This document shows, piece by piece, positions 1 through 64,000 of a stretch of 64,000 nt of DNA. Each line of letters opens with the position of its first letter. Positions within the stretch are counted from its first letter, which is position 1. Below the pieces are notes generated by a model. It saw only the letters and a list, made by a program, of their open reading frames with translations. It ran no database searches and had not been told where the DNA came from. Source of the DNA: Sipunculus nudus. Its lineage: Eukaryota > Annelida > Sipuncula > Golfingiida > Sipunculidae. The stretch spans positions 1,449,318 through 1,513,317 of the forward strand of contig CM049314.1 of assembly GCA_026874595.1 (NCBI GenBank), given 5' to 3'. The position numbers were made by a program, and so were the translations under genes.

Positions 1-1652
1 TTACTGGATACTAGTATATCGCTCTCCGCTTCAGCGAGCTACAGCGGACCGCGGAAGAAACATCTAGCAGACTCGCTTTATCAAAGGCCGTTCCGCCGCT
101 GCGTCTGACACCGCGGCACAATAGACGCACAATAGATTTAATGGGCTTTTCAGTTCTTAAATTAGCGCACGACTGACATTCGGGGCCTGGCGGGGCTTCT
201 GACAGTTTATACCCCAGCCCTGTAAACTCCTTGGTTGACCAAACTGAAAAGCCCTCGCACTGAAAGCGGAGTCATGTGGTCTTTGGATAAAAAAAAACTG
301 TACTTCCTATACCTTTAGAGGCGTTACAATGTATATGGGTATCAATGGGGATTATAGTGGACCCGCGTGACCGCGCATTGCATGGAAATGCCTTTTGGGC
401 AGGACATACGCTCTGTCTTAACAGGCCAGTGAAAATCCTCGAGGCGCCCCCTGAAAAAGAGTCACAGGCGTGGAGGACCTTGCAGCACAAAAGAAATAGA
501 GGCACCTAATGGGGAAATATTAAAATTAATAATTATTCAGCTTAGTAGGGCATAATCCCATAAAATAAAACAAACTTGTCCTAGAAGAGCATTCCACCGT
601 TACGTCTGCCGAATTCGGAGAGTCAAATCAGAACGGAAACAGGTAAACCGTGGTCTAGGAAAATCCTAAATCCGTATTTATTATAAAGATTATATAGCAC
701 AACGAGTGACATTAGTTTTGAGATCAATATTTACTGATTGGTCTTGGTCTCCAAGCAAAATAGTTTCGGGTCTGCTATTCTAGAAACTCAACTTCGAGAT
801 CGGCAAAAAATAAGATTTAAATAGAAATAAAATGCATACTTGTGCGATTTATTTTCAGTTTAATTGATTCTTTTCGCCAAAAGAGCTTATATATTCAAAC
901 TGCTTGCAGCTGATCGATGATATATGTTTGTCACTTTTGACACATGGATAAGTTGTAGGGTAAAAAATTGGTCGCTTGGTTTCGTTCTCGGCCGGGTCTC
1001 TTGATTCAGAGTGTCTGGGATAGCACCACCAACAGAGCTGTATAGAGTATTAATGACATGCGTATAAAAAAATATAGCTTAAAATGAATCTGGGTGGTAT
1101 GAAGGACTGTTGAAAGAATAAATGATGCTCCATTTGATAAGTTTACTGATGTATACGAAATATTTGTTGTGTTAACATGTCTCAAGGTCTCGGTCTGGGA
1201 TCCCTCGGTCTCGGTTTCTGTCCCAGATATCTCGGTATGGGTCTTGGTCTCGGATATCATTCTATCGGTTTGACTGGTTTGGTCCAAAACATTGTGTATG
1301 CCCATATTTCCTTATGATGGAATATTTTTCATCACGCACAATTCATTATATAATGGACTTTAATCCACTTGTTGTAGCGTTCTCAGCTGAATGAATAGCA
1401 TGCAAAACAAAAGTCGTCAAGGTAAACCGTTCTGCATATTGCGACATGAATACTTGTGTATGTACAGGGAATCATGATACATGTAATGTAGTTTCCATAG
1501 TTCTCAAAGTTAAAAATATAATTATTTTCAAGGGGAACTCAGATCAAGTACTTTACTTTTGAAATATGACTCTAAGTTAATTTAATGATGAACATATGGT
1601 ATTAATTTCAGTTAGTTTTGTATATATGTAGATGTGGGCTTAATTTTAACAG
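1..1652. other. Upstream flank of the AOS-LOX gene, no gene recognised
   Basis: AT-rich noncoding DNA. A short degenerate run of GGTCTCGG-like units lies at about 1185-1270, with weaker echoes near 740 and 965-1000. I see no convincing TATA box. The gene's promoter and noncoding first exon may lie here or further upstream. Confidence 0.4.
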
Positions 1653-1826
1653 ATGACGAACGGAGACCTTAAGTGGTCCGTGTCTTCCTTCAATCTGCCG
1701 AGTCACGTGATCAGGATGACGTCATCGGATGATAAAGAATTTACCTGGACCAATCACGGGCTTGAGTGTTTTAAACAACACAAGCCAAACGTGGACATAG
1801 AAGCCGTTGTGAAGAACCAGTACGAG
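1653..1826 (+). CDS. AOS-LOX exon 1 of the coding region
   Basis: Encodes about 58 residues. The segment from FTWTNHG to KNQYE aligns with the N-terminus of coral AOS (MTWKNFG onward). The ATG at 1653 directly follows a TTTTAACAG acceptor-like site, so a noncoding 5' exon further upstream is likely. The donor is GAG|GTATAG. The true start could also lie in an unseen upstream exon. Confidence 0.75.
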
Positions 1827-4800
1827 GTATAGTCGAAGTTAAAACAATTAACTGGGCATTCATTATTAATCATGCCAAATTTACTATCAGCAAAAAAAAA
1901 AAAAAAACCTCAATACACAAAACCTCGAATTTGAAATGAATTTGTAAACGTTCTGCGTCGTACAAAATACACTTTTATATACTATGCCCCTTGGCTTTGC
2001 TCTGGAAACACCAGAAATACAAACAGTAAAACAAAAGTTTCTTAAATCATGGGGATCGGTTACAACGGGCATTTTATTGTGGCCACGTTGTATTAACTAT
2101 GCAACTAAATCTCTTAACATATTATGATGCCAACAATTTAACCTGCATTGACACGGTCAATTTACAATAGCCCCATACATTCAATATAATAATGAGTCAT
2201 TAAAATAGGCGCATCAGTTTATCACATTCCTGTTATATTACTGGCTAAAGAGATACAACACAAAAACATTGTATGCAAATTGTTTATTGTCTGGGTTCTG
2301 TGGCTCACGGGAAGAGCGCAGGACTCAAAGCCGGGAGATCGTTGGTTCGAATCTCAGCCGAGGCGGTGAGGTTTTTTCACGGTCGGCCCCGCCCAGGGTG
2401 AGCGCTCTGCAGGCTTAATGGGAAGGCTGTTCCCAACAGCCGTATATCACCCCCATACGAGTGCGTCTTTTGGGGGTTCCTCAGTGTAATGACCAAGCAA
2501 TGGGGATGCTCTAGTAAATTGTTAGGTGCTATACTTTATGAAGCACCTTGTAAGTTGTAGTTCTAGTATAGTTTGAGGTGCTATACTTTATGAAGCACCT
2601 TCTAAGTTGTAGCTCTAGTATATTGTGAGGTGCTTAAATTTACGAAGCACATTGTAAATTGTGGCTCAAGTATATTGTGAGGTGCTATACTTTATGAAGC
2701 ACCTTGTAAGTTGTAGCTCTAGTATATTGTGAGGTGCTTAAATTTACGAAGCACATTGTAAATTGTGGCTCGAGTATATTGTGAGGTGCTATACTTTATG
2801 AAGCACCTTCTAAGTTGTAGCTCTAGTATATTGTGAGGTGCTATACTTTATGAAGCACCTTGTAAGTTGTAGCTCTAGTATATTGTGAGGTGCTTAAATT
2901 TACGAAGCACATTGTAAATTGTGGCTCGAGTATATTGTGACGTGCTATACTTTATGAAGCACCTTGTAAGTTGTAGCTCTAGTATATTGTGAGGTGCTTA
3001 AATTTACGAAGCACATTGTAAATTGTGGCTCGAGTATATTGTGAGGTGCTATACTTTATGAAGCACCTTCTAAGTTGTAGCTCTAGTATATTGTGAGGTG
3101 CTTAAATTTACGAAGCACATTGTAAATTGTGGCTCGAGTATATTGTGACGTGCTATACTTTATGAAGCACCTTGTAAGTTGTAGCTCTAGTATATTGTGA
3201 GGTGCTTAAATTTACGAAGCACATTGTAAATTGTGGCTCGAGTATATTGTGAGGTGCTATACTTTATGAAGCACCTTCTAAGTTGTAGCTCTAGTATATT
3301 GTGAGGTGCTTAAATTTACGAAGCACATTGTAAATTGTGGCTCGAGTATATTGTGACGTGCTATACTTTATGAAGCACCTTGTAAGTTGTAGCTCTAGTA
3401 TATTGTGAGGTGCTTAAATTTACGAAGCACATTGTAAATTGTGGCTCGAGTATATTGTGAGGTGCTATACTTTATGAAGCACCTTCTAAGTTGTAGCTCT
3501 AGTATATTGTGAGATGCTTAAATTTACGAAGCACATTGTAAATTGTGGCTCGAGTATATTGTGACGTGCTATACTTTATGAAGCACCTTGTAATTTGTAG
3601 CTCTAGTATATTGTGAGGTGCTTAAATTTACGAAGCACATTGTAAATTGTGGCTCAAGTATATTGTGAGGTGCTATACTTTATGAAGCACCTTCTAAGTT
3701 GTAGCTCTAGTATATTGTGAGGTGCTTAAATTTACGAAGCACATTGTAAATTGTGGCTCGAGTATATTGTGAGGTGCTATACTTTATGAAGCACCTTCTA
3801 AGTTGTAGCTCTAGTATATTGTGAGGTGCTTAAATTTACGAAGCACATTGTAAATTGTGGCTCGAGTATATTGTGAGGTGCTATACTTTATGAAGCACCT
3901 TCTAAGTTGTAGCTCTAGTATATTGTGAGGTGCTTAAATTTACGAAGCACATTGTAAATTGTGGCTCGAGTATATTGTGAGGTGCTATACTTTATGAAGC
4001 ACCTTGTAAGTTGTAGCTCTAGTATATTGTGAGGTGCTTAAATTTACGAAGCACATTGTAAATTGTGGCTCAAGTATATTGTGAGGTGCTATACTTTATG
4101 AAGCACCTTCTAAGTTGTAGCTCTAGTATATTGTGAGATGCTTAAATTTACGAAGCACATTGTAAATTGTGGCTCGAGTATATTGTGACGTGCTATACTT
4201 TATGAAGCACCTTGTAAGTTGTAGCTCTAGTATATTGTGAGGTGCTTAAATTTACGAAGCACATTGTAAATTGTGGCTCGAGTATATTGTGAGGTGCTAT
4301 ACTTTATGAAGCACCTTCTAAGTTGTAGCTCTAGTATATTGTGAGGTGCTTAAATTTACGAAGCACATTGTAAATTGTGGCTCGAGTATATTGTGACGTG
4401 CTATACTTTATGAAGCACCTTGTAATTTGTAGCTCTAGTATATTGTGAGGTGCTTAAATTTACGAAGCACATTGTAAATTGTGGCTCGAGTATATTGTGA
4501 GGTGCTATACTTTATGAAGCACCTTCTAAGTTGTAGCTCTAGTATATTGTGAGGTGCTTAAATTTACGAAGCACATTGTAAATTGTGGCTCGAGTATATT
4601 GTGAGGTGCTATACTTTATGAAGCACCTTCTAAGTTGTAGCTCTAGTATATTGTGAGGTGCTTAAATTTACGAAGCACATTGTAAATTGTGGCTCGAGTA
4701 TATTGTGACGTGCTATACTTTATGAAGCACCTTGTAAGTTGTAGCTCTAGTATATTGTGAGATGCTTAAATTTACGAAGCACATTGTAAATTGTGGCTCG

Positions 4801-7800
4801 AGTATATTGTGAGGTGCTATACTTTATGAAGCACCTTCTAAGTTGTAGCTCTAGTATATTGTGAGGTGCTTAAATTTACGAAGCACATTGTAAATTGTGG
4901 CTCGAGTATATTGTGAGGTGCTATACTTTATGAAGCACCTTCTAAGTTGTAGCTCTAGTATATTGTGAGGTGCTTAAATTTACGAAGCACATTGTAAATT
5001 GTGGCTCGAGTATATTGTGAGGTGCTATACTTTATGAAGCACCTTCTAAGTTGTAGCTCTAGTATATTGTGAGATGCTTAAATTTACGAAGCACATTGTA
5101 AATTGTGGCTCGAGTATATTGTGACGTGCTATACTTTATGAAGCACCTTGTAAGTTGTAGCTCTAGTATATTGTGAGGTGCTTAAATTTACGAAGCACCT
5201 TCTAAGTTGTAGCTCTAGTATATTGTGAGGTGCTTAAATTTACGAAGCACATTGTAAATTGTGGCTCAAGTATATTGTGAGGTGCTATACTTTATGAAGC
5301 ACCTTGTAAGTTGTAGTTCTAGTATAGTTTGAGGTGCTATACTTTATGAAGCACCTTCTAAGTTGTAGCTCTAGTATATTGTGAGGTGCTTAAATTTACG
5401 AAGCACATTGTAAATTGTGGCTCGAGTATATTGTGAGGTGCTATACTTTATGAAGCACCTTGTAAGTTGTAGCTCTAGTATATGGTTAGTTTGAATACTT
5501 TATGAAGCACCTTTTAAGTTGTAGCTCATTATATTTTGAGGTGCTATACTAAATGTCGCACCTCGTAGGTGGTAGCTCTAGTAGGTTTTTAGGTGCTGCT
5601 GAACCTATCTGTTCAGCTGAATTCTGGATGTGTATTAGTTCAAAAATTTAAAATCTGTTACGGTGAATACTGAAAATCCACTTATATGCCATTGAGTGAA
5701 TAACTGAATTTACAGATATGTAAAGTCCATACATGATGTAGATTGCTTTGGTATTAGCATTCAAAATTACTACTATACTTCTATAAAAAAATTCATTCCT
5801 ACTTCATTGATGATATTTATGTTATATAAATATTATCATTGCAAATAAGATAGGGCTTCCTTTAAGGTTAGAATGTTTTATTGTACAGAAAGACTGTACG
5901 CTTAGAAGACTCTGTCTCTGATCATCCAGGTTCTGGGGCCTATAGGCCGCAATTTACGCCAACCTGGCAACGCTGGATTTCAAGTTTGTGCAGTTTATAA
6001 ATTTTCCGATATTATAATTTTACTTTAAAAGGATGCCAAGCGGAAAGAGAACGTCCTTGTCCGAGCTGGTTTCAGGATGAAGAAAGGTAAACTCCGCCTT
6101 CTGTACAGTGGCGACGCCATACCACAGAAAGGGAAACCATGTCATCCGAGAGGGGTCGGAGGATCTGGGTATGCCGTGGTTGTTGACAACCCAAAGTTTC
6201 CTGAACACGAGTTCTTCCGCCCTGGGAGAATCTTCCCCGTGCGCATGCGCCACAGTAATGCTTCATTTGAAGATGACGCCATGGTCGACGGCCGTGTAGC
6301 CTGCATAAAGGTTGGTAAATAGTTCTCACTTATACATATTTCTTATCCATAAACTAGCAGATATATTACATGTATATATATTCATATATGATATGGTAAT
6401 GTTTGGGAGAACAAGTATACATCCCTAAGAATTCAGATACTGAGGTTTACTTCCGTCTTTATTTTCCACACGACAGGAAGTAACATATCTCTAAGAGACA
6501 CCTTTTTTCTTATGAGATCATGTATTAATATTATTTTAATTATTGTTATGAACGAAGAATTACGTTTCACAGAATAGTTATGGAATTGTGTTTTACATGA
6601 ATACTACTCCGGGCATCTGATAAAATGATTAGTAGACATTTTATTAAGAAACTAAAATGTAATGGAAGGTCTTTTTGTAACCTTATATTCAATGCCCCTA
6701 TTTCCATATACTTTACTTTTTCAGTTTGGGGACACGGATCAGGGCTCTCCCCTGGACTTGATTCTGCGTACTGGTCGGGTCGGTCTGTACCACAATGCTG
6801 AGGCCTTTGAGGGATACAGGGACGCTTTCCTTAAGGGAGGGATCCACACCAAGGCCTGGTGCCTGCAACAACCCACCAAGTAGGTCACGTGGAACGCCCT
6901 TATTAGCATATGAATATACTAGACGCAGGCCGTATACAGTCAATAACGGCGCATTTTATATATGACAAGAACAGGAACATTGACCTTTTATTAACTAGAT
7001 GGCGCTCTCATGTTGTCAGTGGTAGAGATACATATTTTTTATATACAGCGCTTGGGTTTCTGAAACGCAGAATTCAATTATGTGGTATTTACAAGCAGAT
7101 ATTTCACGCTTCCTTCAAGATAGCGCAGTTTGGAGCACTTGGTACGCTATTACACGCTGTTTCGGCTGGTTAAATGGATGTATCTTTTAAACAAAGACTT
7201 TCAGCAGTGTATGGACAGCATATGTCAGGCTGCCGCTTCATGTTTTAGGTGGATAATCGGGGCCTCGGCTACTTAATTTGACTGTTGCCCTCAACGTTAA
7301 AATAACAAAGTATGTTGGTATCTTTGATTTTGCAAGCTGCGGCCAAAACGGGTTCAGTGATACGTGGGTTACCTAAAGGGGTGTGGTTGAACCAATCACT
7401 GTTGACAGAGTCAGTGGTGAGCTAGGGTGATTAAACAATACTTGCATGGGTGACTAAGAGTACCGCTAAATACATGTAAACTTAAACAAAGTGAATAATA
7501 CGTTTATAGTGGAATGTAAGAATATGTTAACTTAAACGTTAATACATATACGCTGCCTTGCACAAGGGTGTTAGTACAAGATACAAGCACATCAGCCGAC
7601 AGAAGCGGATCCCGGGGGGGGGGGGGAGGGGTCAAGGGGTCCCCCCCCTGTTTTCCTCCTGGAACCCCCCCCCCCATTCCGGACCCGGGGACCTTTTTTT
7701 TAGGTTGTTTTTCGTTAGTCCTCCTGGCTTGCACCCTCCCTTTTTTCCTAAATACTGGATTCCCCTGGACGATATATTGTGGTCAGACTGATAGGTTGAT

Positions 7801-10800
7801 CGTGAAAGTTTCATTTGAAAATGATGGGTTGCCCCCCCCCCCCCCCCCAACAAACAATCCCCCCACACCCTTCGCAGCCTTGAAAACTGTTTCTTGCTAA
7901 ATTTGGGAAGGCGATTCTGAAGCAACTCAATGCATTAAATGCAAATGTTTCAGATAAATCAAATACAATTGCAAATGTAATGAACTTTGTCAGCTTACAA
8001 ATGCCATAATAAAGGTTGTCAAATACTGATGCACTTGTAAATGCATTCTAACTTGAACTATATTTTGCCACATGATATCAAGATAGGTGTGTATGCCCAT
8101 ATATCATAATGTCCTCACTATGCAGAGTACTCTTAATAACATAGAGATATAAACTCACTCTACCTTGGGATATATTCCTTGGACTCTTTTCACATTTATG
8201 TGTCAAGTACAATCATTACATTATTAACACTTTCTGTAGAAGCATGGTGTATTTCCCCAGTACTTTCGATACAGTGCTGATATGTTATGTACAATCATTA
8301 CATTATTAACACTTTCTGTAGAAGCATGGTGTATTTCCACAGTACTTTCGATACAGTGCTGATATGTTAAGTACAATCATTACATTATTAACACTTTCTG
8401 TAGAAGCATGGTGTATTTCCCCAGTACTTTCGATACAGTGCTGATATGTTATGTACAATCATTACATTATTAACACTTTCTGTAGAAGCATGGTGTATTT
8501 CCCCAGTACTTTCGATACAGTGCTGATATGTAAAGTACAATCATTACATTATTAACACTTTCTGTAGAAATATGGTGTATTTCCCCAGTACTTTCGATAC
8601 AGTGCTGATATGTTAAGTACAATCATTACATTATTAACACTTTCTGTAGTAGCATGGTGTATTTTCCCAAGTACTTTCGATTACAGTGCTGATATTAGAG
8701 GTACAATCATTACATTATTAACACTTTCTGTAGAAGCATGGTGTATTTCCCCAGTACTTTCGATACAGTGCTGATATGTTAAGTACAATCATAACATTAT
8801 TAACACTTTCTGTAGAAGCATGGTGTATTTCCCCAGTACTTTCGATACAGTGCTGATATGTTAAGTACAATCATTACATTATTAACACTTTCTGTAGAAG
8901 CATGGTGTATTTCCTCAGTACTTTCGATACAGTGCTGATATGTTAAGTACAATCATTACATTATTAACACTTTCTGTAGAAGCATGGGGTATTACCCCAG
9001 TACTTTCGATACAGTGCTGATATGTTAAGTACAATCATTACATTATTAACATTTTCTGTAGAAGCATGGTGTATTTCCCCAGTACTTTCGATACAGTGCT
9101 GATATTTTAAGTACAATCATTACATTATTTACACTTTCTGTAGAAGCATGGTGTATTTCCCCAGTTCTTTCGATACAGTGCGGAAAGCTATCAGGCCGGA
9201 CATACCATTGTTGCATTTTGGTATGTTTGTAATTTGTTTTATAGTTATGTTTGGTGTTTGTACAGCTTTGGCATTAGATGGATTGCTATTAGCTGGCCAT
9301 AGTCCAACTATCGGTAAAATAAGATGAAATATTACAATACAAGTTTTTATGAGCTAGCTTAAGCTAATAAAAAATGTATTGTCTCGTGACCCATCTGCCT
9401 TGAAATTACCATATTATTTCTCCACCAGTGAATTATTTTAAGTCATAATACGGGTTCATGTAATTTGATTCAAATAATGATAACTCTTTTATTTGCATTT
9501 CTCTTGAATCCTCTATCAACCTCAGTCAATAAAGTACGAATGTTAATAGATAGCTAAAAGGATACAAAATATGCTGTCCTTTTAGTTTAATCAGCGGCGT
9601 CAACTAGTCCAGACTAGATTATCGCTGTGACAGATCTAGGGTGAACCCTTCATGAAAACAGCTCGGAATTCCCTTCTACCCGTCCTCACACCAAGCAATA
9701 GTTAGCGATGACATTTATAGTTTGTATAAATCTTTGTTTTGTTTTAGTTACTTTGCTCGTGTTGATCACATGCGTCGTGAGCCCACGTCTTACCATGATC
9801 AGATCTATCACAGTCACGTGGTGTACACGTTCGTCTCCAAGCAGAATCAGACTTTACTGGCACGGTTGCGCCTCCTGGCGGACGATCTGAAACAAGAGAC
9901 CGGACTGCTCTCGCAGGAAGACCAGGAGAATGTATGGTATGTCTGATATTATAAAGAACTCTTTGCCTTGTGTCAATATATAGCATATATTTCTCTTCAT
10001 ATATAAATCGTCTTTTAATTGTGTATTCACTTTGTAACACCTGATTCTTTAACATTGTTTTTGTTATTGGTCATTCAGTATTTAACATAAAGCTTCACCG
10101 GATTACACATTTTTTTTTACATAAATGGGTTTCATTAACAACCAGCTGGTACAATTCCTGACAGGGTGAACTTTATTGTTTTTACAACTGTTTACATCCG
10201 TTAAGCTCCTGTTTGACAAAAAGATAAGTTTATTCAGCAAAAATAAAACTTGTCAAACCGTTTGAGAGGGGACTTTTGCTCTCGTTGTCAACTTAGTTAA
10301 CAATTCTATTTTAAACGTTTTTATGAACATTCTAGCTGAAAAAATCATGAAAATAAAACTGGATGAAAACGTATTAAAATAAATTTACTGAAATGTCATT
10401 GGTTAGATAGTTATTTCAAAACATGTGCATATAGTAGACCTTGCTTCTTGACTTGGTGCTAGCTGCAGGAATAAATAAAAAAAAGACTTGTCTAAATATC
10501 AGGTAGAGATATCCACTTTGATCAAATACACCATTTGTGTTAAAACAAGATGGCTGAATATGTCCTCATGAAGTCTTGTGACAACTTATTTGGGAAATAT
10601 TCATGATATATTAAATTCTCATTTAGGGAATGTGATCGTCGGGGGGACACGGGACTGCCATCAAACTACCTGAGGAAGGAATATACAGAGAGGATCAACA
10701 CAGGTCCAGTCAAATACAAGATACAAATACAGCTGTGTAATCCTAAGGAGAGCCAAGACGACCTTGACATTTATAACCCTTGCTTAGAATGGCAGGACCC

Positions 10801-13800
10801 TACCCCAGAATGGCTTGACCTGGCCACCATCACTTTGTTCTTTCACCTTCCCGAAGATTTGATTTTGAAGACAAAGTTTAGCTTGACACACTACCCGCCA
10901 TCATTTTATATACCAGAAGCAACGTCAACGAGGGACTTCCGATCAGTAGCCACGGCAACGGCAGACCTTCATGGTTCAATTGCAGAAAATGGAGATCTGG
11001 ATGACGGTGTAAAAGAGAATAAAGAAGAAACAAATAACGTCACATATTCAGTAACCATAGAGACAGGGAATGAAAAGAATGCTGGGAATGACTCAACTGT
11101 ATACATTACAATTACAGGTAAAACAAATCTTGTCTGAGTCAGAATGGCGATATTTTTCACGAACATTTTACTGGATTGATGCAAAGTTGAATGCTTGTGA
11201 CATTTACTTTATAGTATGAGAACATGTACATCAAACCTATTGTTTACGCATAGCCAGAACTCTGAAAGCTTAACCACCGTACAACGGAAAGTGGTCGGAA
11301 AGAAGAGTCGAAATCAACACTGATGTATACTGGTTGTATGAAACATGATTTGTTTGAATATTAGAACCAAAATCAGATAAGAAAACTGTGGTACTAATAC
11401 TTCCGGAAAAAAAAATCTTATTTTTACTTTGTAAATTATATCTCAATATTTAAGGCACGGAGGGAAGAACCGGTCCAATTTGCCTAGAAAACGTGCTCCA
11501 TCACTTCCAACAGGTCCCTGATCATGCCATGGAGGTAACAGCGCCACCTGTGGGGGATATGATCACAGTGCAGGTAAACATGACCGATCACCATATACCA
11601 GACATGATCAGAGTGCTGTGAGCGTGACCGATCACCATATATCAGACATGATCAGAGTGCTGTGAGCGTGACCGATCATTATGTCTCAGACATGATCAGA
11701 GTGATGTGAGCGTGACCGATCACCATATATCAGACATGATCAGAGTGCTGTGAGCGTGACCGATCATTATGTCTCAGACATGATCAGAGTGCTGTGAGCG
11801 TGACCGATCACCATATACCAGACATGATCAGAGTGCTGTGAGCGTGACCGATCATTATGTCTCAGACATGATCAGAGTGCTGTGAGCGTGACCGATCACC
11901 ATATATCAGACATGATCAGAGTGCTGTGAGCGTGACCGATCATTATGTCTCAGACATGATCAGAGTGCTGTAAGCGTGACCGATCACCATATACCAGACA
12001 TGATCAGAGTGCTGTGAGCGTGACCGATCATTATGTCGCAGACATGATCAGAGTGCTGTGAGCGTGACCGATCACCATATATCAGACATGATCAGAGTGC
12101 TGTGAGCGTGACCGATCATTATGTCTCAGACATGATCAGAGTGCTGTGAGCGTGACCGATCATTATGTCTCAGACATGATCAGAGTGCTGTGAGCGTGAC
12201 CGATCACCATATACCAGACATGATCAGAGTGCTGTGAGCGTGACCGATCATTATGTCTCAGACATGATGAAAATGTAAAGAAAGTAATTACTGTAATAAT
12301 TGTTTTGTGGTTTGACGGTCCATGTCAAACATGAACCTTCTGACAGTTTTAGTTGAAAAAAATTACCGTGATATCTGAAATAAAAGCACAAAGCTGCTGG
12401 TAGTGCTAATGACAACATTAATTAAAGCATTCGCACATTTCATTCATGATTTTACGACGACACTAATTTTCTTAGCTGGACCTCCAGTCTGCATCTACGT
12501 ACAGTGAATGGCTCATTGAATATGTCACCATAACGGAAAAGAACTCTAAAAAGGACGTGCGTTTCCATGGTTATGGCTGGTTGACAACACATGAACCTAC
12601 ATTCATTTTGAGGCGAGCGGAAGGTATCCGATAATTTAATTTTTTTTTTTGCTAATGGTAGTAATAACTTTTTTAATATTGTTATCATTATTATATACAC
12701 GAGTTATTTTAATTTTAATAGTAGACCCTATTTAAAGCTATGTTACATGGATCAATTTATTCAGGTTTTTTTTAATTCATTCATCTGAATTTTAAGTACT
12801 AGTATGTGATTATTTGGTGGCCAAAGAATCTGAAACCAACCACAGAGTGTAGACATTTGCATCTCCTGAATCGGTAAAACTAGGGCTCAACCCTTATTCC
12901 AGTAAGCTGTGTGTTCACGAACTGACACAGACTGAATACAATACATTGGTCCTCGTTCACAGCAATCCTGCCACAAAGAGAACAGTCAGATTTCAGTTAC
13001 CTGCAGCGAAAATATGAAGTGGAGGCACGTCGGGAGAAATACCATTGGGAAAAGGTTGAGGGGTTACCTGGACGGATACGCGCAGCCGCCCCCAATGACC
13101 TGCCACGTGACGCAAGGTTCAAGGACGAAAAGCAGTCTGACCTGAGTGCGAAATATTGGAGGACTCTTGCGAAAACCGGAGTTGGAAATGGTAAGGCTGC
13201 CTTTAACGCGTTTAATCCCCTGACAGACTACGTGTCGCTGATCAGTGGTCTGATGAAGAAGAAAGATTGTGTAGAGAGGATAGCCGCCTACTGGCAGGAG
13301 GATGCAGAGTTTGGGAGACAGTTCCTCAATGGTGTCCATCCACTTCGGCTCACCCGGGTGACATCATTTGATGAAAAATCAAGCATAACCGAAGAGGTTC
13401 TCTCCCGATACCTGGATAGAGGATTGACCTTGCACGAGGAAATAGACGTATGTATAATTCAAAATTATAATATAAATGATAATTCAAATATTGATATAAA
13501 CAGAGACCTTAAGAGAGCGAAGGTATCTTTCCAAAGGCCAAATGATTTGTTATATTCACCTGGTGCTTAAACACAGCTTTATACATACACCCTTTTCACA
13601 TGCAAAGTGCTAGTTGCATTTAAGAGTTTGAACACTTTTTTAGCATTTAAAACCCCATTGTAGAAGTTTTCAAAAGCGATTGCGGTTTGCTTGTGTTCCC
13701 ATTTATGCACATTACTCTAGAAATGGGGTATTTTAATTTACCGTTAACCAAATATCTTTTTTTTCAGATTAATCATAAAATGTTTTGCTAAACGCCATCC

Positions 13801-16302
13801 AAATCGGCAAGAGTAGGAATAAATAATTAAGTAATAAGTATTATGGTTAATTAATTGACAAGCTCAATAGTGCCGCCTTTGAGTAGTATATGACTTGTAA
13901 CGGGTAGATTAGAATATATTTAGCAAATTTTAAGAATAAAAGTTTAAAAACAAAAACAACGCTAAGCATGTAGGCAATCGAAAAGCCATATCCTCACACA
14001 CAAACGACGTAATGCATTTTATATGAAAATATTCAAATGTAAACAAAGGTTGATTTCATATTCTAGCATATTTAGACTACGATGGCCAATTTTGGACTTC
14101 GAAAAGCTAGTCATCTTACTTTAAAATGTTAAAGCATGATTATTGTTCTTTTTCATAGTCTTCTTTTTGACATGAAACTATCTTGTATCGTCACTTTCTT
14201 GCATTTTCTTCATAAATTGCAAGAACCAAATAGAGTGGAAAACATTTAAAACTCGCAGTTTGACTCGTATTTTTGTTTTGCAAATAAATTGCAACAGCAT
14301 AAACGAATGGTGTTAATATTTATGGGATTTCTTATAAATTGCAATGACATATTTGAATAAAAAGAACTGCTCATGTATCGTGTGATTTGTTTTTAAATTA
14401 AGTACGATTACATAAGTACCATTTAAAATACTCATACTGCAAATTTGGTAATTTTATTTCTTTATTTTTTTCCTCGGTAGGCTGGACATGTTTACATTTT
14501 GAATTACCCCGAGTTCGTTGGAAACGAGGTTCTCCCTGACAGTTCTGGCCAAGGCAAGTGTCACATCCCTTCGCCCATCTGTCTATTTTACGTGAAACCA
14601 TCAGGTGACCTTGTCCCTATAGCAATACAGTTGTACACCACGGCCGAAAAAGACGCTCCAGTGTGGACTCCAGCAGACGACACGTTGGACTGGACGCTCG
14701 CTAAAATGTGGGTCAAGCTAGCAGACGCGCATACGCACCAGTTGTTTTCGAGGCAACTTAGGTGTCACATGATTATGGAAGCTGTTGCCATTGCAACGAT
14801 GAGAAACCTGCCTTCCATGCACCCTATTTTCAAACTGCTTATTCCTCACCTGGGCGATGTCGTTGCTGTCAATGCGAACACACGCATGTCACTATACAAG
14901 GCCACGGATTTGGAGAAATTTCTCGCAGCGGGTTCACATTCTGAAAAATTCCTACGCATAGCCTACCAACGGTTCCGGTTGTCAGATTTACACGTGCCGA
15001 ATGAGTTACGTAGACGCGGGGTAGCGGAGAAGGAAAAATTACCGAACTACCATTTCAGGGACGATGCGTCTGAGCTATGGCGCATCCTGCAAAAATTTGT
15101 GCGCATCGTGGTGATGTTGCAGTACTCGGACGACAAGCATGTTAAAAATGATGAGGAGCTCCAGTCATGGATCCGAGATCTACATGACAACGGGCTTCCT
15201 CAGTGGGAGGGGGATATGGACCACGAGGTACCGAGTTCGATCCCCTCCATTGACAGACTGATTGATTTTTTGACCATCATCATTTTTACCACATCTTGCC
15301 TGCACTCCGCCCTGACAGCGGGAATGATGCATCATTACGGATTCTGTCCAAATTATCCTCCCCTGCTAAGGACAGCGCCACCTATTGTCAAAAGAAAAAT
15401 TGAAGAAAAGGATATCCACGCCGCCTTGCCAAACCGGAAGCAGACGGCCCAGATCGTTGCTGCGTGTTATACACTGGCTAAAGCTAACAGGGATGAAGTA
15501 TGTGTTTTTTTTCTTAATTTTGATAAACAGCTAAATAGGACAAAAGTTAAAAGAAATAATCGCAAATATATCATAACAACTAAATAGGACACAATGTAAA
15601 AAATTAAACACAAAGATATCATAACAGATAAATAGGACAAAATGTAAAAGATATAATCACAACTATATATTAACAGCTAAATAAGACAAAATGTAAAGGA
15701 AATAATCACAAATATACCATAACTGTTAAATAGGACAAAATGTTTAAGAAACAATCACAAATATATCATAACAGATAAATAGGACCTCATGTAGAAGAAA
15801 TAATCACAAATATATCATAACTGTCAAATAGGACAAAATGTAAAAGAAATAATCACAATTATATATTAACAGCTAAATAAGACAAAATGTAAAGGAAATA
15901 ATCACAAATATACCATAACTGTTAAATGGGACAAAATGTAAAAGAAATAATCACAATTATATATTAACAGCTTAATAAGACAAAATGTAAAGGAAATAAT
16001 CACAAATATACCATAACTGTTAAATAGGACAAAATATAAAAGAAATAATCACAAATATACCATAACTGTTAAATAGGACAAAATATAAAAGAAATAATCA
16101 CAAATATATCATAACAGATAAATAGGACCTAATGTAGAAGAAATAATTTCAAATATATCATAACTGTAAAACAGGACAAAATGTAAAAGAAATAATCACA
16201 AATATATCATAACTGTCAAATAGGACAAAATGTAAAAAAAATCACAAATATATCATAACTGTTAAATAGGACAAAATGTAAAAGAAATATTCACAATTAT
16301 AT

Positions 16303-16370
<68 letters not shown>

Positions 16371-17173
16371 CAACATGTACAAAAAATAAATCACAAATAT
16401 ATCTTAACAGCTAAATGAGACAAAATGTAAAGAAATAAACACAAATTTACCAAAACACCTAAATAGGACAAAATGTAAAGAAATATTCACAAATACAGTG
16501 AAACCTCGTTGTGTCGAAGTCGAAGGGACCCTCAGAAAACTTCGACACATCCGAGGTTCGACATAAGCGGGTTTAATTGGTTATAATTTAACTAGAGTTG
16601 TCCGGAATATCGAGCCTGTAACTTCGACATAAGCAGGGTATTCGACTTAAGCGAGTTCGACACAACGAGGTTTCACTGTATATCATAACAGCTAAATGAG
16701 ACAAAATGTAAAAGAAATAAACACAAATATACCAAAACAGCTAAATAGGACAAAATGTAAAGAAATATTCACAAATATATCATAACAGCTGAATTGGACA
16801 AAATGTAAAAGAAATAATCAGAAATATATCATAACAGTTCAATAGTAAAAAAATATAACAAATAATATTAACAAATAAGTTGATATTATTTTAATTCCGA
16901 TATTTTACCAGCTGTTTGATTGATTGAGAAAATTTTACGTTTTAAGTCGTATATCTCTGTATCTAACTAATAAAGTTTATTGTTTACCAGCTATTTCTCG
17001 GGCAGTACCCTGAAAATCACTTCTGCAGTGAGACAATCAGCGCGGCAGTGGAGGTCCTGCAGTGTGAGCTGGAGGGGCTTGGTAAAGCCATCGGGGAGAG
17101 AAACAGGGACCTGGGTGACAGTGCTTACACCTATCTGCGCCCAGAGAAAATACCCAACAGTGTCGCCATCTAG
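1653..17173 (+). CDS. Allene oxide synthase-lipoxygenase (AOS-LOX) fusion homologue, ten coding exons
   Basis: Exons (1653-1826, 6032-6310, 6725-6879, 9748-9936, 10627-11117, 11455-11573, 12476-12623, 12963-13447, 14481-15497, 16991-17173) join in phase with GT/AG introns to 3240 nt, about 1079 residues; the coral fusion is about 1066. Residues 1-395 resemble the catalase-related AOS, about 403-518 the PLAT lipid-binding domain, about 519-1079 the lipoxygenase. In corals the LOX part makes an arachidonate 8R-hydroperoxide and the AOS part turns it into an allene oxide. Here the LOX keeps iron ligands H766, H955 and C-terminal I1079, but R771 and T959 stand at the other two. The AOS keeps distal H96, but has C95, R166, T377 and H381 where coral has T66, N137, R349 and Y353. 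Homology is clear. Catalytic activity is doubtful: a pseudoenzyme, an altered enzyme or an early pseudogene are all possible. AATAAA lies at 17182. Confidence 0.9.
2293..2500 (+). mobile_element. tRNA-derived SINE, family A, copy 1
   Basis: The tRNA-like head GTGGCTCACGGGAAGAGCGC (box A type) is followed by a perfect box B, GGTTCGAATC, at 2344-2353. A core follows with CCCAGGGTGAGCGCTCTGC, CAACAGCCG and TTTTGGGGGTTCCTC. The same core recurs in reverse orientation at about 25.2-25.4 kb, which shows it is a dispersed family. It lies in intron 1 of the AOS-LOX gene, directly before the 52-bp array. Confidence 0.8.
2510..5590. repeat. 52-bp tandem array with 104-bp higher-order organisation
   Basis: Nearly 60 head-to-tail 52-bp units of two alternating types: GTGCTATACTTTATGAAGCAC and GTGCTTAAATTTACGAAGCAC, each followed by a related tail. 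Each unit opens with a short inverted repeat (GTGCT..AGCAC or GTGCTT..AAGCAC). The array decays at its 3' edge (5480-5590). It occupies much of intron 1 of the AOS-LOX gene. Confidence 0.95.
5591..6031. other. Rest of AOS-LOX intron 1
   Basis: Unique-looking AT-rich intron sequence between the satellite array and exon 2. No element recognised. Confidence 0.5.
6032..6310 (+). CDS. AOS-LOX exon 2, haem distal side of the AOS domain
   Basis: 93 codons, phase 0 on both sides. It contains CHPRGVGGSG: the His (codon 6143-6145) matches the distal His67 of coral AOS and the Cys before it replaces Thr66. It also holds FPEHEFF and RHSNASFEDDA, both strongly conserved in the coral enzyme. The donor is AAG|GTTGGT. 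Confidence 0.9.
6725..6879 (+). CDS. AOS-LOX exon 3
   Basis: Encodes GDTDQGSPLDLILRTGR and onward, matching the coral stretch that includes Asn137. At that position this protein has Arg (codon 6767-6769). The acceptor is TTTTTCAG and the donor AA|GTAGGT, leaving two bases for the next exon. Confidence 0.88.
7590..7870. repeat. Poly(G)/poly(C)-rich block in intron 3
   Basis: A G tract of more than ten bases follows GGATCCC near 7610, then C tracts near 7643, 7665 and 7831, with GGATTCCCCTGGAC in between. The alternation of G and C runs gives strong inverted-repeat potential. It could be a degenerate transposable element flanked by GGATCC-like motifs; the family is not identified. Confidence 0.6.
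8205..9185. repeat. 82-bp tandem repeat array in AOS-LOX intron 3
   Basis: About twelve copies of a unit beginning GTACAATCATTACATTATTA and ending GATACAGTGCTGATATGT. Copies are nearly identical, with a few point changes and small indels (for example near 8660-8695), implying recent expansion or homogenisation. Confidence 0.95.
9748..9936 (+). CDS. AOS-LOX exon 4
   Basis: 63 codons of the AOS domain, including a HMRREP...YHDQIYHSHV stretch like the catalase-family helical segment in coral AOS. The acceptor is TTTTAG. The donor TATG|GTATGT leaves TG, completed to Trp by the first base of the next exon. Confidence 0.88.
10627..11117 (+). CDS. AOS-LOX exon 5, end of AOS domain and start of PLAT
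   Basis: Encodes YLRKEYTERI..GPVKY, which aligns with coral AOS, then the region of the proximal haem ligand. Without gaps from the PPS/PAS motif onward, coral Arg349 falls on Thr (10958-10960) and coral Tyr353 on His (10970-10972). A charged, low-conservation linker follows, then TYSVTIETGNEKNAGNDSTV, the first PLAT strands. Confidence 0.9.
11455..11573 (+). CDS. AOS-LOX exon 6, PLAT domain
   Basis: Encodes GTEGRTGPICLENVLHHF and VGDMITVQ, matching coral GAKGRTDYLKLDKWFHNDF and DVGDIQLIE. The donor is CAG|GTAAAC. The minisatellite in the next intron starts at this donor and resembles it. Confidence 0.9.
11574..12272. repeat. 44-bp minisatellite with alternating variants in AOS-LOX intron 6
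   Basis: About sixteen 44-bp units of TGAGCGTGACCGATCA..CAGACATGATCAGAGTGCTG. Two variants, CACCATATAYCAG and CATTATGTCTCAG, mostly alternate, giving an 88-bp higher order. The first unit merges into the exon 6 donor: exon ATATGATCACAGTGCAG followed by intron GTAAACATGACCGATCACC resembles the unit. Confidence 0.95.
12476..12623 (+). CDS. AOS-LOX exon 7, end of PLAT domain
   Basis: Encodes STYSEWLIEYVTITEKNSKK and FHGYGWLTTHEPTFILR, corresponding to the final PLAT strands (WFVNRVIVISS and the CFRWV region in coral). The acceptor is TTTTCTTAG and the donor GAAG|GTATCC. Confidence 0.88.
12963..13447 (+). CDS. AOS-LOX exon 8, N-terminal LOX region
   Basis: About 162 codons with LPRDARFKDEKQSD, FGRQFLNGVHPLRLTRV and YLDRGLTLHEEID, standard conserved blocks of animal lipoxygenases. 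The true exon ends at GAC|GTATGT (13447); the reading frame simply runs on into the intron to 13570. Confidence 0.92.
13448..14480. other. AOS-LOX intron 8, nothing recognised
   Basis: AT-rich, unique-looking intron without recognisable repeats, RNA gene or extra exon. Confidence 0.5.
14481..15497 (+). CDS. AOS-LOX exon 9, LOX catalytic core
   Basis: 339 codons. Contains WTLAKMWVKLADAHTHQLFS, where the first iron His (14736-14738) is kept and the ligand five residues later is Arg (14751-14753). RNLPSMHPIFKLLIPH, SWIRDLHDNG and VPSSI are conserved. In CLHSALT the His ligand (15303-15305) is kept and the ligand four residues later is Thr (15315-15317). HHYGFCPNYPPLLRTAPP follows as in other lipoxygenases. 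Confidence 0.92.
16307..16367. repeat. (AT)n microsatellite
   Basis: About 60 bases of pure AT dinucleotide inside the 49-bp array, probably grown from the ATATAT motif already in the unit. Confidence 0.95.
16496..16678. mobile_element. Pogo/Tigger-type MITE with TA target duplication
   Basis: 183-bp element with long terminal inverted repeats: CAGTGAAACCTCGTTGTGTC at the left and GACACAACGAGGTTTCACTG at the right, perfect over 20 bases. It is flanked by TA on both sides (16494-16495 and 16679-16680). Subterminal TTCGACATAAGC motifs also repeat. There is no coding capacity. CAGTGAAACCTCG-type ends and TA duplication fit the Tc1/mariner-pogo group. Confidence 0.85.
16991..17173 (+). CDS. AOS-LOX exon 10, C-terminus
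   Basis: Begins LFLGQYPE after a TTTACCAG acceptor and ends RPEKIPNSVAI-stop. The C-terminal Ile is the carboxylate iron ligand of lipoxygenases. The final helix and the IPN(S/G)xAI ending match coral 8R-LOX. Confidence 0.92.
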   Translation, partial: LFLGQYPENHFCSETISAAVEVLQCELEGLGKAIGERNRDLGDSAYTYLRPEKIPNSVAI

Positions 17174-17181
17174 CAGACGAA

Positions 17182-17187
17182 AATAAA
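17182..17187 (+). promoter_or_regulatory. Candidate polyadenylation signal of the AOS-LOX gene
   Basis: AATAAA begins nine bases after the stop codon. That is unusually close, so a later site, for example the ATTAAA near 17357, may be used instead. Confidence 0.35.
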
Positions 17188-17189
17188 TT

Positions 17190-18480
17190 TGTTGGTGCGC
17201 CTGTTCAAAATGATATAATGAAAGTGATCAAACATCGTGGCTTCTCATTTATCTCTACAGGGCTCCTTTTCCGTTTTGAAGTTTTGAATTTTGTTTACTA
17301 GGATATATTATTAACTGCATTATGTGCGGGTATCTCATTTGTTTATGTAAAGTATAAATTAAAGAGAAATGTTGATATATGACATCAACATAATAATAAC
17401 TAAAATATGTATATATGTATTTACTTATGTATTTAATTTACTTTCTATATATATTAGGTTTGTAGGATAATTTTTTATGCTTCTTTTGTTGGTACTCTAT
17501 CAGGTGATGCTAAAGGCAAGATCGTAATGTAAAAACAAAACTGAGGTATGGGGCATATTTAACCACTGACAAAATGTAGAAAATTGCATGTTACAAATCC
17601 CAGATAATGTTTTTAACGCATTTATCTTCCAAGAATCCGAACTATTTGAAAGACGTATCAGAGCAGGCTGGTTGTTAGTAATTATGTTAGCCACAAACAT
17701 ATGTAAAATAAAACGTAATTCCACGCCTGAGTCTTTGTTAGTGCCGAACCTTTGTACTGGCTTATATTCCGTACTAGATGAACATGACAATCGGAGAACC
17801 ATAAGTTAGTTATATAATTTGAACCGATGCAGATTATAGCAAGTGATCTTTAAAGAATATAAATTTCCCAAACGGTACTAAAATTACACTGAGCAATTTA
17901 CCAACTACAATATTTAGCATTGTTTGAAGGCAACATTGGATAGAGTAAAATTGTGAATTACACACACTGTTCAATTTTTATCAATCCATAGTTACGACCT
18001 ATGTTTAATCACATCACAATGAATAATCAAATTAAAATATATCTATATGAAATGTGTCATATTTTGTGTATTTTAATACATTATAATCAAAAACATACTA
18101 GCAATATAACATAATAATCTGGTAGTTTGGCACAAGGAATATGGGATCTAAATTTCAGTAAGGAGCTGACAGCACGTATGTTGACCTGATCTGACAACAA
18201 AGAGACAGTTGTACTAATGCTGTTCGCAAACTAATATGTATGTGTATGACTTTGTTTTCAACTTCTGTTGGTTGAATTTCAAAACAATGCAGGAAATCTT
18301 GGATTTTAAAATTTCTTCATTTCTTCAAAGCTTGATTTCAACATATGCCATGGAAACTTTTTCAGAGATATACGTGTTTCCAACACTATACGAGTGGGAG
18401 AGCACGTTTTGACCGGCGAGCGAGCCAGCGGATGAATATGTGTGCAATGTATTAGCAACGGTAACATGAAGCACGGTAAA
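17190..18480. other. Intergenic DNA 3' of the AOS-LOX gene
   Basis: AT-rich. No gene, RNA or clear repeat recognised; short open frames here lack family resemblance and are probably chance. Confidence 0.4.
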
Positions 18481-18534
18481 TGAAGCGTGGGAATGAATCA
18501 TTGCATCTGTCATATCCGAATGCACGATACAAGT

Positions 18535-18700
18535 GGGGGCCTGGATAAGAGTCGATGGGTAAAACGCTCGGCGCTCTCCACTCTCGACCCGGGTTCGAAC
18601 CCCATCGTGGCTATGAGAGTTTGCTATAGTTTGCAAAACACCACTTGCAAAGCCCTGGCTTATCTGACTTGCTGTCAGATGCCCTTCTTGAATTTGTTTT
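18535..18700 (+). mobile_element. tRNA-derived SINE, family B, copy 1
   Basis: Head with GATGGGTAAAACGCTCGGCG and box B GGTTCGAACC at 18592-18601, then CATCGTGGCTATGAGAGTTTG. The same order and sequence recur at 49645-49790, so this is a repeat family rather than a tRNA gene. No 7-bp acceptor stem can be paired. Confidence 0.7.
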
Positions 18701-18860
18701 GATTATTTTGGCGGGTCCCCACATATTATAAACACGTTGATATAAACAAAATAAGCCACCTGTGTGCGGTGATATCCATGTTTTCTGGTCTTTATTTATA
18801 AAAGCTCCAAGGGATTACCTTTAGTTTACCTTTAGCACCTTAATATCATTCAAAAGTAGC
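18700..18860 (+). repeat. Dispersed repeat R1, copy 1
   Basis: GATTATTTTGGCGGGTCCCC...TATAAACACG...TTTTCTGGTCTTTATTTATAAAAG...CAAGGGATTACCTTTAG..TAGCACCTTAATAT. The same blocks in the same order occur at 41363-41535 just upstream of fucosyltransferase copy 1. Type of element unknown. Confidence 0.65.
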
Positions 18861-19999
18861 GCCACCGAGTGTAAAAAATGAAAACGACTATTGTCAGACA
18901 ACTCTACATCGAGCTGCATAACGCCACCTAGTAATGCAAGTACAAGCTTATCTGTAGATGAAACCATGTGAGCTTCAATTTGAACAGGCGAATTGTCAAA
19001 AATATAATTCAATGTTTTCCTTCTGTAAAAAATCCGTAGCCACACACAATTCTAGTAAATGCTTTTCAGCATTGAAATAAAAATCTCCACAATCGTGACA
19101 CAGTACTTTTTCTGAAGAGTCAATATTATTGAAATTGATGAGTATATTAGCCATATATCTAAACGCTGGTGACGATAAAAGAAACCGTTCAACCGGAACT
19201 GCATAGAAGTCACTTAGACTGATATCATCACGACATCTAACCTCAGCTGCTACGTTTTCATGACGTTCCTCAATTTACTATCTCCATAGCAATTTGTATG
19301 GAAATACGTGCATGACATACTCCAGTAAGGTATATTTGCTCAGAATACGCACGATATCTGATATAAACCTCAATTTTATATTAGTGTTTTGAAGGATATA
19401 ATACATAAATCTGTACACTATAAGTTTTATGCACGAATTTGAACCATCTAGACGTAATAAATTGCCCATGAAAAGAAGCGTTGCCTTGTCAATAAATGAC
19501 TCCAAGCCAGGCATACCAACCATTGCGAGAGCCATATCGGACTCTCGGACCAAAACCTTCCGCTGTCGTTATACAGTATCTGTGAAATCTTTCTAGTTTT
19601 ATTGAATCTGTTCGTTTCAAGTTGCTCCAAAGTTTACAACCGAATAGTGCACCTGGAACAACTACTTGTTATAATGTACCATACTGGTTTTTGGATTTAA
19701 ACCTCGTGGTCTAACGCCTGAGCCGGTTAGAGGGAGAACAAACCTTTTCCTCGCCTACAAGCCCTCGTTGCGGCATATGTACACATCAAACCCGCCTGTA
19801 GCGACACGCCTAAATGAATATGGTTTATATCCTGTTTGATGGTGTCTCTCCCCAGATACCAGTTTCTCTGAGTGCATAAATGTTGAAATCTACCTTTGAT
19901 TCTCCAAAAACCATCACCACGGACTTTTTAGTCTTAAACACAGTGCGCCAATCACGGTTGTAATCGTATAGACATTTATCATTTGTTATGGTGATCCAA

Positions 20000-20312
20000 A
20001 ATTGTTTTGCAACTCTATCAACAAAACGTCTATGTATTTAAGAAACAACCATGGAGAAAGTACACCCCATTGGCGCACGGCCCGTTTGATGTTAAACCAT
20101 CTGCTTGTACAACCATCGACCATCACGGAGCTAGTCATAACACCCTGTCTAGCAATTTTGTATAATAGACCCTCATGCCATACGGTGTCGAAAGCCTTTT
20201 GAGTGTAACATAAATATACATTCGACCGTTTTAACTTGCAATGCAAAACAACTTCCTGAATAACAAAGGACGCATGAAGGGAGCTCATTTGTTTTTGATA
20301 AGCAAATTGCAA
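20000..20312 (-). pseudogene. Reverse transcriptase fragment of the minus-strand LINE
   Basis: About 108 codons with FAYQKQMSS, YTQKAFDTVWHEGL and GVLSPWLFLKYIDVLL, corresponding to RT motifs before the catalytic YADD block. The next block is lost to frame damage. Non-functional. Confidence 0.8.
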
Positions 20313-21150
20313 GTTATCCGGAAATTCCAGCTGAGCTTACCTAATAAATTTCATTAATCTATTTAGAATCAGTTTTCGAAAACCTTTTAATGACAGGTAA
20401 TAATGTGATTCCTCTGTACATGCCAAGGCTAGTAGCACTCAAATTGACCTTAAGGATGGTAACGATAAGCCCTCATTTTAAGTTGATAGGTATTTCCTCT
20501 TTTTCCAACATAAATAAAATAGGTGGCACAAGTGCACGTTCAAAGCCAACCTCCATATTTTAGATGCTCACTGGACAATTTGTCCCAACCGCCAACTTAA
20601 CCAGCCTTTAGTGAATTAATTGCTACAAAAATTTCCCTTAATGTGAACTTCGTATCCAAAAATGGATTCAGATGAAGGAATGATTCTCTATATATGCTAC
20701 CACATTCCTCTCTGATCTTATCACCGAAAATTTATCTCGCCTAAATTTGATGACACTTTTCAATTAGCTTTGCCCTTGCGTTTTCGTTTAACGACTGCCA
20801 AAAAATCGTTAACGTCTACTTCAGAATTTCTCCCCAAATCTTCAAAAAGCTCATGTTCAAGACTTGTGTGGACATATCCCATCGCACATCTGAATTTGCG
20901 TTTGGCTTTCTTATATTCAGTATAAACCACACAATAATAACACCTGGGCCTGCCAACCATTAACCATTACTTCATTTTTTCTCTCATTATATCATGTAAT
21001 GGTTTTGCTATTTCTTTCCACTTTGGCTTTAGACATTTTCTAAATTTTCTGGCTGAAACTGTACACTACCCCACCCTTTGCAATACCTCAATAATTGTAT
21101 TACAGTATAAATTTATATACCACAAGTATGATTATTCTTAGTCGCTTTTG

Positions 21151-21954
21151 TTAACCTATCCAGTTCCTCTGCAAATACATTGGTACAACCTTCACGTATT
21201 TCTTCATTCTCGAGTCAGGAGTAGGCTGAGAAATAGTGACATTCTTTGTGTGAAATTTCACTGGTAATTTTGATAACACTGCTATAAGTAAGTGATCAGA
21301 GGTGTTCAATTCGTGCTCTTCATAAACACATGATGCTGAAATAAAAGATTCCAAAGTAGATCTACTGTAGTAAGATGTCGTTATATAGGTGTATTTTGGA
21401 CCAAAGCATGATTTACTACATGTAGTTGATATCATACTTACCTCATTTATAAAATCTTGTATCACACGTTCTCTGCCAGGGCAACTGGCACCCTGAGACA
21501 AACTACAGTTTAAGCCACCCATAATGATTACATGTAAGATTTCTACTTTTTCTGTTTACTCTCTCATACTATTATTATGCGCTCGGCAAGTAAACCTAAA
21601 ATATTCATAGTGAGAGATTATTTGCTTTTGTCACCTGAATACGATAACAAAATCCAAAGTATCATTTTTACGATAACTAATTGTTCATACAGTGCCTGTA
21701 ATAGATTCCCTCCACATTAGACAAACTCCCCCCTTCCCCCGTCGGTAAGGATCCAGTGGATTTAAAGTAATATCCGCTACCCCCACCGCGTCAAAGTCAA
21801 GGTGAATGGTTTTAATAACCCAGTTGAAATAACCATTTCTCTGACAAACCTCCATTGAAAACATCTGAATCATCAAGGACATTAGATAAGAATAAAACAT
21901 TTGCCGTTGTACCTCTACAATAGTAAGATACCAACTGCAAGCCATCCAGGTCAT
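21151..21954 (-). pseudogene. Endonuclease fragments of the minus-strand LINE
   Basis: Two open stretches (21954-21685 and 21522-21151) carry RRGKGGVCLMWRESI and ELNTSDHLLIAVLSK, the central GG(V/I) and terminal SDH motifs of APE-type endonucleases. They are separated by stops and frame changes. Confidence 0.7.
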
Positions 21955-22181
21955 CCATAGAATATAGATTCATTTTATTTTAATATTTAAGTCTATAGAG
22001 TAATAATTTTTTACCGTTTTCTACTTATCTTCAGTACTCAGATGACCTTTTCCAGACGCCATCGCCTTAGGTAAACGCCTATAGGCCAAAATCTCTCTCG
22101 CTCTCCTGTCGAGCAATTTGAAAGGTACACCCGTAATTTAGCACATTCGACGCTGATATCTTTCCATTGAACATCTTAACA

Positions 22182-23381
22182 TCAACTGCTTCCACCCCTA
22201 ACATGCAAGTATTTAACTATAACTTCATTAGTAACAGAGTCCTCTATTTTGCCAACATTAAAGTCCATCAAATTTTTCCCGGATTGTCCATATTCTCTGT
22301 GCACGGTGTAGCGTCGACGGTGGTCGTATCCACGATTCTCCCTGTCAGCGTTTGATGCCCCTGATCCACCGGAAACTGCAGGCATAGAACCTTCACTATC
22401 ATGTGAATATTTAGGTCTCTTAGATGCTACAGTACCTGACGTTCCAGTGCTACCTCGAGACTCGGTGGAACCGCGTATATTAGAAGCGTGATACTCTTCG
22501 TTTTCAATCACAATCGCCTGTTCAAAGGCATCAACTTTATCATATTCCTTCGCTGGAACTACCAGACGCATTCTACACATTTGTCCGGCCACCCATCACC
22601 GCTTTTGCGAATCGTTTATTCGACCATGCCCAAAAATCACTTTCGATGTTACTCATTCTACCCCTGGGAAATTTTACAGAAGATATTGTGAACCCTGTTT
22701 TATTGACAAATTCTTTTGAATCTGTTTCCAATTATCTTAACCTCTAAAGAATTTGTTTTACATCATTTGTGATACGCAGACCATCTTTGTTATTCTCTTT
22801 TCTCTGCTCTTCACACTTTCGCACAGACTCATTTAACACCCGACCCTGTGTTGCTGTTTCGTCGTTTAAACTGATAATAGAGCTATTCATAGTATTCTAA
22901 GTCTGATTCATATTCTCAACAGTTTCATACAACTGAACAATGGCCTTGTCTTTATTGTTAATTACTTGTCTCTGTTCAGTCTCAGTTTCATTGAAAATTT
23001 CTTTTAGTTTTACATTCTCTAAACGCATATCATCAAATATTACAGCGTGGCGGGCTAGAATATCAGCAATGGAAATGTCAGTTAGCACTTCTCCGTTTGA
23101 ATTATTATCAGGATATGACACCGATTGCTTAGGCTGATGCTTTTGGGGGCATTTATACGAACTTAATGCTGAGGAAAGTTCATCTTGGCGCGTCTGACAG
23201 GAACAAACACAAATTTATTTATTAGAGATCCACCTGGAAAATTTGGTTTATCTTTGGCCAGCGCAAATATTTTATTCCTCAATTCCTGTAATTTATCAGC
23301 ATCATTTCGGACAATGTTCACTGATCTATGAATCACGTCCTCTCTTGGATTAATACTCACATCAATCAATAAATCATCCAA
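22182..23381 (-). pseudogene. ORF1-like region of the minus-strand LINE
   Basis: Three open pieces: 23381-23163 (HRSVNIVRNDADKLQELRNK), 23121-22897 (acidic, probable coiled coil) and 22592-22182 (Ser/Gly-rich, basic patch NRGYDHRRRYTVHREY). Their order upstream of the endonuclease fits a LINE ORF1, but no domain is recognised with confidence. Confidence 0.5.
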
Positions 23382-23718
23382 TATGTTTAAAGCGCTAGGG
23401 TGTTCTTTTATTTCTGGCTGAAGTTCTGGTGGTTTGAGTGAGGGGGTGAAGCAGGAAAATCTTCAAACAATAGTCTATTGGACTCTGAAATAAGCTGAAC
23501 AATATTGTAGTCCGTCATTCAGTCGATGGCCCACACAGACCTGCACGTAAGGATCAACGCTACCCAAGACCGCAAAGTTGAAATAATTGAAAGTGTTCAA
23601 GCGGTTCGCCGAGCTTAGCAACAAAGCTGTTTTGTTTTTGTTGCACCTCGGGGGCAAGAGTCCAACATTCTAAACGTCAATGGAGTTATTCCAATTTGAC
23701 CGAGTGCAGGTTTCACAT

Positions 23719-24516
23719 TGTTACATGTATATGTTTATTATGCGCAGGAATTTGCATGGCTTGACATGTGCCTAGCGTTCTGATTCGTGTTAGGCGCAAG
23801 CACTATGCGTTGCTATGGCAACCGCACTTGTTTAATTATGGCTTACCCGCAGAGTGTTAAGATACCGTGTTCTTTGTAGTCTAAAAGGTTCGAGTTTGTT
23901 CTTTGATATGTTCCGGACTATGCGCTTCTGGACTTTGGTGGGGAAAAGCTATAAATAGGGGCTGTGTTTGGAGCCGGCAAAAAGGAAAATACCAGCGGGC
24001 ACTAAAGGGTGCGACTTTCTTGTCAGTCTTAGGACCTACTCTGATAATTGCATAGTTACAGATATTCTATGGACTTTATACAGACTTTTTACAGATTTTA
24101 TACAGATTGTCTTCAGTGTGCCTTTGGAATTTTACCTGAACTTCACTTTTGAATTACAACAGATTGTCTTCGAGATTTAATTGGACAATACACCGGGAAG
24201 ATTTACTTGAATTGTTCACGTGGATTGTTTGTGCTAAAAGGTTCTTGTTGGACTGTGACAGTTGTAGTATCCTGGAATCAAAGCCTAGGATCCAGACTCT
24301 GGTGATGTACATTTTCATTACTGTTATTTCTTAAATACTGTGTAATTGTATTGATTTAGTGTATTGTAATTTTTGGATTGTTCTAAGAAAAAATTATAAT
24401 CATTTCTTATCAAAAACCACTAACTTCTTTAATTGCCTAGTGTTGCGGAATCTAATTTTTTTGTCTCCGTAACAAGGGTTTGTGAATTATTTGTGTTATT
24501 ATTATGTTCCGTAACA
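23719..24516 (+). mobile_element. Solo LTR, family L, copy 1
   Basis: 798 bp beginning TGTTACATG and ending CCGTAACA, flanked by the 4-bp direct repeat ACAT (23715-23718 and 24517-24520). Contains a TATA box (GCTATAAATAGGGG near 23950) and the AAAACCACTAAC...CCTAGTGTTGCGGAATCT block near its end, shared with the LTRs at 25.7 and 52.3 kb. No internal region follows, so a solo LTR formed by recombination is the simplest reading. Confidence 0.85.
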
Positions 24517-24598
24517 ACATATTCAAAAAAACTTTAAAATGGTAAAAATTTTATACAATGTGCGCATAATTTTACAGCTACGATCTGCAACAGGGTAC

Positions 24599-25019
24599 TG
24601 TTATGGGGTGACATAAAAGCGGACCGAACTGTCTCGCTAGTGAAGCTTGCTTTGCTAGCGAAGCGGTTGGTACGCCGGACTTGTGCGCCACCAACACGGG
24701 TTCGAAACCGGGAATTTTTCCCTCAACAATTTGCCATCATAACAAAATGGTGGCTCGTCTAACTTTACAGTTAACTTTGTGGCCCAGGGAATAAGCTCAC
24801 CAAAGTGTGACTCCTGGGATAATTGGTCTTGTTCTGATAGCAGAACGCTCTTAAGAGGGGGTGTGTTACGGGGTGACATAAAAGCGGACCGAACTGTCTC
24901 CCTAGTGAAGCTTGCTTTACTTGCGAAGCGCTTGGTACGCCGGACTTGTACGCCACCGACCTGGGTTCGAATCCCGGATAGGCCCAGAATTTTCCCCTCA
25001 TTTATTTGTCTTCGTAACA
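24599..25019 (+). mobile_element. Complete miniature LTR element (TRIM) with tRNA-like LTRs
   Basis: 421 bp. The 5' LTR is 24599-24744 and the 3' LTR 24864-25019, both starting TGTTA(T/C)GGGGTGACATAAAA and ending ATAACA or GTAACA. The internal part is only 119 bp. It starts with a TGG-type stretch (TGGTGGCTCGTC) that could be the primer-binding site and ends with a purine tract AAGAGGGGGTG (24853-24863). It is flanked by GTAC on both sides (24595-24598, 25020-25023). Each LTR carries a tRNA-like segment with GCGAAGCG(C/G)TTGGTACGC and box B GGTTCGAA. No coding capacity, so it must be mobilised in trans. Ends and 4-bp duplication match LTR family L. Confidence 0.85.
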
Positions 25020-25189
25020 GTACATACCAATTATTGTCCTGTTAGAGAAGGTGTAACTGGCTATTTTTCCACAAAATATATCCAAATTGAGCAGAGCCTC
25101 AGAAAAAGTCCATCTAGCCTCACACATGCGCAGTACATTCATGTTCATCTGCACAAATCTATTCTGCTTTCGGAATACAACACAGGGAA

Positions 25190-25440
25190 TTAAACGCGAT
25201 AGTCCTGGCGTTAACACAGCTCAGTGTATCCTCTCCTGCGGCTCCTGGGTGTGTGTCATCCGAACTGCTGGATCATAATACCGAGGAACCCCCAAAAAGC
25301 GCACTCGTTTGTGGGTGACCACGGCTGTTGGGCAAAGTCCCCCATTAAGCCTGCAGAGCACTCACCCTGGGTTGGGGCCGACGGTGAAAATCATACCGTC
25401 TCGGTTGAGATTCTATCTAACGGTCCAATATCTAAGGATT
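25190..25440 (-). mobile_element. tRNA-derived SINE, family A, copy 2, minus strand
   Basis: The reverse complement reads CACCGTCGGCCCCAACCCAG, GGTGAGTGCTCTGCAGGCTT, CCCAACAGCCGTG and TTTTTGGGGGTTCCTCGG, matching the core of the SINE at 2.3 kb. The tRNA head (about 25395-25440 on the plus strand) is decayed: AGAATCTCAACCGAG replaces box B. Confidence 0.8.
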
Positions 25441-25705
25441 TCTATTAGCTAATTTAAAGTGTAAATTTTAACTAAAGATATGTTCTCCATTCTATACATA
25501 GGAGACCATTTATCTATACGGTCATACATATTCATTTGCTTATGGATAAGAAAAACAAAGGACAAGTGGGTCACGGGGCTCAGCGGAGATTGAGTATGAT
25601 TTTTTTGTTATAAAAATCGAACATATTGCAATTCGGCAAAAACAAATTGTTTTGTATATCATTATTATATACAAAATAAACCCCTCTGAAGTTGTCTGTG
25701 TACTT

Positions 25706-26506
25706 TGTTACGAAACATAATATAAACAGATCACGTATGCGTGATGAACACAAATTTTGTAATGGAGATTCTGTAACACTAGGCAGCTTGAAAGGTCTAG
25801 GGGAATTAATAAAGGCGTCAGTGGTTTTTTGGTTAACAAATAACCATAATTTATTCTTAAAACAACACAAACATTACAATACACTAAATCAATACATTAT
25901 ACAGTAAAACAGCGGTATAACAACAAATCAGTACAATCACACAGTAAAATATACAAAGTGCACATTACCTGGATACCACCACCGTCACAACGATAAGTTC
26001 TTTAAATGTATACTCTCGGAGAATGACAGTCCATTGTAAAGCTATTGTAACAATCCACAAAGTAAACTGAAGTCCAAATGCACAAAATCCAGGAGAAAGT
26101 CTGACGAAAATCTATACTTGCCGCACTCGTCGGATAAGGTCCCAGAAACTGACACACGCTTCTGCGTCTGCTGGAAATCTTCTCTGCTGCTCTCCCGGCT
26201 CTAAAACACAGCCCCTTTATATACTCTTCACCCCAAGCCGAAAATTTTCCACTTCTCGAACAGTGTAAAAGATCTTACACAACACAGTAAACACGCGTTA
26301 CAGGACTCATCTAGAAGAACATCGCGGTGTGTCTCTACATACCAGGGTCCACACGTGACTCACGACCAGGCGAGAAAGCCCAAGGCTAGCATGACAACGA
26401 GAGTTCAACCAGTACGGATTAAACTGCGAATGTAACAAACGGCCCGGCGAGGGTGTCACATAACGAGTTACGCCCGTGTCACACAATAAAAAGAGCACCT
26501 GTAACA
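25706..26506 (-). mobile_element. Solo LTR, family L, copy 2, minus strand
   Basis: 801 bp with TGTTACGAAA at the left edge and CCTGTAACA at the right. Its reverse complement is closely similar to the LTR at 52272-53094 (AGGTGCTCTTT, TGTGTGACACGGGCGTA, CTCGCCGGGCCG, TGGTTGAACTCTCGTTGTCA). Flanks ACTT and AATT differ at one of four positions, a plausible decayed target duplication. Confidence 0.85.
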
Positions 26507-27205
26507 AATTTTATGGGCTACATGAAAGCTGAAGGAGCCTCTCATGGTTACGTATTTGTATGTAAGGATCAGTATCTCAATTCATTGACTGTAATATGCA
26601 TGCAAATAATAATTATTTAATTAATTTACTTGAAATAAGAGGGTGTGAAAAAAATCAAGTTTTCCTTTCTCAAATTAGAATACTTCAAAATTGATAAGCA
26701 TGTTAAAACAAGCCAATTTTGTGAACATCGCTCTGTGCAACAAATAAAAAATGATACATGAATCCATTTTATTATCCAATTAGGAAAAAAATTGGAAATG
26801 AGTCTAAGAATTTATTGTTAATACATAATTATGCCTTTAAAAAATTCAAAACTGTTTTCATGGGTTTACCAATAATTATTATGTGCAACGGCGATTGTAA
26901 TTACGCATTACAGGTTTGTACTGTATTTGTGGGTTATTCCATTATCAACCCTTATATACCTAGCAAAAATAACAAAGAAATCATTCTTGACTGAAAATGA
27001 AAAGTAAAATATTTTGATTTAAAACTAATTTGCTGAGAGGGTATCTCTGATACATGTGAGTGTCGCATCATGGAATGTATTTTTTTATTATATATAGACA
27101 AAATGAAAATATACATACATTGGGAACAAACAAATACACAGAACAAATAACAAACATTACATAAATACCCAGGTACAAATATGAGCATACTTCGTATAAA
27201 TTTCA
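26507..27205. other. AT-rich spacer, nothing recognised
   Basis: No gene, RNA or repeat could be supported between the solo LTR and the LINE fragment; the open frame at 26758-26994 has no family resemblance. Confidence 0.4.
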
Positions 27206-28780
27206 TTGAAGCTGATATTTATTTATCAAAAGAAATTGCAATGTTTCCAGGTTTCTTTGACATCTTTTAAGCTGCTATTTCTGCAATATTTCTCTCAATA
27301 TGATCATCGGGCAGTGAAGCAGTGTAAACGAAATGAGGATATTTTACGAAAACAAAGGATGGCAAAAATGCTTTATAACAGTTGTGATCGAGACCTGTGG
27401 GCGGAGATTAGGAAAATTAGATCAGGTGGTGCTGTGCAGACTAAGGTTGTTGACAATAAATGTTCATGTACTGAGATTGCCAATAATTTTGGGAAAAATA
27501 CGAGGATTTGTATAATAGTCTCCATGACAATGCAGATGATCTTAATGCATTAGAAGATGTGACAATGCGAAGGATACATGTGAATGATAAATTTTGTGTA
27601 GATGTTTCAGACGGAAAAGGGCGGTTAAGCATTTAAAGAGGGGAAAAATCTGATGGCAGAAATATTTTACAGTCTGACCATATAATTCAGGGCCCTCATC
27701 GTCGGTATATATATCTGTCAATTCCGTTTCAATTTATGATCTCCCATGGACATGTTCCCAAAGATATAAATACAAATATAATTGTACCCATACCTAAAAA
27801 TCGTCAGAGTGATCCCACGTGTAGTGACAATTATAGGGGTATTTCTTCCCCTAGTTGTTTGAGTAAGTTGCTCGATATTATAATCATCAATAGGACTGAA
27901 AATAAACTCAGTACCTCCTCATTACAGTTTGCATTTAAAAAGGACCACTCAACTAACATAAGGTATGCTTAAATGGTGTTCCGATAGAATGAGATGAATC
28001 TGTGCAGTACCTATGAAATATGGTAAGCTCAGACTTATCAGATCATCATGATATAATGAATATAGGGGGCAAATTTATCTCTAGCTTTAATGTTCGAATG
28101 TCTTACTTTGGATGTCTGTCGACGAGGGTTGTAAATAAGTTATTTCATTCCTTTTGTTGTTCATTCAATGGCTGTCAGTCCTGGATATTACGGCATTAAT
28201 CAATAGAAAAATTATGTAAATCATATAAAAAGGCTTTGCGTCATATTTGGCATTAGCCATATAACTCACACAGGAGTATTGTTCATGGTCTTGCAGGGTT
28301 TTCTTCCCTCATAAATATATTGATTGCACGCTTTATCACATTTTTATGCACTATGTATACTGTTGAAAATAATATTGTACGGTTCTTAGCTAAAAGAGCT
28401 AAGTATACATCTGTCGGTGTACTTGGAAACAATCTACGATATCTTGAAAGTGATATGGATAAATATGGAATGTGGGGTGACGCTGGTAATCTTAATACCC
28501 TAAAGAGTCACTATCAAAAGATACCGAGGTCTGTTAACATAGAATTAATATCGGAATTAACTGAGTATAAAGACGGATTAAGTACGTCACACTTGCCAAA
28601 TGAGGAAGTGAACGTGCTGATTAATGTGTTGTCTACTGTTGAGATCATGGCTTTGGACTGATTGGTCCTATATCTGTATTTTGATTTGCCCTTTGTTGTT
28701 TGTTTGTTTGTTTTTCATTGCATACAATCAATATACTCTTTTGTGGTACAAATAAAGATATATAATAAATAATAGTATTT
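27206..28780 (+). mobile_element. Truncated, broken LINE, plus strand
   Basis: Pieces in the right order: a pre-RT region (HRAVKQCKRNEDILRKQRMA and DLWAEIRKIRSG, 27300-27430), RT motifs around 27736-27972 (GHVPKDINTNIIVPIPKN, DNYRGIS, and SLQFAFKKDHST), and a C-terminal segment 28320-28661 (KRAKYTSVGVLGNNLRYLE). A 3' tail with AATAAAGATATATAATAAAT follows at about 28750. The catalytic YADD region is missing, so it carries an internal deletion as well as stops. Confidence 0.75.
27736..27972 (+). pseudogene. Reverse transcriptase fragment of the plus-strand LINE
   Basis: 78 codons with VPIPKN, SDNYRGIS and LQFAFKKDHST, the early RT motifs of CR1/L2-type elements. The downstream catalytic part is absent. 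Confidence 0.8.
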
Positions 28781-31700
28781 CTTTAGTGTATGAATAAAGC
28801 TGTGAATACTTGGATTAACATGATTAAATCTTCAGTCATACAGGTATTTTTTTCAATCAATAATACAATATTTTCTATTTTTCTTATTTTCTTCAGTAAT
28901 TCCCAAAATGATTTTATCAATGCATTCCACCACCTTGTATTTAAGATATAAACCTTAGCAATAAGAATATTGAAGATATTCATTGTACTGAGTGTATGTG
29001 TGCAGGGGGAAGGGGGCAGCTCAGAAAGTCATAAACCTGTACTCTCTCCTTCAGCAGTGGACCAAGCCCATCAGTCAATTAATAAGCCCCGTGTACTTAA
29101 CAGCGTTAGAAAAGATTTGAACCCTTGATAGCAAAAACTAATACATAAGCTTCATAAGCATGAGAGAATTAAAAATTATATCATCTCATATGTGATTGTG
29201 ACGGAAATAGGAAACAAGCTCCATCCTACTTACACACATTTTGTCAGGATTCATTCCCTGAGTTAGTTTCACTAAAGTGTCCATCCCACCGACCTATGAA
29301 ACAACTTACCAACGCTGGGTCCAGAGTATGTGGCTCAGAACACACCATAACTAATCGGTGAGACTGCAGGCCAGCACCGGAGGGGGGGGCAGGTAATAGA
29401 AGAGCCAACACTTTGCTTGCTGGCATCATGTAAACAATACTTGATATGGTGGTTGAAAACCTTTAAATTTTTTTTTACAAGTTGCTTTCAAATTACAGAT
29501 TATAAAACATTTTATCCTCGTGTGCCAACTACGAAAATTAACAGTGCTCACAGGAACAATTGTGCCATGGTTGGGAAAAAAGTAATGATTGTACATTCAT
29601 GCTAATAACTTTAAATAAATACAAAATTTGACCTAATTCTTGTACACAATCAAATCTTAATTAATACAGTCACATGTTGAAGAAAAGGCTATCTAGCTTC
29701 AACAGTTACCAAATAATGTGGGTTAATATCTTTCTTGATATAATTCCTTAAATTTCGCAAAATTGACCTAATATATGGCAAGTCCATAGCAAAACTATAG
29801 TGGTTTTGATATTATGCAGTCATGCCGTGTAACAAAAGGTTTAAATGGAATATGGAGGTTTTCCTTAATACCTCAAAGCAAATAAGCCATATTGACCTTA
29901 TTTTGGGTTTGGTAGGAGCATTTGGGAACATCTAACAGTATACCGAAATCCAGATCCCTCGGTCCAAAGGTGTCAACACATGGCAGTCTAACAGACAGAC
30001 AGACGGACGGACTTTAGTTTACTTACAGTGTTTACTAAAACGGTGTTTACTAGACAATAAACTGATGCACATTTGTAAAGTTTGATTTTTTTCTAAATAA
30101 AAATTAATCCTCTCTCTCTCAAACACACATACATACACTACGCGTTCTGAAGAAATGTTGCCAAGGATACATTGCCATGGTAGTTTTGGACACTCAACAG
30201 ACAGCAAACGAAAACGCAGCTGCCAAATCAATTATTTAGCTTTTAACAAGTAATTGCAAAATTTATCTGTTACCGACACAGTGGTATTGTATACTATTCA
30301 ATGCCGCAGACACAGATCGCAGCTGCAATACTCACTGTGTTGAAATAGAATGTAAACTGCGTTCTAGTTATGAGAATGAACCAGCCCAGAAATGAGAGTA
30401 ACCTGCGATATTTGTGAATATAATATGGTGATGTACTTATATTAAGCTTTGGAGAGTAGTTGTGAAAACGATGAAATGACTCGTGTAAGAATGCCACGCC
30501 TCGTTCTACGTATTTCCGCTACACTGTGTGTTGTTGTTAAATGTGATGAAACAATCGAGCAGATCAGGTCTACGTCCTAGAAAAGGTACGATTGAATTAT
30601 ATCACTCAAGATATATTAATGATTGTGTATGCGTCAATTTTGCTAAAGCTATGCTTTATACCAAAAAAAATCGTTCCGGTGGTCGGCCAAAAAATTAATG
30701 CTCTTAAAACAGATCGTATTTAACTTTCATACTTTTTACATAAACCTCATATAAACTCACATTTCTCTATTGAATTAACTTTGACTCTCTTCCTTGTCGG
30801 TCAGTTATTAAAAGGATAACAACAGATAATCTCAGAAAATGAGTAAATTTCTATGTAATTACAAGTAAACGCTCCGAGGGGTCAGCAATGATTGGATCAA
30901 AGCAAAGTCAGCTCTAGAACAAAGTGGCCCTAAAAGTGAATGAACCCCGCTTTCGTCTAGCACAAAGCAACTGCTTTATCTGGCAATGTAAAAATGTAAA
31001 ATTATATTAGAATTAAAAACATATTATTGTGAGTCAGATTACTCCAACATTGAATGAATCATTCCTTGGGTGGTACCATAACATGTTTGCCTTAAATTAG
31101 TTGTTAACAGAAAAAAAAACAATACCTATCCACCTTGTGATGGTATAATAAGGGTTCATGGACCCGACTCTTCAGTTATCACAAAGTACGCCCTTTCAAT
31201 GCGCAGACTAGCAGCATTTTGCTCCTCCGTAATGTGAACGGGGATGATTTTAAAATCTTCTTTGTTAAATTGTAACTTACTGTCTGCTTTATCTATGTTT
31301 GTATTATGTATACAAATATTTTTTTTAATAGTCGGAATATTTTCTTGACTTAATTTTAACGTTTTATCTATGTGTGTAGTCAGGTATGAGACTGGTTATA
31401 CCAGTATATACTTTCTTTATTTTAGATGAACAGAAGACTTGTGAAGATGTTTTCAAATTTTGTTAATGAAAAATATTTCATAAACACAAATACATTTCAT
31501 AAAGTGGGCATGCTATTGAAAACTGTTTGATTGTATTCGCTTATGTTTCTTTATTTCTGTATTTGAACAATAAAAAAGAGTTGGCATCCATATATATAAT
31601 CTCATAAATATATACCGTTAACAGCTCATAAACCTGTTAACGCATGAAAAAAATGTCCATCTGTTTGATTTGTTTTTCTTTTGTGTTTCATTTTTTATTG

Positions 31701-31885
31701 AACTTCATAAACAATTATTATTCAGATGTTATTCACATAAACATATATTAATATGCATATATACAGTTTAAAATATTGGTATGCAAATAAACTAAAAAAA
31801 AATCCATTAGATTATTTTAAGTTGTGTTTCTTAATTCTTCATTTGAACCACAATACCATTCAAACTTTATACCAATAAATAAATC
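28780..31885. other. Intergenic DNA with short repeats only
   Basis: No gene recognised. A GACAGACAGACGGACGGAC stretch at about 29992-30012 closes a 250-bp segment of the kind seen in dispersed invertebrate repeats, and a short CT/CA run lies at 30108-30137. The rest is AT-rich, without structure I can name. Confidence 0.4.
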
Positions 31886-31915
31886 CATGAAACATGCATA
31901 TTTATATGTTTCATG
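31886..31915. repeat. Perfect 10-bp inverted repeat
   Basis: CATGAAACAT and ATGTTTCATG are separated by ten bases. It sits at the edge of the 42-bp array; no function assigned. Confidence 0.8.
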
Positions 31916-32019
31916 GGACACACCATGCCACGGAGGGGAAGACAGACATTTAGATTGTATCCTTGTCGCTGGTTTCTCAAGAAGATCCGTCAACGATGAG
32001 GTGTTTTTTGGTTGCCATC

Positions 32020-34176
32020 TTCTCATGCAGTTCGGTCAGCCACTTAGGGTATAGTGCTCATGCACTTCGGTCAGCCACATTGCGTGTAGTGCCATCTCCT
32101 CATGCAATTCGGTCAGCCACTTAGCGTGTAGTGCCATCTCCTCATGCACTTCGGTCAGCCACATTGCGTGTAGTGCCATCTCCTCATGCAATTCGGTCAG
32201 CCACTTAGCGTGTAGTGCCATCTCCTCATGCACTTCGGTCAGCCACATTGCGTGTAGTGCCATCTCCTCACGCACTTCGGTCAGCCTCTTTGCGTGTAGT
32301 GCCATCTCCTAACGCACTTCAGTCAGCCACTTAGCGTTTAGTGTCATCTCATCATGCACTTCGGTCAGCCACATTGCGTGTAGTGCCATCTCCTCATGCA
32401 CTTCGGTCAGCCACTTAGCGTATAGTGCTCATGCACTTTGGTCAGCCACATTGCGTGTAGTGCCATCTCCTCATGCAATTCGGTCAGCCACTTAGCGTGT
32501 AGTGCCATCTCCTCACGCACTTCGGTCAGCCTCTTTGCGTGTAGTGCCATCTCCTAACGCACTTCGGTCAGCCACTTAGCGTGTAGTGTCATCTCATCAT
32601 GCACTTCGGTCAGCCACACTGCGTGTAGTGCTATCTCATCATGCACTTCGGTCAGCCACTTAGCGTGTAGTGCCATCTCATCATGCACTTCGGTCAGCCA
32701 CATTGCGTGTAGTGCCATCTCATCATGCACTTCGGTCAGCCACACTGCGTGTAGTGCCATCTCCTCACGCACTTCGGTCAGCCACTTAGCGTGTAGATCC
32801 ATCTCCTCACGCACTTCGGTCAGCCTCTTTGCGTGTAGTGCCATCTCCTAACGCACTTCAGTCAGCCACTTAGCGTTTAGTGCCATCTCCTCATGCACTT
32901 CGGTCAGCCACTTAGCGTATAGTGCTCATGCACTTTGGTCAGCCACATTGCGTGTAGTGCCATCCCCTCATGCAATTCGGTCAGCCACTTAGCGTGTAGT
33001 GCCATCTTCTCATGCACTTCGGACAGCCACTTAACGTGTAGTGCCATTTTTTCATGCACATCGGTCAGCCGCATTGCATGTAGTGCCATCTCCTCACGCA
33101 CTTCGGTCAGCCTCTTTGCGTGTAGTGCCATCTCCTAACGCACTTCGGTCAGCCACTTAGCGTGTAGTGTCATCTCATCATGCACTTCGGTCAGCCGCAT
33201 TGCATGTAGTGCCATCTCCTCACGCACTTCGGTCAGCCTCTTTGCGTGTAGTGCCATCTCCTAACGCACTTCGGTCAGCCACTTAGCGTGTAGTGTCATC
33301 TCATCATGCACTTCGGTCAGCCACACTGCGTGTAGTGCTATCTCATCATGCACTTCGGTCAGCCACTAAGCGTGTAGTGCCATCTCATCATGCACTTCGG
33401 TCAGCCACATTGCGTGTAGTGCCATCTCCTCATGCACTTCGGTCAGCCACACTGCGTGTAGTGCCATCTCCTCACGCACTTCGGTCAGCCACTTAGCGTG
33501 TAGATCCATCTCCTCCCGCACTTCGGTAAGGCTCCTTGCGTGTAGTACCATCTCATGATGCACTTCGGTCAGCCACTTTGCGTGTAGTGCCATCTCCTCA
33601 GGCACTTCGATCAGCCACTTAGCGCGTAGTGCCATCTCTTCATGCACTTCGGTCAGCTACTTTGCGTGTAGTGCCATCTCCTAACGCACTTCGGTCAGCC
33701 ACTTAGCGTGTAGTGCCATCTCCTCATGCACTTCGGTCAGCCACATTGCGTGTAGTGCCATCTCCTCATGCACTTCGGTCAGCCACATTGCGTGTAGTGC
33801 CATCTCCTCAGACACTTCGGTCAGCCACTTAGCGTGTAGGGCCATCTTCTCATGCACTTCGGTTAGCCTCTATGCGTGTAGTGCCATCTCCTCAAGCACA
33901 TCGGTCAGCCACACTGCGTGTAGTGTCATCTCCTCATGCACTTCGGTTAGCCACATTGTGTGTAGTGCCATCTCATCATGCACTTCGGTCAGCCACACTG
34001 CGTGTAGTGCCATCTCCTCACGCACTTCGGTCAGCCACTTAGCGTGTAGTGCCATCTCATCATGCACTTTGGTCAGCCACACTGCATGTAGTTCCATCTC
34101 CTCACGCACTTCGGTCAGCCTCTTAGCGTGTAGTGCCTTCTCATCATGCACTTCAGTCAGCCACTTTGCGTGTATT
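32020..34176 (-). repeat. 42-bp coding-type minisatellite encoding a 14-residue repeat
   Basis: About fifty units of CATGCACTTCGGTCAGCCAC plus (A/T)TTGCGTGTAGTGCCATCTCCT. On the minus strand these read M-A-L-H-A-(K/M)-W-L-T-E-V-H-(E/D)-E. The period of 42 keeps the frame open over long stretches, broken where a unit has TAA for TCA or is shortened. Larger blocks are themselves duplicated: a shortened unit with GTATAGTGCTCATGCACTT appears near 32045, 32415 and 32915. The array continues in frame from the transposase fragment at 34.2-34.4 kb. Confidence 0.93.
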
Positions 34177-34560
34177 GGCTTGATTGTTGACATCTTGCTA
34201 TCAACTTTCACGGCTTGTATGTCATCTGCGTCTTCTGTGTCGTTCATTTGGCCGACAACCATATCAGTATACCATTGGTTGTATTGTTGTTTTAGTGATG
34301 TCTTATATTCTTTATTGAACGATAGATCCAAAGGCTGCAGAAGGTTCGTGCATGCATCTGGCATCATGCAATTGCGAATATTATTTTCACAACCTTTAGT
34401 ATACCAGTGTCTGTGCGTACACGATGTTCACGAGGAGGGCTGTCTGGCGTTGATTTTCCATTTTTGTCCTCTGCTTGTGAACGTAAGGCAGGATGATGTT
34501 GTCGGAAAAGCGAAGCATCGTGTTTTTCATTGCTCAAGTGATTATATTGCGGCGTGGTAA
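34177..34560 (-). pseudogene. C-terminal fragment of a pogo/Tigger-like DDE transposase
   Basis: On the minus strand: ILPYVHKQR and ENQRQTALLVNIVYAQ (34.5-34.4 kb), then, after a frame change, ACTNLLQPLDLSFNKEYK and WYTDMVV, then STIKPIHAKWLTEVHDE. The CTNLLQPLD signature and the late ST-KP-HA-WL block are typical of the DDE_1 superfamily end. The catalytic acidic residues lie further N-terminal and are not present. The last codons flow directly into the 42-bp array. Confidence 0.8.
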
Positions 34561-34599
34561 ACTTCCCAATCCCTAGGAAACTCTTTTTACGGCAGCCAC

Positions 34600-35850
34600 T
34601 TTTCTGTCTTACCTGCGTAGAGGAGTTAAGGCGAAAGTGGTGAACCGCTCATCGCAACACCGAGGAGGATGGTGTTATTGCCCATTCCATGGATAGGGCC
34701 CTGAAAAACAATTACAAGTATTTTACATGTTTAATGAATAATTGCAAAAACGGCCTACATTTTTAAATCTTACTAAAATCTTGTTTCTTTAAAAATTATT
34801 TATTCTAAATTATACAATTTATTATGATTTTCATTATCTTATTACAAGTACACATTTTCTAACTTTGAATCGTCATTATTGTCTTCTTTTTGTCCTGGCG
34901 GGGAAAAAAAACCTGTACCCGATATTATAAACGTTGCCATAACTTTTACATGCAGTTACTTCTATATGCGACTATATATTTCGTGTCAGTTTCATAATCA
35001 AATAATAAGTAGTTGAATTAGGGGAGAGAGGGAGAGAGAGGGAGAGAGACAGACGAAAATCGCTAACCTGTGTTGCACCCTTTGCGCCATAGTCCAGTTG
35101 CCTCCTTGTACAATGTTGCAGCAAGTCTGATTCCAGTTTTCACCAGATTGTTCGGGATGTTTTCTTCAGTTCCTTTCCTTATGTTTCGGTCTTTTCCATC
35201 CACTTTGCCTTGATTGGTGCGAAGTCCTATGGCCCTTAACCCCCTTTGTACTTTTGTTTTAATTGTAGCCCATCCTTCCCAGCAACGACCTACCCCAAGT
35301 CTTTGTTATCTCTATGCTGCCTTCATTCGAGACCAGCCGGTGCCGCGCGAATTATCCAACAAGGTAATAATGACAAGGTAAAAAGGTGGGGTTTTATAGT
35401 CTGATATCACCGACGATGTCAGTCTCATCCGACTGTACACTTTGACTTCTTGGTCTTTTCGGCTTGTTCATTCTAGTAGCCTTTCTCAACTCCCTGGGGA
35501 TTTTTTTTTATTGTTGCGCATGCGCTACTGTGATGGCTGCTTTTTATATCTGCTCTGCATTTTGCCGAAGTTTTAGTTGATAAAACCTTATACAGCCCAG
35601 GTTTTACTCCATACAAGGACTTTACAATATCGGGACAATATACACTCTTTACCGGGTGAGTTTTATTTGATGATTTAAACAAAAATCACAGAGATATTGT
35701 TCAAGTCAGATCGCACCCAAAACAAAGTAAACCAAGATGGCTTCCATTTAAACAAACTGGTCTGTTTATTCTGATATCAAGATATTTATTATTTAGACTT
35801 ATGATATCTGATACATCAGTTAAAACATCAACCAAATGTTATCCATGAGG
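34600..35850. other. Spacer upstream of the CR1 element
   Basis: No gene recognised. It contains a GA-rich microsatellite at about 35022-35058 (GGGAGAGAGGGAGAGAGAGG). Confidence 0.4.
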
Positions 35851-36041
35851 GTATAACCCGTGTATTTTAGACTTCAATCAGATATAAGGACATTTGTGGT
35901 GTTATACACATCACAAAAGAATTATTGCGTCGTCGATTCCAGCCTGTTGACAACACCTAATCCCGCATATTTACCTCCACGACGTCATTCACGGCGTCAA
36001 TCACAATACGTGTTGGCTCGTCAGGGCCTGAACGGGGGATC

Positions 36042-36824
36042 ATGAACGACTCGCTCATTCGCGCTGCAAGACTCAAAAGGGACTCCGTTGAGCCCTCACT
36101 ATTAAAAGCCCATGGTGATCTTTGTGAGAAAATCAAAGCTGAGTGGATGGCAAAAGTAAATAAAATGACTTTACATGAAACCAACATATTTACCAAAAAC
36201 AAATGTCTACGAGATATCCGTAGTAAACTTTCAAAATTAAATAATGTTCCAGATGAGGTAAGAAATTGTGATAGTTGGTTCATGGCAAACGGAATTGCCA
36301 ACACCGTGAGTGAACGGAAGCAGGCATTAGCAAAGCAGTCCGTGTGCCCTAGAACAGATGATAATTCTTCTGCAGCCAGTCAACGAAAGTCAAAGAATAC
36401 TCGCAGCTCGATAAAACGAAAATCCTTAACTAGTGTCCCGTCGACAGCTGGTCAAGTATTAATCTCCGCTGACCAGACATCATCATCTCCTGTGTTATCT
36501 ACATCGGCGGGATCGAACCAAAATACTGCCAGTGCTGCTCTGAATACTCAGAGTAAATCTAATGACAATACTTCGATTCCAGAGCAAAGAAATGTTTATT
36601 GTTCTTATAAGTGTATCTACAGCAAAAAACATAGTGACCAATCTATGGTGCAATGTACTTTATGTGTTAAGTGGTTCCACTGGAACTGCACTGGCGACCT
36701 AGAAAGTGAATACCCTACCGTTTGGACTTGCCCCACTTGTCGTGTTCTTCCAGAAACGGTAAACGCAATAAACATCAAACTTGAAAAGCTCCTGGTATTA
36801 CATTCAGATCTACATAAGGTATGA
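36042..36824 (+). CDS. CR1 ORF1, PHD-finger protein (5' part)
   Basis: 260 codons. The first half is basic and Ser-rich. The C-terminal part from about residue 186 has the Cys/His pattern C-x3-C..MVQCTLCVKWFHWNCTG..WTCPTC, a PHD-type finger as described for CR1 ORF1 proteins. The frame stops at 36822-36824 before the esterase-like block, so ORF1 is probably interrupted. It would act as an RNA-binding or chaperone-type partner of ORF2. Confidence 0.75.
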   Translation: MNDSLIRAARLKRDSVEPSLLKAHGDLCEKIKAEWMAKVNKMTLHETNIFTKNKCLRDIRSKLSKLNNVPDEVRNCDSWFMANGIANTVSERKQALAKQSVCPRTDDNSSAASQRKSKNTRSSIKRKSLTSVPSTAGQVLISADQTSSSPVLSTSAGSNQNTASAALNTQSKSNDNTSIPEQRNVYCSYKCIYSKKHSDQSMVQCTLCVKWFHWNCTGDLESEYPTVWTCPTCRVLPETVNAINIKLEKLLVLHSDLHKV

Positions 36825-37104
36825 TCGCATAAAACTCATGAATGTGACAGACTTAGAGAGGAAAACTCCTAGCTTAAACAACAACTGGTGAATGGAACCC
36901 ATCACCACGAATCATCGAACTCCTGTCAATCATATATCACCATTGATCGCACTTCGGACGCATCAAACATCATACCCTCCGACGACGATGGGCCTGGTGA
37001 TATGTCTTGATGACACAACGTGTTCTACATCAGAATCGTCTTTATCTGATTATGAAGGTGATGTCTCTTTCCAGGAATGTGAGCTAGCCAGTGCTCCTTA
37101 GCCA

Positions 37105-37690
37105 GTGAATACATCCCACCATTCTACACCAATTATCGCCCAGCGTGGAAACCCGACGACTATAGAACATCTTCGTTCCAAATCGTCCTTGGGTCTCACT
37201 ATTCTTGGTGATTCCATGACGAAAAGACTTGACATCAATGCAATACAAAAGACCACACATGTTTCTATTCGTAAAAACTCCAAATGTTACACAATCGATC
37301 AGTCTAACGTCAGCTAACGTCTCTGATGATGCGGTGCTAGTACATGTTGGCACAAATCACATAGAACATGAATCTGCTCATGACATCATTAAGACTCTCA
37401 GAGAACTAGAAGAAATCTTGAAAAATAACGCAAATGTTAAATATATCATATTCAGTTCCGTTGTAGCTAGGAAGTGTGCATCATATGAAGCCAGGAAAAT
37501 AAGATTAGTTAACGCTGCCATAGAGGTTATGTGAGGTTATGTGGAAATAACAAATGGTCATATCTTGACAATATCAATATTGATTGTTCACACATTAGTC
37601 GGGATGGGGTACACTTGAACAAACGGGGATGTAGAGTTCTACACAGCAATTTTGCACATCTCATAGACTTGCTTGTCATATTCATAATGG
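37105..37690 (+). pseudogene. CR1 ORF1 esterase-like (SGNH) region, frameshifted
   Basis: Contains LGLTILGDSMTKRLD (GDS block) in one frame and VLVHVGTNHIEHESAHDI and IIFSSVVAR in another, with RDGVHLNKRG-like HLN sequence near 37605. These are the blocks of SGNH/GDSL-type esterases known from CR1 ORF1. A frameshift near 37300 and a stop at 37532 break it. Confidence 0.7.
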
Positions 37691-37788
37691 TACAGAATCA
37701 ATTGAGTTAGTTTAGCGATGAAAACTCCACGTCATTCAACCTACCTACCGTACTCAATAACGACCCAAAGCTTCCGATAATAAATAAC

Positions 37789-38796
37789 GTGTACTCATTA
37801 GCTGATGAGTTGCCCAGCTTATTAGAAGCTAAGGGTACAATTTTGGCGCATCTTAATGTACGCAGTTTAATACCGAAAGTTGATGAGATTCGCCAAATGT
37901 GCTTTCGTTTCAGGCCACATGTTTTAGCTTTAACCGAGTCTTGGCTTGACAAACATGTACTTGATTCTGAGGTGTCCATCGAACTTTATGTGCATTTTAG
38001 ACACGACAGACACCGACATGGCGGAGGTGTAATTATGTATATTTTAACATCCCTAAAACCGCAAGTATTTCAGCCAGTGTTTGGAAGCATTAAAAGTGTA
38101 TGGGTGAAAATTTCTCTCGGGATGAAAACTATTTTAATAGGATCCGTTTACAGGCCTCCGATTGCATCAAGTGAATATATTGATGATTTGCTAGATGTTA
38201 TTGGTCAAGCTTTTAAGATCTCTAAGTATGTCATTTTGTTAGGAGATTTTAATATTGATTACTTGCAGCCTAACAGGTTAAAATCAAGTAAACTTGATTT
38301 AGCAGAACGGTTATTTGGGATGAAACAACTAATTACTACACCTACTCGTGTTACCAAACATTCAAAAACATTGATAGACCTTATTTATACATCCAATCCT
38401 GAAATGCATTACAGTTCTAAAGTTTACCAGTTGACCCTGAGTGATCACTTTTTAACGGCAACAATTTTAAAGAAACAAAATGATGAAAAGAAGAATCCAA
38501 AATATGTACACTGTCGTAACTTAAGACTTTTTAACAAGGATAAATTCATTCAAGAAATATGTTCATCTTTTTTCATGTCATCTTTAATTCCTAACATGAC
38601 TGATCTTAATTTGGCATGGAAGATTTGGCAATCTGAATTTGAAAAAAACTGCAATAATAATGCTCCGTTCTACAAACGACGAGTAAAATCTACCCCCAAT
38701 AGATGGGTGACTGATAAAATACTAAATTTAATATATGCACGCGAATTTGCGAATAAAAAAGCAAGACGGACAAACAGTGCTTCTGACTGGAATTAA
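37789..38796 (+). CDS. CR1 ORF2, endonuclease part
   Basis: 335 codons with the APE-type order: LAHLNVRSL, LALTESWLD, HRHGGGVIMYI, GSVYRPP, ILLGDFNID, TRVTKHSKTLIDLIYTS and LTLSDHFL. It nicks target DNA to prime reverse transcription. The frame ends at a TAA at 38797, but homology continues in the same frame beyond it (YRRLRNTVTREIRKNRSRYY), so this is a premature stop within ORF2. Confidence 0.85.
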   Translation: MYSLADELPSLLEAKGTILAHLNVRSLIPKVDEIRQMCFRFRPHVLALTESWLDKHVLDSEVSIELYVHFRHDRHRHGGGVIMYILTSLKPQVFQPVFGSIKSVWVKISLGMKTILIGSVYRPPIASSEYIDDLLDVIGQAFKISKYVILLGDFNIDYLQPNRLKSSKLDLAERLFGMKQLITTPTRVTKHSKTLIDLIYTSNPEMHYSSKVYQLTLSDHFLTATILKKQNDEKKNPKYVHCRNLRLFNKDKFIQEICSSFFMSSLIPNMTDLNLAWKIWQSEFEKNCNNNAPFYKRRVKSTPNRWVTDKILNLIYAREFANKKARRTNSASDWN

Positions 38797-40602
38797 TATA
38801 GACGTCTTCGTAATACCGTTACTCGTGAAATTCGCAAAAATCGCTCTCGATACTATTCTGACCTAATTCGTTCAAACGTCTCTAAACCTAGTACAATTTG
38901 GAAGGCGCTAAAGCACGTAATCCCTTCAAATAAGAACACGCAAAAAACAAATACTGATATCGACTGTGATAAATTCAACGATTTCTTTAGTTCTGTGGGA
39001 AAACTTATAAATGAAGATTTCCAAGGGAAATTTGAAACAAATTCGTTTATTATCAATTCTTCTGCAAAAACGTTCTATTTTCCTCGTGTTTCTATGCGTT
39101 TTGTCCATTCTGGTTTAATGGAATTAGATGCAACATTAAAGGATGATGTGTAAGGGATGTCTGGAATCTTTTTTATTAAAATAGCTTCATCTGTAATTTC
39201 TCCATGCTTGGCTCATCTGTTTCATCTTTCTCTTTCAACTGGCATTGTTCCTCAGGACTGGAAAACTGCGCGTATCACTCCAATTTTCAAGGGTTCTAGT
39301 ACCAAGTGTGACCCTACCAATTATCGTCCTATTTCCGTCACTGGACATGTCCCAAAAAATTTTAGAACATTTTGTAAAATGCCATGTTGTCGCATACCTT
39401 AATAAAAATCAAATGCTTACTGATAAACAGTTCGCATACCTACCAAATCGATCAACTCATTTAGACTTACATACGCTAGTCGATGAATGTCTTACTAACC
39501 TTGATAATAATAACATTACAGCTGCGTGCTTTATGGACATAAGGAAGGGTTTTGACAGCCTCGATCATTCTATACTGTTCGAAAAACTCCAGAAGTATGG
39601 AATAGAAAATGTAGAGCTCGCGTGGTTCAATTCTTATTTATCCGACAGGCGCCAGTTCGTTTCCTCCTGTGGTTCAATTTAGAAAACTTCTACCGTAAAC
39701 ATCGGTACTCCCCAAGGCACAGTACTAGGGCCTATACTATTTCTTTTTTATATGAATGATTTCCCGAGCTATATGAATAATAAGTGTATACTTTATGCTG
39801 ACGATATCACACTGCTTACCTGTGCTGATTCCGCCGATAATGCAATCAGCCATTCATAAAGCAAGATTAACATGGCCCTAAAATGGTTCAGAGTAAATCA
39901 TTTATGTATCAACCCTGTTAAATCGAGTATTGTGATATTTAGCCATAATTCTCATTTTCCAAAAACATTAACATTAATAATGTTACGTTAATTCCCGAAA
40001 ATAACACGAAACTTTTGGGTTTAATCGTCGACTCCCGCTTAAAATAGAAGGATCATGTAGATTATATTTACGATAAACTTATCACAAAATTACATGTCCT
40101 TTACTGACTTAGCAAGTTTCTTCAAACACCAACTCTAAAACTTATATAACATTCTCTTATTCAAAGCCATGTTGATTACTGTATTTCTGTTTGGGGTGGA
40201 TGCTCGAAAACGTACAAGTCAAAAATCCAGAGACTCCAAAACAAAGCTGCCCGTATTGTTATAAAAAACTTCGATATAAATACTTCTCCAGCATCATTAA
40301 TAATTCAGTTAGGTTGGATGACCGTGGAACAGAGATATCGCTTTTTTGTAAATCTTTTAGTTTTCAAATGTTTATTTGGTGATGCACCTCCTACTTTTAG
40401 ACATGGTCTCAAATATGCACGTAACCCACACAATACACGACACACGACCAGTGGCAATCTTGCCATCATAAAACCGAGAACTGATAGATTTAAATCAAGC
40501 TTTCTTTACTCAGACCCGCATTACTGGAATCAACTTCCCAATAATTTAAGACACGTAACTGATGTTAAGCGTTTTAAACAACTATATAAATCCTTTTTAT
40601 GA
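38797..40602 (+). pseudogene. CR1 ORF2, reverse transcriptase and C-terminal part, broken
   Basis: Same frame as the endonuclease until about 39350 (SLSTGIVPQDWKTARITPIF, DPTNYRPIS) with a stop at 39151. It then shifts by one to LTDKQFAYLPNRSTHLDL, AACFMDIRKGFDSLDHSIL, GTPQGTVLGPILF and LYADDITLL (39791-39805). More stops follow (for example after GGSI-type SCGSI at 39680), then the C-terminal tail (40318-40602: HNTRHTTSGNLAII, YWNQLPNNLRHV). All RT motifs are recognisable, but no intact protein could be made. Confidence 0.85.
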
Positions 40603-40954
40603 CGATTTCCATGTTTCAAAATCAGAATTTTAGTTACTCGACCTTTATAATTGTATATGATTACATTTGTATCATATGTAGCAATCTATATGTTTTAAAT
40701 ATGTGTATGTTTAGATCGTTGTTTAAAACATTTTATTTTATTTTCAATGACTATTTTAATATGAGTATGTAATGTATATATCTTTGTCAATGTATATTTC
40801 TCTATGATATTTCCTGGACCCCATCGAAAAACAGCTGAACATGCTGAATGGGCCATCCTGGTAAAATATATGTATAAATAAATACAACCCAAGCAGCCAT
40901 ATCAGGCGCTAGAAGGTTATACGTTCTAGATTTTCCTTCCTCCAATGACCAGTA

Positions 40955-41125
40955 CCCATTCACTCCTGGGTCGAGAGAGCGCACCCTTGTGGTTAAGACT
41001 CTGCCTAGCGGTCACAAATCCAGCGCCCTTAACAATTACGCCACCACGCCCCACAACAATGTCCTCGGCAGCTGCCATCACTACCCAAGTGTTGAATATG
41101 GCACAATTTTCTTTTACAGCTTTTA
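40955..41125 (-). mobile_element. Possible tRNA-derived SINE remnant
   Basis: The reverse complement of 40985-41043 reads TGGCGTAATTGTTAAGGGCG and CTGGATTTGTGACC, very like a tRNA D-arm and anticodon arm with box A. No box B is evident, so it is a remnant at best. Confidence 0.4.
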
Positions 41126-41243
41126 TGTAGAGCTCGACCTATAGCATACATAAAAAGAACTGTTCGGTACACAATTTGTATGAAATCGTATGTATGAGTG
41201 TAAAATAACACTAAAATTACACTAGCATTTTACTAGCAAATAC

Positions 41244-41246
<3 letters not shown>

Positions 41247-41283
<37 letters not shown>
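41247..41283. repeat. (TA)n microsatellite
   Basis: Pure TA dinucleotide run about 330 bp before the open frame of fucosyltransferase copy 1. Confidence 0.95.
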
Positions 41284-41286
<3 letters not shown>

Positions 41287-41362
41287 ATCTCCGACATTAT
41301 GGGGATTAATTTACTTTGTAAGGTACTCATCGAATCACTCATCGAATTCACCATGTGTGTTT

Positions 41363-41535
41363 GATCATTTTGGCGGGCCCCATAAATGATATAAACACGT
41401 AAGCACTAATAAAACGAACAAACTGTGTGTGATGGGAGCGGCGTTTTCTGGTCTATATTTATAAAAGTGTCAAGGGGTTATCTTTAGAAAAAGTTGCCAG
41501 ATATCGGGATTAGCACCTTTAACCTTAATATTGCC
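41363..41535 (+). repeat. Dispersed repeat R1, copy 2, in the 5' flank of fucosyltransferase copy 1
   Basis: TGATCATTTTGGCGGGCCCC...ATATAAACACG...TTTTCTGGTCTATATTTATAAAAG...CAAGGGGTTATCTTTAG...TTAGCACCTTTAACCTTAATAT matches 18700-18860 block by block. It ends a few bases before the open frame and may supply promoter or 5'UTR sequence to the gene. Confidence 0.65.
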
Positions 41536-41701
41536 CTTATGAATGTCAGTTTATATGTCTGCTTATCTGTTTTACATATTGTCGATACTCGTACGTTATC
41601 ATTTGCTTTCAGAACTTCAAACCCTGAAGAATAATTACCATTCAAAAAAAGACCCAGCTTTGGTAGTATTTTTTAATCATACTCCTGAGGACACAAGCGC
41701 C

Positions 41702-42682
41702 ATGGAGCGGATATTTTGGAAATTACGACGAGGGCGCCTGATTATGATGTTGACTGTTTCAGTGCTGGCCGGGCAGCTGTTCCTATGGCATCATAAAAGT
41801 GAAATGATAAACGTTTATGACAGGTTTATGTCATCCAGTCGCCCGGTGTTTATCGATCCAAAGAACATACCAAGAACGTTGTATATAACATCAGATATTC
41901 GAGACGGGAGGCGCCTTGGGAACCAAATGTTTAACTATGCAGCATTGATTGGTATAGCTAAAAGAAATAACATGGTGCCAGTTTTCCAGGAAAACGCCAA
42001 AATAAATGAAATTTTTAAAATTAATATAAGAGGTACAGGGAATTTTTCAGAGTTTGGTCCCTATTTGCAGTATTATGAACAACCGAGATGTTACGATTCT
42101 CACACGGAACACTTGCCAAAGATAAATATAATGCTTCAGGGTTATTATCAGTCATATCGATACTTCGAGGATGTGACCAATGCTGTAAAAGAACAGTTAA
42201 GTTTCCACGACGAGATCGCGAGCCAAGCCAAGAAATATATGCTGACCATAATACCAGAAAACATGCGCGATCAGTCGATTGTCAAAGTAGGGGTTCACGT
42301 TCGTCGAGGTGACATGGCCGAGTCGGAGAAATTTAAATCAGGAATTCCTGGCCCAGAATATTTTCACAGAGCCATGAATTACTTTCGTGGGAGGTACAAG
42401 AAAGTCCTGTTTATAGTGTGTAGTACGGATATAAACTGGTGTCAGCATTATCTCAAAGGTCCCGACGTTGTTTTCTCACAGAGTGGATCTGCAGGAACAG
42501 ATCTAGCAATTTTGGCGAAGTGTCAGAACACATTAATGTCAGTTGGGACATTCGGATGGTGGGCAGCTTGGTTCGCTAATGGAACTACAATTTACTACAA
42601 CTTCATGGGGTCAGCCAGACAGTTACAGTATGCGACGCGGCGGAGACCATACTTCATTAAGCAATGGATCCCAATGATGTAA
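41702..42682 (+). CDS. Alpha-1,2-fucosyltransferase (GT11 family), copy 1
   Basis: About 326 residues if started at 41702. GT11 enzymes transfer fucose from GDP-fucose to galactose on glycans, normally in the Golgi. A short cytosolic tail is followed by a membrane anchor (about residues 12-29), a stem, and the catalytic domain with LGNQMFNYA (72-80), LQGYYQSYRYF (145-155), the GDP-fucose-binding HVRRGD (199-204) and SVGTFGWWAAW (280-290). N-glycosylation sequons occur at NFS and NGT. The frame is open from 41543, but 41702 is preferred: it has a strong context (GCCATGG), it aligns with the start of copy 2, and TTTGCTTTCAG near 41611 looks like the acceptor of a 5'UTR intron. No frame damage is visible. 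Confidence 0.9.
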   Translation: MERIFWKLRRGRLIMMLTVSVLAGQLFLWHHKSEMINVYDRFMSSSRPVFIDPKNIPRTLYITSDIRDGRRLGNQMFNYAALIGIAKRNNMVPVFQENAKINEIFKINIRGTGNFSEFGPYLQYYEQPRCYDSHTEHLPKINIMLQGYYQSYRYFEDVTNAVKEQLSFHDEIASQAKKYMLTIIPENMRDQSIVKVGVHVRRGDMAESEKFKSGIPGPEYFHRAMNYFRGRYKKVLFIVCSTDINWCQHYLKGPDVVFSQSGSAGTDLAILAKCQNTLMSVGTFGWWAAWFANGTTIYYNFMGSARQLQYATRRRPYFIKQWIPMM

Positions 42683-44220
42683 AAACAGTTCTTTTCGAGC
42701 GGAGTTAGTTTTTCTGTTAAGCGGACTTCACTATGAGATTTCCACAGATTTTTTGGGTGAAAATGTCGAAAAAAGTACGAAGGCTTTCACAAAAAAAATG
42801 TCTGTCATGACAATTCGTAACTTAGGAATAGAAGGAAATCATAGCGTCCAAAATTTAAAATGTGCGTTTAAAAGAAAATTGCCATGTATCAAATCACAGC
42901 CAGTGTGGATTGACAAAGATTTGCACCTTTTGTGGACAAGTAAACAGGTTACTCGCTTGTGTGTGAGTGTTGTCCTTTCCTGCTATTCGAGAAGATTGTG
43001 GCTGCAAATCGTTGGAAATCATGCCATATTGTAGCTTAGTTAGTCTGAACAAAGCCGTATGCATTATATTACAATTTCTCAGCCAAAGATATAGCTACAG
43101 AATTTGCCTCACGATTGAAATGTTATTATTATTACCCACGTTATACCGAACACTGCAGCGGCTAGTAAAGTAACAACTTGGCGGGAGTTAGCGCCCCCTG
43201 TCACCGTCTAGCCGAATTGGGGCTGTTTTCTTTAGAAGTCATCAATATTGGGTTAATTAATGCAAAACTTAGTATAGCATGAATGTATAGTATTTAATGC
43301 ACAGATGTGCTTAAATGATGCTGAATTCTCTAAAATGTACACGATGTGAAACACATGATCTGTTTCATCATCATTCAATATATTCCGATCGGGGTCTTCT
43401 GAGCAGTGCTTCCCTTGGGAGGCCTCTTATGATACTACACACATTGTTACAACGGATGACTTCAGTATACATATCCTATGGACGTCGAACTATTCAACTG
43501 GTTGAGAATAAAAACGTACGTGATAAAGAGGGTGTCACAATAATATATGTTAAACCCTTATGTCTTCAGTGCTAGATAAAAGTTTCATGCTTCAATGTAT
43601 CTAAAAAATAACAACAGCTGTCTCTTTATTTTTTCGGTATATCTACTGTTGTCCTGTATAGCATCTAGACAGATATTTAAGTGTTCTAGTAAGCAAAGAA
43701 TCTCTATGATATATGTGGCGGTGTAGTACTCCATTGTGTATCGCATGCTTATCAGTTTGTAATATACCAAGGGAACCTATAAAGCTCCTGTATATAATTT
43801 AAACATACTATTTCTTTATTATATAACCATTTACAAAAGTTATTTTGCAAGTCATAAACATCGATGCACATTTTCACCATTGACATCAACATATGTTACA
43901 AGTATATGGCTGAATGTTTGAAATTTAGTATATCCTTAGTTTAAAGAAGAAATATTAAAGCCAGCCACATGATAACCCCAACCCTCTAAGGTATGATAAC
44001 ATTATGTAAAGACATTTAAGAGAATATTTGCTGAGGAACAAAATTTCCTCAGAGTTGCCTCAAAATGTCCTCTTTACATCGCACATTTAAACTTTCCCCA
44101 ACATGGGCCATACCCTCCCCCATGCATCTGTAATTAATTCTTATAAAAACATGGCTCTAGATTTTATTCATAGGTGAAAAAAATAGATTTTTATAGGCTG
44201 TGATTAATTAGTAATTTATA
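42683..44220. other. 3' flank of fucosyltransferase copy 1
   Basis: Probable 3'UTR followed by AT-rich intergenic DNA. Open frames at 42753-43034 and 43315-43575 have no recognisable domain. A GCGCCCCCTGTCACC stretch near 43190 is reminiscent of the GGCGC-containing repeats further right. Confidence 0.4.
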
Positions 44221-44222
44221 TA

Positions 44223-44506
44223 TGTTACGGAACCTAATAACAACAGATCATGTAGTCATGACGAGCACATATTTTGTTACGGAGATAAATAAAAATCAGA
44301 TTCTATAACACTAGGCAGCGTGAAATGTCTAGGGGAATGAGTAAAGAAGTCCGTGGTTTTTTGTTAACAAATAAGTATAATTTATTAGCACGAGCGCTGT
44401 GTCGCTACACGCCATAGAAACGCCCAGGGCTTGAGCCTGACAATAATCAGAATGTCAACAGACACATGTAACACTCCTGTGTACAATAAAACAGATACCT
44501 GTAACA
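44223..44506 (-). mobile_element. Short LTR of family L (internally deleted), minus strand
   Basis: Starts TGTTACGGAACC and ends CCTGTAACA; the left part (TAACACTAGGCAGCGTGAAATG, GGTTTTTTGTTAACAAATAA) matches the 3' half of the LTRs at 25.7 and 52.3 kb. At 284 bp it lacks most of the U3-like part. No target duplication is visible (TATA versus CATG). Confidence 0.75.
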
Positions 44507-46430
44507 CATGATATACATAATTTTACATTACAACAATATAAAAAAAAAATATATATAAATGCACAATTTTTCAAATACCTTTTAACCGCCAACCCAGTAT
44601 TAGCCCCCCCCCCCCCCCCCCCCCCTTGTTTTCTGGATCCCCAACTGAAGTCTGGGGCAACGGGATTTAACCGGAAAAGAGATTATCATGTATGTAAGAG
44701 CTCAGATGGCTAGGAACACAGAATGTTACTAAGCAAACACCTTCACTACAACCTAAGTCATCATTAGCATTTATCACATTTATATATCATAGCAAAATAG
44801 ATAGGTTAGACATATCCTGAAAGATCATTTTCGTATAATCTGTTAAAATATGGTTATATCATTATATTAAAAAATATTCCACTTCATCAGTGTCTTAAAT
44901 GATCGCCACCGAGGGGTGATCGTGAATGACAAGAATGACAGGTCGAAATGTATACATATACTCATGCCAATATGTATAATGTAGATGTAAATAAAAGGTA
45001 AATGAGTGACATAATGAACATTCTTGTCCAAAGTGCATTCCTGTGAGTAACGCATGATCGATACCAGTGTTTTCGAAAGTGGAGACATCTAGTGGCTGCT
45101 CCTAGAAAAAAAATATATCACACCAAGCCAGGCTCTTTATCCAGTATGGCCGAGTTCAAGAATTACATAGAAACTATTTTTTTAATAAACCTTCAGTTAC
45201 AATGCATTTAATGCCGCTTTAAATGTGAACGCAAATAGTCTAGCAGGTTTCTTAATTTAGCTTCATGTAGGTAAGGAATAATTCGCATATTGCATTTTCT
45301 TTTCTGTAATTATATAGCTCTCTAACTCATTGTGACCAGTTAAAAATATATTTCAATAACTTAATTGTTGGGCAAATCCACAACACTCAGTGTTAGATAT
45401 TTTTTGAGCGAGTTGATCATGAACACGGGTTCATAAGACAGACCGGTAACAGTATTGCCTGCAGAAGTATAACATACCAGTATATACCTCTGTTATCAAT
45501 TACCTGCTGTATACCAACTGCCCGCCCATACTCTTATTAAAACCACGGAAGAAGCAGGAACGGCCTGTGTCCATAAAACACATGTTCACAAGCCGAACAT
45601 AACGATCAGATATATCATAGACAGCTCCATTGTCGACTAGGTGTAATATGATCGTTGGACAAAGCAGTATGGATGTATTCCTCGAAAGCAGAATCGATCT
45701 CGTTCAGTTTCTCTCGGACTATATAACTATTCATCGAGTGAAAGTTATTTGATGATATTTTCCTCCCACATTTGATATACATATTTCGGGTTACAGTATA
45801 TAGTGGTTACTACGGGGATATACAAGGGAACCTAATTTTATAGGGTTCCAGTTCCGCGTAAGGTGAGTACCATAAATTGTATACCCTCGTATATTCAACA
45901 ATGAAGTATTCAATGGCGACATCAAGGTGGTTTTTGGCTGAAGGTGCCTGTGACCCAAGTCATATGGCTATTTATATCCACTTTACATAAAAGATAAAAT
46001 GTAATACAATGGGGGGGGGGGGGCATGGCCGCCTCACATTTTAAAGAGAGGTAGTAGGCCACCTTTTGTGCCCTATTTCGGGGAATAAAACCTTTTTACG
46101 AGAAAATTGCTCAATTTCCCCCTCAGATGTTACCACAATAATATATATATTAATAATTTCAGTTTAATTCATACAACAAAAAATTTTGCGTACAAGAACA
46201 CAAAATGCGTGAACGATTTTAGTTGTTACCATTTCATCGCGCCAGGCCTTAATCCATCGTCACAGGCAATTCAAACTCTATATTTCCCCGTATACAGATA
46301 ATATTATTTAATATTTACACATGTCTTAATGGTTAACTCAAGTGCCCGCGTTAATGGGCGTTTTCCTCGGGGGGGGGGGTATGTTTTGCTAAAGTTAATA
46401 CTGTAAATGTAAGATCTTACCAAAGCAACC
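44507..46430. other. Intergenic DNA with homopolymer tracts
   Basis: Poly(C) of about 21 bases near 44606, poly(G) of 12 or more near 46012 and of 10 near 46370. No gene recognised. Confidence 0.4.
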
Positions 46431-46479
46431 CCGATCGTTGAAGAACACACCGGCGGTTATTTCGCTTTATGTACCCGTA

Positions 46480-49280
46480 AGTTTTATTTTGTTGCTTGCC
46501 GGAAATCTCCGATTTCGACAAGCTGGTTGGTCAGTCGCGGATGTCTGTTTGTTTGTCTTTTCCCTCTCTACAGTTCGCAATTTTGCAGCAATCGCTTTCA
46601 AACTAACACAGTTAATGGAAAATGACAGGAGCCTATTGTTTTTTATCAATATAAGTCAAAGGTCAAGGTCATTAAAAGTATATAAAACTGTTTTTTCTTC
46701 ATATCTGTGTTACCATTAGTCGTATCTACTTGAACACTAGCTCATTTTAATCGTCATTCCAAGAATTCTGGTGTGTAGCTGACTCAATTTGCGGTAACCA
46801 TGGTAACGCATTTTCGTGCTGTTATTTGAAATAAGTGGTCTTATTTTTCTAACTTTGTCAGTTTTAAAGCTATAGAGGTCTAGTGTTTTTTTTTTTTGCA
46901 TTAGGTAGCATTCAATTAGTACTAAAAGGTTGCATTACAAGTGTCGCAATATCTCGTATAATATCTCGTCAAACGAGATATTTCGAGATTTCATTCATCT
47001 TGCCCTGGAGGCCACAGTGCAGTGTTGCAGAAAGCTTTTTGAAACTGACACATCTTAAGTCCTACAAATGTATCTCGAAATTGTTTTTTTATATTTTTTA
47101 ATACGGCCGCTAGGGGCGCTGGATGCACACATCCTCAACATATGATGTTTTGGCCATATCTCCACAATAATAAGCCTCAATTACATAAACTATATTTTAT
47201 TTTCTTCCTCTGAGTCTTCTCCATAATATGGTTTAGTCATCTTGTTACAATGTTGTGTCATTTTGTCAGTGTGTCTGTCTGTTAGTCACTTGTCCTCACA
47301 TTCGCCTGCTTGCTCTTGCGTCTCACATATAGAATTCTACATTCCACGGTTTTGAAAGAATCCTTTTGAAACTATTACATCTTATGCCTTACACTAATAT
47401 CTCGAAACGAATTTTTCATTTTCAAGATATGGCCACTAAGAGGCGCTGCACACGAACCTCCCCAACATGTCATTCTTTGGCCATATCTCCATAACTATAA
47501 AACTCAATTACACAAACTATGGCATATTTTCTTCCTATTGGTCTCTTCCATAACCTGAGTAAGCCATCTGGTCTGATTCATGTGTCACCTTGTCAGTATG
47601 TCTGTCTGTTTGTCAGTTGTCCTCAAATTCGCCTGCTTGATGATTCTTGCGTCTCACATATAGCATTCTACAGGCCACCGATTTGAAAGAATCCTTTTGG
47701 AACTAGTACATATTATGTTTTACACTAATATCTCGAAACGTATTTTTCATTTTTTTCGGATATGGCCGCTAGGAGGCGCTGCGCTCGACACATTTTTTAG
47801 CGACATCTCCATAACTATAAACCTCAATTATAGAAACTATGGCTTATTTTCTTACTCTTGTTCTTCTGAATAACCTGAGTAAGTCAACTGATCTCATTCT
47901 TGTGTCACTTTGTCAGTATGTCTGTGTGTTTGTCAGTTTTCCTCAAATTCACCTGCTTGCTGGGTCTTGCATCTCTCGTTAGCCATTCAATAGGCCAGAG
48001 ATTTGGAGGAATCCTTTTAAAACTTGGACATCTTATGTGATAAACGATTATCACGAAACGCATTTGTCGGCTTCAGGATTTGTCCGCTAGAGGGCGCTGC
48101 AGTCGAACATCCCCAATAAAATGTTATTTTGCCATATCTCCAAAACTACAAACTTATTTTCTTTCTCTGATCCTTCTCCATAACCAGGTAAAGTCATCTG
48201 GTGTCAATCTTGTCTCACATTGTCAGTATGTCTGTCTGTTCGTTATTTGTTGTCAGCTCTTCCTGCTTGTTCTTTTGTCTGATATGTCATTGTACCGGGC
48301 ACAACTTCTCAGCAATGGCCCTGAGAATCATTCCACTGATAGAAAACCGACAGTATCTTCTATCTGTCAGTCTGTCTATCTATTCAATTTCCGGCAAGCG
48401 TTTGACCTATGGTCGTCTAGTTTTACGTTTTTTGCTAGGCAAGATTTATATCATTAGAAACATTTTGTAACTAGAAATTTGCACTCAGAGAGCGTAGACC
48501 TCCGCCAAGGCAGCTTATTACTAACATATGGCATAATCATTTTTTGAGTAACGTTGCTAGCAGGCAAACAGAAAGACACATTCCGTGGCCTTTTTTCTGA
48601 CGTGTAACTGTCTCAAATCTGTTGCAACCATGGATATGCATTTTGGAGAAAAAAAATCACGATATTTGAAAATAATAGGTCCAATATTTCTAACTTTGTC
48701 AGTTTTATAGCTAGAGAGGTCTAGTTTCATGCATTAGGTAGCATTCAAATAGTATAACAGGATTTTATTAAAAGTCTGGCAATATCTTGCACAATATCTC
48801 GTCAAATGAGATTTTGCGAGGTTTCACTTAAGGATACCTTAGGGGGCACAAGTTTTCAGGAATTATTTTCAAACAGGTATATCTTATGTCTAATATCTCG
48901 AAATGGTTTTTTTTCGGAAAATGGCCGCAAGGGGGCGCTGCACTCGACACACTAAAATATATAAGTTTTGGTCATATCTCCATAACAATAAACCTTAGCT
49001 ACATAAACTATAGCTCCTTTTGTTCGTCTATACCTTCTCTATAAGTTGATCTAGTCATCTGTTATCTCAAATGTGTCAGTGTGTCAGTATATCTGTCTGT
49101 TCGTCCGTTGTCGTCAAATTCGTCTTAATGCTTGATCTTTTGTCTGATATATGGGATTCTAGAGGCAAGAATTTTTAACAATCACTCCGAATGTTATCTA
49201 GTTAATATAACACCTAGAGCTCTAAAACCTAAAGTCTTTCAGTATAAACAGGTCAAAGTTTAAGGTCAAGGTAATTTAAA
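46480..49280. repeat. Degenerate 325-bp repeat cluster with GGCGCTG landmark
   Basis: Repeated order of blocks: ATCTCGAAACG..TTTTTC, GGCCGCTAGGGGGCGCTGC, GCCATATCTCCATAACTATA, ATAAACTATGGCTTATTTTC, TGTCAGTATGTCTGTCTGTT and CCTTTTGAAACT. The GGCGCTG landmark is at about 47113, 47443, 47774, 48095 and 48934. The first and last units also share AGGTCTAGTG..CATTAGGTAGCATTC (46877 and 48717), suggesting a second, larger duplication level. Confidence 0.8.
46961..46981. repeat. Perfect 9-bp hairpin
   Basis: ATATCTCGT-CAA-ACGAGATAT inside the first unit of the 325-bp cluster. It is partly retained in the last unit near 48795 (ATCTCGTCAAATGAGAT). Confidence 0.85.
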
Positions 49281-49644
49281 TACCATAAAATGGCTATGAT
49301 GATTTTTTTTATTCCAGCAAGCAATAAACATACAGACAAACATTGCGTGTATGTGTGTATGTTATCCCGTCTTCCGTATATTTTTTAAATAAGAAAGTAT
49401 CAGTAACAGTCTGATGCTATGAAGCCCTGAACTCGATTATTTTATACACAAACACAGACTTCCATTTACTTTTCTAAAGCTCTGCAAACTGTACTGAACA
49501 GACCTAACACATTATCTCACAACGGGATGTGAAGTAATAAATAGAACATTTTCCTCCTGTACAGTCCCCTGTGACGAGCTGTCCCAGTGCGTTTCGCTGT
49601 TCACATCTCTCTGTCAGCGAAACAATCGACCATTATATGAGACA

Positions 49645-49800
49645 GGAGGCCTCTACAGTCGAGTGGTGAAACGCACGGCGATCTCTCCCGTGTTCGATCC
49701 CCAGCGTGGCTTTGAGAGTAAGTTGTAGTTTCCAAGGGATGTGGTTTTCTCCGGGTCTTCCTGATTCCTCCATCCCCTCAGACTACCAAGCAATGGAGCG
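49645..49800 (+). mobile_element. tRNA-derived SINE, family B, copy 2
   Basis: GTCGAGTGGTGAAACGCACGG, box B-like GTGTTCGATCCC (49690-49701), CAGCGTGGCTTTGAGAGTAAG, TTGTAGTTTCCAAGGGATGTGG. It shares order and sequence with 18535-18700. Confidence 0.7.
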
Positions 49801-51167
49801 TGCCTTGTTTATCACAATTGGTTATCACAACTAAATACAACCCATGTAAAATTAAATAAATACATTTTAAAATATTCAAAATTCTACTGTCAGAATATCT
49901 TTTACACCTCAGCCAGATTTTTATTTTATTATAACTTAGAAAATCAACGCAATATGGTATAAACGGATTTTCATGAAATTTTGTGGAGCGTTAGCTTTAT
50001 ATCCATGGAACAATCCAATAAATATTGCATCTTATATGAATCAAACATATCACATTTTATGGTTAGAATATTATGTACCATTGTGTAGTTTTTTCCCCGC
50101 AAGAGGCCGGGGTCATTCATAGGTATGAAGGGCCGCATTTTTTTTTCCAGAGTTCATCTTTGATTCGTATTAGTGAATCGTGAAACAGTGTAAAACATAG
50201 TGTGATTATAATCCTGGAGCAGGTATTCTTGCAGGCTCTGACTACACGTATATCTACTTTTGCTCCAATTTACCTGCCGCTCGAGGTTTACTCAGGTTGT
50301 TTTGGCTGCACTGAGAGGGAACATCAAACGTTGTTAAATAAACAAACATGAAATATTGAAAACAGTATTTATCCCTCGTTCTGCTTTAATTATGATGAAA
50401 GCTAAATGTGACAGACTCGTTTTATAAATAATATCGTCCAAAATAAAAGAGTTATGGACAAAGCCCAATGAAGCCGGTGTAGAGGGGACAGTTTTTTTTT
50501 ATTTCTTTACGCTTGTCTTGATATGGTATCTTCAGTATACTCCGCAGACGTCGCTTCTATTTCTCCGTACAATAATATGGAAGCAAAATTACTGGAAACG
50601 AACACATTTCTCCTCTTTTGCCGTGGGTGAGGCAGCCGGTGAGAGTCCTTATGGTACTATACGTGACTGGCTCGAGCCCCGACTTTTCCTGCCTGCTTCC
50701 CTGGTTCCGTAGAATTTAAATGAAAAAAATATAATATATAAAATGCTTGTTAAACTTTAGAAAATTCGCGTTATATACTTGTTTATGAAATTTAATATAA
50801 AAGTTAAGATTTTGGATACAGGGAATATTTTTATAGGTCTGTGATGAATGAATTCAGAATATTTGATATATATTGCCGTTGCATTGAATGCATAATTTTT
50901 TCAATAAAAAGAAATTAGCGCAACATTATCTCTCTTCCAGAGTATCTTTCACAGAGCAAACTTCAGCTAATGCTAATTACACGTCCGTATTTGTAGGTAA
51001 AACATGAGAACTTTGTAATATCGTAAAATAGTTGGCATGGATATTTCATAAATGTCTTTTATTTCTTTTCAGAGTCACGACATATATGTATTTAGGACCA
51101 GTTTACTTACCAGAGCGGCAGTAACCAGTACTTATTAATAAAGAAAAATCCTGAAGATCACAGCATC
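49801..51167. other. 5' flank of fucosyltransferase copy 2
   Basis: AT-rich. A TTTCTTTTCAG acceptor-like site at about 51063-51073 suggests that 51074-51167 is 5'UTR and the promoter lies upstream of an unseen first exon. The open frame at 50518-50712 shows no family resemblance. Confidence 0.45.
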
Positions 51168-52154
51168 ATGCAGAAATTCTTACTGAAATTATTGCGGCTG
51201 CAAGTATTTCTACTTTTTTCTTTCCTAACAGTGAAGATTTTGCTGTCACAACCCGTAAATGACATGATCGATGCATATTCTAACTATTACCTGTCATCTG
51301 ATTCTGCGGTAATAGGACCAGTATATCAAAAACACACAGTAAGGGGCCCTATCTACATCACAGCGGATATACCAGCGGGGAGGAAGCTGGGAAACCAAAT
51401 GTTTAACTATGCTGCGTTACTTGGATTAGCGAAAAGGAACAAAATGGTGCCGGTTTTTCAAGAGAACACCAAGTTATACAAAGTTTTCAAAACGACTATG
51501 TCAACCACGGGGAATTTTTCAGAGTTTGGTCCGTACCTGCAGTATTACGAACAATCTAGGTGTTACGACTCCCACACAGAACATTTACCAAAAATTAACA
51601 TCAAACTCCAAGGGTATTTCCAGTCTTGGCGATATTTTGAAACAGTAGTCGATGACGTCAAACGACATTTAAGTTTCCATGACGACATTGTGAAGCAAGT
51701 CGATGAATATTTACCGTCGATAATACCAGAAAATATGCGAGACGATTCATATGTAAAAGTAGGAGTCCATGTACGCCGCGGAGATATGGTGGAAATCGAA
51801 AAATTTAGAAAAGGACTTCCGGGATCGGACTATTTCCACCGGGCTATGGAATATTTCAGAAAGAAGTTTGAGAAAGTTCTATTTATAGTTTGTAGTAACG
51901 GTATACAGTGGTGTATGGAGAATCTCAAAGGGTCAGACGTCGTCTTCTCGCAGAGCGGATCTGCCGAAATGGACCTGCTAATATTGTCAAGATGTCAGCA
52001 CACAGTGATGTCTGTTGGCACGTTCAGTTGGTGGGCAGCCTGGTTCGCAAACGGAACTACCATTTACTATAATTTCTTTAAATCTGATAGAGAACTTAAA
52101 TCCATGATTAAGCGGAGGCCGTATTTTAAGGAAGATTGGATTTCAATGATATGA
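51168..52154 (+). CDS. Alpha-1,2-fucosyltransferase (GT11 family), copy 2
   Basis: 328 residues, paralogous to the gene 9 kb upstream, same strand and same architecture: hydrophobic anchor at about residues 5-26, LGNQMFNYAALLGLAKR, LQGYFQSWRYF, HVRRGD (201-206), SQSGSAEMDL and SVGTFSWWAAWFANGT. The N-terminal stem is poorly conserved between copies, the catalytic half very well. The ATG at 51168 is about 95 bases after a TTTCTTTTCAG acceptor-like site, suggesting a noncoding first exon and an intronless coding region. The solo LTR starting at 52272 sits just 3' of it. Confidence 0.92.
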   Translation: MQKFLLKLLRLQVFLLFSFLTVKILLSQPVNDMIDAYSNYYLSSDSAVIGPVYQKHTVRGPIYITADIPAGRKLGNQMFNYAALLGLAKRNKMVPVFQENTKLYKVFKTTMSTTGNFSEFGPYLQYYEQSRCYDSHTEHLPKINIKLQGYFQSWRYFETVVDDVKRHLSFHDDIVKQVDEYLPSIIPENMRDDSYVKVGVHVRRGDMVEIEKFRKGLPGSDYFHRAMEYFRKKFEKVLFIVCSNGIQWCMENLKGSDVVFSQSGSAEMDLLILSRCQHTVMSVGTFSWWAAWFANGTTIYYNFFKSDRELKSMIKRRPYFKEDWISMI

Positions 52155-52271
52155 TGTGCACCCCCCCCCCCCAACGAACATTAACATGAAAATTAAATTA
52201 ATCACTTTGCTGTTTACAAGAGCATCTGGAACATGAACTCAGAATAATAAAATATCACTGTATCCCTACGT

Positions 52272-53094
52272 TGTTATAGGTGCTCTTTCTATTGTGTGAC
52301 ACGGGCGTAGCTCGTGTTGTGGCCCCCTCGCCGGGCCGCTTGTTACATTTTCAGTTTAATCCGTACTGGTTGAACTCTCGTTGTCATGCTAGCTTGGGGC
52401 TTTCTCGCCTGGTCGAGGTCACGTGTGGACCCTGGTCTGCAGAGACACAGCGATGTTCTTCTAGATGATTCCTGTAACGCGTGTTTACTGTGTATTATGT
52501 TAGATCCTTAGACTGTTCGAGAAGTGGAAAATTCTCGGCTTGGGGCATTAGTTATAAATAGGGGGCTGTGTTTAAAGCAGAGAGAGGGTAAAGAAGATTC
52601 CAGCAGACACAGACGTGTTTATGTCAGTTTGTGGGACCTGTCCGATTATCCGGTAATTTCAGGGATTCTAATATTACTAACTCTATACAATTTAATGCTG
52701 GCTGCCTCAAGTTTACTTTCTGGATTGTCACAAGAGCTTTACATTTGACTGTTATTCTCCGAGAGAATTGGTGTGAACTTTTCATCTGGCATAGACATTT
52801 TAGAGAACTTAATGTTATGATGGTGGTGGTATCCAAGTACTGTGCACATTTTTTTTTTTTTTTTGTGATTGTATTTATTTGTTGCTATACCGCTGTTTTA
52901 CTGTATAATTGTATGTTAGGGTTGTTTTAAGAATAAATTATAGTTATTTGTTAACACAAAACCACTGACTTCTTTATCCATTCCCCTAGACATTTCACGC
53001 TGCCCAGTGTTACAGAATCTGAATTTTTTTATCTCCATTACAAAATTTGTGTTCATCACGCATATGTGATCTGTTTATATTAGGTTCCGTAACA
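52272..53094 (+). mobile_element. Solo LTR, family L, copy 3
   Basis: 823 bp, TGTTATAGGTGCTC to TTCCGTAACA, flanked by the 4-bp direct repeat ACGT (52268-52271, 53095-53098). Has a TATA-like TTATAAATAGGGGG near 52552, a likely poly(A) signal in GAATAAATTATAG near 52931, and a poly(T) run at 52850-52863. It is the plus-strand counterpart of the 25.7-kb LTR and lies about 115 bp 3' of fucosyltransferase copy 2. Confidence 0.88.
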
Positions 53095-53098
53095 ACGT

Positions 53099-54270
53099 CT
53101 ACTTCCAAATAATTATTTAAATCCAACCCAGAGGACCTTTTTTTACCTGATCACTTTCTGACTATGAAACCTACCAATAACACCTTTCACACTTTCATCA
53201 TTTCCTTCGTAGCTTTAATTACAAATTATATAAATGCGCTTAAGTGTGGCATAACTCTGTCTGTTACGTTTAAATACACAAGACCATTGACAGAAACACG
53301 AAAGATAATTAAATAGTTGGAACATGGTTATTTCTGCATTTGATGAGGAAATCCCAATTATCCAGGGCACACACACACAATGTCTTGATCTTGTCGTGAT
53401 GCTACACGGATCATCCTGGAAAGGGCCAACTAAGAGTATCGCTACAACAGTCCTCTGTAGCATGTAGTACTCAGTGACGTCATCTACCAGTCCAGAATTA
53501 CGTATAACTTCCCTGTTGCTGAATTTTAATACATGTATATTGAAAGTATATAAGACTCTTAACATTTCAAAAGTAAAATATTAGAAAGCTTACTCGACAG
53601 GTACAAAAAATATCATAATTAATACTTGTATCGAGCTGGCAACTATCCCTGACGAAAACACAGTAGTTTTTTCGTGATATATGGTGTAACAAGTTTGTCT
53701 CTTGTCAATTCAAGTATCTGCCATCTGCTTCGATAGTTCCCATAGAGTCACATACTCACTGCCTGGAATACACAGCTGAATATGAGAGATAAATAAACAT
53801 CCAGTGTTGCGATCGATCGTTTTCTGCAGTGAGTCTATTGCGTGTACTGTGCCATGAATGCCTTGTATGTATAGGTGAGAAGTAATGTTTAGTTTGCTTT
53901 ATTTATCAAAGATGTTTCTGGAAGATCTATTCGTTAAATGTAGAACAGACTTCCTTATGGTATAAACGAGGGATATATTTTCTAATATAGTATATTTTTT
54001 TCATAACAATTATTCCTAATCTATTATCATAAAAGTGCTTCAACTTGTTTGATTTTATGCTATTTTTTTGCATTTCTATGCAGTTAGAGAGGAACGCCCC
54101 TCCTGGACCTTCTAAACTTGGGTTGGGCACAATTTTATACCAACCATCGGCAATTATTCATTGTACATTAAATCTTAATATTAAATAATAGTTCCTAAAG
54201 TTAGACCCAAGACCCACATTCAAAACCTGTTAAGCTTCTGTACAAGCAACATGTACACTATCATAGAATA
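53099..54270. other. Spacer before the 31-bp array
   Basis: No gene or repeat family recognised. Confidence 0.4.
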
Positions 54271-54272
54271 AA

Positions 54273-55973
54273 GGAGTGTTCGTCATGCCTGAAAATATAT
54301 ATAGGAGTGTTCATCATGCCTGAAAATATATATAGGAGTGTTCATCATGCCTGAAAATATATATAGGAGTGTTCATCATGCCTGAAAATATATATAGGAG
54401 TGTTCATCATGCCTGAAAATATATATAGGAGTGTTCATCATGCCTGAAAATATATATAGGAGTGTTCATCATGCCTGAAAATATATATAGGAGTGTTCAT
54501 CATGCCTGAAAATATATATAGGAGTGTTCATCATGCCTGAAAATACATATAGGAGTGTTCATCATGCCTGAAAATACATATAGGAGTGTTCATCATGCCT
54601 GAAAATACATATAGGAGTGTTCATCATGCCTGAAAATACATATAGGAGTGTTCATCATGCCTGAAAATACATATAGGAGTGTTCATCATGCCTGAAAATA
54701 CATATAGGAGTGTTCATCATGCCTGAAAATACATATAGGAGTGTTCATCATGCCTGAAAATACATATAGGAGTGTTCATCATGCCTGAAAATACGTATAG
54801 GAGTGTTCATCATGCCTGAAAATACGTATAGGAGTGTTCATCATGCCTGAAAATACGTATAGGAGTGTTCATCATGCCTGAAAATACGTATAGGAGTGTT
54901 CATCATGCCTGAAAATACGTATAGGAGTGTTCATCATGCCTGAAAATACGTATAGGAGTGTTCGTCATGCCTGAAAATACGTATAGGAGTGTTCGTCATG
55001 CCTGAAAATACGTATAGGAGTGTTCGTCATGCCTGAAAATATGTATAGGAGTGTTCGTCATGCCTGAAAATACGTATAGGAGTGTTCGTCATGCCTGAAA
55101 ATACGTATAGGAGTGTTCGTCATGCCTGAAAATACGTATAGGAGTGTTCGTCATGCCTGAAAATACGTATAGGAGTGTTCGTCATGCCTGAAAATACGTA
55201 TAGGAGTGTTCGTCATGCCTGAAAATACGTATAGGAGTGTTCGTCATGCCTGAAAATACGTATAGGAGTGTTCGTCATGCCTGAAAATACGTATAGGAGT
55301 GTTCGTCATGCCTGAAAATACGTATAGGAGTGTTCGTCATGCCTGAAAATACGTATAGGAGTGTTCGTCATGCCTGAAAATACGTATAGGAGTGTTCGTC
55401 ATGCCTGAAAATACGTATAGGAGTGTTCGTCATGCCTGAAAATACGTATAGGAGTGTTCGTCATGCCTGAAAATACGTATAGGAGTGTTCGTCATGCCTG
55501 AAAATACATATAGGAGTGTTCGTCATGCCTGAAACTATATAGGAGTGTTCGTCATGCCTGAAAATACATATAGGAGTGTTCGTCATGCCTGAAAATACAT
55601 ATAGGAGTGTTCGTCATGCCTGAAAATACATATAGGAGTGTTCGTCATGCCTGAAAATACATATAGGAGTGTTCGTCATGCCTGAAAATACATATAGGAG
55701 TGTTCGTCATGCCTGAAAATACATATAGGAGTGTTCCTCATGTCTGAAAATATATATAGGAGTGTTCCTCATGCCTGAAAATATATATAGGAGTGTTCCT
55801 CATGCCTGAAAATATATATAGGAGTGTTCATCATGCCTGAAAATATATATAGGAGTGTTCATCATGCCTGAAAATATATATAGGAGTGTTCATCATGCCT
55901 GAAAATATATATAGGAGTGTTCATCATGCCTGAAAATATATATAGGAGTGTTCATCATGCCTGAAAATATATA
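54273..55973. repeat. 31-bp minisatellite, about 55 copies, ordered variants
   Basis: Unit GGAGTGTTCATCATGCCTGA plus AAATATATATA. Variants are sorted in blocks: CAT with ATATATA, then ACATATA, then ACGTATA; CGT with ACGTATA, then ACATATA; CCT with ATATATA; and finally CAT with ATATATA again. One unit near 55530 is shortened. It is not coding, since 31 is not a multiple of 3. Confidence 0.97.
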
Positions 55974-56104
55974 CGTGATCAGTCAGTCCTTCTTCTTCTT
56001 CGACACTGTCACGGGCATCTTTCATCGCAACCCGCAAGACAAGCAGGTCTAATTAAAAAAAATCAATTTGTCTGACAGGACCTGCTTCAGTCATACGACA
56101 GAAA

Positions 56105-56715
56105 TATACCGCAATGTACTATACCCGAATCAATAAAAAACGTACCGCAATGTTCTGCACCCGAATCAATCGATATGTCTGGTAACACCCGGTAATCTTA
56201 ACAATCGGCTATGTACCGCAATGTACTGTATCCGAATCAATCGATATCGCTGGTAACACCCGGTAATCTTAAGAGTCGGCTATGTACCGCAATTTACTTT
56301 ATCCGAATCAATCGATATCCCTGTTAACACCCGGTAATCTGAATAGTCAGCTCTGTACCGCAACGATCCGCACCCGAATCAATCGATATCGCTTGTAACA
56401 CCCGATAATATTAACAGTCGGCTATGTACCGCAATGTTATGTACCCGAATAAATCGATATCGCTGTTAACACTCGGTAATCTTAACAGTCGGCTATGTAC
56501 CGCGATGTAATGTACTCGAACCAATCGATATCGCTGTTAACACTCGGTAATCTTAACAGTCGGCGATATACCGCAATGTTATGTACCCGAATAAATCGAT
56601 ATCGCTGTTAACATCCGGTAATCTTAACAGTCGGCTATATACCACAATGTTCTTTACCCAAATCAATCGATATCGTTGTTATCACCCAGTAATCTTAACA
56701 TTCGGCTATGAATGA
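56105..56715. repeat. 71-bp degenerate tandem repeat
   Basis: Eight to nine copies of GTACCGCAATGTACTGTACC plus CGAATCAATCGATATCGCTG plus GTAACACCCGGTAATCTTAA plus CAGTCGGCTAT. Substitutions are scattered, so it is older than the neighbouring 31-bp array. Confidence 0.9.
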
Positions 56716-57184
56716 GGAATTAACACAAAAGCACATGTGAATGTAAAAAAGTGCTAATCCCATTTATATGGTAACCGCTTTTAATTCCTGTGCCTTGCAC
56801 GACTTGCCTATAAACCGTTGGACACATACTTGCATTTATAAATATGCCGAGTTATAAAGAATCTTGGTGTTGTTAGAATGTATGCTAAATGGATGATCTG
56901 GTATATAATGTTGAGTAACAGCGTACTTGCAGGCGTTCTGCATAACATTTGTGCCTTCCTCGTGATTTACAGTGCGGTGCCCAACATTAGATTGCTCCCC
57001 AAGGGAAGGGGGGGGGGGGGGGGGGCAAATGCCGTTATGCAGAACATCACAGCCTATACGTACTTTGCATATGAATTGTGCATATGGTGCACTGATAAAC
57101 TAGAATACGGGTAATCGACAAGCGACAACGTGTATCCGCCAAAATCAGAGTAGGTTAGATGTTAGAGTTAGATGTGTTACATAT

Positions 57185-58300
57185 TAGCATGGATGTCTGC
57201 CACGTTAACATGATTGTAGGTGACGCCACCTGTTATTTGAACGAGAAACTATCCAAGAGGTATACACATGCAAAATTTCAGGTGGAAAAGTCAAACCACT
57301 GCGAGATATGAGTGATTTTTTCCCCACAGCAGACAAACAGATGGACGCTGTGCAAAAATGGTTGCAGGTGCGCCACCAATTATGTGTATGAAAAAGAGCA
57401 ATGAGAAATCCAAACACATGCAAAGCTTCTGGTAGAAGCGTCAAACCTGTCCGGAGATATTAGCATGGATATCTGCAGTATGAATGTGAATGTAGGTGAC
57501 GCCACCTGTCATAAAATAAAAAAAGCTACCAGGGATATATACGCATGCCAAATTTCAGGTGAATAAGTCAAACCACTGCCGAGATATGAGTGAAATTAAC
57601 CCAAATCAAACAAACAGATGGACACTGTACAAAAGTGGTTGCAGGTGGCGCCACTAGTTTCTTGTATGATAAGAGATCTAAACACATGCAAATTCAAGGA
57701 AGATACGTCAAACCAGTCCGGAGATATAAGCATGGATGTCTGCAGCGTGCAAGTGAATGTAGGTGGCGCCACCTGTCATAAAATCAAGAAAGCTTTCCAA
57801 GATGTATACGCATGCCGAATTTCAGGTGAACTAGTCAAACCACTGCAGAGATATGAGTGACTTTAACCCAAGTAAAAAAAAAAAACAGATGGACGCTGTG
57901 CAAAAATGGTTGCAGATGGCGCCACTAGTTTCTTGTATGATAAAGAGCTAGGTGAGATCTAAACTCATGCAAATTTTCAGGAAAATACCTCATACCAGTC
58001 CGGAGTTATAAGCATGGATGTTTGCAGCGTGAACGTGAATGTAGGTGCGCCACCTGTCACAAAATCAAGAAAGCTAACGAGGATGTATACGCCTGCCGAA
58101 TTTCAGAAGAATTAGTCAAAGCACTGCAGAGATATGAGTGATTTTAACCCAAGGCAGACAAACAGATTAAGGCTGTATAAAATGGTTGCAGGTGGCGCCA
58201 CCATTTTTGTGTATGTTATAAAGCTATCCAAGGGCTACATTTGTGCAAAAAAAATCAAACGGTTCCCGATATATGTGGTTTTATGTGTTGAAACTGACGC
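57185..58300. repeat. 278-bp tandem repeat with GGTGGCGCCACC landmarks
   Basis: About three and a half to four copies. Each has CATGGATGTCTGCAGCGTGA, GTAGGTGACGCCACCTGTCA, CATGCCGAATTTCAGGTG, AGATATGAGTGA, ACAGATGGACGCTGTGCAAA and TGGTTGCAGGTGGCGCCACC in order. The last copy fades after 58250. Confidence 0.88.
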
Positions 58301-58619
58301 ACAAATGGACGCTGGGGAGAGAGGAAAGGTCAGAGGTCAACCAAAAATGAGGGCGCAGCAGTTCACATATGACCCGATCATAATTCCGAATTTTAAAATT
58401 CTGCCCAGTGGTTACGGAGGAGCTCTCCGGAAACCTATGCGGCGGCGTGCAACTGAAAACATAATATCCACGAAACTCTGTTTTGGCGGATACAATAATG
58501 CCCATCCACTGATCGCGTCCATGAAGGGTTTATATCAATTATCGATAATGATATCGATGGTTATCGTCAATAAATAGCGATACATTTTAGAATGGGAAAA
58601 CATTTCATTATAACTTGAT

Positions 58620-59940
58620 ATATCTAAACATTTCACTTGAACCATCGATTCAGAACTAGATATTTGCTGAGCGATCACTGGAAGCTACCGTTGAACTTTT
58701 GGGACTTCAGTTAAGTATTTATTTAGTTGCAGCCGTTTAAAGAGACTTTGTTTGATATTAGTTATGTATTAATTCTTTGATTATTTGTCACTGTAAATAT
58801 TGTATATATATATTAATACAGCACCATTTTTGCACTTAAACTCTAGTTGTGTTAATCTGAGAATATGTGTCTGAGGTTTTGTGTTATGGTTCGGCCTGTC
58901 AGATTTGCCATGTGAAAGAGAACCGTAACAATATCCATATTTCACACCAACTTCACTAATACATAACGTCTAATGTATGGATACACTCGTACACGCTCAG
59001 CAGGGGCTGATTTAGGGAAGGGGACAGGGGGCGCCTCTTTTTTCGATCAAAAATATATGATGAAATGGAACATTACACGCTTAATAACGAAAATAAAAAA
59101 AAAACAGTCCCCAGGCTTTTTAAACTACCCCAGAATGCATCGCTACAACCTGGTAGTTAAAACTCTTAATATACCAATCCCTCGTCATCTATTTAAGCTT
59201 CCACATAATAATATTGAGGAACATTTTTATTTAAATACAGATATTACATTTTATTATTTTTTTCATTGGCAGCGTTAATCAAGAATATTCCCTGTTAACT
59301 ATGTCGGTTACGTCCATGTAAAAGCGTAACTTATTTCAGCGCACGCGAGATTGCCAGTGAGCATATTGTTGATTTATATATGACAAATAAATAAGAGCAG
59401 ACATCAAGGGGAACGCAGTATCTGGGGCGTCCCTGACGTCGTATATCTTGCACCTTGTAGTGCTCTTAATCACTCAGACGCAAGATTATTTATATTCACA
59501 AGGCCGGGACAGTACACCATGATGAGAATCGTAATCCCTTATTGAATTTTTTGTCCCATAAAAGTTCTCACGTGTCTACCACAAGTAAACAAATGGCAAT
59601 GTTCATTTTATATTTAAGAAAGAAGCTCTGACACTTTGTATTTCTCTACTTCATAGTAAAGTAATACCATGTTATCACTCGAAAAATCTAAGGAATGCAA
59701 GCCTCCGCCATGTGATCCCCAATCCGTATTAACATTCACTTATTCGGCCCATATGCCCTGGTCCATTCGTGCATAAGTGTCTGTACATTTGTGAATATTC
59801 TTTGATGACGTTTCTGTCACTGGATCATGTGCAGGATTCACACCAAATTCTAATAGATTCTTTTTTAACCTATTCCCGAGGATTTCATGAGATTCTGTTC
59901 ATGATTGCATGAGTTATGTTTTGAACAAACACCCCATTCA
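58620..59940. other. Intergenic DNA, no gene recognised
   Basis: AT-rich. The stretch GGGGCTGATTTAGGGAAGGGGACAGGGGGCGCC at about 59003-59035 has the look of a dispersed element edge, but no partner copy is seen in this window. Confidence 0.35.
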
Positions 59941-59947
59941 CATTCAA

Positions 59948-60000
59948 AAAGGCACACACATAAACACACGCAGACACACATGCACGCACACACACAAGCA
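59948..60000. repeat. Imperfect (CA)n microsatellite
   Basis: CACACACATAAACACACGC-type run of about 50 bases with interruptions. Confidence 0.85.
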
Positions 60001-60240
60001 GAACACGGCTGCTGTGCGGGCGGGCCGTTCTGGCTTGTGTTTTTGTTCCCTCGGGCGGCGGTGCGTTTTTCCCCCTTTTGCAGGTGCTGACAAGTAGTCG
60101 GACTTGTGTACAGGTCCTGGAAGCGCGCGCTGTTGAGTTTCCAGGCCGGGCGGAAGCCGAAGCCCCCTCCGGTTTAGGAGAGTGGCGGGAGTTCCGTTGA
60201 CTGGCAGCTGGTGAATTCTGCTAAACGACATTTGCGGAAG
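60000..60240. other. Local GC- and CpG-rich block
   Basis: Contains GGGCGGGCCG, CTCGGGCGGCGGTGCG, GCGCGCGC and GGCCGGGCGGAAGCCGAAGC, in strong contrast to its AT-rich surroundings. It could be a promoter-type CpG-rich patch or a foreign repeat. No adjoining exon is recognised. Confidence 0.4.
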
Positions 60241-60539
60241 GACAATTAAATGTGACATGACATGAAACGAGTTGTATTTGAGAGATTTGCGTGGCAATGA
60301 GACGAATGAAGGAGGGAGGAAGGCAATCCAGAAGGAAGAGGGAATTTTTGACACAGAAATAAATATATTAATTTTCCCTAAAAAATTGTGTGTTGTTTTG
60401 AATTTTAAAAATGCTGGCGTGAGGACAGGTGTGCGCGAGCGTGAAAATGATTGGTGGATTTTTGCGGCCATTATATATTTATGGGTATTAAAATAATTAA
60501 AATATAAAATTAATATTTCTGTGTTTTCTTAAGCGGCGG

Positions 60540-61190
60540 TCGGGAAAATTTGTTTTTTAGGGGGGGGGGGGGGCTGATAAATTAGAGGTGATAAAAAATT
60601 GACATGTCAAAAAGCGCGTCATTTTCAGATATTTTATAAAAAAAATAGAGCGACATTTTTATTCACTTCCGCCCTGAAAAAGGATGATTGAAATTATGTC
60701 TGGTGTCCGTTGTACCACCCTCGGGAGCTGGGTTGCCTGTATACAAAGCGTATTTTCGGCGGGATGAATTTAATGATATTATATAGTCTATATGTCATGC
60801 CGGCAAATTGCCGCACCTATGTGAATAATGTCGGCGTGTTTGACTTGCCCGAGATATAATTGCGAGATATGCTAAACCTCGGCGTGGTTTATTTATTTGG
60901 CCTCAAAAGAAACCAATCCTGGCCGGTATCGTCGGAGGACGCGCTCTTTCGATTTCCTGGGAAGGATGACCTCGTTTGACTCCAGTAGTGAACCGGGACA
61001 TATTTTGGGCTCGACTGAAATTTGACAATTTCCTAAAAAAAAAATTGACACGGACGATCACAACTTAAAATATTTTTATTTTACAAAAGTCTGGCGTCCA
61101 TTGTACCCTGCCCGGAAGCCGGGATACCGATGGAAGCCTGAAAGTTAGGGCAAGTTAGGGCAAACGACAACCCCCCCCCCCCACACCCTT
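60540..61190. repeat. Poly(G)/poly(C) tracts and a duplicated 35-bp motif
   Basis: A G tract at 60559-60572 and a C tract at 61171-61182 face each other. Between them, GTCTGGTGTCCGTTGTACC (about 60698) and GTCTGGCGTCCATTGTACC (about 61089) are followed by similar CGGGAGCTGGG or CGGAAGCCGGG sequence, in direct orientation. Confidence 0.55.
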
Positions 61191-61544
61191 TCTTTAAAAT
61201 ATATTCTTAGTTGCCATACTGACACATCTGGATACTGCATAGGTATAATGGTACGATTTATCAACCGAAAACACACAAAAAAATAACAAACAATTCATTG
61301 AAAATAAATATTTTATTCAATAAACGGATTCGTGTCTTTATTATTATATACTCAAATAATATTCAGAATTTTGCTTTTCATGATAATTGATACAAATATC
61401 AACCCACCGGCTGGGATTACCCGCCATATTATTACAATCACAGGCAACATGAACCGACACCGGCCTTGTCACCCTGCTCCGACCCGCATAGATGCAAAGA
61501 TTTGGGACCTCAAAGGAGTTTTGTCGAAGAGCGGCTTATTTAAC

Positions 61545-62320
61545 GCATGGCAAATCGGCTTTTCTGGGCAGAACATTTCCACAATTTTCACCCGGGGTTT
61601 GTACTACAGCTACCCTCTGGCACCCACCAGCTCGCATTGCTAAGCACAGGGCCCAACTCCTTCAGCAAAAAGTCTCACACCACTTTGAAATTTAAAAAAA
61701 AAGTGCTCAGACTGGATCTGGTGATTTTCAGCCATCTGCTTTTCCAATAATGCCCACACACTAATGGTTCTGTTGTCGTTCGGTCAGGATTTACACCAAT
61801 ATTCAGGAAAAACAAGCTATTTTACACTGCTCCAACAAATACAGGATTTCAACCACCCACAACCTGCTCAACACGTCAACTATCTATTGTATACCTGCTA
61901 ATTGGCCTTTCTTGGCCCAACATTTCCACACTTTTCAACCCATACGCCAGGTGTTTGTACCACAGCAACCCTCTGACTCCCATCAACTCTCATTGCAAAG
62001 CACAGGGCCCAAGTGCTTCAGCAAAATGTCTCACACCATTTTGAAATTTAAAGAAAGTGCTCAGACTGGAAATTGGTGATTTCAGCCATCTGCTTTTCCA
62101 CCTGCAATTGTTCTGCTGTCATTCAGTCAGGTTTACACCAATATTCAGGAAAAACAAGCTATTTTACACTGCTCCAACAAATACCGGATTTCAACCACCA
62201 ACAACATGATATAAAGGGCCATTATCTAAGGTACACATCAAAATGGCCTTCCTGGACACAACTTTTCCACACTATTCAACACACACATCTGATTTTTCAT
62301 CCATAGCACTTTGCTCCGAA
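61545..62320. repeat. 345-bp degenerate tandem repeat
   Basis: Two and a half copies with AACATTTCCACA.TTTTCA, GTTTGTACYACAGC, AAGCACAGGGCCCAA, CAGCAAAAAGTCTCACACCA, TTTGAAATTTAAA, GTGCTCAGACTGGA and ATATTCAGGAAAAACAAGCT in the same order. Landmarks recur at about 61570, 61919 and 62265. Confidence 0.85.
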
Positions 62321-62389
62321 CCACTTGTAACATATGCTCTGTTACAGAGCCTCTGAAACTCTTGTTTCGGGCAGGTGGCCTATTTAACT

Positions 62390-62800
62390 AAGTGCACATA
62401 GACAAGTGCTCTTTGACAACTTGTGCACATACACAATTTCTCGTAAACCACAATTACACATAGATAACTTTCATTGGACAGCAAATTGCACATAGACAAT
62501 TGCCATAAGACAACACTTGCTCAAAAACAACTGCTCGTAGACAACTTGTGCGCATAGACAACTGTTCTTAGACAAAAACTATACATAGACAACTGCTCTT
62601 AGACAATTTGTGCACGTAGACAACTTACATTGGACAACAATTGCACATAGACAACTGCTCATACACATCAACTGCACATAGACAACTTCCATCGACAACA
62701 AGTGCACAAGTTGTGGACATAGACACCTTCCATTAGATAATAAGTTCACATAGACAACTGTTCTAAGACAACTTGCGCACATAGACAACTGCAAGTATAT
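62390..62800. repeat. Short ACATAGACAACT-type array
   Basis: Loose repeats of about 20-27 bp built from CACATAGACAACTG, CTCTTAGACAACTTGTG and CATTGGACAACA motifs. Strongly diverged, with variable spacing. Confidence 0.8.
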
Positions 62801-64000
62801 GCAAAATCCATGCATGTATATCAAATTTACAGGTTCTTAATGAAATATATAATGTAATAAATAAATTGAACTTTTGTTTACATTTGATGATAAAAAAAAA
62901 GAACTATCACCATCTGCTAACCAATATACTCTTACAATCCCAGCGGTAACAGTTGCATGATATTTTAACTCTCCGCAAATTGTCCATGAATTCTACGCGA
63001 ATTCTCCAGCTCTCCGCGTTTTAGACAGACCCATATAGACATTTGTTTTAAATAATGACATACAAACTGGCATAACATTTTATGGATACCAGTATAATTG
63101 TGGGTTACTGGACCATCCAAGCCCACTGGTAGGATAACATGGATTCCCAATAATATTTGAATGACCGTTTCCTAAGCTGGAACGGGTTCATAAGGTCTCT
63201 GTGATTTTTTTATTGCAATTTCCCAGGTATTCGGACTGAAAATGGCCCAATCCTTCATTCATTCTCCAGCCTCTTCCAGCGTTCCGGGTATAAAAAATAG
63301 CCCCCCTCATGCCTATTCCAGCTAGGATTTCTTTCTTTGGGGTCAAAACAATTCAACTACAGCTTGGGATTACCTGTTCCTCTTAAATATCCATCGCGCC
63401 CATGTCAAAATGCACCGTCACATTCACAAACGTGTGGCAGGCGGGACAAAAATTGACAGCTCTCCTCCCTAACATCAGAAAAATAAATATAATAAGTTTG
63501 CCAAAAGTTTATTGACCAAAATATACAGAAAACCTTAATATAGTGAAGACAAACGCAGTATGACGTCAGAGCTTCCCGCATTATGAAGCCCTTTTTTAGT
63601 TTATATCGTCTCCAATACATCTTATTGGCTTTCACTCAGGCCACATGGCAAGTTACGCCTATATTAAAAAGAAGACACATTAACCTGTAAACTTAATTTT
63701 TTAAACTTCCTATTATTATAATGCCATAGCGGTGACGTGACGCTATGACGTGATTACATGATTGTGACATCCTCGTTTTCTCACGAGCGATAAACCGAAA
63801 AGTTGAATTACCCTGCTTATCAACAAGGAATATCTTAGTTAATGTTGTGGTAGTGTGGGCCACAGGCCAAAGAAAACGTGATTAACTGAACAGGAAACAC
63901 TCCTCAACCCAGCTGTAAACAGACCAATAATATACACCGGCAGTTTATCATGTCAAAATATTCAATGCCAGGTGCCGAAAATAAAGAACGAACCTGACCA
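62801..64000. other. Right end of window, nothing recognised
   Basis: No gene, RNA or repeat can be supported; open frames of 61-76 codons on the minus strand show no family features. Confidence 0.4.

Follow-up and report, generated by a model that had tools for sequence, protein, structure and literature searches.

The lipoxygenase (LOX) domain encoded at 14481-15497 in a 64,000-nucleotide stretch of the Sipunculus nudus genome (GenBank assembly GCA_026874595.1, contig CM049314.1, positions 1,449,318 to 1,513,317 of the forward strand; "the window," to which all coordinates refer) departs from the lipoxygenase pattern at residues that bind the catalytic iron. Does the gene that carries this domain still encode an enzyme, is it decaying, or has it been retained for a role other than catalysis? 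A first-pass annotation had proposed a pseudo-lipoxygenase. Here, we describe the complete gene and the state of its metal sites and weigh the possible explanations.

An AOS-PLAT-lipoxygenase fusion gene

An open exon flanked by AG and GT lies at 14481-15497 (translation AGHVYIL...NRDE), and by itself it matches the Pfam lipoxygenase family (PF00305) far beyond chance (E = 2.3e-49). Its closest solved structures are 11R-LOX and the coral allene oxide synthase-lipoxygenase (AOS-LOX) protein. Upstream frames resemble the same coral fusion: 6029-6319 matches its catalase-like AOS domain (E = 1.8e-16), 10607-11134 the end of the catalase-like domain plus the beginning of PLAT (E = 5.4e-22), and 12926-13567 the first part of the LOX domain (E = 5.5e-20); the frame at 6656-6880 matches weakly by itself (E = 0.068) and is in register with its neighbors. 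Joining these pieces at GT-AG boundaries yielded a plus-strand gene at 1653-17173, with ten exons, nine introns that are all GT-AG with matching phases, and 1079 codons in which the only stop is the terminal TAG.

In this splice model, exons 1 to 4 encode the catalase-like domain: exon 1 (1653-1826), its N terminus, was placed by alignment to the coral fusion structure 3dy5 from residue 2, exons 2 (6032-6310; AOS domain) and 3 (6725-6879) by their coral matches, and exon 4 (9748-9936) again by the 3dy5 alignment. Exon 5 (10627-11117; coral match) covers the end of the catalase-like domain and the start of PLAT, which continues, by alignment to 3dy5, through exons 6 (11455-11573) and 7 (12476-12623). 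The LOX domain starts in exon 8 (12963-13447; Pfam and coral matches) and extends through exon 9 (14481-15497; Pfam and structure matches) to exon 10 (16991-17173), which encodes the C terminus and the stop at 17171-17173. The ATG at 1653 comes straight after an AG, which leaves the start uncertain, and an additional exon farther upstream is possible.

The spliced protein aligned end to end with the coral fusion (phmmer, residues 31-1079 to residues 2-1066 of 3dy5, E = 4e-190), and the AOS domain structure 1u5u alone matched residues 31-375 (phmmer, E = 7.1e-61). Pfam recognized LOX (E = 7e-65; 220.2 bits versus a curated cutoff of 23.6) and PLAT/LH2 (PF01477; 47.2 bits versus a cutoff of 23) in the spliced protein and returned no catalase match, so the catalase-like domain is assigned by way of the coral structures. 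The catalase-like domain shares 116/366 residues (32%) with the coral fusion, PLAT 33/112, and LOX 212/556. Judged by its sequence, this is an intact AOS-PLAT-lipoxygenase fusion gene, with all three domains in one polypeptide and homology over its full length to the coral AOS-LOX enzyme, which converts a fatty acid into signaling lipids. The earlier claim that the whole fold is conserved stands as far as sequence homology goes; the single-sequence structure model, with a mean pLDDT of 37.3, was too poor for use. A tblastn search of the 64-kb window found no second LOX copy.

Long minisatellites are present in four of the gene's nine introns, at 2508-5597 (intron 1), 8201-9181 (intron 3), 11559-12268 (intron 6), and 15526-16495 (intron 9), with units of 104, 82, 44/88, and 49 bp, all different; as delimited by the repeat finder, the intron 6 array extends 15 bases back into the end of exon 6. 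Elsewhere in the window, two single-frame open reading frames of glycosyltransferase family 11 (fucosyltransferase-like), at 41543-42682 and 51168-52154 on the plus strand, are 62% identical over 323 amino acids and lie about 8.5 kb apart. The region at 36042-39679 (plus strand) likely holds the remains of a non-LTR retrotransposon, with an endonuclease and a reverse transcriptase in order but in separate frames, preceded by a weak PHD-like finger below the Pfam cutoff. A minisatellite-like repeat at 32039-34560 is open on both strands; its minus strand reads EMALHAKWLTEVH...

Two of five iron ligands are replaced

The iron ligands of human 5-LOX are H367, H372, H550, N554, and I673 (PMC13014066; PMC5113960). 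They correspond to H757, H762, H943, N947, and I1066 of the coral fusion and to R771, H776, H955, T959, and I1079 of the Sipunculus protein, the coral and human proteins being linked through the common motif HQxxTHLLRTH. The reported placement of 5-LOX Gln-363, His-367, Leu-368, and His-372 agrees with it (PMC9181373).

At the position of ligand 1, HQxxTH reads HQLFSR (14736-14753), and the codon AGG (14751-14753) puts Arg771 in place of 5-LOX His367 and coral His757. Ligands 2 and 3 are kept as His776 (14766-14768; 5-LOX His372) and His955 (15303-15305; 5-LOX His550). HxxxN reads HSALT (15303-15317), with Thr959 (ACA, 15315-15317) replacing the Asn ligand (5-LOX Asn554), and the protein ends in NSVAI, retaining the C-terminal Ile ligand as Ile1079 (17168-17170). 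Three of the five ligands are thus kept (Arg, His, His, Thr, and Ile, in order), and the set that a lipoxygenase enzyme has, three His, an Asn, His, or Ser, and a C-terminal Ile, is incomplete.

These assignments bear out most of what the first-pass annotation had read from the exon, namely, both altered motifs, the loss of two of the five ligands, and a retained third His. Its "first His," described as retained, is the His of HQ (H766), which is no iron ligand; the true ligand 1 is R771, which is lost. The terminal Ile is present as claimed, but it sits in the next exon rather than within 14481-15497.

With Arg771, the metal pocket would contain a positive charge, and Thr959 might still coordinate weakly. 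Turning either His codon into AGG takes changes at all three positions, and ACA is two nucleotides from any Asn codon, so neither can be one misread base, and we rejected a single base error at the ligand codons for this reason. Among 151 exon 9 columns that are identical in both coral LOXs, 90 are kept here. Retention was 2/9 within two residues of the lost ligands versus 88/142 elsewhere (P = 0.031) and 8/18 within four residues of any of four ligands versus 82/133 (P = 0.20), with both radii chosen after the sequence was seen; at most, these counts hint that losses cluster around the iron ligands.

Residues of the heme and calcium sites are also lost

The heme-site residues common to coral AOS and catalase, given as R64, R102, R360, T66, H67, N137, and Y353 in PMC5617202, read, respectively, Lys (6134-6136), Arg (6248-6250), Gly (10991-10993), Cys (6140-6142), His (6143-6145), Arg (CGT, 6767-6769), and His381 (CAT, 10970-10972) in the alignment, the last of these in place of the proximal heme ligand. 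Exon 2 carries the positions of R64, T66, H67, and R102, exon 3 that of N137, and exon 5 those of Y353 and R360. Two of the seven residues, Arg102 and the distal His67, are kept; the proximal Tyr353 is gone, and neither the distal Thr66-His67 pair with Asn137 nor the heme-coordinating Arg64, Arg102, and Arg360 are present as a set. This retention (2/7) is no better than identity across the domain (116/366), suggesting that the loss of the heme site is old. Arg349, which we take to be important in the heme site of coral AOS, reads Thr (10958-10960, exon 5).

No Tyr occurs in residues 361-405, the segment due to carry the proximal Tyr, and a misalignment at the Tyr353 site was rejected on these grounds. 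Beyond this site, the segment runs into an Asp/Glu/Asn-rich stretch. In the columns that read Thr...His here, a catalase-like piece from Sinorhizobium keeps Arg...Tyr. This relative, on Sinorhizobium fredii plasmid pNGR234a (L006, 1-1560), is annotated as two adjacent coding sequences and was matched as one stretch.

The calcium ligands of the 5-LOX PLAT domain are listed as N43, D44, and E46 in PMC5113960. The NDxE motif places them on coral N416, D417, and E419, which read His446, a deletion, and Gln448 in exon 6 of the Sipunculus gene, so that none of the three is kept. Coral Trp413 and Trp449, which have a role at the membrane, are replaced by Val (exon 6) and Tyr (exon 7), leaving neither of the two.

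Frame retention and alternative explanations

All three domains have lost many functional residues, and four introns harbor large minisatellites, as might be expected of a recently inactivated gene that is becoming a pseudogene, its catalysis lost and its frame not yet broken. Against this, no stop, frameshift, or lost splice site was found over 1079 codons and nine GT-AG introns. We simulated neutral decay of the coding sequence, starting from its present state and assuming uniform neutral change and no indels, by random substitution until the number of changed sites in a chosen set equaled the number observed. With a set of eight heme-domain sites (the seven residues listed above and Arg349), the simulated sequences had 35 stops at the median and never fewer than 9; with the five iron ligands, the median was 16 and the minimum 1, which makes the iron part less decisive. 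For either set, none of 300 runs was stop-free, a result that favors preservation of the frame by selection once catalysis had been lost. The age of the heme-site loss, at domain-average drift, is likewise at odds with a frame that is still whole. The codon of Arg771 is three changes away from His, and this Arg is therefore unlikely to be new. GC at third codon positions (0.55) still exceeds intron GC (0.24 to 0.44), in weak agreement with constraint. We regard recent inactivation as rather unlikely.

Could the protein instead still be an enzyme, with altered cofactors? His381 would then ligate heme in place of Tyr, and/or a metal would be held by His776, His955, and the Ile carboxylate. The distal His67 and Arg102 are indeed kept, as are two His and one carboxylate in the LOX site, but neither Arg349 nor Arg360 remains, the stretch after them is Asp/Glu/Asn-rich and devoid of Tyr, the distal Asn137 is Arg, and Arg771 would bring its positive charge into the metal pocket. 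An enzyme of this kind seems quite unlikely to us.

It is very improbable that one domain only, LOX or AOS, is dead and that the gene encodes half an enzyme working with active partners: losses in the two domains are separate changes and the LOX domain keeps three of five ligands, yet each domain has lost a ligand of the first rank, His ligand 1 in LOX and the proximal Tyr in AOS. A sequencing or assembly error or a wrong gene model can be set aside almost entirely, since, even with a single sequence at hand, it would take three errors in one codon (His to AGG) and two in another (Asn to ACA), and the splice phases fit throughout the gene.

Comparison with related proteins

The fusion of the coral Plexaura homomalla (PDB 3dy5, 1u5u, and 3fg1) has the same domain order and a similar extent (1066 versus 1079 amino acids). 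Unlike the Sipunculus protein, it has the iron ligands His757 and Asn947, Arg64, Thr66, Asn137, Arg349, Tyr353, and Arg360 in the catalase-like domain, and the calcium ligands of PLAT; all of these are lost here. Coral 11R-lipoxygenase (PDB 3vf1), which we take to be from the genus Gersemia, shares the PLAT and lipoxygenase domains and is 38% identical over exon 9; its match starts at the PLAT domain of the Sipunculus protein and not at the catalase-like domain. The four ligand columns checked in exon 9 are intact in this coral enzyme, whereas two are lost in the Sipunculus protein.

AOS-LOX and hydroperoxide lyase-lipoxygenase (HPL-LOX) fusions are known from soft corals. The cHPL-LOX of Capnella imbricata keeps the defined catalytic residues and owes its changed product to substitutions in the pocket (PMC5617202). 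Its architecture is that of the Sipunculus protein, in which, by contrast, the catalytic residues are gone. Studies of oyster, hard clam, mussel, and nudibranchs list transcripts named AOS-LOX among their regulated genes, and a seahorse ALOX sequence without the iron ligand clusters was set aside by its authors (PMC10531496). Among the matches listed from the open-licence literature, by title and opening of the abstract, there was no report of an AOS-LOX fusion without heme or iron ligands.

Bacterial lipoxygenases served as controls. A plasmid collection held eight bacterial LOX records, of which six were compared and two, further Rhodococcus records (H4 and H8), were left out. The ligand 1 column, which is Arg here, is His in both coral LOXs and in all six controls. 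Ligand 2 is His in 6/6, ligand 3 is His in 5/6, and the Asn and the terminal Ile are each present in 4/6. A control from Nostoc (L002) is without the Asn ligand and the terminal Ile. A "lipoxygenase family protein" on plasmid pAT1 of Aureibacter tunicatorum (L005, 1595-3436) is without the third His, the Asn, and the terminal Ile and is itself a possible pseudo-lipoxygenase. As two of six controls also depart from the ligand set at one or more positions, such losses are not confined to the Sipunculus protein. Pattern scans of viral and prokaryote contigs and of a phage collection found no relatives that would show the Arg/Thr pair to be conserved; the viral and prokaryote scans are insensitive, as they returned no bacterial lipoxygenases either, genes that the plasmid collection shows to exist.

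Discussion

All three domains lack key metal-binding residues and the frame is intact, so the protein probably has a job other than catalysis. We consider it probable that the gene is a retained noncatalytic AOS-LOX paralogue. The pseudo-lipoxygenase of the first-pass annotation fits with a frame that is intact across ten exons, an Arg codon three changes from His, and two other domains that are stripped as well; that annotation mislabeled one His and missed the AOS-LOX fusion.

In such a paralogue, heme and the catalytic iron would no longer be bound in the normal way, neither the 8-hydroperoxide nor the allene oxide would be made, and PLAT would not mediate calcium-driven docking to membranes; what would be kept is a folded, noncatalytic protein. 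A fatty-acid-sized pocket and the interaction surfaces of a LOX would remain. A regulatory or lipid-binding role, suggested by the first-pass annotation, may be envisaged on this basis, and the protein would most likely partner with an active (AOS-)LOX paralogue, compete with it or act as its decoy, or else serve as a fatty-acid sink.

Inactive human 5-LO splice isoforms offer an analogy. The isoforms delta-13 and delta-4 do not synthesize leukotrienes, coexpressed delta-13 lowered leukotriene formation, and a role of delta-4 as a regulator in heterodimers is discussed (PMC5113960). The Sipunculus protein would resemble them as a LOX-fold protein without such synthesis; the isoforms are splice products, whereas here a separate gene has substituted ligands. 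By analogy with that discussion, the protein would act as a partner or decoy for an active paralogue.

As a tentative extension of the retained, noncatalytic paralogue, a whole bifunctional oxylipin synthase may have turned into a pseudoenzyme, its iron, heme, and calcium sites dismantled long ago and its complete polypeptide kept by selection. As a structural guess, the guanidinium of Arg771 could replace iron as the positive charge facing the carboxylate of Ile1079; the Arg would then substitute for the metal and hold the C-terminal carboxylate, in what might be a metal-free fatty-acid receptor or an inhibitor of active paralogues.

If some of the genes named AOS-LOX have dismantled metal sites, then reading oxylipin synthesis from the name would mislead, and a residue-by-residue check would be needed. 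Roles of the LOX fold other than catalysis could also be studied cleanly in a dead fusion that has been kept whole.
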